From Terebella lapidaria (taxonomy: Eukaryota; Annelida; Polychaeta; Terebellida; Terebellidae): a stretch of 64,000 nt of DNA. Shown here piece by piece: positions 1 to 64,000 of this stretch; the first letter of the stretch is position 1; each line of letters starts with the position of its first letter. The stretch covers positions 37,954,651-38,018,650 of the forward strand of contig OX424558.1 of assembly GCA_949152475.1 (NCBI GenBank), read 5' to 3'. Made by a program: the position numbers and the translations under genes. The notes beneath the pieces were generated by a model. The model ran no database searches, was not told where the DNA came from, and saw nothing but the letters and a program-made list of their open reading frames with translations.

Positions 1-157
1 AACAAGCAGGTTTAATGAAGTCATCCAGGTGTTGTTGTTTTTTACTGAAAGCCCTGGTGACTTGGCCTTGAGACTGCTGGAGCATTAGTGACAGATGGTG
101 AAAACATTGAAGAAGAGTGTAAAAAGAACGGAAGTGAGGAGGTTTAGAAAGAGCCAT
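1..157 (-). pseudogene. PLE copy L, ORF1 N-terminus (cut by window edge)
   Basis: Reading the minus strand from the ATG at 155-157 gives MALSKPPHFRSFYTLL and on to the window edge. The same reading occurs in copy F from the ATG at 9604-9606, so this is the N-terminus of the upstream ORF of a further Penelope-like element that lies mostly left of the window. In copy F this ORF goes on into the NADAR and SGNH domains. No domain is recognisable in the roughly 52 residues seen here. Whether copy L is intact cannot be judged. Confidence 0.55.
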
Positions 158-1000
158 GATACGTTTCAGCAATTAATTTTGAAAGTATTAAAACCAGAAC
201 GTGTTTGATTTGGATGATAAAACCAAAGGATAAAATTATGAAAAATAAAAGCAATTGTATAAAATGAGAACAAAACGTTTGAAGAAACCTGAATGCAAAG
301 ATATGGTCAATAATCTGACCAGTATCTAAAACACAACAAAATAATACAAAACAATATAAAAGAGGTTACTCACAATGTACTCTGCCTGTTGCACGACCGG
401 TTTCGGAGTTGAATCCTTTGTCAAGTGCGGAAGTCTAGAGAACCTACTGTGGTTGCAGTATTTATAGGAAATATTGGCTTGTGCCAATGTCAATTTTGTT
501 TGAGTAAATCAATTAACAGTTTACCAATGGTTGAGCAAATCAATTAGCAGTTTCCAGAACAGTTTGCCAAGAAGAGTGACATATGTTGAGTATAGATAAT
601 TAACAGTTAGTGAATTTAATTGTTTCTTATATGCGTATCTGACACTGAGTAAAACAATTAGCAGTTAGTTGATTGATAAACATAATTAGCGTTTGAAGTT
701 ATATTTTTTGAAGTATGCTGAAAGGAAGTATTTTCAAAATGGTATTACTGCGGTGCTTTCCAGCAATAGATTCTTAGGCAGAGATTTTATTAGGCATGAA
801 ATTGTTTTTTTGAAACTGAAGATGTGTCAAATTGACTTGCATTGCTTCAGGAGACTTCAAATAAAATGCGATGAAATAAAAACAAAATGTACTAAAATGA
901 ACTGAAAAACAAAATATTCATAAAATATTTATAAATGTGTTTTGACTCTTACAATATGCTAGGCACGGGCTAAGTATGTTTTGGAGAGTATAAAAAATGC
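158..1000 (-). mobile_element. PLE copy L, 5' leader
   Basis: This stretch aligns base for base, with scattered differences, to 9,607-10,411 upstream of ORF1 in copy F. It holds no long ORF. It contains a hammerhead-like motif (383-435) and a possible 48-nt intron: GTGAGT at 368-373 and a pyrimidine-rich TTTTAG ending at 326, minus strand. It ends at about 990-1,000, where the 3' tail of copy A (TTTTGGAGAG on the plus strand) begins. Confidence 0.7.
383..435 (-). ncRNA. hammerhead-ribozyme-like motif, degenerate core (copy L)
   Basis: On the minus strand the order is GCAC, then TTGACAA, AGG-loop-CTCC, GAAAC, CGGTC, GTGC. GCAC and GTGC pair as a 4-bp stem I, GG/CC starts stem II, and GAAA is followed by a very short stem III and a GTC cleavage triplet. 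This is the layout of the minimal type I hammerheads known from Penelope-like elements. The CUGANGA box reads TTGACAA, changing C3 and the catalytic G8, so self-cleavage is doubtful. It could be a decayed ribozyme. Confidence 0.4.
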
Positions 1001-1086
1001 ACTGGCACAAGATAATTGTAAGAGTAACACATAACATAAAACAGCAATAAAAATTCAATGAGCGACATTGAACAAATTTTGTTGGA

Positions 1087-2394
1087 TTATTTAAGTTTGC
1101 TTCTGACTAAAAGTTCTTTAAGATTTTGATGCTTCTTGTAAGCTGTTGCTATTTTAATATCACCATCAGTATTTTTGTTGAGTTGTTTCATATGCTTTTT
1201 AACAATTTGGGCTGAAAGAGTACCTGTTTTTGAGAAGGGTACTATATACACCATGTCGAATTTATTTTTACTTTTGTTCAAAGGGTCATACTTTGTAAAT
1301 TTTTGAACGTTGAGGCCATGAGGTTCGAAAGTGCCTAGAGTATCAATCCAACAATATTCCCTTTCAAGTCGCCATTGTTTGTTTAAAAGTTCATCACCAA
1401 GATCGGAAACCTGTTCAATTGGTAAAAGAGAAAAACATTCAATGGAAAATTCAGTTTTGCTGTGAAATTTAGATAGATGACTGTATAATGCATTTTCCTC
1501 ATTGCAGCTAGTTATTGCAGCACGGTGACGATTGTTTCTGAATTTGAGTGATTTACCGGTTTCACCTACATATTGTTTTTCGCAAAGCTTACAAGTGTAT
1601 AGATAAATTATATTTTCTGAGTTGCAATCCAAAGCTGAGTTGATTGAGTAGGTCTGTTCAAAAACTGATCCCGAGAAATTTTGACAATTTGGAACTAAAT
1701 GACATGTCTGACATTGTCTAGAATTACAAGGTTTTGAGCCAGACGAGCTGGAAGTGGGCAATTGAAAATCAGCACCTAGTCTTTCCTCACTGTTCAAAAT
1801 TCTCAATGTTTCATTCTTGATTTTGCGAAGCCAACGTTTTGAATAGTTACGTTTCGAGAGTGCCTTGAATAATGTTTGGCAAGCTGATTCAACATCATCT
1901 GGATATGAGAAAATTTGGAAAAATCGCAAAACTTAGGAGTTGATTAGTCCTTTAGAAGTGTGTTTTGGATGAAAAGAAAGCTTATGCAGCAACTGATGAG
2001 TATCCGTTGGCTTGAAGTAAACTTTTGCTTCTAATGTGTTTTCTTTGCTCCTGAACAAAGTAGGATCCAGAAAATTAACTGAATCAGTATTAATTTCAGC
2101 TTTGAACATGAATATTTCGATAAACTGATTAAATTTGGAAATGCCGTGTGGCCAAATGAGGAAAATGTCATCTAAATACATATAATAGCAATCTGGTTTG
2201 AATGGACACTTTTGTAATGCTTGCTTTTCAATTTCAGCGGTATATCTGCATAATGGGGTGCATAATTCTGACCCATGGCTGTGCCTGGAACTTGTAGGAA
2301 TGTCTTGATCATCAATTTCAAAGTTATTACATTTAAGTAAAATTTCCAATAGTTCTATTATACATTTGAATAGTTCATCTAAAGTGATTAGCAA
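1087..2394 (-). pseudogene. PLE unit A, dead RT plus GIY-YIG endonuclease
   Basis: A 5'-truncated Penelope-like RT/endonuclease. The downstream half (1087-1929) keeps a CCHH zinc motif (CNSRQCQTCH) and a GIY-YIG nuclease (IYLYTC, YVGETG, NNRHR). The upstream half (1933-2394) keeps the RT motif C YLDD. Compared with copy F it has lost 27 codons that include the motif A aspartate. It also has a frame-shifted stretch across motif B (GTAMGQKYAP is absent), a small deletion before FKAEI, and a stop in place of Gln at the RT-endonuclease joint (1930-1932). It cannot make an active RT. Its 3' half resembles copy E (FDMVYIV, KTGTLS) rather than B and C. Confidence 0.9.
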
Positions 2395-2584
2395 AGAATT
2401 TGGATCTAGTTCAAGCTATCGAACTCTATCTAAAAAGTCATACGTATGTATATATGTATGTATTTATGTATGTATGTTTTGGAGAGAATAAAAAATGCAC
2501 TGGCACAAGATAATTGTAAGAGTAACACATAACATAAAACAGCAATAAAAATTCAATGAGCGACATTGAACAAATTTTGTTGGA

Positions 2585-3892
2585 TTATTTAAGTCTGCTT
2601 CTGACTAAAAGTTCTTTAAGGTTTTGATGCTTCTTGTAAGCTGTTGCTATTTTAATATCACCATCAGTATTTTTGTTGAGTTGTTTCATATGCTTTTTAA
2701 CAATTTGGGCCGAAAGAGCACCTGTTTTTGAGAAGGGTACTATATACACCAGGTCGAATTTATTTTTACTTTTGTTCAAAGGGTCATACTTTGTAAATTT
2801 TTGAACGTTGAGGCCATGAGGTTCGAAAGTGCCTAAAGTATCAATCCAACAATATTCCCTTTCAAGTCGCCATTGTTTGTTTAAAAGTTCATCACCAAGA
2901 TCGGAAACCTGTTCAATTGGTAAAAGAGAAAAACATTCGATGGAAAATTCAGTTTTGCTGTGAAATTTAGATAGATGACTGTATAATGCATTTTCCTCAT
3001 TGCAGCTAGTTATTGCAGCACGGTGACGATTGTTTCTGAATTTGAGTGATTTACCGGTTTCACCTACATATTGTTTTTCGCAAAGCTTACAAGTGTATAG
3101 ATAAATTATATTTTCTGAGTTGCAATCCAAAGCTGAGTTGATTGAGTAGGTTTGTTCAAAAACTGATCCTGGGAAATTTTGACAATTTGGGACTATATGA
3201 CATGTCTGACATTGTCTAGAATTACAAGGTTTTGAGCCAGATGAGATGGAAGTGGGCAATTGAAAATCAGCACCTAGTCTTTCCTCACTGTTTAAAATTC
3301 TCAATGTTTCATTCTTCATTTTGCGAAGCCAACGTTTTGAATAGTTACGTTTCGAGAGTGCCTTGAATAATGTTTGGCAAGCTGATTCAACATCATCTGG
3401 ATATGAGAAAATTTGGAAAAATCGCAAAACTTAGGAGTTGATTAGTCCTTTAGAAGTGTGTTTTGGATGAAAAGAAAGCTTATGCAGCAACTGATGAGTA
3501 TCCGTTGGCTTGAAGTAAACTTTTGCTTCTAATGTGTTTTCTTTGCTCCTGAACAAAGTAGGATCCAGAAAATTAACTGAATCAGTATTAATTTCAGCTT
3601 TGAACATGAATATTTCGATAAACTGATTAAATTTGGAAATGCCGTGTGGCCAAATGAGGAAAATGTCATCTAAATACATATAATAGCAATCTGGTTTGAA
3701 TGGACACTTTTGTAATGCTTGCTTTTCAATTTCAGCGGTATATCTGCATAATGGGGTGCATAATTCTGACCCATGGCTGTGCCTGGAACTTGTAGGAATG
3801 TCTTGATCATCAATTTCAAAGTTATTACATTTAAGTAAAATTTCCAATAGTTCTATTATACATTTGAATAGTTCATCTAAAGTGATTAGCAA
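2585..3892 (-). pseudogene. PLE unit B, dead RT plus GIY-YIG endonuclease
   Basis: Second tandem unit, starting exactly 1,498 bp after unit A. It has the same four RT lesions as A: loss of the motif A segment, scrambled motif B, the small deletion before FKAEI, and the stop between RT and endonuclease. The endonuclease half (2585-3427) is open and differs from A at several residues (MKNETL, SISSGS, FDLVYIV). Almost identical to unit C, so the B/C duplication is the most recent step in the array. Confidence 0.9.
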
Positions 3893-4082
3893 AGAATTTG
3901 GATCTAGTTCAAGCTATCGAACTCTATCTAAAAAGTCATACGTATGTATATATGTATGTATTTATGTATGTATGTTTTGGAGAGAATAAAAAATGCACTG
4001 GCACAAGATAATTGTAAGAGTAACACATAACATAAAACAGCAATAAAAATTCAATGAGCGACATTGAACAAATTTTGTTGGA

Positions 4083-5390
4083 TTATTTAAGTCTGCTTCT
4101 GACTAAAAGTTCTTTAAGGTTTTGATGCTTCTTGTAAGCTGTTGCTATTTTAATATCACCATCAGTATTTTTGTTGAGTTGTTTCATATGCTTTTTAACA
4201 ATTTGGGCCGAAAGAGCACCTGTTTTTGAGAAGGGTACTATATACACCAGGTCGAATTTATTTTTACTTTTGTTCAAAGGGTCATACTTTGTAAATTTTT
4301 TAACGTTGAGGCCATGAGGTTCGAAAGTGCCTAAAGTATCAATCCAACAATATTCCCTTTCAAGTCGCCATTGTTTGTTTAAAAGTTCATCACCAAGATC
4401 GGAAACCTGTTCAATTGGTAAAAGAGAAAAACATTCGATGGAAAATTCAGTTTTGCTGTGAAATTTAGATAGATGACTGTATAATGCATTTTCCTCATTG
4501 CAGCTAGTTATTGCAGCACGGTGACGATTGTTTCTGAATTTGAGTGATTTACCGGTTTCACCTACATATTGTTTTTCGCAAAGCTTACAAGTGTATAGAT
4601 AAATTATATTTTCTGAGTTGCAATCCAAAGCTGAGTTGATTGAGTAGGTTTGTTCAAAAACTGATCCTGGGAAATTTTGACAATTTGGGACTATATGACA
4701 TGTCTGACATTGTCTAGAATTACAAGGTTTTGAGCCAGATGAGATGGAAGTGGGCAATTGAAAATCAGCACCTAGTCTTTCCTCACTGTTTAAAATTCTC
4801 AATGTTTCATTCTTCATTTTGCGAAGCCAACGTTTTGAATAGTTACGTTTCGAGAGTGCCTTGAATAATGTTTGGCAAGCTGATTCAACATCATCTGGAT
4901 ATGAGAAAATTTGGAAAAATCGCAAAACTTAGGAGTTGATTAGTCCTTTAGAAGTGTGTTTTGGATGAAAAGAAAGCTTATGCAGCAACTGATGAGTATC
5001 CGTTGGCTTGAAGTAAACTTTTGCTTCTAATGTGTTTTCTTTGCTCCTGAACAAAGTAGGATCCAGAAAATTAACTGAATCAGTATTAATTTCAGCTTTG
5101 AACATGAATATTTCGATAAACTGATTAAATTTGGAAATGCCGTGTGGCCAAATGAGGAAAATGTCATCTAAATACATATAATAGCAATCTGGTTTGAATG
5201 GACACTTTTGTAATGCTTGCTTTTCAATTTCAGCGGTATATCTGCATAATGGGGTGCATAATTCTGACCCATGGCTGTGCCTGGAACTTGTAGGAATGTC
5301 TTGATCATCAATTTCAAAGTTATTACATTTAAGTAAAATTTCCAATAGTTCTATTATACATTTGAATAGTTCATCTAAAGTGATTAGCAA
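4083..5390 (-). pseudogene. PLE unit C, dead RT plus GIY-YIG endonuclease
   Basis: Third unit at the same 1,498-bp period. It differs from B by almost nothing (one visible residue change, Gln to Lys, in the GLNV-KF motif near the endonuclease C-terminus). It carries the same RT lesions. The endonuclease half is 4083-4925 and the RT remnant 4929-5390. The 5' truncation falls at the same base as in A, B and D, next to an ATAC/TATG microsatellite. Confidence 0.9.
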
Positions 5391-5434
5391 AGAATTTGGA
5401 TCTAGTTCAAGCTATCGAACTCTATCTAAAAAGT

Positions 5435-5530
5435 CATACGTATTATATATGTATGTATTTATGTATGTATGTATGTATGTTTTGGAGAGTATACGTATTA
5501 TATATGTATGTATGGATGTATGTTTTGGAG
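5435..5530. repeat. TATG-rich PLE junction (C/F)
   Basis: Interrupted (TATG)n containing two copies of the PLE 3'-tail start TTTTGGAGAG. The same composite junction recurs at 11,880-11,965 and 13,386-13,516, and shorter forms lie at 2,435-2,480 and 3,935-3,978. On the element's own strand these are (CATA)n tails following each PLE 3' end. Confidence 0.75.
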
Positions 5531-5630
5531 AGAATAAAAAATGCACTGGCACAAGATAATTGTAAGAGTAACACATAACATAAAACAGCAATAAAAATTC
5601 AATGAGCGACATTGAACAAATTTTGTTGGA

Positions 5631-7932
5631 TTATTTAAGTCTGCTTCTGACTAAGAGTTCTTTAAGGTTTTGATGCTTCTTGTAAGCTGTTGCTATTTTA
5701 ATATCACCATCAGTATTTTTGTTGAGTTGTTTCATATGCTTTTTAACAATTTGGGCCGAAAGAGCACCTGTTTTTGAGAAGGGTACTATATACACCAGGT
5801 CGAATTTATTTTTACTTTTGTTCAAAGGGTCATACTTTGTAAATTTTTGAACGTTGAGGCCATGAGGTTCGAAAGTACCTAGAGTATCAATCCAACAATA
5901 TTCCCTTTCAAGTCGCCATTGTTTGTTTAAAAGTTCATCACCAAGATCGGAAACCTGTTCAATTGGTAAAAGAGAAAAACATTCGATGGAAAATTCAGTT
6001 TTGCTGTGAAATTTAGATAGATGACTGTATAATGCATTTTCCTCATTGCAGCTAGTTATTGCAGCACGGTGACGATTGTTTCTGAATTTGAGTGATTTAC
6101 CGGTTTCACCTACATATTGTTTTTCGCAAAGCTTACAAGTGTATAGATAAATTATATTTTCTGAGTTGCAATCCAAAGCTGAGTTGATTGAGTAGGTTTG
6201 TTCAAAAACTGATCCCGAGAAATTTTGACAATTTGGAACTAAATGACATGTCTGACATTGTCTAGAATTACAAGGTTTTGAGCCAGACGAGCTGGAAGTG
6301 GGCAATTGAAAATCAGAACCTAATCTTTCCTCACTGTTCAAAATTCTCAATGTTTCATTCTTGATTTTGCGAAGCCAACGTTTTGAATAGTTACGTTTCG
6401 AAAGTGCCTTGAATAATATTTGACAAGCTGATTCAACATCATCTGGATATGAGCAAATTTGGAAAAATCGTAAAACTTGGGACTTGATTAGTCCTTTATA
6501 AGTGTGTTTTGGATGAAAAGAGAGCTTATGCAACAACTGATGAGTATCCGTTGGCTTGAAGAAAACTTTTGCTTCTAATGTGTTTTCTTTGCTCCTGAAC
6601 AAAGTAGTATCCAAAAAATTAACTGAATCAGTACTAATTTCAGCTTTGAACTTGATTGATGCCCTATGAGAATTGAATATTTCGAGAAACTGATTAAATT
6701 TGGAAATGCCGTGTGGCCAAATGAGGAAAATGTCATCTAAATACCTATGATAGCAATCTGGTTTGAATGGACACTTTTGTAATGCTTGCTTTTCAAATTC
6801 AGCCATATAAATATCTGCATAATGAGGTGCATATTTCTGACCCATGGCTGTACCTGAAACTTGTAGGAATGTCTTACCTTCAAATTCAAAGTCATTACAT
6901 TTAAGTGAAATTTCCAATAATTCTATTATACCTTTGAATAGTTCATTGTTTTTCAGAGTCGGGAATGCATTTTTAATTGCTTGGATACCTTCTTCATGAT
7001 TTATATTAGTATACATACTTTCAACATCTAAAGTGATTAGTAAAGAATTTGGATCTAGTTCAAGCCCTCTAACTTTATCTAAAAAGTCATACGTGTTTTT
7101 TATATGACGGATGCTTATTTGCTTGATCTTTTATATATGAATCAATATACATAGCTACTTTTTCAGATTCACTGCTGCAGTCAGAAACAATTGGACGCCC
7201 TGGAGGCATTACATTTGGAATTGGCCAGGAGTCTTTGGGTTTATGAATTTTAGGTAGCATATAAAATCTTCTTTGACGAGGGCGTTCTGGTGGTAAAAGA
7301 AATTGGAATACTTTTTCAGAAAGGCATCCAGAACTGCGTAATCCTTTTAAAATTTTTGTTATTTTTTCTGAATTTTCTAGGTAAAGGGGAGTGTCAATTT
7401 CTCTGTAATGAGCTGGATTTTATAATTGACGAAGGCCTTCATTAATATAATTTTGCCTATCCATAATTACGACTGCACTACCTTTATCTGCTTTTTTGAT
7501 TACCAAGTCTACGTTATTTTGTAAATCCTTTATAGTTTTATATTCCATTTTCGTTAGGTTTTTGGTTTCTGGTTGAATTTTCAGATTTTCAATTTCTTTA
7601 GATATTGCCGAAATGCAATCTAAAACAGGCTTGTCAATCATGGAACTGGGTGGAGTCCAGGTAGATTTTGGAGTGAATTTTGATCTATGTGTAAATGAAT
7701 TTGGACGGTGAGAAAAATAACTTTGAAGTTTGAGTTTTCTACCAAAATCTTGCACAGCTTGTTCAATTGGATCCAATGTTATTTTGGGTGTGGGAACAAA
7801 AGTCAAACCACGATTAAGAAGAGCGATTTGTGTGTCCAAAAGTGTAAATTTGGAAAGGTTTACAACATTATTAGTCGTACTGGAGTTCGGTGGACTCTCA
7901 GAATGATTTAGTTTAAATGACTGAGCCAGCAT
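5631..7932 (-). pseudogene. PLE copy F ORF2: reverse transcriptase - GIY-YIG endonuclease (broken)
   Basis: Would copy element RNA by target-primed reverse transcription in the nucleus. The N-terminal part (7,420-7,932) has LLNRGLTFVPTP and ADKGSAVVIMD, typical of PLE RTs. The middle reads FYMLPKIHKP and PPGRPIVSD. Next come motif A LDVESMYTNI, motif B GTAMGQKYAP and motif C YLDDIF. A CCHH zinc motif and a GIY-YIG domain (IYLYTC, YVGETG, RNNRHR, EREYCWI, P-GLN) follow. The long open part is 5,631-7,016 (461 codons). Lesions: an in-frame TAA at 7,420-7,422 and a one-base frame change near 7,120-7,130. The ATG at 7,932 lies inside the end of ORF1; frame and heptamer suggest ORF2 was read by -1 frameshifting instead of, or besides, its own start. 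Confidence 0.88.
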
Positions 7933-9606
7933 TTCAACATTTCGTTGGCCGTTTGTTCAGTCCAATGAATGTTATCTGTCTGTGTAGAAAACTTGATTGG
8001 ATCCAATTGTTTAACAACTGTGAGATTGCTGAAACGTGAACTCATGTCATCCAAAGCCCTGTTAATCATATCCAAGTTGCGTTTCTCTACAGACGGAAGA
8101 TTGTCTGAGTAGTTAATTTTTGGAATGAGAATTTTGGAGTGGGGGAAGATTCGGAAAGCACTGCTGAGCATATTCCTCAGCTCTGGAATTGAAGTAACAC
8201 TTGGTTTGGAGCTTCGATTGTTCAGGCCTACACTTAAGATTAAGTTTTTGGGGGCATCAAATGATTTTTTACAGGCCGTGAACATCATTCTTAGATGGTT
8301 GAACAAAGCTCCAGGATAAGACACAACTTGGATATCACTGACAGGGGATTTGGTGATGCGAGAAAGGTTAGAAGAGCCGAGGATGACAGTGGAGGAGGTT
8401 AGTTTAGGAAGGGCCCAAAGAGTTTTGGGTCCTCTGATAGTGGAAGGAGAGACATGGAAAGTGGTGTTAGGAGAGTTTTTAGGAGAGACCAAGCGAGTGC
8501 GTTTGCCTTTAGGTAGAGAGGAGGGTGAGAGTTCAGGAGAAGAAGGAGAGCGCGGACGCCGTTTGGGCGTGGCACTAAGGCGGTTATCAGGAGAAGAGCG
8601 AGAGAGAGGTGGCCAATCATCAGATGATGATAGGCAAGGAGGGTTAGAGAGGGTATCAAGGAGTTGGAAGCGGTTAGAAGTGGACACAGAGGGAGGGGTG
8701 TTATTTGAGGATGGAGGTACAGAGCGAGATGGTTTAGGTTTGTTAATAGGAGAGTTGGCACGTTTTAGGTCCATTAGGAGGCAGCCAAAGAAGTTAGAGC
8801 CTTGACCATGACGGTTAACACCCCAGTGGCTGTCAGGAACTGGATGGACAATGTGACACCCTTCAGGAAGACCCATCAGAGTGTCACGGAACAATTTGCA
8901 AGAATTAAACTTAACTTGAAGAAGTTGACGCATGATTCCATTTTTACTTTTATGCCAGAACGGGGACAGGCTAGGAATTTCACTAGCCAAACGTTTGGCC
9001 ACTCCTGCATGGGGAGCCCTAAGGATCCGATTGGCTAGGTGTTGACAGTCATGGTACCGGGCTTTGTGATACTGATAGATGTGCTCAAGGTTAGGGAATC
9101 TCATACCACGATAGGATATATTACATGGAAAGAAATTACTAAGTGGGTGTTTGTGACCTTTAACCTCACAAGTCTGAGGTTTTGATTGAGAGTTAGAATT
9201 TGGAATAGGGGAATTTGGAAGAGTGGAGCTTTTGAATTTATGGATGGTGGAAGCCTGAAGTTTTTTGCCGAAATGAGATTTAGCCTGCTGAATGACGAGA
9301 GCTACCGAATTTGCAATGTCCGAATCAGATAAACCTAAAGAGGAAATGTGGGCCAAAAGGTTTTGAATTGAGCTCTCGTAGTGTTCCACCAATTGTTTGG
9401 TCACGTTTTGTACCCAATTTTGATTGATTTTGTTTGATTAGAGGACCAGAACAAGCAGGTTTGATGAAGTCATCCAGGTGTTGTTGTTTTTTACTGAAAG
9501 CCCTGGTGACTTGGCCTTGAGACTGCTGGAGCATTAGTGACAGGTGGTGAAAGCATTGAAGGAGAGTGTAAAAAGAACGGAAGTGAGGAGGTTTAGAAAG
9601 AGCCAT
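7908..9606 (-). CDS. PLE copy F ORF1: NADAR (YbiA-like) plus SGNH/GDSL-like hydrolase
   Basis: The long frame is 7,908-9,404 (about 498 codons). It has no ATG near its start. The likely true start is the ATG at 9,604-9,606 in another frame, joined by a one-base change near 9,430. Counting from 9,404, residues ~84-214 form a NADAR domain: PLSNFFPC, PNLEHIYQ with the conserved Glu (~107), FW (~150) and DSHWG (~191-195). NADAR enzymes act on N-glycosidic or ADP-ribose adducts. A Ser/Pro-rich, basic linker follows (~215-325). Residues ~335-498 look like an SGNH hydrolase: ILGSSN (Ser), SYPG (Gly), VGLNN (Asn), DNIHW (Asp/His), so all four blocks keep their key residues. GDSL-like esterases are known in some LINE ORF1 proteins; I do not recall a NADAR plus SGNH ORF1 in a PLE. 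Roles are inferred. Confidence 0.8.
7911..7917 (-). other. predicted -1 ribosomal frameshift site
   Basis: Minus strand T TTA AAC, with TTA and AAC in the ORF1 frame, directly followed by the ORF1 stop TAA (7,908-7,910). Slipping one base back puts the ribosome exactly in the ORF2 frame. The downstream stem I can see is weak (GAGT/ACTC, about 12 nt on), so efficiency is uncertain. Confidence 0.6.
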
Positions 9607-9830
9607 GATACGTTTCAGCAATTAAATTTGAAAGCATTAAAACCAGAACGCGATTGATTTGGATGATAAAACCGAAGGATAAAATCATAAAAATAAAAAC
9701 AATTGTATAAAATGGAAACAAAATGCTCGAAGAAGTCTGAATGCAAAGATATGGTCAATAATCTGACCAGATCTAAAACAAAACAAAATAATACAAAACA
9801 ATATCAAAAGAAGGTTACTCACAATGTACT

Positions 9831-9884
9831 CTGCCTGTTGCACGACCGGTTTCGGAGTTGAATCCTTTGTCAAGTGCTGAAGTC
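9831..9884 (-). ncRNA. hammerhead-ribozyme-like motif, degenerate core (copy F)
   Basis: Second copy of the motif at 383-435, with the same TTGACAA core, GAAAC, GTC and GCAC/GTGC stem I. Both copies share the same two departures from the CUGANGA core, so the change is ancestral to this lineage or the motif is used in another way. A possible 50-nt intron follows (GTGAGT at 9,817-9,822, TAG ending at 9,773), as known for the 5' leader of Penelope itself. Confidence 0.4.
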
Positions 9885-10524
9885 TAAAGAACCTACTGTG
9901 GTTGCAGTATTTATAGGAAATATTGGCTTGTGCCAATGTCAATTTTGTTTGAGTAAATCAATTAACAGTTTTCCAATGGTTGAGCAAATCAATTAGCAGT
10001 TTTCAGAACAGTTTGTCAAGAAAAGTGACATATGTTGAGTATAGATAATTAACAGTTAATGAATTCAATTGTTTTTGATATGCGTATCTGACACTGAGTA
10101 AAACAATTAGCAGTTAGTTGATTGACAAACATAATTAACGTTTGAAGTTATATTTTCTGAAGTATGCTAAAATAAATAATTTTCAAAATGGTATTACTGC
10201 GGTGCTTTCCAGCAATAGATTCTTAGGCAGAGATTTTATTAGGCATGAAATTGTTTTTTGAAACTGAAGATGTGTCAAATTGACTTGCATTGCTTCAGGA
10301 GACTTCAAATAAAATGAGATGAAATAAAAACAAAATGTACTAAAATGAACTGAAAAACAAAATATTTATAAAATGTGTTTTGACCCTTACAATATGCTAG
10401 GCACGGGCTAAGTATGTTTTGGAGAGAATAAAAAATGCACTGGCACAAGATAATTGTAAGAGTAACACATAACATAAAACAGCAATAAAAATTCAATGAG
10501 CGACATTGAACAAATTTTGTTGGA

Positions 10525-11832
10525 TTATTTAAGTCTGCTTCTGACTAAGAGTTCTTTAAGGTTTTGATGCTTCTTGTAAGCTGTTGCTATTTTAATATCA
10601 CCATCAGTATTTTTGTTGAGTTGTTTCATATGCTTTTTAACAATTTGGGCCGAAAGAGCACCTGTTTTTGAGAAGGGTACTATATACACCAGGTCGAATT
10701 TATTTTTACTTTTGTTCAAAGGGTCATACTTTGTAAATTTTTGAACGTTGAGGCCATGAGGTTCGAAAGTGCCTAGAGTATCAATCCAACAATATTCCCT
10801 TTCAAGTCGCCATTGTTTGTTTAAAAGTTCATCACCAAGATCGGAAACCTGTTCAATTGGTAAAAGAGAAAAACATTCGATGGAAAATTCAGTTTTGCTG
10901 TGAAATTTAGATAGATGACTGTATAATGCATTTTCCTCATTGCAGCTAGTTATTGCAGCACGGTGACGATTGTTTCTGAATTTGAGTGATTTACCGGTTT
11001 CACCTACATATTGTTTTTCGCAAAGCTTACAAGTGTATAGATAAATTATATTTTCTGAGTTGCAATCCAAAGCTGAGTTGATTGAGTAGGTTTGTTCAAA
11101 AACTGATCCCGAGAAATTTTGACAATTTGGAACTAAATGACATGTCTGACATTGTCTAGAATTACAAGGTTTTGAGCCAGACGAGCTGGAAGTGGGCAAT
11201 TGAAAATCAGAACCTAATCTTTCCTCACTGTTCAAAATTCTCAATGTTTCATTCTTGATTTTGCGAAGCCAACGTTTTGAATAGTTACGTTTCGAAAGTG
11301 CCTTGAATAATATTTGACAAGCTGATTCAACATCATCTGGATATGAGAAAATTTGGAAAAATCGCAAAACTTAGGAGTTGATTAGTCCTTTAGAAGTGTG
11401 TTTTGGATGAAAAGAAAGCTTATGCAGCAACTGATGAGTATCCGTTGGCTTGAAGTAAACTTTTGCTTCTAATGTGTTTTCTTTGCTCCTGAACAAAGTA
11501 GGATCCAGAAAATTAACTGAATCAGTATTAATTTCAGCTTTGAACATGAATATTTCGATAAACTGATTAAATTTGGAAATGCCGTGTGGCCAAATGAGGA
11601 AAATGTCATCTAAATACATATAATAGCAATCTGGTTTGAATGGACACTTTTGTAATGCTTGCTTTTCAATTTCAGCGGTATATCTGCATAATGGGGTGCA
11701 TAATTCTGACCCATGGCTGTGCCTGGAACTTGTAGGAATGTCTTGATCATCAATTTCAAAGTTATTACATTTAAGTAAAATTTCCAATAGTTCTATTATA
11801 CATTTGAATAGTTCATCTAAAGTGATTAGCAA
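10525..11832 (-). pseudogene. PLE unit D, dead RT plus GIY-YIG endonuclease
   Basis: Same dead RT half (11,371-11,832) as units A-C, with the same deletion, scrambled motif B and stop. Its endonuclease half (10,525-11,367) instead matches copy F (ERLGSDFQ, FKALSKRNYSKRW with CQIL). It is therefore a mosaic, best explained by recombination or gene conversion inside the array. It occupies the same position relative to F's 5' end as unit A does to L's. Confidence 0.9.
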
Positions 11833-12066
11833 AGAATTTGGATCTAGTTCAAGCTATCGAACTCTATCTAAAAAGTCATACGTATTATATTTATGTATGT
11901 ATGTATGTATGTTTTGGAGAGTATACGTATTATATATGTATGTATGGATGTATGTATGTTTTGGAGAGTATAAAAAATGCACTGGCACAAGATAATTGTA
12001 AGAGTAACACATAACATAAAACAGCAATAAAAATTCAATGAGCGACATTGAACAAATTTTGTTGGA

Positions 12067-13385
12067 TTATTTAAGTTTGCTTCTGACTAAAAGTTCTTTA
12101 AGATTTTGATGCTTCTTGTAAGCTGTTGCTATTTTAATATCACCATCAGTATTTTTGTTGAGTTGTTTCATATGCTTTTTAACAATTTGGGCTGAAAGAG
12201 TACCTGTTTTTGAGAAGGGTACTATATACACCATGTCGAATTTATTTTTACTTTTGTTCAAAGGGTCATACTTTGTAAATTTTTGAACGTTGAGGCCATG
12301 AGGTTCGAAAGTGCCTAGAGTATCAATCCAACAATATTCCCTTTCAAGTCGCCATTGTTTGTTTAAAAGTTCATCACCAAGATCGGAAACCTGTTCAATT
12401 GGTAAAAGAGAAAAACATTCAATGGAAAATTCAGTTTTGCTGTGAAATTTAGATAGATGACTGTATAATGCATTTTCCTCATTGCAGCTAGTTATTGCAG
12501 CACGGTGACGATTGTTTCTGAATTTGAGTGATTTACCGGTTTCACCTACATATTGTTTTTCGCAAAGCTTACAAGTGTATAGATAAATTATATTTTCTGA
12601 GTTGCAATCCAAAGCTGAGTTGATTGAGTAGGTCTGTTCAAAAACTGATCCCGAGAAATTTTGACAATTTGGAACTAAATGACATGTCTGACATTGTCTA
12701 GAATTACAAGGTTTTGAGCCAGACGAGCTGGAAGTGGGCAATTGAAAATCAGCACCTAGTCTTTCCTCACTGTTCAAAATTCTCAATGTTTCATTCTTGA
12801 TTTTGCGAAGCCAACGTTTTGAATAGTTACGTTTCGAAAGTGCCTTGAATAATATTTGACAAGCTGATTCAACATCATCTGGATATGAGCAAATTTGGAA
12901 AAATCGAAAAACTTGGGACTTGATTAGTCCTTTATAAGTGTGTTTTGGATGAAAAGAGAGCTTATGCAACAACTGATGAGTATCCGTTGGCTTGAAGAAA
13001 ACTTTTGCTTCTAATGTGTTTTCTTTGCTCCTGAACAAAGTAGTATCCAAAAAATTAACTGAATCAGTACTAATTTCAGCTTTGAAGTTGATTGATGCCC
13101 TATGAGAATTGAAAATTTCGAGAAACTGGTGAAATTTGGAAATGCCATGTGGCCAAATGAGGAAAATGTCATCTAAATACCTAAAATAGCAATCTGGTTT
13201 GAATGGACACTTTTGTAAAGCTTGCTTTTCAAATTCAGCCATATAAATATCTGCATAATGAGGTGCATATTTCTGACCCATGGCTGTGCCTGAAACTTGT
13301 AGGAATGTCTTACCGTCAAATTCAAAGTCATTACATTTAAGTGAAATTTCCAATAATTCTATTATACCTTTGAATAGTTCATTGT
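12067..13385 (-). pseudogene. PLE unit E, 5'-truncated RT plus GIY-YIG endonuclease
   Basis: Open for 428 codons (12,067-13,353), starting after RT motif A and containing motif B (GTAMGQKYAP), motif C (YLDDIF), FLDTTLF, the CCHH motif and the complete GIY-YIG domain. Unlike A-D it has no internal stop. The 5' truncation falls inside the NNELF segment at 13,385, next to the TATG microsatellite. Lacking the N-terminal RT half, it should be inactive as an RT; the nuclease could fold. Its 3' half resembles unit A. Confidence 0.88.
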
Positions 13386-13484
13386 TTGTTATGTATGTAT
13401 GTATGTATGTTTTGGAGAGTATACGTATTATATATGTATGTATGGATGTATGTATGTATGTATGTATGTATGTATGTATGTATG

Positions 13485-13516
<32 letters not shown>
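13386..13516. repeat. (TATG)n microsatellite at array edge
   Basis: Long, nearly pure TATG run with one PLE tail fragment (TTTTGGAGAG). It marks the right edge of the PLE array and stops about 45 bp before the splice acceptor of the next gene. ORFs reading MYVCMYVC across it are artefacts. Confidence 0.9.
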
Positions 13517-13517
<1 letters not shown>

Positions 13518-13561
13518 GTCTATGTTAAGGCACTACGAGATATGTATGTTATTCTATGCAG

Positions 13562-16500
13562 TACAACATCGAGGCCTTGTATATGCGAGCTCTGAAACAT
13601 GATGTGCTCAGAGAGAATCTAGACGCTCCTGGAGACGTGCAAATAAAAACCCCGACAGTCAAGAGAACCAACAAGGTATTCCTTACGGTGGCCCGGCACT
13701 GCGATCTCGAGACGCGACAGAAGCACTTAATCGACTACAACCAACACGACCATGTCGTCCGAGAACTGGAGAAAGTTGTCGACTCAGTCTTGCACTCTGT
13801 GCACGATGGCTTCTTGTACAAAGGTCACTTCGGTCACGTGGGAAGCTTCGCCGATGAGTGCAGAGTGGGACAGAGCTGGTCTGAAATGGACTTACTCTAC
13901 GTGATAATAAGTAATTTCACTTTTAAGAATCGAGAGGAGGATGTTTGCATTTATGATATCACTACCAGTGGTGGTGAACAACTCAGTGCGAGACGACTCA
14001 TTGCAGAGTTCGCAGATGCAGTGGAGATGGCCCTGCAGACATGCCCACATATTGGAGAGGATAAGGTTCTCCAGCATGGTGGGTACAACTCGCCTCGGTT
14101 CAGTGGTGTCCGATTCAATGGGCCAGCCATCACGATACTCCTGCGGTATGTCCATGAAACTAACAGAGAGCGAGAGGGTATTGATGCAGATACGAGAGAT
14201 AATGACGACATCATGGAGATATCCATTGACCTCACGCCAGCCTTCAAGTTGAGAGTGGACTGTGAAGAAGTCCAGACACTTCGTGCAAATATGAAACCGG
14301 CGCAGGAAATTTTATCCAGGAAGTTGGTTTCAAAGACTGATTTACATTTGATACCGTGTATCAAGGAGGACGCCTGGATTCTGACAACTGCTCAAGTGGA
14401 GGCGAAACTCTTCTCTACTCTGCCCGACAACTCATCCCTGAAAATGGCTTTCGCTCTCGGTAAGATTGTCTGCCATCACAGTGCCTACACAGCTCCCGGC
14501 AGGACAAAATTCCAGGACGGAATCCTCCAAGCAGTAAACATCGCGAAGGAGCGTTCGATTGACGATGAGAGGTGCCAGATCTGGAACAGATCTATGCGCT
14601 ACGCTCACAGTTTCTTGTCAAGCACTGATGGTGCTGCGTTGGGCGAATTCACGAAAGCTGATGTTTCGCTCAACAGCGCAGCAATAAAGCACATCCTCTT
14701 GAAGAAGGCACTCCAAGATCCGCAATTCTTCCGGGAGAGCACACCAGCCGAACAGATCCGCGACTTCAAGACACTGGTCGTCGGAATGTTCAGAGAAATA
14801 AATCAACTGAAAGAATCATGTGTCCCGCATGCTCTCCTCGAAAACACTCATAAATGCATTCTCTTTGTCCAAGTGTGAAGTAATTGGTGATAGCCGGTTG
14901 AAGCTGAAACAATTCATGAGGTCCAAATGTAATCTGGATGACCTCTTCGACAGAGTTAGTATTATTTTTCTTCTACACGTAGTCACATTTCATGTTTCTA
15001 TCATGATAATTTGAACCCGTTTCTTCCCAAGTTTAAGTACATTCATACACGATGGTTGGCCATCGTTTGTGGTTTGGTATCTAACGTGTCGCAACTATAC
15101 TCATACAGGAAATACGTGACGAATTCAAAGAGAGAACTCGCAACACTTTACTGAATCATGCAGCTAGTGGGGGCCAACTACTCATGATTCAACTACTGAT
15201 TGGAGCAGGTATTACCTAAGTGTATTGTGTATTGAAGTGGATGATCATTCACTACCGCATATGAGTATGAATTTCAATATTGTTATGCTGAGGGAAAAGG
15301 TGTAACATTGTAAGGTGCTGCAGTGTCACAACAGTTATGGCACACAGGCACAGACTATTGACAACACCCCTGTGATGGGTTATACCTCTTTATCGTATGG
15401 TCGCCGAATTTTACATTGTTGCCGTACTCTTTGCAATATTTCTGGAGTGGTCACAAATTTCTGTTTCTCAGTGAGGGACACGTGAACCTTGATAATTAAT
15501 GATCTTTGAATTATCGATCGGGAACCGATTACTAGTAAAAAATATTGAATTCGGTCTCAATGACCCCAGACCCGGGTCCAAAACGATAGGTTCCCACATA
15601 ACATTTCTGATCAGCAGTGAAAATTTCGACACATGTATTCACACAAGTTATCGATCGTAAACCAGAATGGAGGAAAGTGAAAGAAACTAACTCAGACAAA
15701 ACCATGAAGGAAATTCCCTGATGAAATAACTGCACATGTTGCAAAGACGATCAAATGTCCTTATGTTATTTGAGTTTCGCTCTAACACCAATGCCACGAA
15801 TGGAACATTGCACCAGGGACAGACTTGAACGCTGAGAGTCGGAAGGGGATGACTGCCCTGCACCGAGCTAGTTCAAATGGACACATCGAAGTGGTCAAGG
15901 AGTTATTGGACCATGACGCTGATGTCCAGCGTGGGCAGCATCAACCGCTGTGTGGCGCTGCACTCCGTGGACAACTTGACGTCATCAAACTGCTTCTCGT
16001 TAGAGGTCTGACCCGACTATTGTTACTTCCTCAGCGCTTTCGTCGTATTAAGAAAATATATTACATACACTATTATATTATTTATGGTTACATTATTATA
16101 TTATTTATGGCTGTAAAATAACATGTCCATATGATTGCAAGGGGCTAAACCTGACATTGAAGACTCGTTTGGAAAGACAGCCTTGTACAAAGCAAGCTTC
16201 AGTGGCCACATTGGTGTGGCTGAGGAGTTGGTGAGGCGAGGTGCATCTGTTGAGAAAGGAAAGTACAAACCACTAGGAGGAGCAGCTGTCAATGGCCAGC
16301 TAGCGCTCGTCAAGTGGCTCATTGAGAAAGGTAGACCTATATGTAGCCCCTATCCTTCCCCGATCACAGGGACTAAATATCTGACGTCAATATAGAATCA
16401 ACCAGAGAGGTGTGGATATTTGGAGGTAGCAATGTTTGTCTTCGGGTGACATTCCCTCATCTATACAATGTCATCATATATCCGTGTGTGTAAACTTCAG

Positions 16501-17520
16501 ACCAAATGAAATTGATTTCTTGGAAAAAAAATACATAGCAAAATTCGAAGAAGAGAATCCGGGATTCACATTGGTATCTCCTAATAATTTCAACATGATG
16601 TAGCAACGTAGATCAAATCGGTGTCAATCTTTGAACAACAAAAACCCATCACGTCACGACCCCTACTCTTCGCTTCAGGTGCTAACGTCAACACGGAGGA
16701 TGACGATGGGAAGACAGCGTTGTACAAGGCAAGTTTCAAGGGGCATCTGGATGTCGCTGAGATCTTGTTGACGGCTGGAGCAAATATTGAGAAGGGGCTC
16801 TATCGTCCCATTGGGGGCGCTGCAATCAATGGGCGATTGGACATGCTGAAATGGCTACTTGAGAGAGGTGAGAATGTGAACCTACCGGCACATACGAAAG
16901 AGGGTCCTTTTTCTGTTGCCTTTAATAACTCGATTACAATTTGAATTTAGACATTTCCGGTAATCAGATGTTTGCATGTGCGTAGGTGCTTCGCTGGTTG
17001 CCGAGGATCCATCAGGTTACACAGCACTATACAAGGCTTGTCTGGGAGGGCAGCTAGCTATTGCCGAGTATTTACTCGAGGTCGGACGTCGGGACGGGAT
17101 AGAACAGCGTGTTCACGTCAACAAGGGTCGATACAAACCACTCCAAGTCGCAGCCCAAAAGGGATTTGTTGATGTCGTTAGTTTTCTTCTGAACAATGGT
17201 GAGCGAACCGACTGTTGTTTTACGTAGATCTATAATAGGCATCTTGATGACCTGTGCATATATATATATAGATTTCTGATATATTTCCGATATACATGTG
17301 CGTAGGATACGTGCACACCTTCCGTGGCACCATATTTCAATGCAATTTCCTTTTAGGGGCAGACGTCGATGCAACAGACGCCGCTAAACACACCGCTTTG
17401 TGGCGAGTGCGGGCAGAGAAAACGAAACTCGAAGACGGCAGAACTTCCTCGGCGGCAGAACTTCACAAGCGTCTAGACAAAATCGAAACATTACTGAGAG
17501 ATATGGCTACACTTGGATAA
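13562..17520 (+). CDS. Mab-21/cGAS-like nucleotidyltransferase with C-terminal ankyrin repeats
   Basis: Exons read from frame and GT-AG borders: 13562-14954 (with a frame change inside 14,820-14,873), 15109-15208, 15817-16005, 16142-16330, 16679-16867, 16986-17198, 17357-17520. Exon 1 has the cGAS/Mab-21 fold signature: a GS motif (VGSFAD, ~96-97 counting from the ATG at 13,556), then E-x-D (SEMDLL, ~110/112) and a third Asp (ISIDLTPAF, ~225). The Mab-21 C-terminal half follows (DAWILTTAQVEAKL, later LKKALQDP and PHALLEN). All three metal-binding acids are present. Exons 2-7 encode ankyrin repeats (TALYKASFSGH, NGQLALVKWLIEKG) and a short coiled-coil tail (ELHKRLDKIETLL). The acceptor TTCTATGCAG at 13,561 suggests upstream exons, possibly beyond the PLE array; alternatively translation starts at the ATG near 13,583. 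A role as an innate nucleic-acid sensor is inferred from family. Confidence 0.82.
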
Positions 17521-18199
17521 AACGCTCTGATTTATACACACCTACTGATTTTGACAGTTGCTGGACATCTGGGGACCTCGAACTTTGGATGTCATAGAGC
17601 GGTCAAGACCTAGACCTGGTCTGAAGGTTAAAGGTTCCACAACATTGTTGGAGTGTCGATCATCGTAAAAAATAACGACTCAATAGATGTGTTTTTAAGA
17701 ACGTCTTTAGATGTTAGCCTCAAAAAGGCATAGTCTGAGAGGTTGTTACAAGATGGACAACGTAAAAGCGACACATGATGCATCGAAAAATGTTATGACT
17801 TTTTATATCTTCATGTTATCATAATGACACCCCCCCCCCCTTGTTATACATTAAAGAGATCAAGATTTGTTGCCGTATTTCATGGTGGGCGAAAATACAA
17901 TAATTACCGTACATATTGTTCATCCTCAAACATGATATTGTATTCGAAGAAATAGATTTATTGAATCCTATATTTTGCCGTGATGCTGTACATCAAAAGT
18001 CAATACAATAGGACATCCCTATCAATTCAATCAATCAAAAATCTATAAAGGCACAATAAGTTTGTTGTTTACGTGATACCCCATTACGAACAATGCTAAG
18101 TGAATAATAGTGAAGGGTGCTCGCACCGGATTTATCTTCCACAACGAGTGTGATTTCATATTTTTCGGAGAAATTCTCTCACTTAAGTTATTATAAAAC
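17521..18199. other. intergenic, convergent 3' ends
   Basis: No ORF of note. ATTAAA at 17,850-17,855 (+) could polyadenylate the ankyrin gene. TTTATT at 17,957-17,962, read as AATAAA on the minus strand, could serve the GGT gene. A C-run lies at about 17,829-17,840. Confidence 0.45.
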
Positions 18200-18348
18200 T
18201 ATGGAAGCTCCGGGCTGCCACACGAGAAAAAAAGTCATTTTAACGAGATAGTTAAATCGTTTTAACGAGATAATATCTCGTTGAAAACGACTTAATATTT
18301 TATCGTTAAAACGACTTGTTTCAAATGTGGCAGCACTGCGCTTCCGTA
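18200..18348. mobile_element. small foldback element FB1 in the 3' flank of GGT-A
   Basis: The ends are inverted: TATGGAAGC with GGCTGCCACA on the left, and its mirror ending CTTCCGTA on the right. TAAAAC flanks both sides (18,194-18,199 and 18,349-18,354). The body is a mirrored array of TTTAACGAGATA-type units. It lies 26 bp beyond the GGT-A stop codon, so it is probably transcribed in the 3' UTR. Confidence 0.75.
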
Positions 18349-18374
18349 TAAAACAGACTAATCATACAATTATT

Positions 18375-21300
18375 TCAATACCCGTCGGGGGCACCATTCT
18401 TTCTGATATCACTGGTTGCCACGATACAAAGGTCATCATATGGGTGGAAGGCCGTGGTGTTACGCTGACAGATATTCTGAATTGCTTGAACGACACAGAA
18501 TATTCCAATGTTTAAATTGAACGTGTGGCCTTTCTTCTCCAATCCGGTCAGAATTTCCTGAAATGAACGGAATAGACAAGTTACTGATTCCAGAAAAAAA
18601 CATTTCGAGGCCTTTTGATGTAGGCACACGCAGTCTATATGCTTGGGTGTTGGATACGGTTGGAACAACAACAACAAATGATTTACTAGGTCTATGACAA
18701 GAACCAGGGCAGTCATGACTATGCTCATAATTCATTTTCGTACCTGTGGCATTTCGGCCTCGTAGCGGACATAATCAGGGAGTAGCTGGTGATGAACTCG
18801 GAATCTGTCCACGGCTTCTGTCAAGTTGTACCCCAGCCACAGGCTGTTCATGATCACCTGATACATACAGATAGTTATATTATGCGCTCAGACGTAGTCG
18901 AACATGTGGACATTGACAGCATGGCACAGCATGAAATGACCAATATTGGACCAGACGGGATGTTAAAGTGACAGCCCCCCCCCCAACCCGATTCCAGAAG
19001 TAATATAATGGCCGGAATGTACCCCTAGCAACGGTTCGTGGGTTGTGTGATGTGTTTTTGTGCTGAGTTTACTGTGGTCATTGTGTATGCCAAAGTGATG
19101 AGATGTGTGTAACACGATGTGATGATAATTGGGATTCTCTTTTTACAAGGACAGTCCTATATATACAACATGGCAGATTTCAAACGTATTTCACTGTTAA
19201 TAGGGGCGTCAGCATTGGCGAACAAACCGATGCTAGGGCCGTTGTTAGAGGTACCTATACCGGCCACCGTACTACTTCCAACATGCGTTCATTCTGTATG
19301 CTGTGATAAAATATATTGCAATTTTGCTGGTCGTTATATTTTTCAATTCACTGTGGTGAACACTCCATAACAGGAATACTGAAAGGGAATCCGGAATGCA
19401 AACAAACGCAATTATCCCAGGTGGGAAAGAACGTATACAATAAATGCAAAATAATGCATATCGATATCCTGCGCCATTACCTCTAAAGTACCACTGATGA
19501 TCCGTGTACCACCTGACGCCCCGGCCACCAGTCGTACCACCCCGGCGCCGTCTTTGACCAGGGTAGGGCTCATGGACGACATTGGGCGCTTGCCAGGTAC
19601 GATGAAGTTGCTAGGCGACGCGGGAAGCCCGAAGCTGTTAGAGGTGTTCGGAGTGGAAAAGTCGTCCATCTCGTTGTTGAAGATAATGCCGGTGCGTGCG
19701 CCCTTCACCTTGCTGCCAAAACTGCAGTGAAATAAATATATTTTTTTGACATTAGAGCGTTGGGGGCGAAGCCCCCAACCCTCTACATGTCTATGTGCTG
19801 ACTTTTTCATGGAGGTTTCATGCCAACCTATCGACGCCCGTTTTGGCATGTAAACGTTTAGAAACCTACTTCGAATGAGAATTTTATTCGTCCTTGACAT
19901 GAAATCTCTCGAATTGATGGTAAACTTTGAATATTCCACACATGTATAATGCATAAATCGATGTGTTAGGTTTGAGAAAATTACGCAAAATGCTGAGATT
20001 GTTTGTAAAACGTCAAAATGGCGGAGCCGATGGAAATTGACGTTCCCAGAATGCAAAGCAAATTTTACCGCAATGACGCGTATTTTGGAGCACACAATCT
20101 CCTGTGCAGCATCCATGTATGCTTGCGTGTGCCGTGTGGCTTTCCTCGGTCTTATGAAGCGAACACAATGATTCGTCTGCGATGCCACGGCTACATTTAC
20201 CATAATTTGACGTATTTTATATGTCAAGGTGTTTGGTTTGCGAAGTCTTCAGAAAATCCTTTATATTTTAAACTGGTCTTTTCATTAACCTAGTGGGCAT
20301 ATATGTTAATTATCATGATATCAGATGCAAATATTCCTCATAGTTTAAAATATTTTTAAGGATATTTCATTAAGGTTCAATACCATTTTAACAGGAGTAT
20401 CTGTTTCATTGAGTTCAAAATGAATGTTTACTTATTAGAAAAATATGAATGAAGTAGGCCTATGTTTCCATCATAATATACGGGAATGAATTGGAATCAT
20501 TTAAGGGAGGATATCATTATGGTAGCATTTTTATTTGGAGGGGGGGGGGGGTTACGTTGAGTAGAATACATTCCGCTGTCGTGGTGCTGATGGTGTGCTC
20601 GAGCTCTAATGTCGACTCTCACAGTTAGCTGTATTTTCTTGTTATAGATTCTGCATCTGCAATGTGGTGAATATGTTTTGTTGCGTGTAGTATAGTGCCT
20701 CTGTGAGGTATCGCTTTGCAATCACTTGTCAACTCGATTCTGAAAGGGGTTTATAGACGGATGACGTAATGTCACAGGCACAAATCTCGACAAGATGACA
20801 GCTAGCGACATACACCTAACAACTGTGCACGTACATAATTTTTGCACGTACTATGTATTGATAGAAGCAGTGACTCCCACGACAGACCCGTCAGGACCGT
20901 AGACAGAGAGGTGAGTGGTACCGGCGTCCTCAACCAGCTCGAAGCCTGGCTCATAATCCGTGAAGTTCAACACGGAAAAGTCACTAATTTTGGCTCGAGT
21001 CTCTTCAGCGTAACCCTTGTCTTGTAGGCGATCTTTCCACTGTGGGTAAAGAACAAGTACAGATTATTTGCCTGACAAGTGGAATATCGCTCATTATGAG
21101 CATAGATTTAACTGTTTTCCACAGTTTCTTCCAACTAAACCAAAAGCGCGTTATTCTATCGCGTTTTCTTAAGCTACGTTACTATTCTGTAAATCAGCTT
21201 CAAATTTCCTACAGTCGTGACAATACTCAATAAGATACCATACATGCCAATATATTGGTATTGAGAATGTGAATATATTGGCATTATCAATACCAGTGGA

Positions 21301-24300
21301 ATTCTAACCTCTTGAACATCCACATAGTCCTCGTCACCCAAATGTGAACGCTTGGCAAACCCGAACTTGAGGGCCTCGATCAGTCTGTGCTCAGTTAGAA
21401 CCAGCTTGTCTTTGGGAGTGACGTCACTACTGGTGAAATTGTAGCCTGTGAAAGAACATCATACGGGACTGAATAGATACAGGCCGGTACGGTGTGATTC
21501 TGGGGAGAAAGATATATAGGCCGGACAGTCACGTGACGATACGGTACGACTAAGGAGACAAACAAGTATAGGGCTGGAGCCGCTGGACCGTCACTGGACG
21601 ATACGGATTGATTCTGGGGACAATCAAATATGCATACGGTACTGTATCATGTTATCAACTCTATCCATGTCGAGTTGTTTATAATTGCGAAATAACTCGA
21701 AGTGAACAGAAGGTGTGTATTTGTTGGACAGCAGAATCAAACCGAATTGTCAAATTACTGTCCTGCCCTATAGAAACATATTTTACATTATGCATTTGAA
21801 CAATCAATCGAGTTACTTTCTTTCACGAACTTAGGCCGAATAGCATACAATGACAGCAATATGTTAATAATATGTCTTTGATGAAATGTGTTAATAATAA
21901 TTATGTCTTTGAGGAACACATTGATTTTTCATCACTGTGCATGTACAATTCTGAACGGGAGATGCAGGAAAAATGTTCGGGTTTGGAGGAGAAGTCATTT
22001 GGTGTGAACGGTTCTAAACCACACTCCTGACCACTGCCATGTACATTATTTTACGATTTAACCAGTCCAGCCATGATATGCATATATCCCAGAGTTAATT
22101 AATTTCTAAGTTCTATTTTGCCTTCACCACGATCTGGTTCTATTGTTTGCTGATGGTTCGATATAAAGTTCATCTAGGAAAGTTGAAGGATGACTGGATG
22201 AGTAATAAATTACCATCGAGTATGTTGAGAATGTACTGGATTATAGCGCCACTTGACGGAGGTGGAGGTCCGTACAGAGTGTAACCGCCATTGTCTAACG
22301 TCACAGACACCGGCTCCTTCCACAGAGCTCTGTAACTAGATAGGTCCTCCAAGGTCAATATACCACCTGTCAAAATATATGGTTTCTGACATTAATAGGG
22401 CATCAAAGTATGCAAAGGAGTTGCCTCGCACCACACTCAGTTTACATTTTATTCCAATCTTATTCCAAATTTTTCGTTTTGAGGGCTGCACTACTTTGGG
22501 AAAACTTTCTGAATAACAGTATCAGCCACTACCATTGTCTTGTATGTCGTCTACAATGTCTGCAGCCAAAGTCCCATTGTAAAACACTTCAGCTCCTTCG
22601 TTCGCGATCTTCCTCAAGGTCTGCGCCAGTACTGAACGAGTCATAACATCCCCTGCTTTCAGTGGCGTCCCGTCCGGCTTCAGGAATGTCTCCCTGTATA
22701 CGATACGATTGTGTTTGTGGATTGCATATTGCAATATATGCATTGGTCAGCAATATTCATCTTTTTTAACAAATCAAACTAATTAAAACTAAACAATCTA
22801 TTATTCTGTTAAGTTCGCAATTGACTTGATTTTCGTTCAATAGAGGATCTCGAATTATTATCCACACGTTCATACAACCATATAAACACCTCATAGTTTC
22901 ACTTTCTCTGATGTCCTCTATTCGAGTCTGTATAGCTGTATCAAGGGCGTCGGTAACCTTGATTCCTCTTTCACAGAGATCTATTGTCGGTTCAAACAAT
23001 GCTGCCCAGGGAAGTTTGCCGTAGCGCGCATGCGCAGCTGCCATACCTGCCATTTCTCCCGGAACAGCTATCGCCATGCCACCTGTAAATTAAAGTCAAA
23101 TCAATAAGTGGAACAAAATATACATTTCCCGTCCTGCGTCCATGTGTGAATATCCTTTTACTGATAGTTGACAAATGTCTATAAGAAATTACAAAATCTT
23201 TTCCTCTCCAATTTATCTGTTGTTGTTGTTTACCTTTGGTGGACGATGCACCAGTGTTGACAAACATGTTGGAAGAGGCGTTCTGTGGAGCGACTTCTCT
23301 GCCGATAAGCGTAACAACCTCATCAGCGACACTGAAATTCGACATGTAACTGGAACGGGTAGTTCTGTGACCATCAACAAATATTATATATCCCACACAG
23401 GTACAATCAATGTCACTATTCAAAATGACGGGAGCTTCCGTATCATGCGTTCACCAGTACTGGAACTAATTTGGAGGCACGCAATATGGACTCCTCTTCA
23501 TGGTGTTTTTCCTTGTAATTGATCACAGCCTCGTGTCTCACCTGTCATATATGGTCATGAAGAAGCCTCCACCTATCCCAGTACTGTGTGTATGTACTAC
23601 ACCTAGACACAGCAGACTAGCTATAGCGGCATCCACAGCACTGCCTCCTCGTCGACCCAGGATGTCACTGTCAAACAGACCAATTAAATTCATTCTGAAT
23701 AAATGAAAATGCTATATTGCAAAATATCAACAGAACACATTGAAGTCACTCGACAATCGATTCCAATGCCACAAATGGTTATTTTGGTTGATTTATACTA
23801 TCGCTCCCACAAAGAATATGTCCGGGAAACATTTCTTTTAACATGCCGCATGACAGATATTTTGCTGTTTAAAGCCACAAGTAGGCCTATGGTAATTATT
23901 GAACTCATTGCTATGATATGGTTTGTAATATGACATTATTTGTGAATATGTCTTGATTCAGAAGATTGTCTCGAAGAAATAAGGCGGTTACCACATACAT
24001 CATGTGCGGATGCGTTTCCATGGCAACGGATCATAGGCCGACTACACATCCATCGAAATCGCGCCCCTGAGGTGATTACCTACGGAAGCGTATTAGGGCC
24101 ACATGAGTTTTTTAAAAATTCAATTTGTCGACTTATTATCTCGATAAATCGAGTTAGTTATCTCGATAAATCGACTTAATATCTCGATAAATCGAGATAT
24201 TATCTCGATAAATCGACTTAATATCTCGATAAATCGAGTTAATTATCTCGATAAATCGAGATAGTATCTCGATAAATCGACTTATAAGACTCAGACATTT

Positions 24301-27300
24301 AAAGTACAAGTAAAATGAATATGCATCGACCATAATATAGGCATTTCATTGGTTTCCTTATATTGGCAACAATAGGACAAAGAAAATATACTGATCACTC
24401 ATATTGAAAACTTATGGAGTATATGATTAACATCTCTGAAATAATACCAAACTATCCAATTGAAGAAGCCGCACAGATTTATAATTTTATGAATATACCT
24501 CATTTCATGTTTAATAGCTAAATAATTTCTAAAAAACAAAACAATTATACCATTTTCATTCATGAACATGTTGCATATTTCTAAGAGATAGTGATATAGG
24601 AACTTCACTATAGTTTTTAATTCGATAGTTTGGTCTGTATTATTCAATATTTAATGTTGTAATGGTCCATCATATAACCCTATTCAACATAGTGTTCAAT
24701 ATGAATAATGTGACTCGAAACATATTTCCATTTTACTTGAACTTTAAATGCCCAGGACATAAGTCGATTTATCGAGATAATTAACTCGATTTATCGAGAT
24801 AACTAACTCGATTTATCGAGATAATAAGTCAATTTATCGAGATAATATCTCGATTTATCGAGATAATAAGTCGATTTATCGAGATAATTAACTCGATTTA
24901 TCGAGATATCAAGTCGATTTATCGAGATAATTAAGTCGATTTATCGAGATAAATAACTCGATATATCTAGATAATATCTCGATTTATCGAGATAATAAGT
25001 CGATTGATCGAGATAATAAGTCGATTTATTGAGATAATTAACTCGATTTATCAAGTCGATTTATCGAGGTAATTAACTCGATTTATCGAGATAAATAACT
25101 CGATTTATCGAGATAATATCTCGATTTATCGAGATAATAAGTCGATAAATCGAGATAATAAGTCGACAAATTGAATTGAAAAAAAAAACTCATGTGGCCC
25201 TAATAGGCTTCCGTATTACCTGTACAGCTGTATTATCATATTTTCGTCCCTTTTTTCCCAAACCAGATATTCCGTGGATGCTGCTATTAGCCTAATAGAT
25301 TCTGTTACACCAGCCTGTGCAAATGTTCACTGGCCTGTGCAGATCGACGGACCGATCACATTGCGAACCCCGCTGTATCACACAGACGCCCCTGACGCGT
25401 GACACGAGACAATTGTAAACTACACTTCACAAAATACTAGTAACTAGGTGAAGCCCGCGCAATGCGCGCAACGTATGTCCACCGTGGAATCGCTCACTGC
25501 CCGTCACTGCGGAGACCTCCCAAACGGAAATAGTTCAACTTACAACGAATATAGTAGTACCGGGCGACAGCCCGGACAATGATTAAACTTACGTTCCTAT
25601 CTTCGAGCAGATTTCAGCATCGGCAGCGACTGCCGCAAATCTGTAGTGGCCAGTAGCCGATCGGGGTTCCTGGTCATCATCCTCTCGTGGGGGTTCGCTC
25701 GTTGGTTTAGGTGTAGGTTTTGGTTCATCTCGTACTTTCCCTAATCCAACCACCACTGCCAGGGCTATAATGCAGGCTAGCATAGCAACGAACAGCACAG
25801 CCAGGAAAATCCTGCCACTGCTACACAAGGCACAAGGAAAACAAACAAGTATATATTGGTGTTTTGACAAATCAAATATTCCTCAGTATAGTCTGTATTT
25901 CTAATTATACACACTACACAATCTTCTCTGAAAGCGAGAGTTCATGTAGCCTGTAGGTTCTGTGTATGTGTAGATTATATCCATGCATTTGATTCTGTTC
26001 CAAAATGACTGCAAAATGACATTCATGGACAATTTTACTTCTAGTGAAAGCTATATATTCGCATTTGTGGCTGATAAAATCTGCTGGATTAACATTGTTT
26101 CACATGCACTACACGTATAGGCACTCGTCAGGTTTATACATTCAGCCATTCCCTTTCTACATTATATGTCAATGAAATTGTACAAAGAACATGAACAATT
26201 GCGCTGTCCTGCTATATAATATATAAACGAGTATTTTCTTGAACAAAATATGCTCATCTATGCCAATCATATGTGTGTTGGGTTTGAATCTATGGAATGA
26301 TTTCTAGGCCAAATGAATATATTGCAGATTTGTTTTGTGACGAACATTATTTATTGGTTAATACAACAGAAACAAAGATTTTTGTTTTTAACAATGAGTG
26401 TCGGATGAAACGTGAAGAAAAGGTGTTATGTTGCTGTCCAAAAAAATTAGACTGTGACAGTCACTATAGACATTCAAGTATTATGTTTTCAAGTAGACTA
26501 AGATTGAAACCAACCATAAATGTCTAATCCACTCAAAGCATAAGTATTATGATGGTATGAACTTGATATAATTTTTGTTTATTCTGGCAATTAGCCCATA
26601 TGCAGAAATGCATAGTCGCAGGGGTGATACACCGATAACAGCATGACATAAACTTATGTGCATAATGATTCATTGTGATGTCGTACAACATGAGACGAAC
26701 TAATGTTACCACACGCTGAGCTCATAAAGCTCGATCTGAAATATGTGATTACACCATGATGGTGTCTTTGTTTGGGCTTCAGGCAGTAAGCTTTTGGTTT
26801 GTGATTTCGTACTCATGTACAAAGAACATTTTACACAATGTCTACCCCTGACTTTGTGTATATTAATATTTGGTTGGGCTATTCCTAATCCAAAGCGATG
26901 TTATCGCCATAATACATGCCGATAAGCTGAATGCACGAATATGCTCAACAATTCAAATATATAAACGTGTGAACATATTTAATGGTGCAAAACGCCACTT
27001 CATACTTGAGCGTCAAACCACTGCACCCCGAAGCATAAATATCGCCAACATCTCACTGCTCAGAAAGTTGTGTATAAAATCACTCGTGTCTAGTCAAGCC
27101 ATGTTGTAAAACACGTCCATGATATTAGGTACCTACGTACTCCCACTGCCTTTTGTTTGAATATGTAAAATCTCCTGAAACAATTGTGGTGTAGTCACCA
27201 AGAGGAAATTGCAAACGGTAAATCACCAGTACTAAGATATTTTGCTCTTATATGATAATCAATGATAATGATATGATATTTAATGATCAATGATAATGAT

Positions 27301-27531
27301 AATCAATGATAATGTTCATAACGCGGATCTGGATAAATCCGGATAAAACGGCCTACCACAACCGGTATGTCAGTATCTGTCATAACCAACCTTTATTTCA
27401 GAATCTAGTCATCAATGGTCATAGGAAATCAAGATTGTCAACATTATGGATTTAATGTTTCATCAATGAAAAACTACATCTGGTGAATGTTACCTGCATC
27501 TCTTGCCAGCTTTCAATCCGTCCTCCTCCAT
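18375..27531 (-). CDS. GGT: gamma-glutamyltransferase (glutathione hydrolase), paralogue A
   Basis: Twelve exons, minus strand, all with GT-AG borders: 27531-27494, 25820-25593, 23667-23542, 23331-23234, 23082-22890, 22693-22533, 22366-22214, 21445-21309, 21039-20852, 19721-19481, 18857-18744, 18557-18375. They sum to 1,860 nt, 619 residues plus stop. The enzyme cleaves the gamma-glutamyl bond of extracellular glutathione. Visible: a type II membrane anchor ([20 protein letters not shown]), [22 protein letters not shown], substrate Arg in GREVAP, the processing Thr that becomes the small-subunit N-terminus (AGTTHLSV), the NNEMDDFS lid, paired Ser in MSSMSP and the GASGG oxyanion loop. Intron 2 carries FB2 and a possible Helitron. 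Start chosen at the ATG beginning [12 protein letters not shown], which splices in phase to the anchor exon. No catalytic residue is missing, so it looks functional. Confidence 0.93.
19759..19779. repeat. short perfect hairpin in a GGT-A intron
   Basis: GTTGGGGGC and its complement separated by GAA. It lies just upstream (minus strand) of the exon at 19,481-19,721. It may be a transposon end; function unknown. Confidence 0.6.
24081..25215. mobile_element. large foldback element FB2 (palindromic TCGATAAATCGA arrays)
   Basis: Left end TACGGAAGCG, right end CTTCCGTA, with TTACC flanking both sides (24,076-24,080 and 25,216-25,220; ATTACC if the last A is counted as target). After the termini come GGGCCACATGAG, a T-run and TTCAATTTGTCGACTTA on both arms. 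Arrays of TTATCTCGATAAATCGA-type units follow: short in the left arm (about 24,125-24,285), long in the right (about 24,765-25,150). A unique centre of some 370 bp has inverted edges (TTTAAAGTACAAGTAAAATG). No ORF. It sits in intron 2 of GGT-A. Confidence 0.85.
25437..25582 (-). mobile_element. possible non-autonomous Helitron
   Basis: Minus strand: starts A|TCATTGTCCGGGC. Near the other end there is a GC-rich hairpin (GCGCGCATTGCGCGGG), then TTCACCTAG|T. TC start, terminal hairpin, CTAG end and A|T flanks fit Helitron rules. A second hairpin (CCGGGC-GACA-GCCCGG on the plus strand) lies at the start. Only about 145 bp and no known partner copy in the window. Confidence 0.3.
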
Positions 27532-30500
27532 GTTGCTATGTTAAATCAGCACCTACCATCCAGTCACATAAGTATGTGCACTTATCTCTGAAATTGAAGC
27601 TGACTGATTTATGAGCGAATCAACAAGTATCAATCGCGAGCCAATGTCAACACCTCTTCTAATTTATTCAGCACACCTCAATTTTGGCTACACTGATACC
27701 ACACTCGACCTAACCCTAGTGAAAACAGGTAAACATGCGCTAGTGTATAAATTAATGTGCACAACTACATGCCCAGGAAACAATACAATGTCGTGTCACT
27801 ATACTTAGTCAATGCTTGCACAATACTGTGTACTAGTGTACTATCCTATGCAATATTGTGGAAAGTCTACTAATATTGCATATCAAATATATTAATATTT
27901 ATTGGATCTTTTTTTAGAACACACTGCTTATATTCAAAAGAGAACACTTTAATTATAATCATTGTGCACCTTCACAGCGGCGCACGTCTCACTTTGGCTC
28001 CAGTTACCCCCCTCCTGGATTACATTATTATAGGCCAAAAAAAACTGCCAAAGCAAATTTATTAACAAACTTACTCCTGAACAAACACCATTCTAGTCTT
28101 TTTTTATATACATCGGCATGATACCGTTTTTCACTTTTGAACCATGTGTCCATTATCATTGTGGCGAGACTGGATGCACTAACGATCGTTAGTGCATCCC
28201 GCAATGGCGAACAGCACTCGCGGTTCGTTTGAATTCTCTTCATTTTCCCGATAATTACGATTGTGAGCGATACACACATACACCTTCCGATTCTTATGCG
28301 CACCAAACAACCGTTCGTTGCAAATACATGGCGATTATCTTGGTTTGGGCATGAAAAACTCGTCTGAAAAAAAAGCCGAAAGATTCCCTAACGATTGTTT
28401 TTGTAAAATCAAAGATTTTCCCTAACGAACATGTGAAGATTCCCTGACGATATTTTCTTTATTAACTCAAATCTACGTTATTTAAATGTTAAGCGTGATA
28501 TAAAGTACCAATTGACATGTATTGATGTGTACAGATGATCTTCTGGTATTAATAGCATAATATATTGTGTTGGAGTGTGTGTAGGTATATGAGGTATGTG
28601 ACTTTATTTGTGTTTATTAATACACACCATTAAATCCAACTTCACTTGGAGCCGAAGCTTCGTTTGCGATAGTTAGACAAAAGCTACATAAGTGTGCATC
28701 TAGTTCTGTTTATCTAGTACAGATCTAGTACCTATTTTTAATGTGACATTCGCTTATTTATGTCGCATAAATCAACGAATTCACAATGGTGTATGATATG
28801 GACCTGTTACAATATACACGTATTAGGCCTATATCGTTAGGAATCTCACTTTTGTCGTTGGTGAATCTTGTCGCTAATTCTTTTCCTCAACATATCCAAC
28901 AAAAAAGCGTGATCTGCTTGGAATAACTATGCGTGTCTTTGTTCAAAACGCGAAGCTACCTTCGAAGTATACATTTATCACAAATGGACCTGTCATTTGA
29001 TAACATACGATCAAAAACCAAACTTACCATGTTTACTGTCCGCCATTGCGGGATGCATCCAGTCTCACCACAGTGATTATATTAAGCGCATAGAAATGTT
29101 TCTTGCCATTTGCATTATAGAGGAACATGCGCAAAATAGAACATTTTTCAGACATTATGAATATATTCCAACAAAAAATTGGAATATTATTGTGAAACCT
29201 ATGTTTGAAATTAAACGTTATTCTCAACATCGTCACTGCAACTTCAACAAAATTTGTTTGTAGCAGGTTACAATGGCAAGATCACATTTCATCGAACAAA
29301 ACATGAACAGATGAAATGTTAATACATACATGTAGATACATATAATACACTGATAAATAATGTTTTACTGTTAATGTGATGTACTGGTACCGCTGTTAAC
29401 GTTCTGAATATCACATAATCGTTGGTTAATATGTGAGTGTCATTCAGTCTCGTTTGTTCTATACATATGTATGCAGAACAATTAACCTAAAAGCTATAAA
29501 TCGTTAACTCGAGCATCGAAACGCTACCATGCATTTCATGTAGATATATATGTGCCCAAATACATTACGATCTTGTCGGTTTCCTGAAAAAGTAACTTCC
29601 TCAGTGATCTCTTTCTGATCAGTGGTTTGCTCTCTGATAACAGGCACAGCTGCAACGGAAGTACTCGGACCCAGATTGATGCCTAGATTACCATATTGAT
29701 AACTGTCTATATGGAATAAAACTTATTTTGTATGGTGGTTGCTTGACATATCGGCAGAGGATATAACCACTGACAATGGTATGATGATGGTGACGATATA
29801 ACTATAATATTCGGGGTAGCTATGACCCAACTCCCAGTTAGCCGTGTATAAATTATTATAAAATGATGTTATTATTCAGAGCACCTTCATTAGGTGAAAA
29901 AAGGGGCAATGTTTGCTACTGGTAGGGCAACAATACGTCAAAAATTCGTCATATTGCGACATGGGTGGCTACTGCTTCATCCGAATTCGAGAATTGCCCA
30001 GCCACGGGGGTATCACTTACAGTGAACTTCATGTCTATCAGACTATTCTTTTTTAAGATGAGCGTGTGGGCAAGCAGACAAACGTACAGACGAACGAACA
30101 TACCCCAACACAATATCCCAATATCCCGTCCACCCCCCACCCCGGCCTCCGTCGAGGTAAGTGTAGTAATCAGATGTCAAACCGTGAAGACACTTGTACA
30201 CAAGTAGACCGTGGTGTCCCACTCATCGAGCACGATGCCACAGTCAATCGGTGAGGCACCTGGGTCCAGTCACAAGCAGCGTGATCTTGAAATCTCGAAC
30301 TTTAAATTTGAAAGAAAAGTAGTGTAACCAGAGCAAGATCGGGTGTGATATAGTCCTACCTCTTGCTTATTGGAACAACCCGGAGACTGAAGAATAGGCT
30401 GCATCATCGAGGTGTTACGTAGTGTATCAACATATTGATGTAACGTACATGTGAACGTTGGTGCCCGACCAGCACAGCTCTGTGGATAGTGACCCATTGT

Positions 30501-32194
30501 CCTATTTGAGTCGAGAATATGCTGACCCCGATAACGTGCAATACTAGCGAATGGTAACGATGTGTCGCATATCACTAATGCCACAGATGTCGCAGTTCAC
30601 GAGAGAGGGACCCATTGGCATGCCAGATGCTGAGACGTATGTGTGTAGTGGTGTTAGCGAACATAAATGGACATCATTCCACCAGCAACATTTTATCTTT
30701 TAAAGGTATTAATGTTTAAGTCACAGGGACTTCCGCCGAATATTTCTGAGGTCTTAAAATGTAAACATACTCTGACAGATCAGAAGCGAGGGGCTTTGAG
30801 TCAGTTTCAACTGCTTTGGCATAACTTCAAATGATAAATGCGCAAATATACGTATATAGCATTTACCTCAATTAAGACTATAACTCGAGAGACTATAACC
30901 GTAAATAACATCTATCACCATGAGCGCATACAAATCTAAATTCACCGGCACAAAGTAGGTGGAGATTATTAGCCTGAAAGAACTTGTTTTTGGTGTGTGA
31001 GGTATTATCTGATTATGGTGATGTCATAAAACACTATGAAATTTATTCAACGAATGCCATTCATGACCTATACATTTTGGCCAGGTAAATAACTCATGGG
31101 TGAAACGTCTTGTAGGACAGGAACTGTTCATTTGTTCAGGAACATGAGAGAAGTACACTTATTTAAGTCTGAGCTTGGAGAATGGAATATTTTGAGATTG
31201 TCAGGAATGTCCTCTTGGTAGTCGTGTATTTCTGTTGCATTGCCGCCCACATGGTACATGTCATATATATATTTATGTAATATATGTTATGTAAACGTTG
31301 GAGATACAATATATGTATTAAGTAATGTTGTTATATTCGCAAATCACAGATCGGATATAGGAAATGTCGAATAACAACCTCTGTCTTTCCCAAGGAAAAC
31401 GTCTGTATGATCATATATATGATATATTCCAGATCGTGGTGACGTCCATAGACTTTCTTAAAACAGTTCTCGGAGAATAAATACGGAAATACTTCCGTAA
31501 AGCAACATCGTACCAAATTTAGTTCTATAATAATATGTATTCATTGTCAATAAGCACTCCAGTAACAAGCAGGCCGACATCAACAACTAGGCTAACGGTA
31601 CCCATCAAAGTTATCACGCATGAAAAACGTTCTCTGTATATTGTGTTTATTTCAAATTTGCATATGAAAATTTACAGTCTTGACACTCATAATACATTGA
31701 TTTTGTTTCGATATGTAACAGCAGCAAATTGAAAATTGATTTAGGACCCTACAATCTATTCTGTCGGTTGTAATGGGGCGTGGACAAAGATCGATACTTA
31801 CACTCATTCGAGGTGGTAGCACTGTTTTAGTGGTAATGTGACGTCATAACGCTATTTAGTATGACGATACCTTGGTTTTCCTCCAAACATACGGAATTTT
31901 CGCGCCAAATGTCACGTGCATGCTTCACAACGGACGATATTCCTTAGTGATTTGGCACCGAAATTACCACTAATACAATTATGCCGCCTAGAGATTGAGC
32001 TTTCTAGGTCAGTCTGGGTCTGTGGCCATATCTTTCAAAATCATATCTTAAAATATACAGAACGATTGTGATTGAACCAGTATATTTTGCCGAGAATATC
32101 ATCCAGACTTCATGTTACCAGAAATACATAAGGAGTCTCTCGTTATGTATTTCTGATGTTATCAATTCAGATACATCCGCACACATCCTCGAGT
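27532..32194. other. intergenic between GGT-A and GGT-B
   Basis: 4.7 kb without a gene I can support. It includes an ATGATA-rich imperfect microsatellite (27,255-27,315 lies just inside GGT-A intron 1), a 28-bp palindrome (28,172-28,199) and its related partner near 29,035-29,085, and otherwise AT-rich unique-looking sequence. Confidence 0.5.
28172..28199. repeat. 28-bp perfect palindrome
   Basis: GGATGCACTAACGA followed by its exact reverse complement. The flanks (GTGGCGAGACT before, CGCAATGGCGAACAG after) recur inverted at 29,035-29,085 without the palindromic core. Confidence 0.85.
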
Positions 32195-35100
32195 CTAGAA
32201 CCCATCCGGTGCTCCCCGTTTCCTGACATCTGAGGTGGCCACGACACACTCCTGGTCACAAGGACGTGTTTCAGGACTGCCCTGGCACGTATTCTGGATC
32301 GCTTGGGACACGCCGAAGTAGAGATTATCCCGGCGTGTCCTCATCTGGTGACCTTTATGCTCCAATGCCTCGCGATACTAACAAAAATGATACTTATATA
32401 CATTAATTAAAATCATCATAATCTTCACGCATATTGGCTACTAATATATTCATATACTTGTCAAAAACTCACATCAGAGCCGATTTTCTCTGTCTCGTAT
32501 CGTACTTCGCCATATGTAGAATTCGCTTGGTTATAGAAGAATCTAACCCTGTCTACAGCGGCAGTGAGATTGAAACCGAGCCAAAGATTATTCATGACAA
32601 CCTAGAAAAATGTTGATATATGGGACATGAAATCGTTGATCCCTAACATTTCATGGGCATACAACTACAGGCAATAGGTCTACACAGTAACACGCATATG
32701 AATGCATTCGTTGATACAAGCAGTTTTCTGACGACCTCGCTGAGGTCTACCTGAGGAACACAGCTGATGATCCTGGGCCCTCCAGCCGCTCCCACCACCA
32801 GGCGAACATCTCCTGTAGAGTTCATGACAACCAGGGGACTCATAGAGGACATGGGACGTTTGCCCAGGACAATGTAGTTCATTGGCGAGGCTGGTACGCC
32901 GTAGTGATTTTTCGTGTTGGGTGTAGAGAAGTCATCCATGGCATTGTTGAATATGATCCCAGTTCGGCTGCCCATTACATAACTCCCAAAACTGGAGGAA
33001 ACAAATTATTCGTTACAGGTTACCGAATCTTTGGTCCGATAACCTATTGCCATAGTGTTGCGCACATCATCTGTCATCGTCGTCCGTTTACATTTTAATC
33101 TTTAAAGTTTATGGGCGGATCTTTCTGAAATGCCTAACGCACAGAAATGCCTAAACTTATTTCAAGAGGGAGCATTTTTTAGTTCTTTTATTTCGCAATT
33201 TTTTCTTTTCAAAATGGTGGCCTTTTTTAACTTGGCAGCCATTTTCTCAAAAATTGTTCAGTTTTGAAATTTTTGTTTCAAAATTTTTGTATGGGTCTTT
33301 TTTTTGTATGGGTTGTAGATTTTTTTATATCTCAAATCGCGTTGCTAAGCCTTTTATGCTATTCCTAGGCCCCCTCGAAAATCCTTCTTTGAAATGTTGG
33401 AAGTTTTGCACTTTCAAATGGGAAGTCTCATTGGTGATTTGTGTGTGACCTTGAGTGTGACCTTCAATGACTTTGAATGGTCAAAACAGCCATTTTTGGG
33501 ATTAAAAGACGCCAAATTTGCACTATGTCTTTTCTCAATAACTATCTGATCAGTTTCTAGATTTTCATTTCAGAATGTACCAATTCGGATACTTGCTGCA
33601 TTGATAGAAAGACAGAGTGCCTTGAATTCCTCATAAGGCCCGATACTGGAAAAGCCCAAAATGGCATGACATGCACAAACTGGCTTCTGGGCCAAAATAT
33701 TTGTACAATACCTCAAATTTGTGATATAATCAGATAGGCCTTAAATTTTGGCACTTTCAAATGGGAAGTCTTGTTAGTGATTCGTGTGATGACCTTGAGT
33801 TTGACCTTCAATGACTTTGAAAGGTCAAAATAGCCATTTTGGGGTTAAAAAGATGCCAAATTCGCACTTTATCTTCTCTCAAGAACTATCTGATCAGTTT
33901 CTAGATTTTCATTCCAGAACGTGCCAATTGGGACACTTGCAGCATTAATAGAAATACAGATTTCTCATAAGGCCCGATACATAGACCAGAAAGGCCCAAA
34001 ATGGCATGACATGCACAAACTGGCCTCTGGGCCAAAATATTTGTACATATACCTCAGATTTGTAATATAATCATATAGGAGTGTCATATGAGGCACCTTT
34101 TGGTGACCTCAAACGTGACCCAATATGACCTTGAGTGGTAATTGTTGACGTAACATTCGACTTGAATAATGTAAAATGAGTGATAATTAAGTGCTTGTAC
34201 ATGAAGCTTAGGTTTGTATTATGTGCATATAGGCAGTCACATAAGGTGCTTTTCGGTTACCTTGAATTTGACCTGTACAGAATTTGATATGTCAAAGCAG
34301 CAATTTTACTGAAAAAGAAATTATGTTTAACACTGTAGACTACTCCGGTAATCTTTCTTAGCCCTAGGGCTAATTTTTACATTAGTCCATGACACATAAC
34401 CTGAAGTATTCATGATCGTAAACTGTAGACAGTTATGCACTTACTATGTATTGATGGTGCTAGTAACAGATACGACAGACCCATCAGGTCCGTATACGGA
34501 GAGGTGTGAAGTTCCAGGTGTGTTGTCCAGTTCAAAATCAGACCCGTAGCTTGAAAGCACGTACGAGTCGTTAATTAACGATCGCGTTCGGTCAGCGTAC
34601 GTGTCACTTAGTAGCAGGCTTTTCCACTGCCAGTGAAAGTACATCCAACAAATTGTCGTTGAGTTCTTGGTTATCTCATTGTACTCATATACATAAGATT
34701 TGAAAAGCTAAGCTCCAAATTAAGTGGACAATTCAATGTTATTTTCTTGCATCATCAAGAGTGGTGAAATAACAAAGTCGCTTCACATCAAAGTAGTTTT
34801 TGAAATGTACCGAAGCTTATTCACCTCAGACACGTTGACATAATCTTCATCGCCAAACTCAGAGTAACGCGCTAGTCCAAACTTCAGAGCTTCGAGCATC
34901 CTGTGTATTGTCAGGACTTCTTTGTCTATGGATGACCTATCACCCTCAGACATTCCGTATCCTATGGATGACAACAATTTGAAAAAATAAAATACCCTTG
35001 CAGACAGATTTGTCCACTCAGAATATCTCGACCCCAAAACAAACCGAGCTCGAGTGTCGACGATTCTTACCATGCTTACAGAATCACTACTACAGACTAC

Positions 35101-38100
35101 AAGGCAATCAATATCAAACTTGCAGGTCCCGTGCCAAGCAAACGCCTCACCCAGTGGCGTACCTGACGGGGGCAGCGGCCCCCTGGCATCATTTCTATCG
35201 GACAATCGGGAAATCGGCAGGTGAATGAAAATCGGAAAACGTGGAAAAAAGGAGGTAATTAGGAGAAATTTTGATCAAAAAGACTTCAGCAATAATCCAC
35301 GAGCCGCAGGGTTATAAATATAATATCTCTGTACATCAAAATCGTCTATATTCATGAATGGCAATTTCAACGAGATTCTTTCACTGGCATCATAAGGCTT
35401 GAGAGACATGGGTGTATAGTTTCGAGATATACTTAAATACCAACATGACAAGATAATTGCATACTTGTGGGGAATGAAAATCACCCATTCAGAGCCAGAG
35501 GAGAGCTCAGAATCAATCACAGAACATGAAAAAAGCTCTGGCTTCTGGGACACTGCTGCTCCTTTGCTTTTCATGGAATTGATGAGTGATAGGAACTCAT
35601 ATTTGCTACTGCACCTTCTACATGTACATTACTGTGCAGAAATAATAATTGAGAGCACATAATGTACATAACACCATGATGTATCACAACATTACCTATC
35701 ACAATATATGCATATTCGGAAATTTCGAATGTTTTGCACCACTTCCCCCCCCCCCCCCCCGGAAAAAATCAGGTACGCCACTGGCCACCAAATGTGTATA
35801 CTCATGTAGGTATCAATCTGTTACCACAAATACAGTAGATTCCGATGATGCCAATAACAAACGCAAGATATAACATTTTGCAATAGAAACAAAGCCCGAC
35901 CAAATAGTTTATCCAAAGACACACTGGCGCCACCAGGGGCAGACAGCGTGCTAAATGCAGCCGTCTCTACTGTACACCTGATGGAACCAGTATACAACCG
36001 CCCAACAACCTATGAAAACTTTTTAGAAATCCGAAACAAACCCCATGGAACAGATATATGACAAGTACATAAGTACCTAATCAATAGCCAGAAGGCTACT
36101 GAGTTGATGGTATCCTCGGGGACAGATATAACGTCCGCCAGCAGTGACACCGACTCAGTGGTATGAATGTAGGTATCAATCTGTTACCACAAATACAGTA
36201 GATTCCGATGATGCCAATAACAAACGCAAGATATAACATTTTGCAATAGAAACAAAGCCCGACCAAATACTCTATCACCATTAGTACAGAACGATTTTGA
36301 TGATGTTCATCCAGAACCATACTGTTATCATAATGGGCAGACATTATTAAACGACTTGTTTCTGTTGTATACATGGTGGGATTATTAATTCAAAATTACC
36401 AATTGTACTGGTAAAATTTAGATGGATACTCAGCCTAGCCTTATATCACCGATAACACTTGCATAGCAATTTGCTGAAATAATCGTTTGCTGAAAATGTA
36501 TTTGTGCCGATGACTTAAAATAAACGATTTAGCAGTTCTAAAGACTATATCGGATGTTTACAAATATTGTGAAGCATACCATCGAGTATGTTGAGTATGT
36601 AGTGGACTATGACGGCACTGGATGGAGGTGGAGGTCCGTACAGCGTGTAGCCGCCATTGTCCAACGTCACAGACACTGGCTCCTTCCAGACAGGTTCGTA
36701 ACTAGATAGGTCCTCCAGAGTCAGTATACCATCTATCAAAACATTAATTATAGGTAACCAAAATATGGTTATCAACATTTCCGACATTTTTAGTACGTAA
36801 AAGCAATTAGACGGCGACAATCGCAATGATGGTGTTTATTTGGCCAGTCTTCACACTATTGTGTTGTGAAGACTTCATTATAAGACCTCTGTCTTGAACG
36901 TCATCAACGATTTCTGCCGCCAGTGTGCCATTGTAAAAGGCATAAGGTCCTTCTTCAGCTATGGTTCTTAGGGTGGCCGCCAAAAGGGGACGAGTCATTA
37001 TATCTCCAGTCTTGACGGGAATTCCTCCAGGTAAGAATACATCCCTGAGTGAATATTTTTTCTGTTATTGATGAACAACTATCTAAAAACATTCATAATA
37101 GTTGAAGAATTAAACAAGAAAAGTTGATATTTGACTTTTCCAATTAGTCAATTATTATTCAGTTGTTAAAGCTGCTGCCTTCGAATGTATGCAATATTTT
37201 TTTCAAAATAAATTATTTGTTGAACACATCTAATGCAATATAACAAAAGGTGTGCTCGATGATTTTGACGATTACAGCCCGTCCGAGTTGTCCTTTCATC
37301 TGTTTTAGTGCCCATTTTGTACCGGTTTTGTAAATAAACAAACGAAGTGTATCCATCAAACCCAAATGTAAACAAATGCTAAAATCGCACTTAAATTTCC
37401 ACATCGAGTACCTTTTCCAGTCCGTATGTGCATATATAGTGTAGTTGTGAGAAAACAATCAGTGATATACCATGATGTGCTTGGAATTGTCAGCTTAGCT
37501 CTCACTTCTATGATTTGTTTACATCCGTGTGATGGATACAGTTCCTGTATTCAAGCGATAACCGCCTGTTCAAATGAGCAAAATTTCCCTGAGGACTGGT
37601 TATTTTCATTACATTTGATGTGAGTATGTTTCATTCAGTTAGTTTTAGCATGTTTAGTATGAAATATAGTTTTCAAAAAATATTGTCTGGTTTCGAAGGC
37701 AGCTGCTTTAAATGTTCATTCACCCTAGTGGGGGATTTTCTTCCAGACTCTTCTTTGCAGTGTTCACAGCCTTGCTTAAAGCATATGTGACTTCAAAGCC
37801 TTCTTCACAGATGCGTATGGTGGGTTCTACCAATTTTGCCCAAGGAAGTTTTCCATAACGAACATGTGCCTCTGCCATCCCAGCGATTTCAGAAGGGACT
37901 GCTATTGACATACCACCTGTACGAAATATAAATTATGGATATGTATATATCCTGCCATAAAGGTTATTTTGGCGACCATTCCCGACTGCATTTTGAAATA
38001 TTTCAAACTGTATTAGCAAATGTCTAAATGCATTTGGGGGATGTTTGGGGAAAGTTTTGTTGATATATTGATCACCTCTTTCAGCTGAAACACCGTTGCC

Positions 38101-38912
38101 TACAAACATATCTTCCGTGGCGTTCATCGGTGCCACCTCTCTGCTATTGAGGGTCCATACAGAATCATTGGTTCTATTGGAATAAATGGCAATTTCTGGA
38201 GCCAAGACCATATTCCATGAATTCATCAAACCTGACTACCATTACAGATTATTCTATAGTCAGCATTGGAGGTCAAATGTAAAATGAGTTTAACTTACCT
38301 GTCGTATACGGTCATAATGAACCCTCCACCTATCCCTGTACTGTGCGGCTGCACGACCCCAAGACACAAAATACTGGCAATCGCAGCGTCCATAGCACTG
38401 CCACCTTGAGCCCCCATGATAGACCTGCAGTAGATAATTACATCACTGGTCAAGTGAACCCAGGCAATCCTGAAAGCTTTTCAAACCAGATGTCGGCTAG
38501 TAGAACTAACGTTCCAATCTGGGAGCAGATTTTCGCGTCCGCAGCAACCGACGCATATCTGTACTCTCCAGTCACAGAGTGGTTATCACTGGGGGCATCG
38601 CAGCTCTCGATTTCTGCGTGAAGTAAAATAATGTCCATAAAATACTGCTGCACTGACATCAATACTGCTCGTAATTAAAATTCCAAAATAAATCTGCGTT
38701 CAAATACATATGGGATTTGTAATTCTCGAAGCTGATATCCAGAATGCATACTCACTGATCGACGACTGCTCTTCGTGTGACGAGTTTTTGCACCGAGCGT
38801 GCTCAACACCCAGCCAAATAACTAACCCTAACAATGTTCCCAGCAACAAGACTGCTAAGGATATGCCTATACATCTTCCTTTGCTGGAATGATATGGAGA
38901 GGAAAATCGCAT
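32195..38912 (-). CDS. GGT: gamma-glutamyltransferase (glutathione hydrolase), paralogue B
   Basis: Twelve exons: 38912-38756, 38613-38511, 38424-38299, 38173-38076, 37916-37724, 37044-36887, 36732-36580, 34961-34825, 34626-34445, 32991-32751, 32601-32473, 32377-32195. The total is again 1,860 nt (619 residues plus stop). Seven internal or terminal exons (183, 241, 137, 153, 193, 98, 126 nt) equal those of paralogue A, showing tandem duplication. Start MRFSSPYHSSKGRC, then a membrane anchor (ISLAVLLLGTLLGLVIWL). Catalytic features are kept: GGSAMDAAIA, SREVAP, processing Thr in PGTSHLSV, NNAMDDFS, MSSMSP and GAAGG. The stem after the anchor differs from A, so localisation or partner binding may differ. 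Introns hold a hAT-like element and a tandem repeat. It looks functional. Confidence 0.93.
33411..34085. repeat. two tandem ~342-bp repeats in a GGT-B intron
   Basis: Two diverged copies start at 33,411 and 33,753 (CTTTCAAATGGGAAGTC), with a weaker third start near 34,085. Each carries TGACCTTGA followed by TGACCTTCA. A related but more diverged segment lies at about 40,130-40,600. Confidence 0.75.
35152..35783. mobile_element. hAT-like non-autonomous element
   Basis: Terminal inverted repeats CAGTGGCGTACCTGA and TCAGGTACGCCACTG with the G/C run (C17 near 35,745) typical of hAT termini. No transposase ORF. The flanking 8-mers (GCCTCACC, GCCACCAA) match only partly, so the target duplication is not clear. 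Inserted in an intron of GGT-B. Confidence 0.6.
35804..35906. repeat. 103-bp direct repeat, copy 1 (copy 2 at 36,167-36,269)
   Basis: ATGTAGGTATCAATCTG through CCCGACCAAATA, repeated without visible change 363 bp on. It lies just beyond the hAT-like element, within one GGT-B intron. A local duplication. Confidence 0.85.
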
Positions 38913-41900
38913 TGTCACAGTATGGAAACCAACGACGTGAACGCACGTTCACTTAGTCAAAGATGCGACAGGCAAAAGCGGTTCGTTTTTGCAAGGCGCT
39001 AATCAGCCTTTCAGGGTCTCGTTGGCCGAATTAGATCCATTCTCAATTTTTCATGGACTCCAGAAAGTAATGTAACATTTCAGCTTTATTTGACGTCGTA
39101 TTATAGTTCCGTTGGTGATAGACGCTGGAAATGGCTCAAAAGGAACAGTCACTTGATTTGAACAGAAACATTTTTTTTGCTGCGAGTTTGAGCACAATTG
39201 AGCATTTGTCGTCGAAAATTGCTGTCATTTCGAAAGGAAAAATGCAAAAATCATGAAACTAATAAATACATCCTTCTTGAAATGTTTTAGGTATTTTGGT
39301 ATGAAATTTCAGAAATATTCGCTCGTAAACTTTAATATTGGCCACCCGATAATATGCGATATTTGACTCAAATTGCCTTTTGAATTAAATTTATGTGTGA
39401 GATTGAAGTTTAACCCTATAAAAAGTATAGCCTTATGCTCGGTAATTCAGATTGACACTGAACGCGTGACTGGAACCAAGGAAAACCATATTTTCATCGC
39501 ATTTGAATAATTATGTAGCATCTAGATAGACGCGACAATGACGAAAAAATGAAACCAATTAAAAGTATTAATATTGGAACACATTGTAGCGTCAACACAA
39601 TTACGTGCGTTGAACCAAAATATCACAACAACAGAAATTCAACAATCACCTACTTAATTTGAATACATGAACATCAATGCCATCTGTAATAAATACCTGC
39701 AATTATCGGAATTGCCCATCTTCCCTTGGTCACCTTCACTTGTGAGAGGAAAATGTTGTCAGAACACTGATCAGCAGTAAGCACCCTCTGTACTATGGTT
39801 CTGATCATGCAACCGGATTGGCGATAAATATATAGCATGTATATTTCACTTGTATACAGGGTGCATAGACGATTGAGAGATGGTTCAAGAACATGGCTTG
39901 CACCGCCAAGTGCTTAAAGTAAAAAAAAAAAAACTTGATCTGTGAGGACACACTTTAACATCCTTGATTTTATGACATACTCGTTCATTCAATTGACATG
40001 TTTCAACAAGTACATCCGGAAAATAATTTGGGCGGAAAAAATTTGCGCAGTTTTGGTTCAATAACAAACGTCCGTCTCATTTACATTTACATCTTTGAAG
40101 TTCTACACTGAAATACCTGAAATTGTTAGAAAGGGATGTATTTTAATTTTTTCCTCGTAGTTTCTGCAAAATGGCGGACGATTCTAACGAAAAACGGCTA
40201 ATTTTGGACTTTGGATGTCTTTCTTTCAAAATGTGTTCGGTGATTTTTTCTTCTAAATCGCACAATCATAACATTTCAGGCCATTTATGAGGCATATAGT
40301 GAGGGAAAGGCTTCAATCACTCGTAAGGCCAGGAATGTGAGCCATAAAAAGACCAAAATTCTACTTTGTTTAAATCCCATTCAGTAACTTTCTCTCTAAT
40401 TTCACATATTGGGGCATGACATTTTGCACTGCTTATCTTATGTATGAAATCGGAATGTCTTGATTCGCTCGGAAGACCCGAAATGTAGGCCCAAATGGCC
40501 GTCAATGCACAATATTGGCCCCGAGAGACGAAACGCTTATAGAAACAGCTTGGGTGTTTATTGTGAGCATGACCTTAAAATTGACCTCACGTGACCCACA
40601 AATGGTATGTATACTCTTGGTCAAATGCGCGAATTGACCGCTGCATATGAAGGGAGGCTACATGCGATGTGATGACTGCAGATAAAGCTTTTAAAAGTTT
40701 GTATTATGAGCACATAGGATGTCATACTTTTATATCGCGGACCTTTCGATGGTTTGAAGTTGACGTCAAGCGGTAAATCCGCATTGTCACATGGCATCAT
40801 TTTAAAGTGAAAAAACAACAACATTGTATGCTGCTGCTAACTGGCGACTTCAGTTTTGCTTTGTCTTTTCAGTTCCACATCATACCAGTGAAGTTTGGAA
40901 CAAACCCAGGGTCGAGGTAAACGATGATATCTTACAGTTATGGAAATGCATTTAATATTTAAGCAGTTCTGAAAAGTACGGATATTTACTCTTAATCAAT
41001 GTTTTGTCAATTCCGTTATTCTGGTTGCCAGTTTAACAGACTGAGTTACCGGAATTAGTTCCATGTGCCTTACCGATTAGCATTTGTCAGAATCGTGACG
41101 GATTGGAAGTGACTGAATTTATGTGACTTGAAGTATATGTGTGTAAATAGTACATATATAGTGCAGTTATTCACACTCCAGGGTCTCGAGACCAACTTGG
41201 TTTGCTCCTTATGTAACAACCCTGGTTCAAACAACACTCAATCGCCTGGCAACAAGAGGTTGGTGTCATGAAACTATCGAAAATACAAGCACAAATAAAG
41301 CCATAAATTAGTAGCAATGTTTGAAAAAGTAAATAACAACCACTTGTAGTTGCCAATCCGGGTCCGTTTGTGTGAGCAGGCATACCTATTTTTGGAGAGT
41401 CACGATAACATCATATATTACATTACCAGTGTTACAACTCCGATATGTCCAAGTTAAAATAGTGGGTCCAAGTACTGTGTACTGCTCAGTAATATTGCAT
41501 CTCCACTGAAAACATAAGGTGGAATATGTATGTTTATATGTATTCTCTAAAACAGTAACAGTCATATTGACCAGGTCTTCTATGCTAGATAATCCACAAT
41601 GAAAAAGATATGTCGGATTTCACAGTTGCCTGAAGATTCGCATTGTTTTCGATGGCCAATCACATTTGTGTCAAATTCGTTTTCGTCTTTTATCATAGCT
41701 AATTGGTGGGTTTTTTTTCATGAATATGATTACCAAGACAAAATAGAGATCGCGAGGGAAATTAAGTTGTTTGATGCCGATATATATATCCGGTGATCAG
41801 TTGTGTTCTTCGCAGTTTTATGCTGATTTCAATTGTTATTCACAGACGTCGTTATCTGCTTTTCGTATTTTATCACTGCTATTTTTCAAGAAATATGTAG

Positions 41901-42842
41901 ATTTGGCATATTTTGTAGACAAAAGCATAAGAATTCTGAATATAAAGAAAAAATGAGGGCTCACGCCGGAAAATTGTGGTGTTTGGAGCCAATATATTAT
42001 TAATCATGTGTTTCACCTATTTCTTCATATATGATAAGTGTGTGTTTTTGAATGTTTTGAAGCATATGTAATCTCACGATTCATTTCAAGGTTGGATCAA
42101 GAGTACCAGTATAGAGGTTGTTATTGCAACCAATGTTGATACTCTGATAAAAAAAAACATAAATACCAAGCCACGTGGCGATAATGGAGCAAAATGTAAA
42201 AGATAATCTATGCTTGGTTTAAATTCAAATTAGCATAGTACCCAAATCGACCAGTACATAAGGTAGCAACCATGTTGCTACATGTATGACTGAAGTTGAT
42301 GTTGTTGCCGATGCATATCCGTAAAGCATGTAAAATGTGCATTATGTACAATGTGAATGCGATTATTATTACAATATTGTCGAAGAATAAATATTTTAGC
42401 AAATTTAACATCCTTCTGTCCAAAGCGACATGTTCTTCAATATCGTAACTTGATGTACCAGTACTCTGTATGTAAACAAGTAGCAGATATATTTGTTATG
42501 CTTATTCGCATCTCATTCAGATTCAAAATATAACATGCGTTATAGGGCAAAGAGCCGGTATCATAATACACATCAGTTTTCATTACATTTGCACGAATTC
42601 AATGTGTAATTTGAAACAGTTTGACATAGATGCAACCACAGAATCATTTAGCACTATGGCAGAGGGTCAACATTTTTTTTAGATATTACTAGATTTTGTG
42701 TCAAAAATAACAAGCAAAAAACGCCAGAGTATTTCCAGACAGTGTTTGGTATTACCAAACTGGTATATCGTTGTCACGCCTGGCTGAACATTCGCCGCGT
42801 TATGATGCGCATAGCGCACTCGTTCATACCATCTTTATCATT

Positions 42843-42862
42843 CCCGGCCCCTCAGGGCCGGG
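42843..42862. repeat. GC-rich hairpin
   Basis: CCCGGCCC-CTCA-GGGCCGGG, an 8-bp perfect stem in AT-rich surroundings. Probably part of an old transposon end; nothing else supports a function. Confidence 0.6.
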
Positions 42863-43591
42863 TATATGTGATTGTCGTTGACCTCACCCTATGTATCTCC
42901 TGTCTTCCGATTTCTCCGGACGACTCTCTTAGATTCAGCATACACTGGTGTGGGTTTCGCAAATTTGCGATAAAACCCGGTACATCCCGTTAAACTGATC
43001 GAAGAACACTGCTGGCTTTAATGTATTAATAACAGTAATTGCATGACAATGGAGAGCGCTGTTTTGAATTAGTTTGCGGCTGGTATGCGCAAGTGCAATT
43101 ACCGAATCTCCTACCAGTTATCTTGGAACTCGCATAAGTCTGACCTGGTTTAATTACTATAATTACCTATATTACTACGCCAACACGTAACCAGTAGAAA
43201 TTTGTTGTATTGCAGCGATGGACAGTGATACATTAGTTGTAATCATTTCAGGCAATAGTTTGAAATTCTCTTTCCGAATTGATTTCATTGTATCAGGCCT
43301 ATTAGGCTACTTCTCTGGATATCACTGGGGATTATTTGTTGGCAATGAGCTTAGTCTATAGCATAATGAATGTGAAGCATGAAAATTGCTTTACAAGCGC
43401 GATCGCATTAAATAGCCAAGACCACCGTGACGAAGCCGAGCTTTTACCGTACACCAGTCGTTGAAATAACTAGCTAATAAAGGCATAATTCTCCTATTTT
43501 ATATGAACCCTATTATATAATTTTATTATTCCCAGGGGCCTAGGGTGCAGAAACTACACATCTATTCATTGTAATAGATGAATTACAATTC

Positions 43592-43664
43592 ATGTACAAT
43601 GTGAATGCGATTATTATTACAATATTGTCGAAGAATAAATATTTTAGCAAATTTAACATCCTTC
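43592..43664. repeat. 73-bp direct repeat (other copy 42,344-42,416)
   Basis: Runs from ATGTACAATGTGAATGCG to TTAACATCCTTC without visible change in both copies, 1,248 bp apart. Probably a dispersed repeat or a recent local duplication. Confidence 0.8.
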
Positions 43665-43889
43665 CTCCAAAACAAATATTCATCATATTTGATGAATATG
43701 ACGTATTCATCAAATCCTGCCACCTGTTTATAAATATTTAAAGGGAGTGGAAATTCGTTTTTGTGCATCATTCATGATAGGCTGTTATGCCCTAGATCGA
43801 TAATTTTCTTGCATATCTACGGGAAGGGGTTAGACCCGACCAGATTGCGGAAAGTGTTAAGAAGATTATAAAGGCGCTTTGTGTATACC

Positions 43890-44014
43890 GGCCCAAGTAC
43901 CGTACACTGCTCCTTAATACTACTCGTCCACTTAAAACATACCATTTAATCCGTATCGCACCTTTTTAATCCTTATTGAATATAGAGGAAGGCGCAGGAT
44001 ATGATACTTGGGCC
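43890..44014. mobile_element. 125-bp MITE with 8-bp target duplication
   Basis: Ends GGCCCAAGTA and TACTTGGGCC, flanked on both sides by TGTATACC (43,882-43,889 and 44,015-44,022). An 8-bp duplication points to hAT-type mobilisation. A relative lies at 60,619-60,751 and decayed traces at about 41,460 and 44,460. Confidence 0.8.
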
Positions 44015-44723
44015 TGTATACCCATAGTGATGTTGGAGGATATTGGTAATGCGGGATTTTTAACTAGAAGGTTCAGAGTTCTGGGGCGACTTATGGAACT
44101 GGAATTCAGTGGGATGTTTTTAACAGAGCCCGGCTAGCAATCTTGGTATCTGACAAAGATACAGTACATCTAAATAGACTTGGGGGAGATGAATTGGCTG
44201 AGGATGCACACAATTTCAACACAATTTCCCATATCATTTACTCTGATGTGACTGATTGTCTGACTTTCTATATGAACTGCATACATATCGGTATGACTTA
44301 TTCATATGGAAATAAAATGTCTACCCAAGTTTTATGGGACATCTTCTTACAATGTGAACTCGACATTCAGTATTGTGAGTCCATAGAAAATATGTAAATA
44401 TAAAAGGGCCGGGTTTTCTGCCATGTTTTTCTAAAAACATGGCGTTATACTTGTGTTTATCAGTGTCTAGGATTAAATAGAAGTACAGCTCCTTTTACTC
44501 TTGAATATAGAGGAACAGGCAGCACAAATTACCTGGGCGGATTAATAACTAAAACTGGCTATCTTCACTTCGTTGATATCAAGTGACTTCAATCGAAGTT
44601 TTTTTTAATACTGGTATCATTTTCCATTGTCTTACTATATAATCATCGACACTACATATCAACTGATTACTGGTATGTTCCAATATGCGATACGCTGTTT
44701 TAACGAGGCTCACGGGGAAAGGA

Positions 44724-46023
44724 AGCGCCTGTTGAACCGCTAAAAGTGAAATCAACGCTAAATGTGAAACCTAACGGTAAATGTAAAAAAAAAACATTGA
44801 CGGTAAATGTGAAACCTAACGCTAAATGTAAAAAACACTAACGGTAAATGTGAATCCTAACGCTAAATGTAAAAATTAAGGAAATCACCCTTAACGGTAA
44901 ATGTGAAAATAAATCACGACGCTAAATGTGAAAAATCGGCCAAGGGCAAAACTAGGTTATTAGGCCTACTCGATATTTATTCATCTTGTGACATATAAAT
45001 AACTGCCGACTTATAGGCCTAGGTACTTTCAAACATGATAGCCCGTTCGAGTGCATTTTTTTTAGCGACTCAACACTAGACATATCATACAAATATACTG
45101 ATATTGCAAACCATACTATGCGATGAGTTCAATAATTTTGCATATTCACAATACTTACGGCACGTCAAAAAAAATCAGCCCAAAAGCTGAGACAGGTCAC
45201 CGGACAATATGTGTTATATTTCAGATATTAGCTATATTGTCCTGTGGCTTTGAAACTAAGGTCAAGTTCAAGGTTGTTATTCAACAAATACCGTTTCCCA
45301 TATGTGCACAATATATTTCTAAGCTGAAAAGTCGATAATAAGTGAGGTATTAACCATTTTGTGCTCTGACCTTGAAAATGAGGTCAAATGTCAAATTCAT
45401 ACATCATTTCCTATTATGTCCACAACTCATCCCGCGTGCTATAAAGTCGATTATAAGCAAAATATTAGCCATTTTGTGCTCTGACCTTGAAAATGAGGTC
45501 AAACTCAAGGTCATGGAAATATTCGGTGTATATCATTTCCTTACTTGACCACAATTGATTCTCAAGCTATAAAGTCGATAATAAGCGAGATTTCAGCCAT
45601 CTTGTCAGGTAACCTAAAAATATTCCCGGACATATTCTTACGCTTTCCATTCCTTCTATGCTGTAGCTTGTCAGATCAAAGATACGGTAACGTTAAAAGA
45701 CAAATCAGGTGATGGGCACACCAGCTTTCCTGCAGAACCGATTTGAACTAGGATGAAACGGCTCTACAGTCAACCAGGCTAAAGGAAGTGGAGAAAGGCA
45801 GACTCGGTTGCTATCCATTTCGGGATTAGAGTAGTTCTCTTGCAGTTGTTTGTACCAGTCTGATGACTGTGAGTGGTAACTTGTATAACATTTTTTTTTC
45901 ACATTTAGCGTCAAGCGCATAGCTATTACATTTAGCGTCAAGGCATAATATGCGTTGGTTTTTACATTTACCGTTAGTTTTCATATTTAGTGTCGATTTC
46001 ACATTTAGCACTTCAACAAGCGC
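44724..46023. mobile_element. foldback element FB4 (AACGSTAAATGTGAAA arrays)
   Basis: The left arm (44,724-44,940) starts GCGCCTGTTGAAC and repeats AACGCTAAATGTGAAA/AACGGTAAATGTGAAA. The right arm (about 45,890-46,023) carries the reverse complement and ends TTCAACAAGCGC. Target duplication not identified. The 950-bp centre contains a separate tandem repeat (45,235-45,620). No transposase. Confidence 0.65.
45235..45620. repeat. ~120-bp tandem repeat, about 3 copies
   Basis: Each unit has GCTATAAAGTCGATAATAAG-like sequence, then TTAGCCATTTTGTGCTCTGACC with TGAGGTCA-type sites. Exact TGACCTTGA or its complement occurs at 45,367, 45,482 and 45,505. It lies inside FB4. Confidence 0.7.
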
Positions 46024-46560
46024 CACCTGGTGAATGAAGTAACTACAACCAGTTGAAATCTCATTAAATCTCATGAAATCTCAACGAATACATGCTTTGC
46101 GGTTTTCACGTTGCAAACAAGTCTAACCAGCTGCTAACAGCAGAGACGTCTTGTCCTAAATATGATAAAACAATGTTATATATCCAGCCATAGTCAGTAC
46201 TACAGACATTTTAGTGCTGATAGATCTGCATGTAGTGGATTCATCCAATACCGTATAACATGCAATTGTTCATTTCATCTCATTTTTGGTCCAATATTTT
46301 AAAGGCAACCTCATATTTTTGGGAGTTAGTTGTGTTGTAGAATCATTTTTCAATGCATATATGTTACATTTGTCAAGATGTTATTATTTTTCTTCACACT
46401 CTAGTCAATTTTACACATGGTAGAGTGCTGAAAAACAGAATTCAGCCAACACTGTTTTTCATGCAATTGTTCAATTTTTTCTCAGTTTTTGGCGAAGTAT
46501 TTTTATGGAACATCATAATTTTTGCGTTATTTGCGTTGTAGAATCGTTTTCCAACAATAT

Positions 46561-47948
46561 TGTAACGGTTTTGGGGCGTACCCAAAGGTTTCCCCTAGGT
46601 AATTCTGTTAGTGTTTTGTGATATTATGGTTAAATAACCGTTTATTAGGGTGTATATGTGTTTAAAGGTTCATACGGTTCCGTATTGTTAATGTTTTAAA
46701 GGTTTTCCGTCTCGGAACTTAGTAATTTATGATGTCGGTAAAGCCGGAGACGGAGCCGGAACCGGAGACGGAACCGGACACGGAGCCGGAACAATGGAGT
46801 ACAAAAACGTAATGACGTTATTTCCGGAAGGTCATGTGATCAGCCTCGTTTTCGGTTTAAAAGGTGACGTGTCAGCCACTGATTGGTTCTAGAGTGTTTT
46901 TAGAAATCCGGAAAATATCAGTGTTTTGGCGGACTATGACGTCACAATAGGTTGGTCACGTGACGTGGGTCTCAGGTCTATAAAAGCCCCCGCTTCACAG
47001 CGGACGGCGGAGTTGGTGTCCTGACGTCGACCTGTGCAGACCCCTTCTCCCATAGCAGAGTACTCCCTTGTTCCGGATAGAGTCATCCAGATGATAGCAG
47101 TTAAGTCTTCCGACTGTGAACTTGGAAAATAAACATGAAAACTTCAACCGAGTTGTTTTTCCGTGTTCGTTAGGGAACTGGAAGTTATAATAAAGTTAGT
47201 TTCCCGGAAAAGACAGTTATACGGAGTAAAGGGAGATAAGACTACAGTCGGTAAAGACCAAGTTGTAACGACGTCTTAGGGTGATCTAAGAACCCAGATC
47301 ACCGAGGAATGAGTCGGAGACGGAGACGGAGGTGGAAATCAACGGAGCAACTACGGAGGCGGTATCGGACGGAGCAGTTGCAGAGACGGGAACGACGAAG
47401 CAGTTGCAGAGGCGGTACCGGACGACGGAGTTGCAGAGGCAGTACCTGACGGAGCGGTTGCGGTAACCGGAAGTAGGAACACTTCCGAGATACTCCATTT
47501 CAGGTGCAGTCGCAGGTTGCGGTGAGGCGGAGCCAACCGGAGCAGATTGCAGTGCGGCGGAACCTGGCAGAGCGGTTGCAGTATTCGGAAACGGCAACGT
47601 TCCCGGATTCTTTATTCCAGGCGCAGTCGCAGTTTGCAGTAAGACGGAAAACGACGGAGCTGTTGCAGTAAAGCGGTATCCCGACGGAGCAGTTGCAGTA
47701 CCCGGAGACGGAAACGCCTTCGGATCCTTACTTTACAGGTGCAGTTGCAGATTAGCAGTCGGACTACGGTTAAGAGGTCCATTCCAGACCACGCTACCAA
47801 CCTTAGAGACTTCTAGCCGGAGTTCAACCGTACAGCAGTAGCAGTTTCCCGGAGTTTTACCGTTTCAGCTCCGGTTAAACAACAACTCACCCACCTCCCT
47901 AGAAACCCGGTTCATCAAGACGTCACAGAAGGGTGCAAACCCGTTACA
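46561..47948 (+). repeat. 5' LTR
   Basis: 1,388 bp, TGTAACGG to CCGTTACA. Contains a promoter (46,937-46,985), AATAAA at 47,128-47,133 and many GGAG-G-TTGCAG-type imperfect repeats. It includes a 52-bp segment missing from the 3' LTR, bounded by GCAGTTGCA direct repeats. Confidence 0.95.
46937..46985 (+). promoter_or_regulatory. LTR promoter (CRE, E-box, TATA)
   Basis: TGACGTCA at 46,937-46,944, GTCACGTGAC at 46,955-46,964 and TATAAAA at 46,979-46,985. An inverted CCAAT box (ATTGG) lies about 60 bp upstream. Transcription should begin about 25-30 bp past the TATA box. Confidence 0.75.
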
Positions 47949-47954
47949 ACTTTT

Positions 47955-47966
47955 TGGTAGCAGCGG
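47955..47966 (+). other. primer-binding site
   Basis: TGGTAGCAGCGG, six bases after the LTR. It differs at one base from the complement of the initiator tRNA-Met 3' end (TGGTAGCAGAGG). Confidence 0.6.
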
Positions 47967-47982
47967 TGGGATCATCTGCAGT

Positions 47983-49266
47983 ATGACTACTAGACGGGGC
48001 AAATTGGCGGAACAGCAGCTGAAGGCAGCCGTGTCAGACACGGAGCAGCCTGTAGGAGCAGTAGGAGCTGAGCCGTTGCAGATGCCGGTTGCAGAAAAGG
48101 AAGCAGTTCGTCCTGCCGAGCGAAAGCTGTTGCAGCCGGAAATGCAGAAAGCAGTTGCAGAAGAGCCCCTTCGGGTTCCTCAAGGAGTACAGCCTGCAGA
48201 GCAGTTAGCAGAGGCGGAAATTAACTTTCCGGACCAGGCTGGCGATCGGGAACCGGATGCGGAACCGGAAGGCGGAGAGAATTTAGTGGACAACCTGACC
48301 AGATTATTGGCGACCCAAATGGAGGTGTTTCAGCAGCACCTGGCAGTAACCGGAAAGCAGCAGCAGGCAGAAGCAGTACAACAACCCGCACCAAGGGCAG
48401 GAGTAGCCAGATTAATGACATACGACGGAACTGATCCGTGGCCGGAGTATGAGGCTCACCTCCTTGAATACGCTCGGTACTACCGTTGGACAGCAGAGGA
48501 AAAGGCGCTGAACTTATGCGTCAGTTTGAGAGGTAACGCCCGCAGCATACTACTGGATCTGTCCGCGGAGCAGAGACGCAGCTTTGATACGGTTGTGGCG
48601 GCATTAAAACAGCAGTTTTGTCCGGGGGAGAAAACATTTGTTTTCCAGGCGGAATTGCAGACACGGAAATTGCAGCCGGAGGAGGAGCTGTCCGAGCTGG
48701 CCAGAGACATACGGAGCAAGACGCGGCTAGCTTACCCAAAAGCAGATCCGGCAACAACAGAAGTGCTCATGAAGATGCATTTCTGCAACAGCCTGACTAA
48801 CCGAGATATGCGGTTGTCGGTATTGAAAAGCCACCCGGAAACGCTGTCGCAGGCCCTGGCTTTCGCTACCGAGTATGAGAGCATCATGAAAACGGACAAC
48901 AGCAGACCAGCGGAGCGACACCGGACGAGGCAGCTGAACACGGAGCCGGAGTGGAGCCAGCAGGTGAACGAATTGCGGAAGCAAGCCGAGCAGACTCAGC
49001 AGCAGTTGGCGGATCTGATGACTCAGGTCAAGGAAGCGGTTAGCCGGCAGCAGCAGCAGCGCAGTTCCCGAGCGGATTTAGAATGCTTCAACTGTGGCCG
49101 GAAAGGGCATTTTGCCCGAGACTGTAGGCAGCCGAAGCAGCAGCAGCAGCGGCGTCAACCACAACAGCAGCAGTCGCCGCGACAACAGCAGCAGCAGCAG
49201 CCGCAGCAGCAGCAGCAGCAACAACTGCAGCAGCCACGACAGCAGCAGCAGCAGCCGGAAAACTAG
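47983..49266 (+). CDS. gag: Gypsy Gag (capsid and nucleocapsid)
   Basis: 427 codons from ATG. It forms the particle that packages element RNA. The N-terminal ~140 residues are Gln/Glu/Ala-rich. A Ty3-type capsid region follows (~145-310; MTYDGTDPWPEYEAHLLEYA, LSVLKSHPETLSQALAFATE). The nucleocapsid has one CCHC knuckle, CFNCGRKGHFARDC (~368-381). The C-terminus is a long Gln-rich tract encoded by CAG runs. Pol is in the -1 frame, and that frame stays open back to about 49,128, overlapping the Gln tract. I see no textbook slippery heptamer; GGAAAAC before the stop is the nearest. Confidence 0.93.
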   Translation: MTTRRGKLAEQQLKAAVSDTEQPVGAVGAEPLQMPVAEKEAVRPAERKLLQPEMQKAVAEEPLRVPQGVQPAEQLAEAEINFPDQAGDREPDAEPEGGENLVDNLTRLLATQMEVFQQHLAVTGKQQQAEAVQQPAPRAGVARLMTYDGTDPWPEYEAHLLEYARYYRWTAEEKALNLCVSLRGNARSILLDLSAEQRRSFDTVVAALKQQFCPGEKTFVFQAELQTRKLQPEEELSELARDIRSKTRLAYPKADPATTEVLMKMHFCNSLTNRDMRLSVLKSHPETLSQALAFATEYESIMKTDNSRPAERHRTRQLNTEPEWSQQVNELRKQAEQTQQQLADLMTQVKEAVSRQQQQRSSRADLECFNCGRKGHFARDCRQPKQQQQRRQPQQQQSPRQQQQQQPQQQQQQQLQQPRQQQQQPEN

Positions 49267-49328
49267 AGCGGGTCGCGGAAAAGGGGAAATCCGGGACCCG
49301 GAAGAGAGGACACCCCCATAACCGGCAG

Positions 49329-52300
49329 GTGGTTCACGGACCCGGTCCCAGGGGCGAGGTGGGCATGTGTGTGACAGCCAGAGTATGCGGAGAGCCAGTA
49401 ACGCTGATAATCGACACCGGCAGCACTGTCACAATGCTCAACCTACAAACCTGGGAACGGATCCGGAAACCCGGAATGAAGCTGAAGCGGTCGCCGATTC
49501 GTCTTTCAATGGTTGACGGAAGTAACATACGGACACATGGCCGGAAAGAACTCCCACTCAACATCGCAGGAGTAGCTGAGACCGTGACATTCGAGATTGC
49601 AGACTGTGAAGACGAAGGAATACTGGGAATGGATTTCATCCGTTCCCGGATATCCGGCATAAATTTCGACCGAATGACCATGCAGATGGGCAGCCAGGAG
49701 GTGTTCCTCACCATGTTCGAGCAGACCAGGGAGCCGTTTCCGATCAACGCTGTAGCAGATTACCAAATTCCGCCGGAAACGGAACAGCTGATTATAGGAC
49801 AAGCAGAGAGTGTCCGTGAAGCAGAAGGAGTACTAGAAATGCCGCAGGAGCCTACTGAGAAAAGACCTTGGCTGATCGGGAGAACTTTATCCCGGATAAA
49901 GCAAGGAACAGTCCCGGTTCGAGTGATCAACGTGATGGCAGAGCCGGTAATCATCAAGAAAGGAGCGCAGTTGGCGACGATGACCACCTTAGCAGCCGGT
50001 TGCAGTGTTGTGCCGTTGGCGGAGCGGAGCAGGAAGGTGCAGATTTCCACGGAGTCGGAGGCCGGGCGGAATTGGAGCGGGTACGAGAAGCTGCGGCAGT
50101 TAGCAGAGCAGACCCAGGATGCAGTGCCGAGTCGTTTCCGCGAGAGAGTAACCGACCTCCTATTTCGGAATAAGCCGACCTTCAGTAATGATGCCGGAGA
50201 ACTGGGGCAGACCAACGAGGTACAACATCAGATAAACACGGGCAGTCACCGGCCGATTAAGCAGCCAGCCAGACGAATTCCGCCAGACAAGAGAGAGCTG
50301 GTGAGCAGTCTGATTCAGGAGATGAAAGACAAGAACGTCATTGAAGAAAGTAGCAGTCCGTGGGCTTCCCCGATTGTCCTCGTGAAGAAAAAGGATGGGA
50401 CCACCCGGTTCTGCGTCGATTACCGGCGGTTAAATGCAGTCACGGAGAAAGATGCTTATCCGTTGCCGAGAATAGACGACACCATAGCAGCCTGTGCAGA
50501 CGCCAAATGGTTCTCCACTCTCGACCTGACCAGTGGCTACTGGCAGGTCGGGATGGATGAAGACGCCCGGAAAAAGTCGGCCTTCTGTGTTCCTGGCGGC
50601 CTTTACCAGTTCAAAGTAATGAGTTTCGGCTTGTGCAATGCTCCGGGTACGTTCGAGCGGTTGATGGAGAAGGTGCTAGGCGGATTGTCCTGGAAGACCT
50701 GCCTCATATATCTGGACGACATCATAGTCTACAGCAAGACCCTGGAGGATCACATCCGTGATCTTCAGGAGGTGTTCAGCAAGCTGAGAGAGGCAGACCT
50801 AAAAGTCAAACCGTCAAAATGCAAGTTCTTCCAGCCGGAGGTGTCTTTCCTAGGTCACATAGTCGGCAGAGACGGTATCCGCACCGACCCGGCAAAAACG
50901 GAGGCAGTACGGAAGTGGCGGACACCCACCAACCTGACGGAGCTGCGCAGTTTTCTGGGACTTTGCTCCTATTACCGGAAGTTCGTGCCGAAGTTCTCCG
51001 AGATTGCAGCGCCGCTGAATCACTTGACGGAAAAAGGGGTGCCGTTCCGGTGGCAGACGGAGCAAGAGCAGGCATTTGCAGAGTTGAAGAACCGCCTAGT
51101 ATCGGCACCGATACTCGGGTACCCAAGGGAGCAAGGCCGATATATCCTGGACACGGACGCCAGTCACACCGGGCTGGGAGCAGTACTGTCACAGAAGCAG
51201 GGCAACCAGGAGCGGGTGATAACCTACTTGAGCCGCAGCCTAACCAAAGAAGAACGGAGATACTGTGTCACCCGGAAGGAGCTCCTGGCGGTTGTGTTTG
51301 CGGTACAGAAGAATAAGCAGTACTTGCTGGGACGACACTTCCTTCTTCGCACGGATCATGGCAGTCTTACCTGGCTCATGAATTTCAAGGAGCCCCAGGG
51401 GCAGGTAGCCCGGTGGATTGAGCTCCTGAGTGAGTTTCATTTCGACATCGAACATCGTCCGGGGCGAATCCATAATAATGCGGATGCCTTGTCCAGATCC
51501 CCATGCAGCCAATGCGGAAAAATCGACTGGAAACAAGCCAAGATAGACGCCTGGAACTACGGAGAAAGGATCCGGCAGACACGAAGTGAAGAAACTCCTC
51601 AGCCCAAGCCAAGGAAAGGGGGACGCTGGAAGCGGTCAAGGGGATCGGGCGGAGAAGCAGAACTGACGGAGGAAGCAGTCCCAAGGAAGGCGGTTGCAGT
51701 AGCGGAGAAAGCAGCGTCCCGGAAGCCGGTTGCGGTTGCGGTGACGGAGAAAGCAGCGTCCCGGAAGCCGGTTGCGGTTGCGGTGACGGAGAAAGCAGCG
51801 TCCCGGAAGCCGGTTGCGGTTGCGGTGACGGAGAAAGCAGCGTCCCGGAAGCCGGTTGCGGTTGCGGTGACGGAGAAAGCAGCGTCCCGGAAGCCGGTTG
51901 CGGTGACGGAGAAAGCAGCGTCCCGGAAGCCGGTTGCGGTTGCGGTGACGGAGGAAGCAGTGTCCCGGAAGCCGGTTGCGGTTGCGGTGACAGAGAAGGC
52001 AGTTCCAGGAAAAGCGGATGCGGTTGCAGAGCAGATTAGGCTGGCGGAAAATGCGGACCAGGATACTGTGCTGGGGCAGAAATATCGACCAGATGATTTG
52101 CGGAGAATGCAGCAAGCAGAACCTTGGTACCCACTGGTGACGTCGCTGGTCGACGGGAGCGGTACAGCTGGCAGTGCAGACTTTTCCAGCATGAGCAGTG
52201 AGGAGAAAGTGCTGTACGGGATGCGGAAGACCTTGCTGAAAGTCGACGGAGTAGTCTACCGGAAATGGAAAACGGCAGAAGGAACCAGCCGAATGCAGTT

Positions 52301-53492
52301 AATAACCCCGAAGGAGCTGAGACAGGAGATTTTCTGTCTAGCCCATCAGAGCCGGACGGGAGGACACCTCGGAAGCAGAAGGATGGCGGCTAGCATTCGG
52401 AGGCGGTATTTCTGGCCGGCTATGATGCGGGACATAAAGCAGTGGGTGCTGAGCTGTGACGAATGTGCGTCAAGAAGTATGCAGAACTTGAAACGATCTC
52501 CGATGCAGAAATACCGGGTTGGAGCGCCCATGGAGAGGGTGGCAATGGACGTGATGGGTCCGTTACCTAAGTCCACCCGGGGGAACCGGTACATCTTAGT
52601 AATCGGCGATTACTTCACCAAGTGGGTAGAGGCTTACCCGATGCCGGATCAGGAAGCGGTGACGGTTGCGGACATACTCGTCAACCAGTTTGCAGCGCGG
52701 TACGGCATCCCAATGGAGATCCACACCGACCAAGGCAGAAATTTCGAGTCCGACTTGCTGAGAAATGTTTGCAGAATCCTGGGGATTCACAAGACACGGA
52801 CAACCGCTTTCCGACCTCAGTCGGACGGTTTCATTGAGCGATTCAACCGGACGCTGCAGCAGATCCTGAGCCTGTACGTAAGCGAGCGGCAGACCAACTG
52901 GGATCAGCTAGTACCGTTGGCGATGGCAGCTTACCGGAGTACCCCGCAGGAGACAACCGGGCAGAGTCCCAACTTGCTGATGCTGGGCAGAGAAGTCAAC
53001 ACTCCGGTAGAGTTACTGATTGGCAGACCGCCGGGAGAATCAACAGCAGAAGTAACAGAGTATGGCAGTCAGCTCCGGGAGCGACTAGAAGCGGTATACA
53101 AGGCGGTTCGAGCGAAATCTGGCAGAGAAATGGAACGGCAGAAGAAGCTGTATGACCGGAGGAAGGTCGACAACCAGTTCCAGCCAGGAGACCGAGTGTG
53201 GATGGCGGTCAAAACACGGAAGAAGGGCAAAGCTCCCAAGTTGCAGAGGAAGTGGAGCGGTCCAAAGCTAGTGCTGAGCAGATTTACCGACGTGACCTAC
53301 GAGATTGCAGAGAGTGAAACTCGACAGAAGGTGGTTCACTTCGATTTGCTGAAACCGTATAATGGTGTCAAGCATCCGAGATGGATGAAGCGGAGAATGG
53401 CGGATTCCTGGAGGCAGACGGAGCCGCCGAAGCAGAGTAGTGTTCCGGAGACGGAACCGACGGTCTCTGAGTCGGATACGGACTCGGAGTAA
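49329..53492 (+). CDS. pol: Gypsy Pol: protease, RT, RNase H, integrase
   Basis: 1,387 codons counted from a GTG; the open frame extends upstream into gag, so this is not a true start. Protease IIDTGST (~28). RT FSTLDLTSGYW, FGLCNAPGTF and YLDDIIVY (~395-465). RNase H DTDASHTGLGAVL (~607). Integrase zinc motif H-H-C-C (HQSRTGGH, CDEC; ~1005-1045). Catalytic D,D,E: VAMDVMGP, HTDQGRNF, GFIERFNRT (~1073, 1133, 1169). A GPY/F-like end: KWSGPKLVLSRF. All catalytic residues are present. Between RNase H and integrase sits an unusual 14-residue tandem repeat. No stop or frameshift, consistent with a young copy. Confidence 0.95.
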   Translation: MVHGPGPRGEVGMCVTARVCGEPVTLIIDTGSTVTMLNLQTWERIRKPGMKLKRSPIRLSMVDGSNIRTHGRKELPLNIAGVAETVTFEIADCEDEGILGMDFIRSRISGINFDRMTMQMGSQEVFLTMFEQTREPFPINAVADYQIPPETEQLIIGQAESVREAEGVLEMPQEPTEKRPWLIGRTLSRIKQGTVPVRVINVMAEPVIIKKGAQLATMTTLAAGCSVVPLAERSRKVQISTESEAGRNWSGYEKLRQLAEQTQDAVPSRFRERVTDLLFRNKPTFSNDAGELGQTNEVQHQINTGSHRPIKQPARRIPPDKRELVSSLIQEMKDKNVIEESSSPWASPIVLVKKKDGTTRFCVDYRRLNAVTEKDAYPLPRIDDTIAACADAKWFSTLDLTSGYWQVGMDEDARKKSAFCVPGGLYQFKVMSFGLCNAPGTFERLMEKVLGGLSWKTCLIYLDDIIVYSKTLEDHIRDLQEVFSKLREADLKVKPSKCKFFQPEVSFLGHIVGRDGIRTDPAKTEAVRKWRTPTNLTELRSFLGLCSYYRKFVPKFSEIAAPLNHLTEKGVPFRWQTEQEQAFAELKNRLVSAPILGYPREQGRYILDTDASHTGLGAVLSQKQGNQERVITYLSRSLTKEERRYCVTRKELLAVVFAVQKNKQYLLGRHFLLRTDHGSLTWLMNFKEPQGQVARWIELLSEFHFDIEHRPGRIHNNADALSRSPCSQCGKIDWKQAKIDAWNYGERIRQTRSEETPQPKPRKGGRWKRSRGSGGEAELTEEAVPRKAVAVAEKAASRKPVAVAVTEKAASRKPVAVAVTEKAASRKPVAVAVTEKAASRKPVAVAVTEKAASRKPVAVTEKAASRKPVAVAVTEEAVSRKPVAVAVTEKAVPGKADAVAEQIRLAENADQDTVLGQKYRPDDLRRMQQAEPWYPLVTSLVDGSGTAGSADFSSMSSEEKVLYGMRKTLLKVDGVVYRKWKTAEGTSRMQLITPKELRQEIFCLAHQSRTGGHLGSRRMAASIRRRYFWPAMMRDIKQWVLSCDECASRSMQNLKRSPMQKYRVGAPMERVAMDVMGPLPKSTRGNRYILVIGDYFTKWVEAYPMPDQEAVTVADILVNQFAARYGIPMEIHTDQGRNFESDLLRNVCRILGIHKTRTTAFRPQSDGFIERFNRTLQQILSLYVSERQTNWDQLVPLAMAAYRSTPQETTGQSPNLLMLGREVNTPVELLIGRPPGESTAEVTEYGSQLRERLEAVYKAVRAKSGREMERQKKLYDRRKVDNQFQPGDRVWMAVKTRKKGKAPKLQRKWSGPKLVLSRFTDVTYEIAESETRQKVVHFDLLKPYNGVKHPRWMKRRMADSWRQTEPPKQSSVPETEPTVSESDTDSE
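51706..52026 (+). repeat. 42-bp in-frame tandem repeat in pol
   Basis: About eight copies of a 14-residue unit (TEKAASRKPVAVAV). One copy is two residues short and the last two are diverged. All lengths are multiples of three, so the frame is kept. It sits in the tether between RNase H and integrase. Confidence 0.9.
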
Positions 53493-54241
53493 AGCCGCAG
53501 AGGACGAAGAAATATGAGAAGACGGAGTGAGCTGTAGAGCAGGAGAAGGAGATAGCTGAGACCCTGGTAAAACGTTGAGTTCCGGCAGAGAGCGACCGCA
53601 AGAAGTTGGAACAGTGAGCAAGTGCTGGTTCCGGAAACAGGGCGGAGAAAGGAAGCAGAGCGGAAAGCGGTGCAGAGACCGGATAGAGACATCCTAGAGG
53701 TTCTGACTGGTTTGAGCGCATAGTCAACCAGTCCAGGGTAGCGGCCAGGGGTCCAGAAGAACCTGGGTTAGCGGTCTAGTATCTCCAGAGAAGCAGCTAC
53801 ACGTCTTCCGTATTCAGAGAATTAAGACGGAAAAGTTTTCCGGCTGTAGACAACCAACCGGAGTTTCCACTTAGCAGAGACAGCAAACCGGCTGCAGATC
53901 GACAGAAGCGGTGAAACATCATTCCAGATAGGAAGGGCCCTCCTTCTGGACAAGAATGTATGCAGTTTCCAGTGTCGACAAGCAGTAATACCAATGAGCA
54001 AATATGCAGTTGACGAAGCAGTACAGATGGCGGAAACGCCCAACTTGCAGTCTAGATGTTCGTCTGTGAGGCAGATTCAACTGGCTGAGACTCTATTCAA
54101 CCCTCCTGATGGCAGAGATACTTCAAAATTGCAGATACTTCGCTCGGAGAAGCAGTTGAAAGGGAGCCGGAAAAACCCGGAGAAGCCGGTTGAGCCGGAG
54201 ACGGACACCTCTCGGTTAACGGTTGAGTTTTTGCATAATTG

Positions 54242-54310
54242 TGACGTCACTCCTGAGGCAGCCAATCAGCGTGGAGCTTTTCAAATCACGTGAGCAGAAA
54301 GGGTATAAAA
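54242..54310 (+). promoter_or_regulatory. internal promoter P2 for ORF3
   Basis: TGACGTCA at 54,242-54,249, CCAAT at 54,262-54,266, TCACGTGA at 54,286-54,293 and TATAAAA at 54,304-54,310. Same boxes in the same order as the LTR promoter. ORF3 begins 235 bp downstream. Confidence 0.7.
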
Positions 54311-54544
54311 GGGCCTTGAAATCGGGCTCTGACAGCAGTTGGAGAGCAGACCTCGAGCTGTGCACATCGCAGACAAAGTTTGGCGGAATCGAATCAAGTC
54401 CAGCATTTTCCGGCAGCGACAGATTTTGCAGTGAAAAACGACTAAGTGTTTCCCGGAAGACCACCAGTCCGGAGAAGCGGTGCAGAAGCGGTGCAGTAAA
54501 AGCGGTGCAGTAGATCGACAATTTCAGTTTCCCGGCCTTCCAGA

Positions 54545-55246
54545 ATGGCCTACTCGGCGTTCCTTGAAAGACAAGATCGCGGCCGGAGCAGAGATTGGGC
54601 AAGCCCTCAGCCACTGGATTATAGCCGGCTGTGTAAGCGGTGTGACCGGATGTTCGAGAGTGCGAGGGACAGGAGACGGCATGTGTGCCCAGCCCAGAGA
54701 TTTCATTGCTGTTTGTGTGCCTTCTACGGCAACCGGGCGAACGACCTAAGGCGGCATCTCCGGGAGATGCACGGCTGGAAGTACCCTTCCGGGAACCGTC
54801 CTCCTCAGGACGAGGCAACCCTCAACCATGTGGGAACCTTTGATTCGGCCTGGCGGGGAACAGCAACGCAGTCCCGGCGAAGGCGGTTCCGGAGATTCTG
54901 CACACAGTCACCTAGGGAGAATCCAGTTCCGGAAACTTATGCGGACCAGCTTCCGTTTGGACCTGACTGGGATGCCGGAGCAGCAGCTCCCATCGAACAA
55001 CCGGAACCGATCGATCCTCCGGTTTGGGTTCCGGATCCGCAGGGCTGTCTTAGGGCAGCGGAAGACTCATCTCCGGAAGATTGGGAGCCGGAACTGGTGA
55101 TATCGAAGAAACCAGAAGAGGAAGTTCAGCCGGTGGAAGACTGGGAGGCAGAGATCCGGGTGTGGGAATATAAACCACCTTCTCCCACCCCGGACACGGA
55201 ATCGGAGACTTCCGAGTACCACACCGCGGATGAGGAGGAACCTTGA
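54545..55246 (+). CDS. Gypsy accessory ORF3, zinc-finger protein
   Basis: 233 codons from ATG. The N-terminus has a C2HC-like finger (CKRCDRMFESARDRRRHVC, ~30-48) and then a C2H2 finger (CCLC...HLREMH, C-x2-C-x12-H-x4-H, ~55-76). The rest is Pro/Glu-rich and acidic at the C-terminus (TESETSEYHTADEEEP), like an activation domain. No envelope features: no signal peptide or membrane segment. It lies on the element's sense strand with its own TATA promoter. A nucleic-acid-binding role, in regulation or packaging, is inferred only. I do not recognise a named family. Confidence 0.75.
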   Translation: MAYSAFLERQDRGRSRDWASPQPLDYSRLCKRCDRMFESARDRRRHVCPAQRFHCCLCAFYGNRANDLRRHLREMHGWKYPSGNRPPQDEATLNHVGTFDSAWRGTATQSRRRRFRRFCTQSPRENPVPETYADQLPFGPDWDAGAAAPIEQPEPIDPPVWVPDPQGCLRAAEDSSPEDWEPELVISKKPEEEVQPVEDWEAEIRVWEYKPPSPTPDTESETSEYHTADEEEP

Positions 55247-55389
55247 GGCGGATGGCAGAGTAGCAGTGGACGGAGGCGGATGGCAGAGTAGCGGTTGACG
55301 GAGGCGGTTGGCAGTGTAGCGGTAGACGGAGACGGTTGGCAGTTTGGCGGAGACGGAAGAAGCGGTGGCAGTTAGCAGCAACAACACGG

Positions 55390-55409
55390 AAAAAAAAAAA
55401 AAAAAAAAA
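55390..55409 (+). repeat. A20 tract between ORF3 and ORF4
   Basis: Uninterrupted run of 20 A just after the ORF3 3' end and about 70 bp before promoter P3. It may be a fossil poly(A) tail marking how the downstream gene module was acquired. Confidence 0.8.
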
Positions 55410-55457
55410 TTATTTATCCAAGAAGACCACCAGAAGGCGTTGCAGTTTGCTGAGCAG

Positions 55458-55507
55458 CCAATCACCAAGCAGATAAGCCAGTCACGTGACTTCCAGAGAC
55501 TATAAAA
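55458..55507 (+). promoter_or_regulatory. internal promoter P3 for ORF4
   Basis: CCAAT at 55,458-55,462, GTCACGTGAC at 55,481-55,490 (identical to the LTR box) and TATAAAA at 55,501-55,507, 79 bp before the ORF4 ATG. No full TGACGTCA seen. Confidence 0.7.
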
Positions 55508-55585
55508 GGGGCAGTTAGCTGTTACCGGACGCAGAAGGCAGTTTGCTGTAGCTGAGTCAACATCGACACAAAGCAGAGAATCAGA

Positions 55586-57448
55586 ATGCCGAAAGTAAAG
55601 ACAACACCCCGCAAGCCCCGCCCTCACCGGTGTGGAGACTGCAACCTTGAATTCAAGAGCAAGCACACGTTGCTCCGGCATGTCACGGAGCAGCACACGA
55701 GTGAAGTCACCGTCTTCGCCTGTCCGCAGTGTGACCATTGGAGCAGACGGAAAGAGGGGACACAGAAGCATCTGCAGTCCCGGCACGCAATGGACGCAAA
55801 CCCGATTCGACTAAGGGTTGGCAGAGAGCAGTTTGAGGAGAAAAGCCTCCGGTCCAAGATGACCCCACGGAAAAGCAAGAAGCCGGTAACACGGCTTGAC
55901 CAGTTGTCGGATACGGAGTCGGAGTCGGGAGGTTCGGTTTCGTCCCGGACCCGGTACCGTTCCGGTACCCAGTCGGTGGCCACACTAGCAGCCGACGTTT
56001 CGTCCACGGAAGCGGAGAGCAGTTCGGAAGAGGAAGCGGAGCTGAAAATCATGGCAAGTGAAGACGAGTTGCAAGAACCAGGAGACCCGAAGCCGGTTAA
56101 GCCGCCTGTGACCCGGAGTTCTTCCCGGAACACCTCCCGGAAAAACAGCCCAGACCCATCTCGAGGTACCGGAGCCGATCGAGACCGCGGAAAGAAGCGG
56201 AGTCGCAGCCGTTCGCCGGATAAATCCGGACGACATCAACGACGGGAATATAGGAAGGAGAGCCCGGAGCGAGCCAAAGACCGAGGCGGAGAACGTGGCC
56301 GAGAGGAGAAACGACACACCCCACCCAAGTCTTCCGGAGGCAGCGTCAAAGGAAAAGGGAAGGGGGTGTATGACTACAAGTTCCGGCTGTTGGAGGAAGG
56401 TTCCAGCGGAGCAACGGCAGAAGTGGGAGTGGCGGACATTGCGGAAATGCAGAGCCGAGACGATGAGGAAGACCTTTTCCGGAGTCCACCTCCGAGAACA
56501 AGTAGCAGTGGCAGAGCAGTGAGCAGTGTGATTGTCCGGCCCGGAGGCGGAGCAGAAAGCAGATCCAGCGGCCGAGCCGATAGCAGAGCAGATAGCCGAG
56601 CCGATAGCAGAGCAGATAGCAGAGTAGATAGCAGAGCAGATGGCCGAGCGGACAGCAGACCCATTGGCAGATCAGGAGGCAGACCAGAGACCAAAACGGA
56701 AGGCGGAACCCGGAGCAGAGCTGGCAGTGAGACGGAGACCCGAGGATCCACGGAGCGAACTTTACCGGCAACCATTCAAGCAGTAGCCGGAAGCAGAACC
56801 AGTTCAGCGGCTAGGGATGACGGAATGGAGTCTTCCGCGTCTGAACGAAGCCATGCGGACGTGCAGAGAGCCCGGAGGAGTATCCTGGTAGACCAAGCCA
56901 GAGCTACACCCGGAATCCTGTCTCCGGTGGAGACCCGGCCTCGACAGTCTTCCAGTGAGCGGTCCGGAAGGAGCCAAGTCCGAGCGCCAACCCAGAGTCC
57001 ACCCTACACATTCTACCCGTTTGGCGGTCCTTCAACTCAACCGTGTCCGTCACATTGTTTCCCGGTGAATATTGGGGGACGGAGCGCTTCCGTCTTTGCG
57101 CCCGCAGTCCCGGAGCACGCCAGATACTATGCAGTACGTTGGGGACCGGAGCAGTGGGGGCCAGCCGAGATGAGAGACTCCGGCGTCTACGTGGAGACCA
57201 TGGAGCAGAGAGAGTCACCGTTTGGTCTCGTCCCGACCCGTCAGATCGTCCGGATCCCAGATTGGTCCATCCGGGACGAACGCCTCAGGAATGGGTTCTA
57301 CGTCCCGCCCCAGTGGAGCCTCCATGATCCCGATCTTCTCCCGGTTGATGCCAGAGGAACAAGCTTCGGACGACCGTTGGTGCCACAGACCATTCCACCT
57401 CGTCCGCCGTCGGGGAGCAGTTCGCGCCGTGATACTGGTGGGCAGTAG
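55586..57448 (+). CDS. Gypsy accessory ORF4, two C2H2 fingers plus RS/RD-rich protein
   Basis: 620 codons from ATG. Two C2H2 fingers at the N-terminus: C16-C19-H32-H37 and C46-C49-H62-H67. A long disordered region follows, rich in Ser/Arg/Asp/Glu, with RSRSRSPDKS and an ADSR repeat (56,570-56,670). The C-terminal ~140 residues are a compact Pro/aromatic domain (PYTFYPFGGPS, YYAVRWGPEQWG, VRIPDWSIRD). The SR-like block suggests RNA binding; function unknown. It ends about 250 bp before the polypurine tract. With ORF3 it occupies the env position. Confidence 0.78.
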   Translation: MPKVKTTPRKPRPHRCGDCNLEFKSKHTLLRHVTEQHTSEVTVFACPQCDHWSRRKEGTQKHLQSRHAMDANPIRLRVGREQFEEKSLRSKMTPRKSKKPVTRLDQLSDTESESGGSVSSRTRYRSGTQSVATLAADVSSTEAESSSEEEAELKIMASEDELQEPGDPKPVKPPVTRSSSRNTSRKNSPDPSRGTGADRDRGKKRSRSRSPDKSGRHQRREYRKESPERAKDRGGERGREEKRHTPPKSSGGSVKGKGKGVYDYKFRLLEEGSSGATAEVGVADIAEMQSRDDEEDLFRSPPPRTSSSGRAVSSVIVRPGGGAESRSSGRADSRADSRADSRADSRVDSRADGRADSRPIGRSGGRPETKTEGGTRSRAGSETETRGSTERTLPATIQAVAGSRTSSAARDDGMESSASERSHADVQRARRSILVDQARATPGILSPVETRPRQSSSERSGRSQVRAPTQSPPYTFYPFGGPSTQPCPSHCFPVNIGGRSASVFAPAVPEHARYYAVRWGPEQWGPAEMRDSGVYVETMEQRESPFGLVPTRQIVRIPDWSIRDERLRNGFYVPPQWSLHDPDLLPVDARGTSFGRPLVPQTIPPRPPSGSSSRRDTGGQ

Positions 57449-57700
57449 TCGTCGCAAGTCGTCGCAAGTCAAGTCGGCGCAAGGAGAAGAAAGAAGAACC
57501 GTTTCCCGGATTCTAGTATAATTAAGAGTTAAAAAGTGGGAAACGGAACAAGCAAGATATCCGGGTACAGTGACGGTAAACTAGTTAAGAGGTACCAGTA
57601 CCCGGATCACGGAAACAAGTTGTGTTTGATTTTACGGACAGTTTAACGGTTGACAATTTGTATATATGTGATATTGTTCTGTTCGGGACGAACAGAGTCT

Positions 57701-57713
57701 AAGGAAGGGGGAG
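57701..57713 (+). other. polypurine tract
   Basis: AAGGAAGGGGGAG, all purine, directly before the 3' LTR. Primes plus-strand DNA synthesis. Confidence 0.85.
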
Positions 57714-59049
57714 TGTAACGGTTTTGGGGCGTACCCAAAGGTTTCCCCTAGGTAATTCTGTTAGTGTTTTGTGATATTATGGTTAAATAACCGTTTATTA
57801 GGGTGTATATGTGTTTAAAGGTTCATACGGTTCCGTATTGTTAATGTTTTAAAGGTTTTCCGTCTCGGAACTTAGTAATTTATGATGTCGGTAAAGCCGG
57901 AGACGGAGCCGGAACCGGAGACGGAACCGGACACGGAGCCGGAACAATGGAGTACAAAAACGTAATGACGTTATTTCCGGAAGGTCATGTGATCAGCCTC
58001 GTTTTCGGTTTAAAAGGTGACGTGTCAGCCACTGATTGGTTCTAGAGTGTTTTTAGAAATCCGGAAAATATCAGTGTTTTGGCGGACTATGACGTCACAA
58101 TAGGTTGGTCACGTGACGTGGGTCTCAGGTCTATAAAAGCCCCCGCTTCACAGCGGACGGCGGAGTTGGTGTCCTGACGTCGACCTGTGCAGACCCCTTC
58201 TCCCATAGCAGAGTACTCCCTTGTTCCGGATAGAGTCATCCAGATGATAGCAGTTAAGTCTTCCGACTGTGAACTTGGAAAATAAACATGAAAACTTCAA
58301 CCGAGTTCTTTTTCCGTGTTCGTTAGGAAACTGGAAGTTATAATAAAGTTAGTTTCCCGGAAAAGACAGTTATACGGAGTAAAGGGAGATAAGACTACAG
58401 TCGGTAAAGACCAAGTTGTAACGACGTCTTAGGGTGATCTAAGAACCCAGATCACCGAGGAAGGAGTCGGAGACGGAGACGGAGGTGGAAATCAACGGAG
58501 CAACTACGGAGGCGGTATCGGACGGAGCAGTTGCAGAGACGGGAACGACGAAGCAGTTGCAGAGGCGGTACCGGACGACGGAGTTGCAGAGGCAGTACCT
58601 GACGGAGCGGTTGCGGTAACCGGAAGTAGGAACACTTCCGAGATACTCCATTTCAGGTGCAGTCGCAGGTTGCGGTGAGGCGGAGCCAACCGGAGCAGAT
58701 TGCAGTGCGGCGGAACCTGGCAGAGCGGTTGCAGTATTCGGAAACGGCAACGTTCCCGGATTCTTTATTCCAGGCGCAGTCGCAGTTTGCAGTAAGACGG
58801 AAAACGACGGAGCTGTTGCAGTAAAGCGGTATCCCGACGGAGCAGTTGCAGATTAGCAGTCGGACTACGGTTAAGAGGTCCATTCCAGACCACGCTACCA
58901 ACCTTAGAGACTTCTAGCCGGAGTTCAACCGTACAGCAGTAGCAGTTTCCCGGAGTTTTACCGTTTCAGCTCCGGTTAAACAACAACTCACCCACCTCCC
59001 TAGAAACCCGGTTCATCAAGACGTCACAGAAGGGTGCAAACCCGTTACA
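57714..59049 (+). repeat. 3' LTR
   Basis: 1,336 bp. Matches the 5' LTR except for three substitutions that I could see (about 58,308, 58,328 and 58,463) and a 52-bp deletion near 58,850. Keeps the CRE at 58,090-58,097, the E-box at 58,108-58,117 and the TATA at 58,132-58,138. Confidence 0.95.
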
Positions 59050-59125
59050 ATATTCATGCTACATTTGTCAAGATGTTATTATTTCCACGCACAGCGAAAA
59101 AGAAAATAGAACATGCATACTACAC

Positions 59126-59920
59126 TACGGAGCTTCTGAGAGGACATGGAAGAAATATTTTTAGCACATTGTCATTGCGTTCCCTCGCATTAATATTGCG
59201 TTCCCTCGCAATATTATCGCGTTCCCTCGCATTCCGGATCGCGTTCCCTCGCGATCTTATTGCGTTCCCTCGCATTCCGTATCGCGTTCCCTCGCAATCC
59301 AGATCGTGTTCCCTCGCGATATTATCGCGTTCCCTCGCGATATTATCGCGTTCCCTCGCGATCTTATTGCGTTCCCTCGCATTCTGGATCGCGTTCCCTC
59401 GCATTGTGCTGACGCCAATGACTTCTGAGAAGGTTATTCTACAAGATCGCGAGGGAACGCGATCCGGAATGCGAGGGAACGCGATAATATCGCGAGGGAA
59501 CGCAATAATATCGCGAGGGAACGCGATCTGGATTGCGAGGGAACGCAATAAGATCGCGAGGGAACGCGATCTGGATTGCGAGGGAACGCAATAAGATCGC
59601 GAGGGAACGCGATCCGGATTGCGAGGGAACGCAATAAGATCGCGAGGGAACGCGATCCGGATTGCGAGGGAACGCAATAAGATCGCGAGGGAACGCGATC
59701 TGGATTGCGAGGGAACGCAATAAGATCGCGAGGGAACGCGATCTGGATTGCGAGGGAACGCAATAAGATCGCGAGGGAACGCGATCCGGATTGCGAGGGA
59801 ACGCAATAAGATCGCGAGGGAACGCGATCCGGATTGCGAGGGAACGCAATGTTATTGCGAGGGAACGCAATAACCGTATGTCAAAAAATATTTCTTCCAT
59901 GTCCTTTCAGCGGCTCCGTA
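59126..59920. mobile_element. foldback element FB3 (GCGTTCCCTCGC arrays)
   Basis: Terminal inverted repeat TACGGAGC, then GGACATGGAAGAAATATTTTT on both arms. CTACAC flanks both sides (59,120-59,125 and 59,921-59,926). The left arm has about 11 copies of GCGTTCCCTCGC, and the right arm about 20 copies of its reverse complement, many as a ~44-bp dimer unit. The centre is only about 45 bp. Long ORFs on both strands (RSLAILLRSLA) are artefacts of the repeat. Confidence 0.85.
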
Positions 59921-59989
59921 CTACACAGTTGCATTGAACATCCGTTATATTATTAGCAATCTTTCACTTTTGACGAATAAACACTAGTC

Positions 59990-60855
59990 GCCATCTATGC
60001 ACTGGCGAATAACTCAAACTGGCGTATGTCAGACATATAGGACGAGTTAAATATTCAACATTATAATATGTATATATGCCCAAAGTCAAGTTCAACACAA
60101 AATCATCAATGGTTTGCCCTCAACTTTGTGGCTGTGTACTAGGTGCATGGCCAACGCATATTGTTGCTCGAATTGCTTAGAATTCAACCACTTTTGAATT
60201 AAACACAACCAACCATATTGCTAAGGACCGTATGTGTGATATGGTAGCCAAGGTGATCGGATACATGGGTGTGGTATATTTTCTTTAATCAGGTTTCAGA
60301 TATTATATTTCGATGCTACGTATGTAGCATTCAATACTAGTATGCGTTGACTAGCTACACAAATACAATGCGACAAATGCAGATTGTGATAAATATTGTA
60401 TAACTATTCACTACTTTCACAATTACCGAAACCTCCGTCTCTCCCACATAGACATACCCATGGTACAAGTACAATAAACTCGAGGATGACTCAGTGTATT
60501 CGGCATTTCTGACACTGTTCGACAAGTGTAGAGCACTATACACTACTAATACTACTCTACCACTAAACGAATGCCATATTTAATCCATCTGACACATTTT
60601 GAATTTTTATTCACTTCAGCCCAAGTTTCATACGCTGCGCCTTAACACTACTCACCCACTAAATGAATGCCATTTAATAATGTTAATTCTTCTGTCACCT
60701 TTTTAATCCTTATTGAGTATAGAGAAAAGCGTAGGATATGATACTTGGGCCGAATTTAGAAGAAAGAGTATCTCGTGATACATGGGCGTGGATACGACCC
60801 CTCAGTCTATTCGTCGCCTATACGCCAGTTTGAACTATTCGCTGGCGAATAAGCA
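59990..60855. repeat. possible DNA element with inverted ends
   Basis: GGCGAATAACTCAAACTGGCGTAT near 60,005 reappears inverted near 60,820-60,850 with few changes. A further direct copy of the right end, with GCGTGGATACGACCCCTC, lies at 61,268-61,335. No transposase or clear target duplication. Confidence 0.4.
60619..60751. mobile_element. second copy of the GGCCCAAGT MITE
   Basis: Ends GCCCAAGTTTCAT and ATGATACTTGGGCC, with the internal block TTTTTAATCCTTATTGA shared with 43,890-44,014. No flanking duplication visible. Confidence 0.65.
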
Positions 60856-61094
60856 TACGACTAACTGCTATGTGTCAAAATTGAAAGACTGCTCATAGGC
60901 CACGAAATCGTAAAAAAAACACGCATCAGTGAACAAGCCATATTTTTATTAACATGGTGACATATCTCTTTTATTTCAATTTCTGGTTGATCATCCGTAT
61001 ACAAGTCTAAGGTGAAAATATAAAGAATTTTTTTATTATTTTAATTTTAAATTTTGCATGTATAAAGTCGTGAGCCTCCTTCAATGTCTTACAG

Positions 61095-61316
61095 ATGTGC
61101 GTGTGTCAATTCTACAAACAATCGGGTATGCCCTGCTTCCAGAATTCGGATACGGCAGTGATCCAGAACGTGTGCCGGGATACCCCAGGGAGCCTTCCTC
61201 CCGACCACGACTGTATCACTGCCGTATCCGAATTCTGGAGAGCAGGGTTGTTCGATATTGACCAGTGCGCGTGGATACGACCCCTCCGTCTATTCGTTGC
61301 CTATACGCCAGTTTGA
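61095..61316 (+). pseudogene. GGT-like C-terminal exon (diverged)
   Basis: After a TCTTACAG acceptor the frame reads AVIQNVCRDTPGSLPPDHDC and on. Its C, P, P, D, C, A, S, G and D fall at the same spacing as the last exon of GGT-B (AIQNTCQGSPETRPCDQEC...). The reading runs 20 residues past the usual end. No adjoining GGT exons were found on the plus strand upstream, so this is a remnant or a strongly altered third GGT. Confidence 0.35.
61131..61247. repeat. long hairpin within the GGT-like exon
   Basis: CCAGAATTCGGATACGGCAG and its exact complement, extended to about 31 bp with one small mismatch, around a loop of about 53 nt. Confidence 0.8.
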
Positions 61317-61679
61317 ACCATTCGCCATTCGGAACGAACACGTTTACCTGACGTTCGCCAGAATGTTGTATAACTGGTGTTATGAGTGCGCTGGGAAAAA
61401 CAAATCACATCCTGATGAATTCCCGTTGCTATTATGGAGACAGTGTCAACGCTTGCTGTTGATCACAGTCGTGTCGCCGTCCTTTTGACGATAGCCGAAG
61501 TGTGATAGGATGGTTGGCACACGAATACTGCGCGGGCGAAGGTGACAGTTTTAAGAACCTCCCCCCACAACTACCGTCTCGTTCCCAATCAATACCACGA
61601 ATCGATCTCGCGAGATTTTTCCACATGCAATTGGGGTCAATATCAATTTCAAATGGAGTTGGTTACTGAGCCCATTGTA

Positions 61680-62417
61680 TTAACCCCTTCACTGCCTATA
61701 GCCCGAGAAGTTCTCGGGCACTAATGTCAATTCCAGTGTGCGTATAGCCCGAGAAGGTCTCGGGCTCTGAACAATGTGTGATAAGTCAGTGTGGAGTGTC
61801 CAGATCGTTATGATATTTCACATAAGTTTGGCGAACATGCACGGGCACTCTGAGATAACGCAGTGAGCACTATTCGGCCAGTCATCACAAACTTATATGT
61901 ACCTCTTTAGATTGATATCTGCAAAAGAGAAGAGAACCGGCATGTATTTTGTCTACATGCAAATTTTGATTTATATGTATAGATGTATACATATGCATAG
62001 ATGTCATTTACAATATTTATATGCTGTTCAGTTTGACAGTTAAGATTGCAACATGCTGCTCAGCACTCGTGAACTATTTAAGTTAGCTCTTACATAATAT
62101 ATCTGATCAGGTCAATCGAAATGCAGACATAAGTTTGTGTCTGATGGGAATAATTTAGTGTCGTGTAAAAGGCATGCTTTGTTTGTTTAAATGTGATCGT
62201 TGCCATGGTAACCTGCTACATAGCAAACACATTTTATTGGCGTTGCTGCTGTATTGGTCATGTTGGTGAGAATAAAGTTTAGTACCAAATATATATAATT
62301 TTTACAATCATATTCCAATTCTTTGTTGAAAGATTCTAAATATCTGAGAATATATCATATTTTGCTATTTTTCCTCCGCACAGGCGATTTCACTGAGCCC
62401 CGCAGTGAAGGGGTTAA
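61680..62417. mobile_element. non-autonomous piggyBac-like element
   Basis: TTAA at both ends, then CCCCTTCACTGC and its complement as 12-bp terminal repeats. The left subterminal region has two near-identical palindromes, GCCCGAGAAGTTCTCGGGC and GCCCGAGAAGGTCTCGGGC (61,701-61,767). TTAA target and C-rich ends are piggyBac hallmarks. No transposase. Confidence 0.75.
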
Positions 62418-62474
62418 ATCGTTCTACTTTGATCCTTTTTTTGTTCATTTGTCATTGCCTGATGTCATCTTCAG

Positions 62475-62572
62475 TCAATGAACAAAGATGGCTCTCACTA
62501 TCGTTCAGAGTTCGGTGAATACAGATTTGCAGCAGTGGCTGCTGACGCCGAAACATAATCTCGAATTGGAAA
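62475..62572 (+). pseudogene. GGT N-terminal exon fragment with stop
   Basis: After a CTTCAG acceptor the frame reads [13 protein letters not shown], matching [15 protein letters not shown] of GGT-A and GEYRYASVAADAK of GGT-B, then meets TAA at 62,556-62,558. It resumes SRIG and ends at a GTGAGT donor in the same place as in the paralogues. No following GGT exon seen to 64,000. A third, broken GGT copy in opposite orientation. Confidence 0.75.
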
Positions 62573-64000
62573 GTGAGTGTTAAAACTACTCTCAGACTAC
62601 AGATAATTGTAGATGGCATTGTATATAACATTCGCTAACTATTTCCTCTCAGCAAATGGTAAACATAGCTGGTCCACAATGATGCAAAACATTCAGGTGA
62701 AATTGTATGAATTTGCATTTCATGATAATCAAAAATTGTTTACAAAATTGTTTTTTCAAAAGTGTCAACTATATGCAGCAAAGTAGCTATATTCAGCTTA
62801 TGAGAGTCGCCAGGACGCTATACGTGAATGAGTTCAGATCTGTCCAATCATTATTTTTACATCTGTATTGTTCATTTTTGTCATCATGTGAGTTTTTTGT
62901 GTGTAAAACATGTTCATAGTGACTAATAAGCCCTGTTCGACTGGAAGGGTCCTACTATGGTTTACTGTTATCTATATATTATATATGAGTACACTTGTTC
63001 GCTGTAATACATGTGAATGATTGAAACCCAACCTATATAAAACCACATGTTGCTTAAGAGATCGGGATTAAGTTATTGACCAGTCATTTTATCTGAACAC
63101 ATTATCGGTAAACTTATGCGATATTCAATTTTGTTCACGTCAGCAAAAATACCGATTATGTAGTACATAGTATAGGTCTTTGCCTTTCCCCATATGTATG
63201 TATGCGTAAAATACATAAAATTCGTCTTTAGTTGGAAGCATACCCGTATTGATTTGACGTTGAGGCCAGGTAGGATTTTTCAGAAAACGTCCTAGATTTT
63301 TTCCGTGCTCGATCCAGCAGCGTTCATATCCACAGTCCTATTATCAGAGCGGTTTTGATAAATGCGCGTGCTATATCAGAGTCATATCAGATATCGCTGC
63401 GAGAAGAAAGAGAATCCTGACATATTCGTCCTTAGACTCATTTACCTCAAGGCACTGAGTGTAAGCACTTTACTTCTTACTTTATCCAAGATATGACAGC
63501 ACTTAATTTCTCATTTTACCTGGTACCCGAGTAGTTCGTGGAGGCTACATCTAACGCCCGACAGTATGCTGGACATACGGATGGATTTGTGTTAAGTGAC
63601 TCGGACTTAGTTTCCAGCAAACCAGGTATGAAAATCCAACAAAGTACCAAAAATATGGATTCGTGAGGTGCATGATTAATACGCAAGTAACCTACAGTGG
63701 AGAGAATTATTTTTGTTGCCAGCGGAAATTTGCTGGGATGGGAAAGTTTGTGTGATTAATAACCTTAATTTAATAGATTAAATTGCTCCTTGTTCTCCAT
63801 ATAATAAACAAAGAAGTACATATCTATAGATGTATATCCGAGTTCCGACCTTCAATGGTTTTAATGTTGCCCAATGTTTTGCATCAAATTGATAGTTTAT
63901 GCGTCTATTTTGGTGTAAAAAAACGTATTTTTCATCACATTATATCATTTTATGTTGGAAACTATAAAAGTTGGAAAGCTTTCGTATTTTGTTCCGCCAA
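62573..64000. other. non-coding tail of window
   Basis: No gene recognised. It contains one PLE remnant (63,251-63,333), otherwise AT-rich sequence. Confidence 0.5.
63251..63333 (-). pseudogene. PLE endonuclease remnant
   Basis: Minus strand reads ERCWIEH and, in another frame, PGLNVK, matching EREYCWID and HGLNVQ of the array copies. Diverged and frame-shifted, so an older insertion than the array. Confidence 0.5.

Follow-up and report, generated by a model that had tools for sequence, protein, structure and literature searches.

The window, a 64,000-nucleotide stretch of Terebella lapidaria DNA, contains on its minus strand a two-ORF Penelope-like retroelement (PLE). ORF1 (9606..7908) encodes, in order, a helical N-terminus, a NADAR domain, a linker and an SGNH hydrolase, and an ORF2 encoding a reverse transcriptase (RT) with a GIY-YIG endonuclease lies immediately downstream (Table 1). 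This copy is broken. The N-terminal part of ORF1, separated from the remainder by a change of frame in the window, joins it in frame in the copies at L009, the left flank, and in the homologue P0001; the Foldseek and VIA rows give this helical domain scant coverage.

Table 1. Features of the PLE and of neighbouring PLE copies in the window
Feature	Position	Strand	Remarks
Neighbouring copy, 5' part	1..657	-	its ORF1 runs into the left flank (L009)
5'-truncated PLE copies	974..5390	-	1,498-bp repeat spacing
ORF2 remainder, RT and GIY-YIG endonuclease	5631..7016	-	RVT_1 31.9 bits; GIY-YIG 20.1 bits (below cut-off)
ORF2 first part (PLE RT N-terminus)	7420..7932	-	overlaps ORF1; hits a stop in the window copy
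Main ORF1 frame (remaining helical N-terminus, NADAR, linker, SGNH)	7908..9404	-	498 aa
TTTAAAC heptamer	7911..7917	-	abuts ORF1 stop TAA (7910-7908); candidate -1 frameshift site
SGNH hydrolase domain	7911..8438	-	GSSN, YPG, GLNN, DNIH
Ser/Pro-rich linker, predicted disordered	8442..8747	-	P0001 model pLDDT <50, residues 288-390
NADAR domain, ORF1 residues 84-215	8760..9155	-	Pfam PF08719, E=1.5e-15, and fold
ORF1 N-terminal part	9325..9621	-	ATG at 9606; frame differs from the rest in the window copy
Further partial PLE copies	10525..13353	-	upstream of the ORF1-bearing copy

The RVT_1 profile scores 31.9-44.6 bits against a cut-off of 29.6 in the window copy and its homologues, and these RTs carry GLTFVPTP, which we take to be the N-terminal PLE motif. 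C-terminal to the RT, the GIY-YIG profile gives 18.9-21.8 bits in the same set, all below its cut-off of 22.6. The ORF2 RT retrieved 1035 homologues. Tandem or partial-tandem arrangement, a PLE trait, is present in the window, at L009 and among the copies elsewhere in this genome, where 20 neighbouring ORF1 pairs are spaced 4,907-4,924 bp; the neighbour copy on the L009 side contains 95-96% repeats of 9450-9699 and 9807-10106. Hammerhead ribozymes in the pLTR are common among PLEs but not universal. The Rfam hammerhead models gave no match in window positions 1-14000 or in L009; a degenerate string at 9874-9849 is one that we take to resemble a hammerhead.

Conservation of the NADAR–SGNH ORF1

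The preliminary description had read NADAR motifs followed by SGNH blocks on the same strand as, and upstream of, the PLE RT, and this is confirmed by profiles, folds and copies. The best 86 of 1,234 candidate ORF1 copies in this genome cover residues 1-498 (one covers 2-498), including both domains, and are 97–100% identical, with an inner stop in two of the 86. At least 50 of these best 86 have an ORF2 that overlaps ORF1, starting no more than 40 nt away on the same strand, and 20 of 20 copies fetched run on into ORF2. The family has been recently amplified.

Eight diverged ORF1 homologues retain NADAR and SGNH, homologues at 45-47% identity were found, and five of the eight apparently lie on the same contigs as PLE RTs that are 48–75% identical. 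Absence of either domain from other family members, which would have counted against the preliminary description, is not seen in the best 86 copies but does occur in the more distant ORF1s P0008 and P0010, in which the N-terminus and SGNH are present and NADAR is absent. Judged from these sequences, NADAR interrupts an N-terminus–SGNH ORF1 plan that occurs elsewhere without it. Because distant PLE ORF1s lack NADAR, the domain is dispensable to PLEs in general. Gain and loss of NADAR on the RT tree amount to 6 changes against a shuffled mean of 5.9, a comparison that is uninformative since ORF1 is unknown for most rows.

The NADAR domain belongs to its superfamily by both family profile (Table 1) and its fold match to YbiA. 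With E43 and K50 of the P. nicotianae NADAR as reference, the catalytic Glu and Lys are E178 and K185, which, like Trp265, are invariant in 6/6 homologues and 23/23 copies; Asp262 is absent from P0003 and P0132. The third catalytic Glu, which precedes DxxWG in the YbiA subfamily, is replaced by Val, Ser, Thr or Ala in all nine PLE NADARs. All nine align a His with that of T4 gp30.3. Placement of this invariant His in the YbiA Glu column itself was rejected, the His lying one column off and adjoining it; E. coli YbiA has a His in that same column beside its Glu. Whether or not this neighbouring His takes over from the lost Glu, the alignment is compatible with either. T4 gp30.3 shares the His and likewise lacks the Glu but, unlike the PLE NADAR, is a stand-alone protein, and its very long branch in the NADAR tree gives no sign of kinship with the PLE domains. 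These form a clade of their own in the tree, apart from the LINE NADARs of this genome, as expected under repeated recruitment.

Profile significance, the check proposed for both domains, was obtained for NADAR but not for SGNH, since Pfam GDSL at its curated cut-off left the window protein unmatched (best homologue 24 bits versus 32.9). SGNH is nonetheless supported by a profile match to the ZfL2-1 LINE ORF1 esterase (PDB 4c1b, E=3e-4) and by a fold match to PAF-AH, the domain having the alpha/beta SGNH fold. The four-block residues S416, G436, N466 and H551 are invariant in 6/6 homologues and 23/23 copies, whereas the Asp at -3 from the His is not retained in P0002, P0005 and P0007. Across 23 copies the variant ratio per site is 0.20 for NADAR, 0.24 for SGNH and 0.43 for the linker, values lowered by the choice of copies, which were the top entries in a ranking on protein score; within this biased sample, nonsynonymous change is low in both domains. 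The claim of a PLE ORF1 joining NADAR to SGNH is upheld by frames open in many copies, by retention of key residues and by this low nonsynonymous change, and to this extent the preliminary interpretation is supported in part.

Related domains in other elements

Retroelements with NADAR were already known, as were PLEs with SGNH. Esterase-bearing PLEs include Penelope entries in PMC3905857, as well as fish and mollusc Neptune-like PLEs and the Athena/Terminons of bdelloid rotifers (PMC5408684). These likewise have an SGNH hydrolase beside a PLE RT, and the N-terminus–SGNH plan of P0008 and P0010 is probably of this kind; NADAR goes unmentioned in the available portions of both papers, the comparison being one of descriptions, not sequences. 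NADAR has been described in ORF1 of Crassostrea gigas Tx1 LINEs, where its position matches that in the PLE, and in an Ectocarpus Gypsy (PMC12477816), both of them retroelements but of other classes. This genome's LINEs likewise have an ORF1 NADAR, but they keep the YbiA Glu and fall in a different NADAR clade; where SGNH is present, in a few of these LINEs, it occupies a separate ORF. The ZfL2-1 LINE ORF1 (PDB 4c1b, PMC3905857) is also a retroelement ORF1 with an SGNH hydrolase but, unlike the PLE ORF1, combines the esterase with a coiled coil and is NADAR-free. The pairing of NADAR with SGNH in a PLE, of which the preliminary description knew no example, did not turn up in searches of open-licence PMC papers; subscription papers and Repbase could differ.

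Animal RNA virus polyproteins carry NADARs together with their own polymerase, and these have been proposed to counter host ADP-ribosylation, a likeness drawn from the description in PMC9503650. A search of viral contigs with A1 gave 260 pattern matches, none of them confirmed. A candidate Gypsy with NADAR (L010, 812-aa frame) was set aside, as inspection read it as a 5'-truncated NADAR LINE nested in a gypsy. The gypsy at L010 is of the kind found at window positions 47842-53492.

The ORF1–ORF2 junction

The heptamer U_UUA_AAC stands right at the end of ORF1, before the stop, in 20/20 fetched copies, which suggests that the RT is joined to NADAR–SGNH by -1 frameshifting. The junction fits X_XXY_YYZ, with the zero-frame heptamer preceding the stop and the -1 frame open into ORF2. 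LN ends ORF1 in 10/12 distant homologues, and the FKL motif occurs in 19/24 RT homologues that reach that far. Against frameshifting, no significant stimulatory structure was found downstream of the heptamer (130-nt fold, z -1.13, by a tool blind to pseudoknots). In 6/20 fetched copies and in the window copy, moreover, the ORF2 frame has an ATG five codons ahead of FKL, and the predicted start of several RT homologues is a Met directly ahead of FKL, as it would be if ORF2 were expressed by reinitiation or from its own start. This alternative, a rival to the expression step only, seems to us fairly unlikely: 14/20 copies lack the ATG yet retain the heptamer, and the LN-stop/FKL double reading recurs in distant families. 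A functional U_UUA_AAC junction would give these PLEs a gag-pol-like expression strategy.

Possible roles of the ORF1 protein

NADARs reverse guanine ADP-ribosylation in bacterial toxin–antitoxin systems. PMC11543638 reports that NADARs, one from an oomycete among them, remove ADP-ribose from guanine, and PMC11125620 reports this for a phage NADAR. The retention of a NADAR–esterase fusion in a recently amplified family, with the RT as its probable third partner, suggests that the element's own nucleic acid is a substrate. We propose that ORF1p acts as a gag-position accessory protein made up of the helical N-terminus, NADAR, a flexible linker and the SGNH esterase. ORF2 would probably be translated as an ORF1–ORF2 fusion via -1 ribosomal frameshifting, yielding mostly ORF1p and a minority of NADAR-SGNH-RT-endonuclease. 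Within an RNA–protein particle, NADAR would most likely strip ADP-ribose (from guanine, by precedent) off template RNA or nascent cDNA, which would thereby be protected from host ADP-ribosylation, and SGNH would most likely serve in a lipid or acyl-ester role, as has been proposed for the esterases of LINE ORF1s. The chances of this proposal as a whole are, in our estimate, evenly balanced. Against it stand the replaced YbiA Glu, the Asp residues missing from individual homologues in NADAR and in SGNH, and the NADAR-less ORF1s of distant PLEs, as well as the fact that we know of no ADP-ribosylating anti-retroelement system in a host such as this one.

Loss of the YbiA Glu would suit a non-catalytic, structural NADAR, an RNA-associated module of the particle that binds nucleic acid, ADP-ribose or NAD-capped ends; the authors of PMC9303266, in the available text, are undecided on whether the proteins treated there are enzymatic. 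The invariance of Glu178, Lys185 and Trp265 argues against such a module, as does T4 gp30.3, which likewise has His without Glu and is among the phage NADARs reported active (PMC11125620), and we consider it unlikely, if credible. NADAR might otherwise act as an N-glycosidase on small molecules or on by-products of RNA processing, such as ADP-ribose derivatives and NAD caps, serving the RNA metabolism of the element rather than counter-defence. YbiA works on riboflavin intermediates (PMC11543638), RNA processing has been suggested for retroelement NADARs (PMC12477816), and small ADP-ribose derivatives are discussed in PMC9503650. The probable RT fusion, deduced from the junction, would place NADAR at nucleic acid instead, and sequence gives no discrimination between substrates; we rate this role as improbable. 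An accident of the locus, whether a LINE nested in the PLE, a chimeric copy or a faulty assembly, could be imagined where LINE NADARs are abundant and such nesting is known at L010. We regard it as extraordinarily improbable: the same structure recurs in the best 86 copies, the fetched copies run on into ORF2, homologues exist at 45-47% identity and the PLE NADARs are separate from those of LINEs. Chimera formation and LINE insertion into a PLE were accordingly rejected on copies, ORF2 continuity, NADAR tree and diverged homologues.

That PLEs and LINEs each captured NADAR on their own speaks for a recurrent need and against accident. A wider reading, which we advance tentatively and with more doubt than belief, is that PLEs, with a His-type NADAR, and LINEs, with a Glu-type one, both at times with SGNH, are unrelated classes that in one genome independently gained an active nucleic-acid de-ADP-ribosylase in ORF1, with a coronavirus-type frameshift by which the PLE would deliver the antidote in cis with its RT. 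If true, it would follow that animals possess an as yet undescribed defence in which ADP-ribose is attached to retroelement RNA or cDNA. The substrate question can be tested with one purified domain. Our findings suggest that the ORF1 protein could neutralize a chemical assault by the host on the element's genetic material.

Conservation of NADAR and SGNH in Penelope-like elements

A protein search with ORF1 of the Penelope-like element (PLE) gave 11 matches (P0001–P0011). P0001 is 98% identical to ORF1, P0002–P0006 are 45–47% identical over the entire query, and P0007 has both NADAR and SGNH with a longer linker. P0132 and P0133, found by a search with NADAR alone, also show SGNH similarity. 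The NADAR–SGNH fusion proposed for this PLE in the preliminary description is real, conserved and found in a recently amplified family. Among related proteins it extends to P0002–P0007, P0132 and P0133 but not to P0008–P0010, which have SGNH similarity without NADAR. P0011 (502 aa) combines NADAR with a cysteine-rich segment and lacks SGNH similarity.

The source and the length of the longest contig recorded for P0002, P0003, P0004, P0007 and P0132 (5762/ena, 4805/jgi, 5375/ena, 5246/ena and 14721/ena) match those of PLE reverse transcriptases (RTs) that are 70, 69, 64, 48 and 75% identical, respectively, to the RT piece of the window; from these matches we infer that each ORF1 shares a contig with its RT. 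No RT partner of matching source and length was present for P0005, P0006 or P0133 among the 120 RTs listed. In a quick RT tree (100 rows), where NADAR status covers only the six NADAR-linked rows and gives no basis for a count of gains or losses, five of the six lie inside one 11-row clade (support 100) and the sixth, P0049, lies outside it within a 23-row group (87). The 11-row clade has support 100/100 in a careful tree of 33 rows.

Alignments of P0008 and P0010 to P0001 cover the N terminus (34% and 33%; E=2e-20 and 2e-14) and SGNH (E=2e-31 and 3e-22, respectively), with the NADAR segment absent between these two regions. On these alignments, NADAR looks like a cassette added to an ORF1 of N terminus and SGNH; the alternative is that NADAR was lost in P0008 and P0010.

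Copies and anatomy of the element

The window covers positions 37954651–38018650 of contig C4 in a 762-Mb genome (438 contigs), whose size, LINEs and Mab-21-like frame point to an invertebrate. Other copies in this genome span both domains: the best 86 of 1,234 ORF1 candidates, including the window copy, lie on 15 contigs and cover residues 1–498 (one 2–498) at 97–100% identity. Two of the 86 contain an inner TGA, a count for the top-scoring copies and not a measure of the intact share of all copies. An open frame of at least 750 aa follows in 126 of the best 150 of 428 ORF2 N termini, and in at least 50 of the best 86 ORF1 copies ORF2 starts, on the same strand, no more than 40 nt from where ORF1 ends.

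A comparison of 23 copies (20 drawn from the 86, the window copy and two from L009, the left flank) gives a per-site nonsynonymous/synonymous variant ratio of 0.25 for whole ORF1 and of 0.19, 0.20, 0.43 and 0.24 for the N terminus, NADAR, linker and SGNH, respectively; ranking by protein score lowers these ratios, the contrast between domains and linker being less affected. For variants common to at least two copies, the ratio is 0.04 in NADAR (7 synonymous, 1 nonsynonymous), 0.25 in SGNH (8 and 7) and 0.38 in the linker (4 and 4).

In the window copy the initial ~70 ORF1 residues are out of frame with the other 498, and ORF2 is broken by a stop at 7422–7420 and a change of frame near 7100. 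Each of the two additional copies in L009 has an ORF1 frame of 574 aa, and a long open ORF2 is present in one of them. A string in the window and L009, CTTGACAAAGGATTCAACTCCGAAACCGGTC, resembles a degenerate hammerhead ribozyme core; a scan of window 1–14000 and L009 against Rfam found no hammerhead. The PLE unit is ~4.9 kb and arranged head to tail, with 20 pairs of adjacent ORF1s in this genome spaced 4,907–4,924 bp; passages of PMC11167929 and PMC3846280 treat tandem PLE structure.

Coordinates of features in the window and at related loci
Feature	Location	Strand	Remarks
ORF1	window 9606..7908	-	N terminus, NADAR, linker, SGNH; ATG at 9606
ORF2	window 7932..5631	-	RVT_1 and GIY-YIG (latter under its Pfam cut-off)
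U_UUA_AAC heptamer	window 7917-7911; L032-L051 (fetched ORF1 copies)	- (window)	candidate -1 frameshift site directly 5' of ORF1 stop
CTTGACAAAGGATTCAACTCCGAAACCGGTC string	window 9874-9849, 425-400; L009 9425-9400, 4507-4482	-	
5'-truncated PLE copies	window 974-5817, 10412-13473		~1.5 kb head-to-tail repeats
(TATG)n microsatellite	window 5449-5516, 11885-11959, 13389-13514		at truncated-PLE junctions
440-aa frame	window 13556-14878	+	weak Mab-21 nucleotidyltransferase match (22.6 bits; cut-off 24.1)
Tandem array, 21-bp period (ATAACTCGATTTATCGAGATA)	window 24759-25166		
Gypsy-like LTR element	window 47842-57448	+	gag-like frame with zinc knuckle, 1454-aa pol frame; two more zinc-finger-like frames downstream
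42-bp tandem repeat	window 51690-52002		coding, inside Gypsy-like pol
Tandem array, 43-bp period	window 59445-59868		
NADAR ORF1, GDSL/SGNH ORF, endonuclease-RT ORF	L014:3044-5129; L021:3113-5133; L025:3315-5335		in this order
812-aa frame	L010:3962-6397	-	aspartyl protease, RT and NADAR, then LINE RT

The ORF1–ORF2 junction

ORF1 ends in T_TTA_AAC in all 20 fetched copies, followed by TAA (19) or TAG (1). In these copies the -1 frame past the heptamer reads FKL(N/D)HSES...GLTFVPTP, the RT N terminus, and an ORF2-frame ATG five codons 5' of FKL is present in six and absent from 14. Among 120 RT homologues, 24 begin 20 or more residues ahead of the NLS motif; FKL occurs in 19 of these, FKR in two and neither in three. 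LN is terminal in 10 of 12 ORF1 homologues and one residue earlier in the other two. These amino-acid signatures suggest that the heptamer may be kept in PLEs beyond the window family. No significant fold was found downstream of it. The portion of PMC5009743 searched counts U_UUA_AAC as one of the most shift-prone -1 sites for mammalian ribosomes and does not contain 'Penelope'; among the matches listed from the open-licence PMC literature, no paper stood out on programmed frameshifting in a PLE.

NADAR residues, LINE counterparts and possible function

Mutagenesis described in part of PMC11543638 identifies Glu and Lys as key to NADAR (E43/K50 in P. nicotianae). E178 and K185 are invariant in 6/6 homologues and 23/23 copies; K208, W221 and W265 do not vary among those six homologues; at D262, P0003 has Cys and P0132 has His. 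The third catalytic Glu of Escherichia coli YbiA is missing from 9/9 aligned PLE NADARs and present in 7/7 LINE NADARs. All nine PLE NADARs, and P0011 too, carry His in the column that follows, which is also the column of the phage T4 gp30.3 His; a section of PMC11125620 describes this residue type for phage NADARs. Because YbiA has both the Glu and that His, the His alone is no proof of phage origin. The PLE NADARs group in a single clade (98/95) in a tree of 28 rows, with the 15 LINE NADARs on the opposite side and the split taking one label change in 200/200 bootstrap trees; the branching order near the base is uncertain, and YbiA, P0011 and T4 gp30.3 sit on long branches. Of the non-PLE rows, the ORF1-like P0011 lies nearest to the PLE NADARs.

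At least 150 NADAR loci in the genome exceed the Pfam cut-off (the best 150 of 973 candidates), and NADAR is heavily amplified at the C-terminal end of ORF1 in two or more LINE types, where it has the canonical YbiA Glu. At 20 hand-picked loci, NADAR precedes an RT like that of locus L014, which we take to be L1/Tx1-like, in eight cases and a second LINE type in 11; one has no RT within the fetched stretch. Three of the 20 (L014 and the near-copies L021 and L025) have a separate GDSL hydrolase ORF 3' of NADAR, that of L014 matching PF13472 (E=2.8e-12) and the others assigned by similarity to it. The NADAR and SGNH pair is common to these LINEs and the PLE, but its construction differs, the LINEs using separate ORFs. 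We read the 812-aa frame at locus L010 as a gypsy element holding a nested, truncated LINE that is joined to it in frame.

Each half of the PLE fusion had retroelement precedents: sections of PMC12477816 describe NADAR in an oyster Tx1 LINE ORF1 and an Ectocarpus Gypsy, and parts of PMC3905857 and PMC5408684 describe SGNH in PLEs. Viral NADARs and nematode SNA-3 are covered in parts of PMC9503650 and PMC9303266, respectively. Among the matches listed from the open-licence PMC literature, none stood out as dealing with NADAR in a PLE. The most economical functional reading is that NADAR would remove ADP-ribose from the element's own nucleic acid and may thereby act as a counter-defence.
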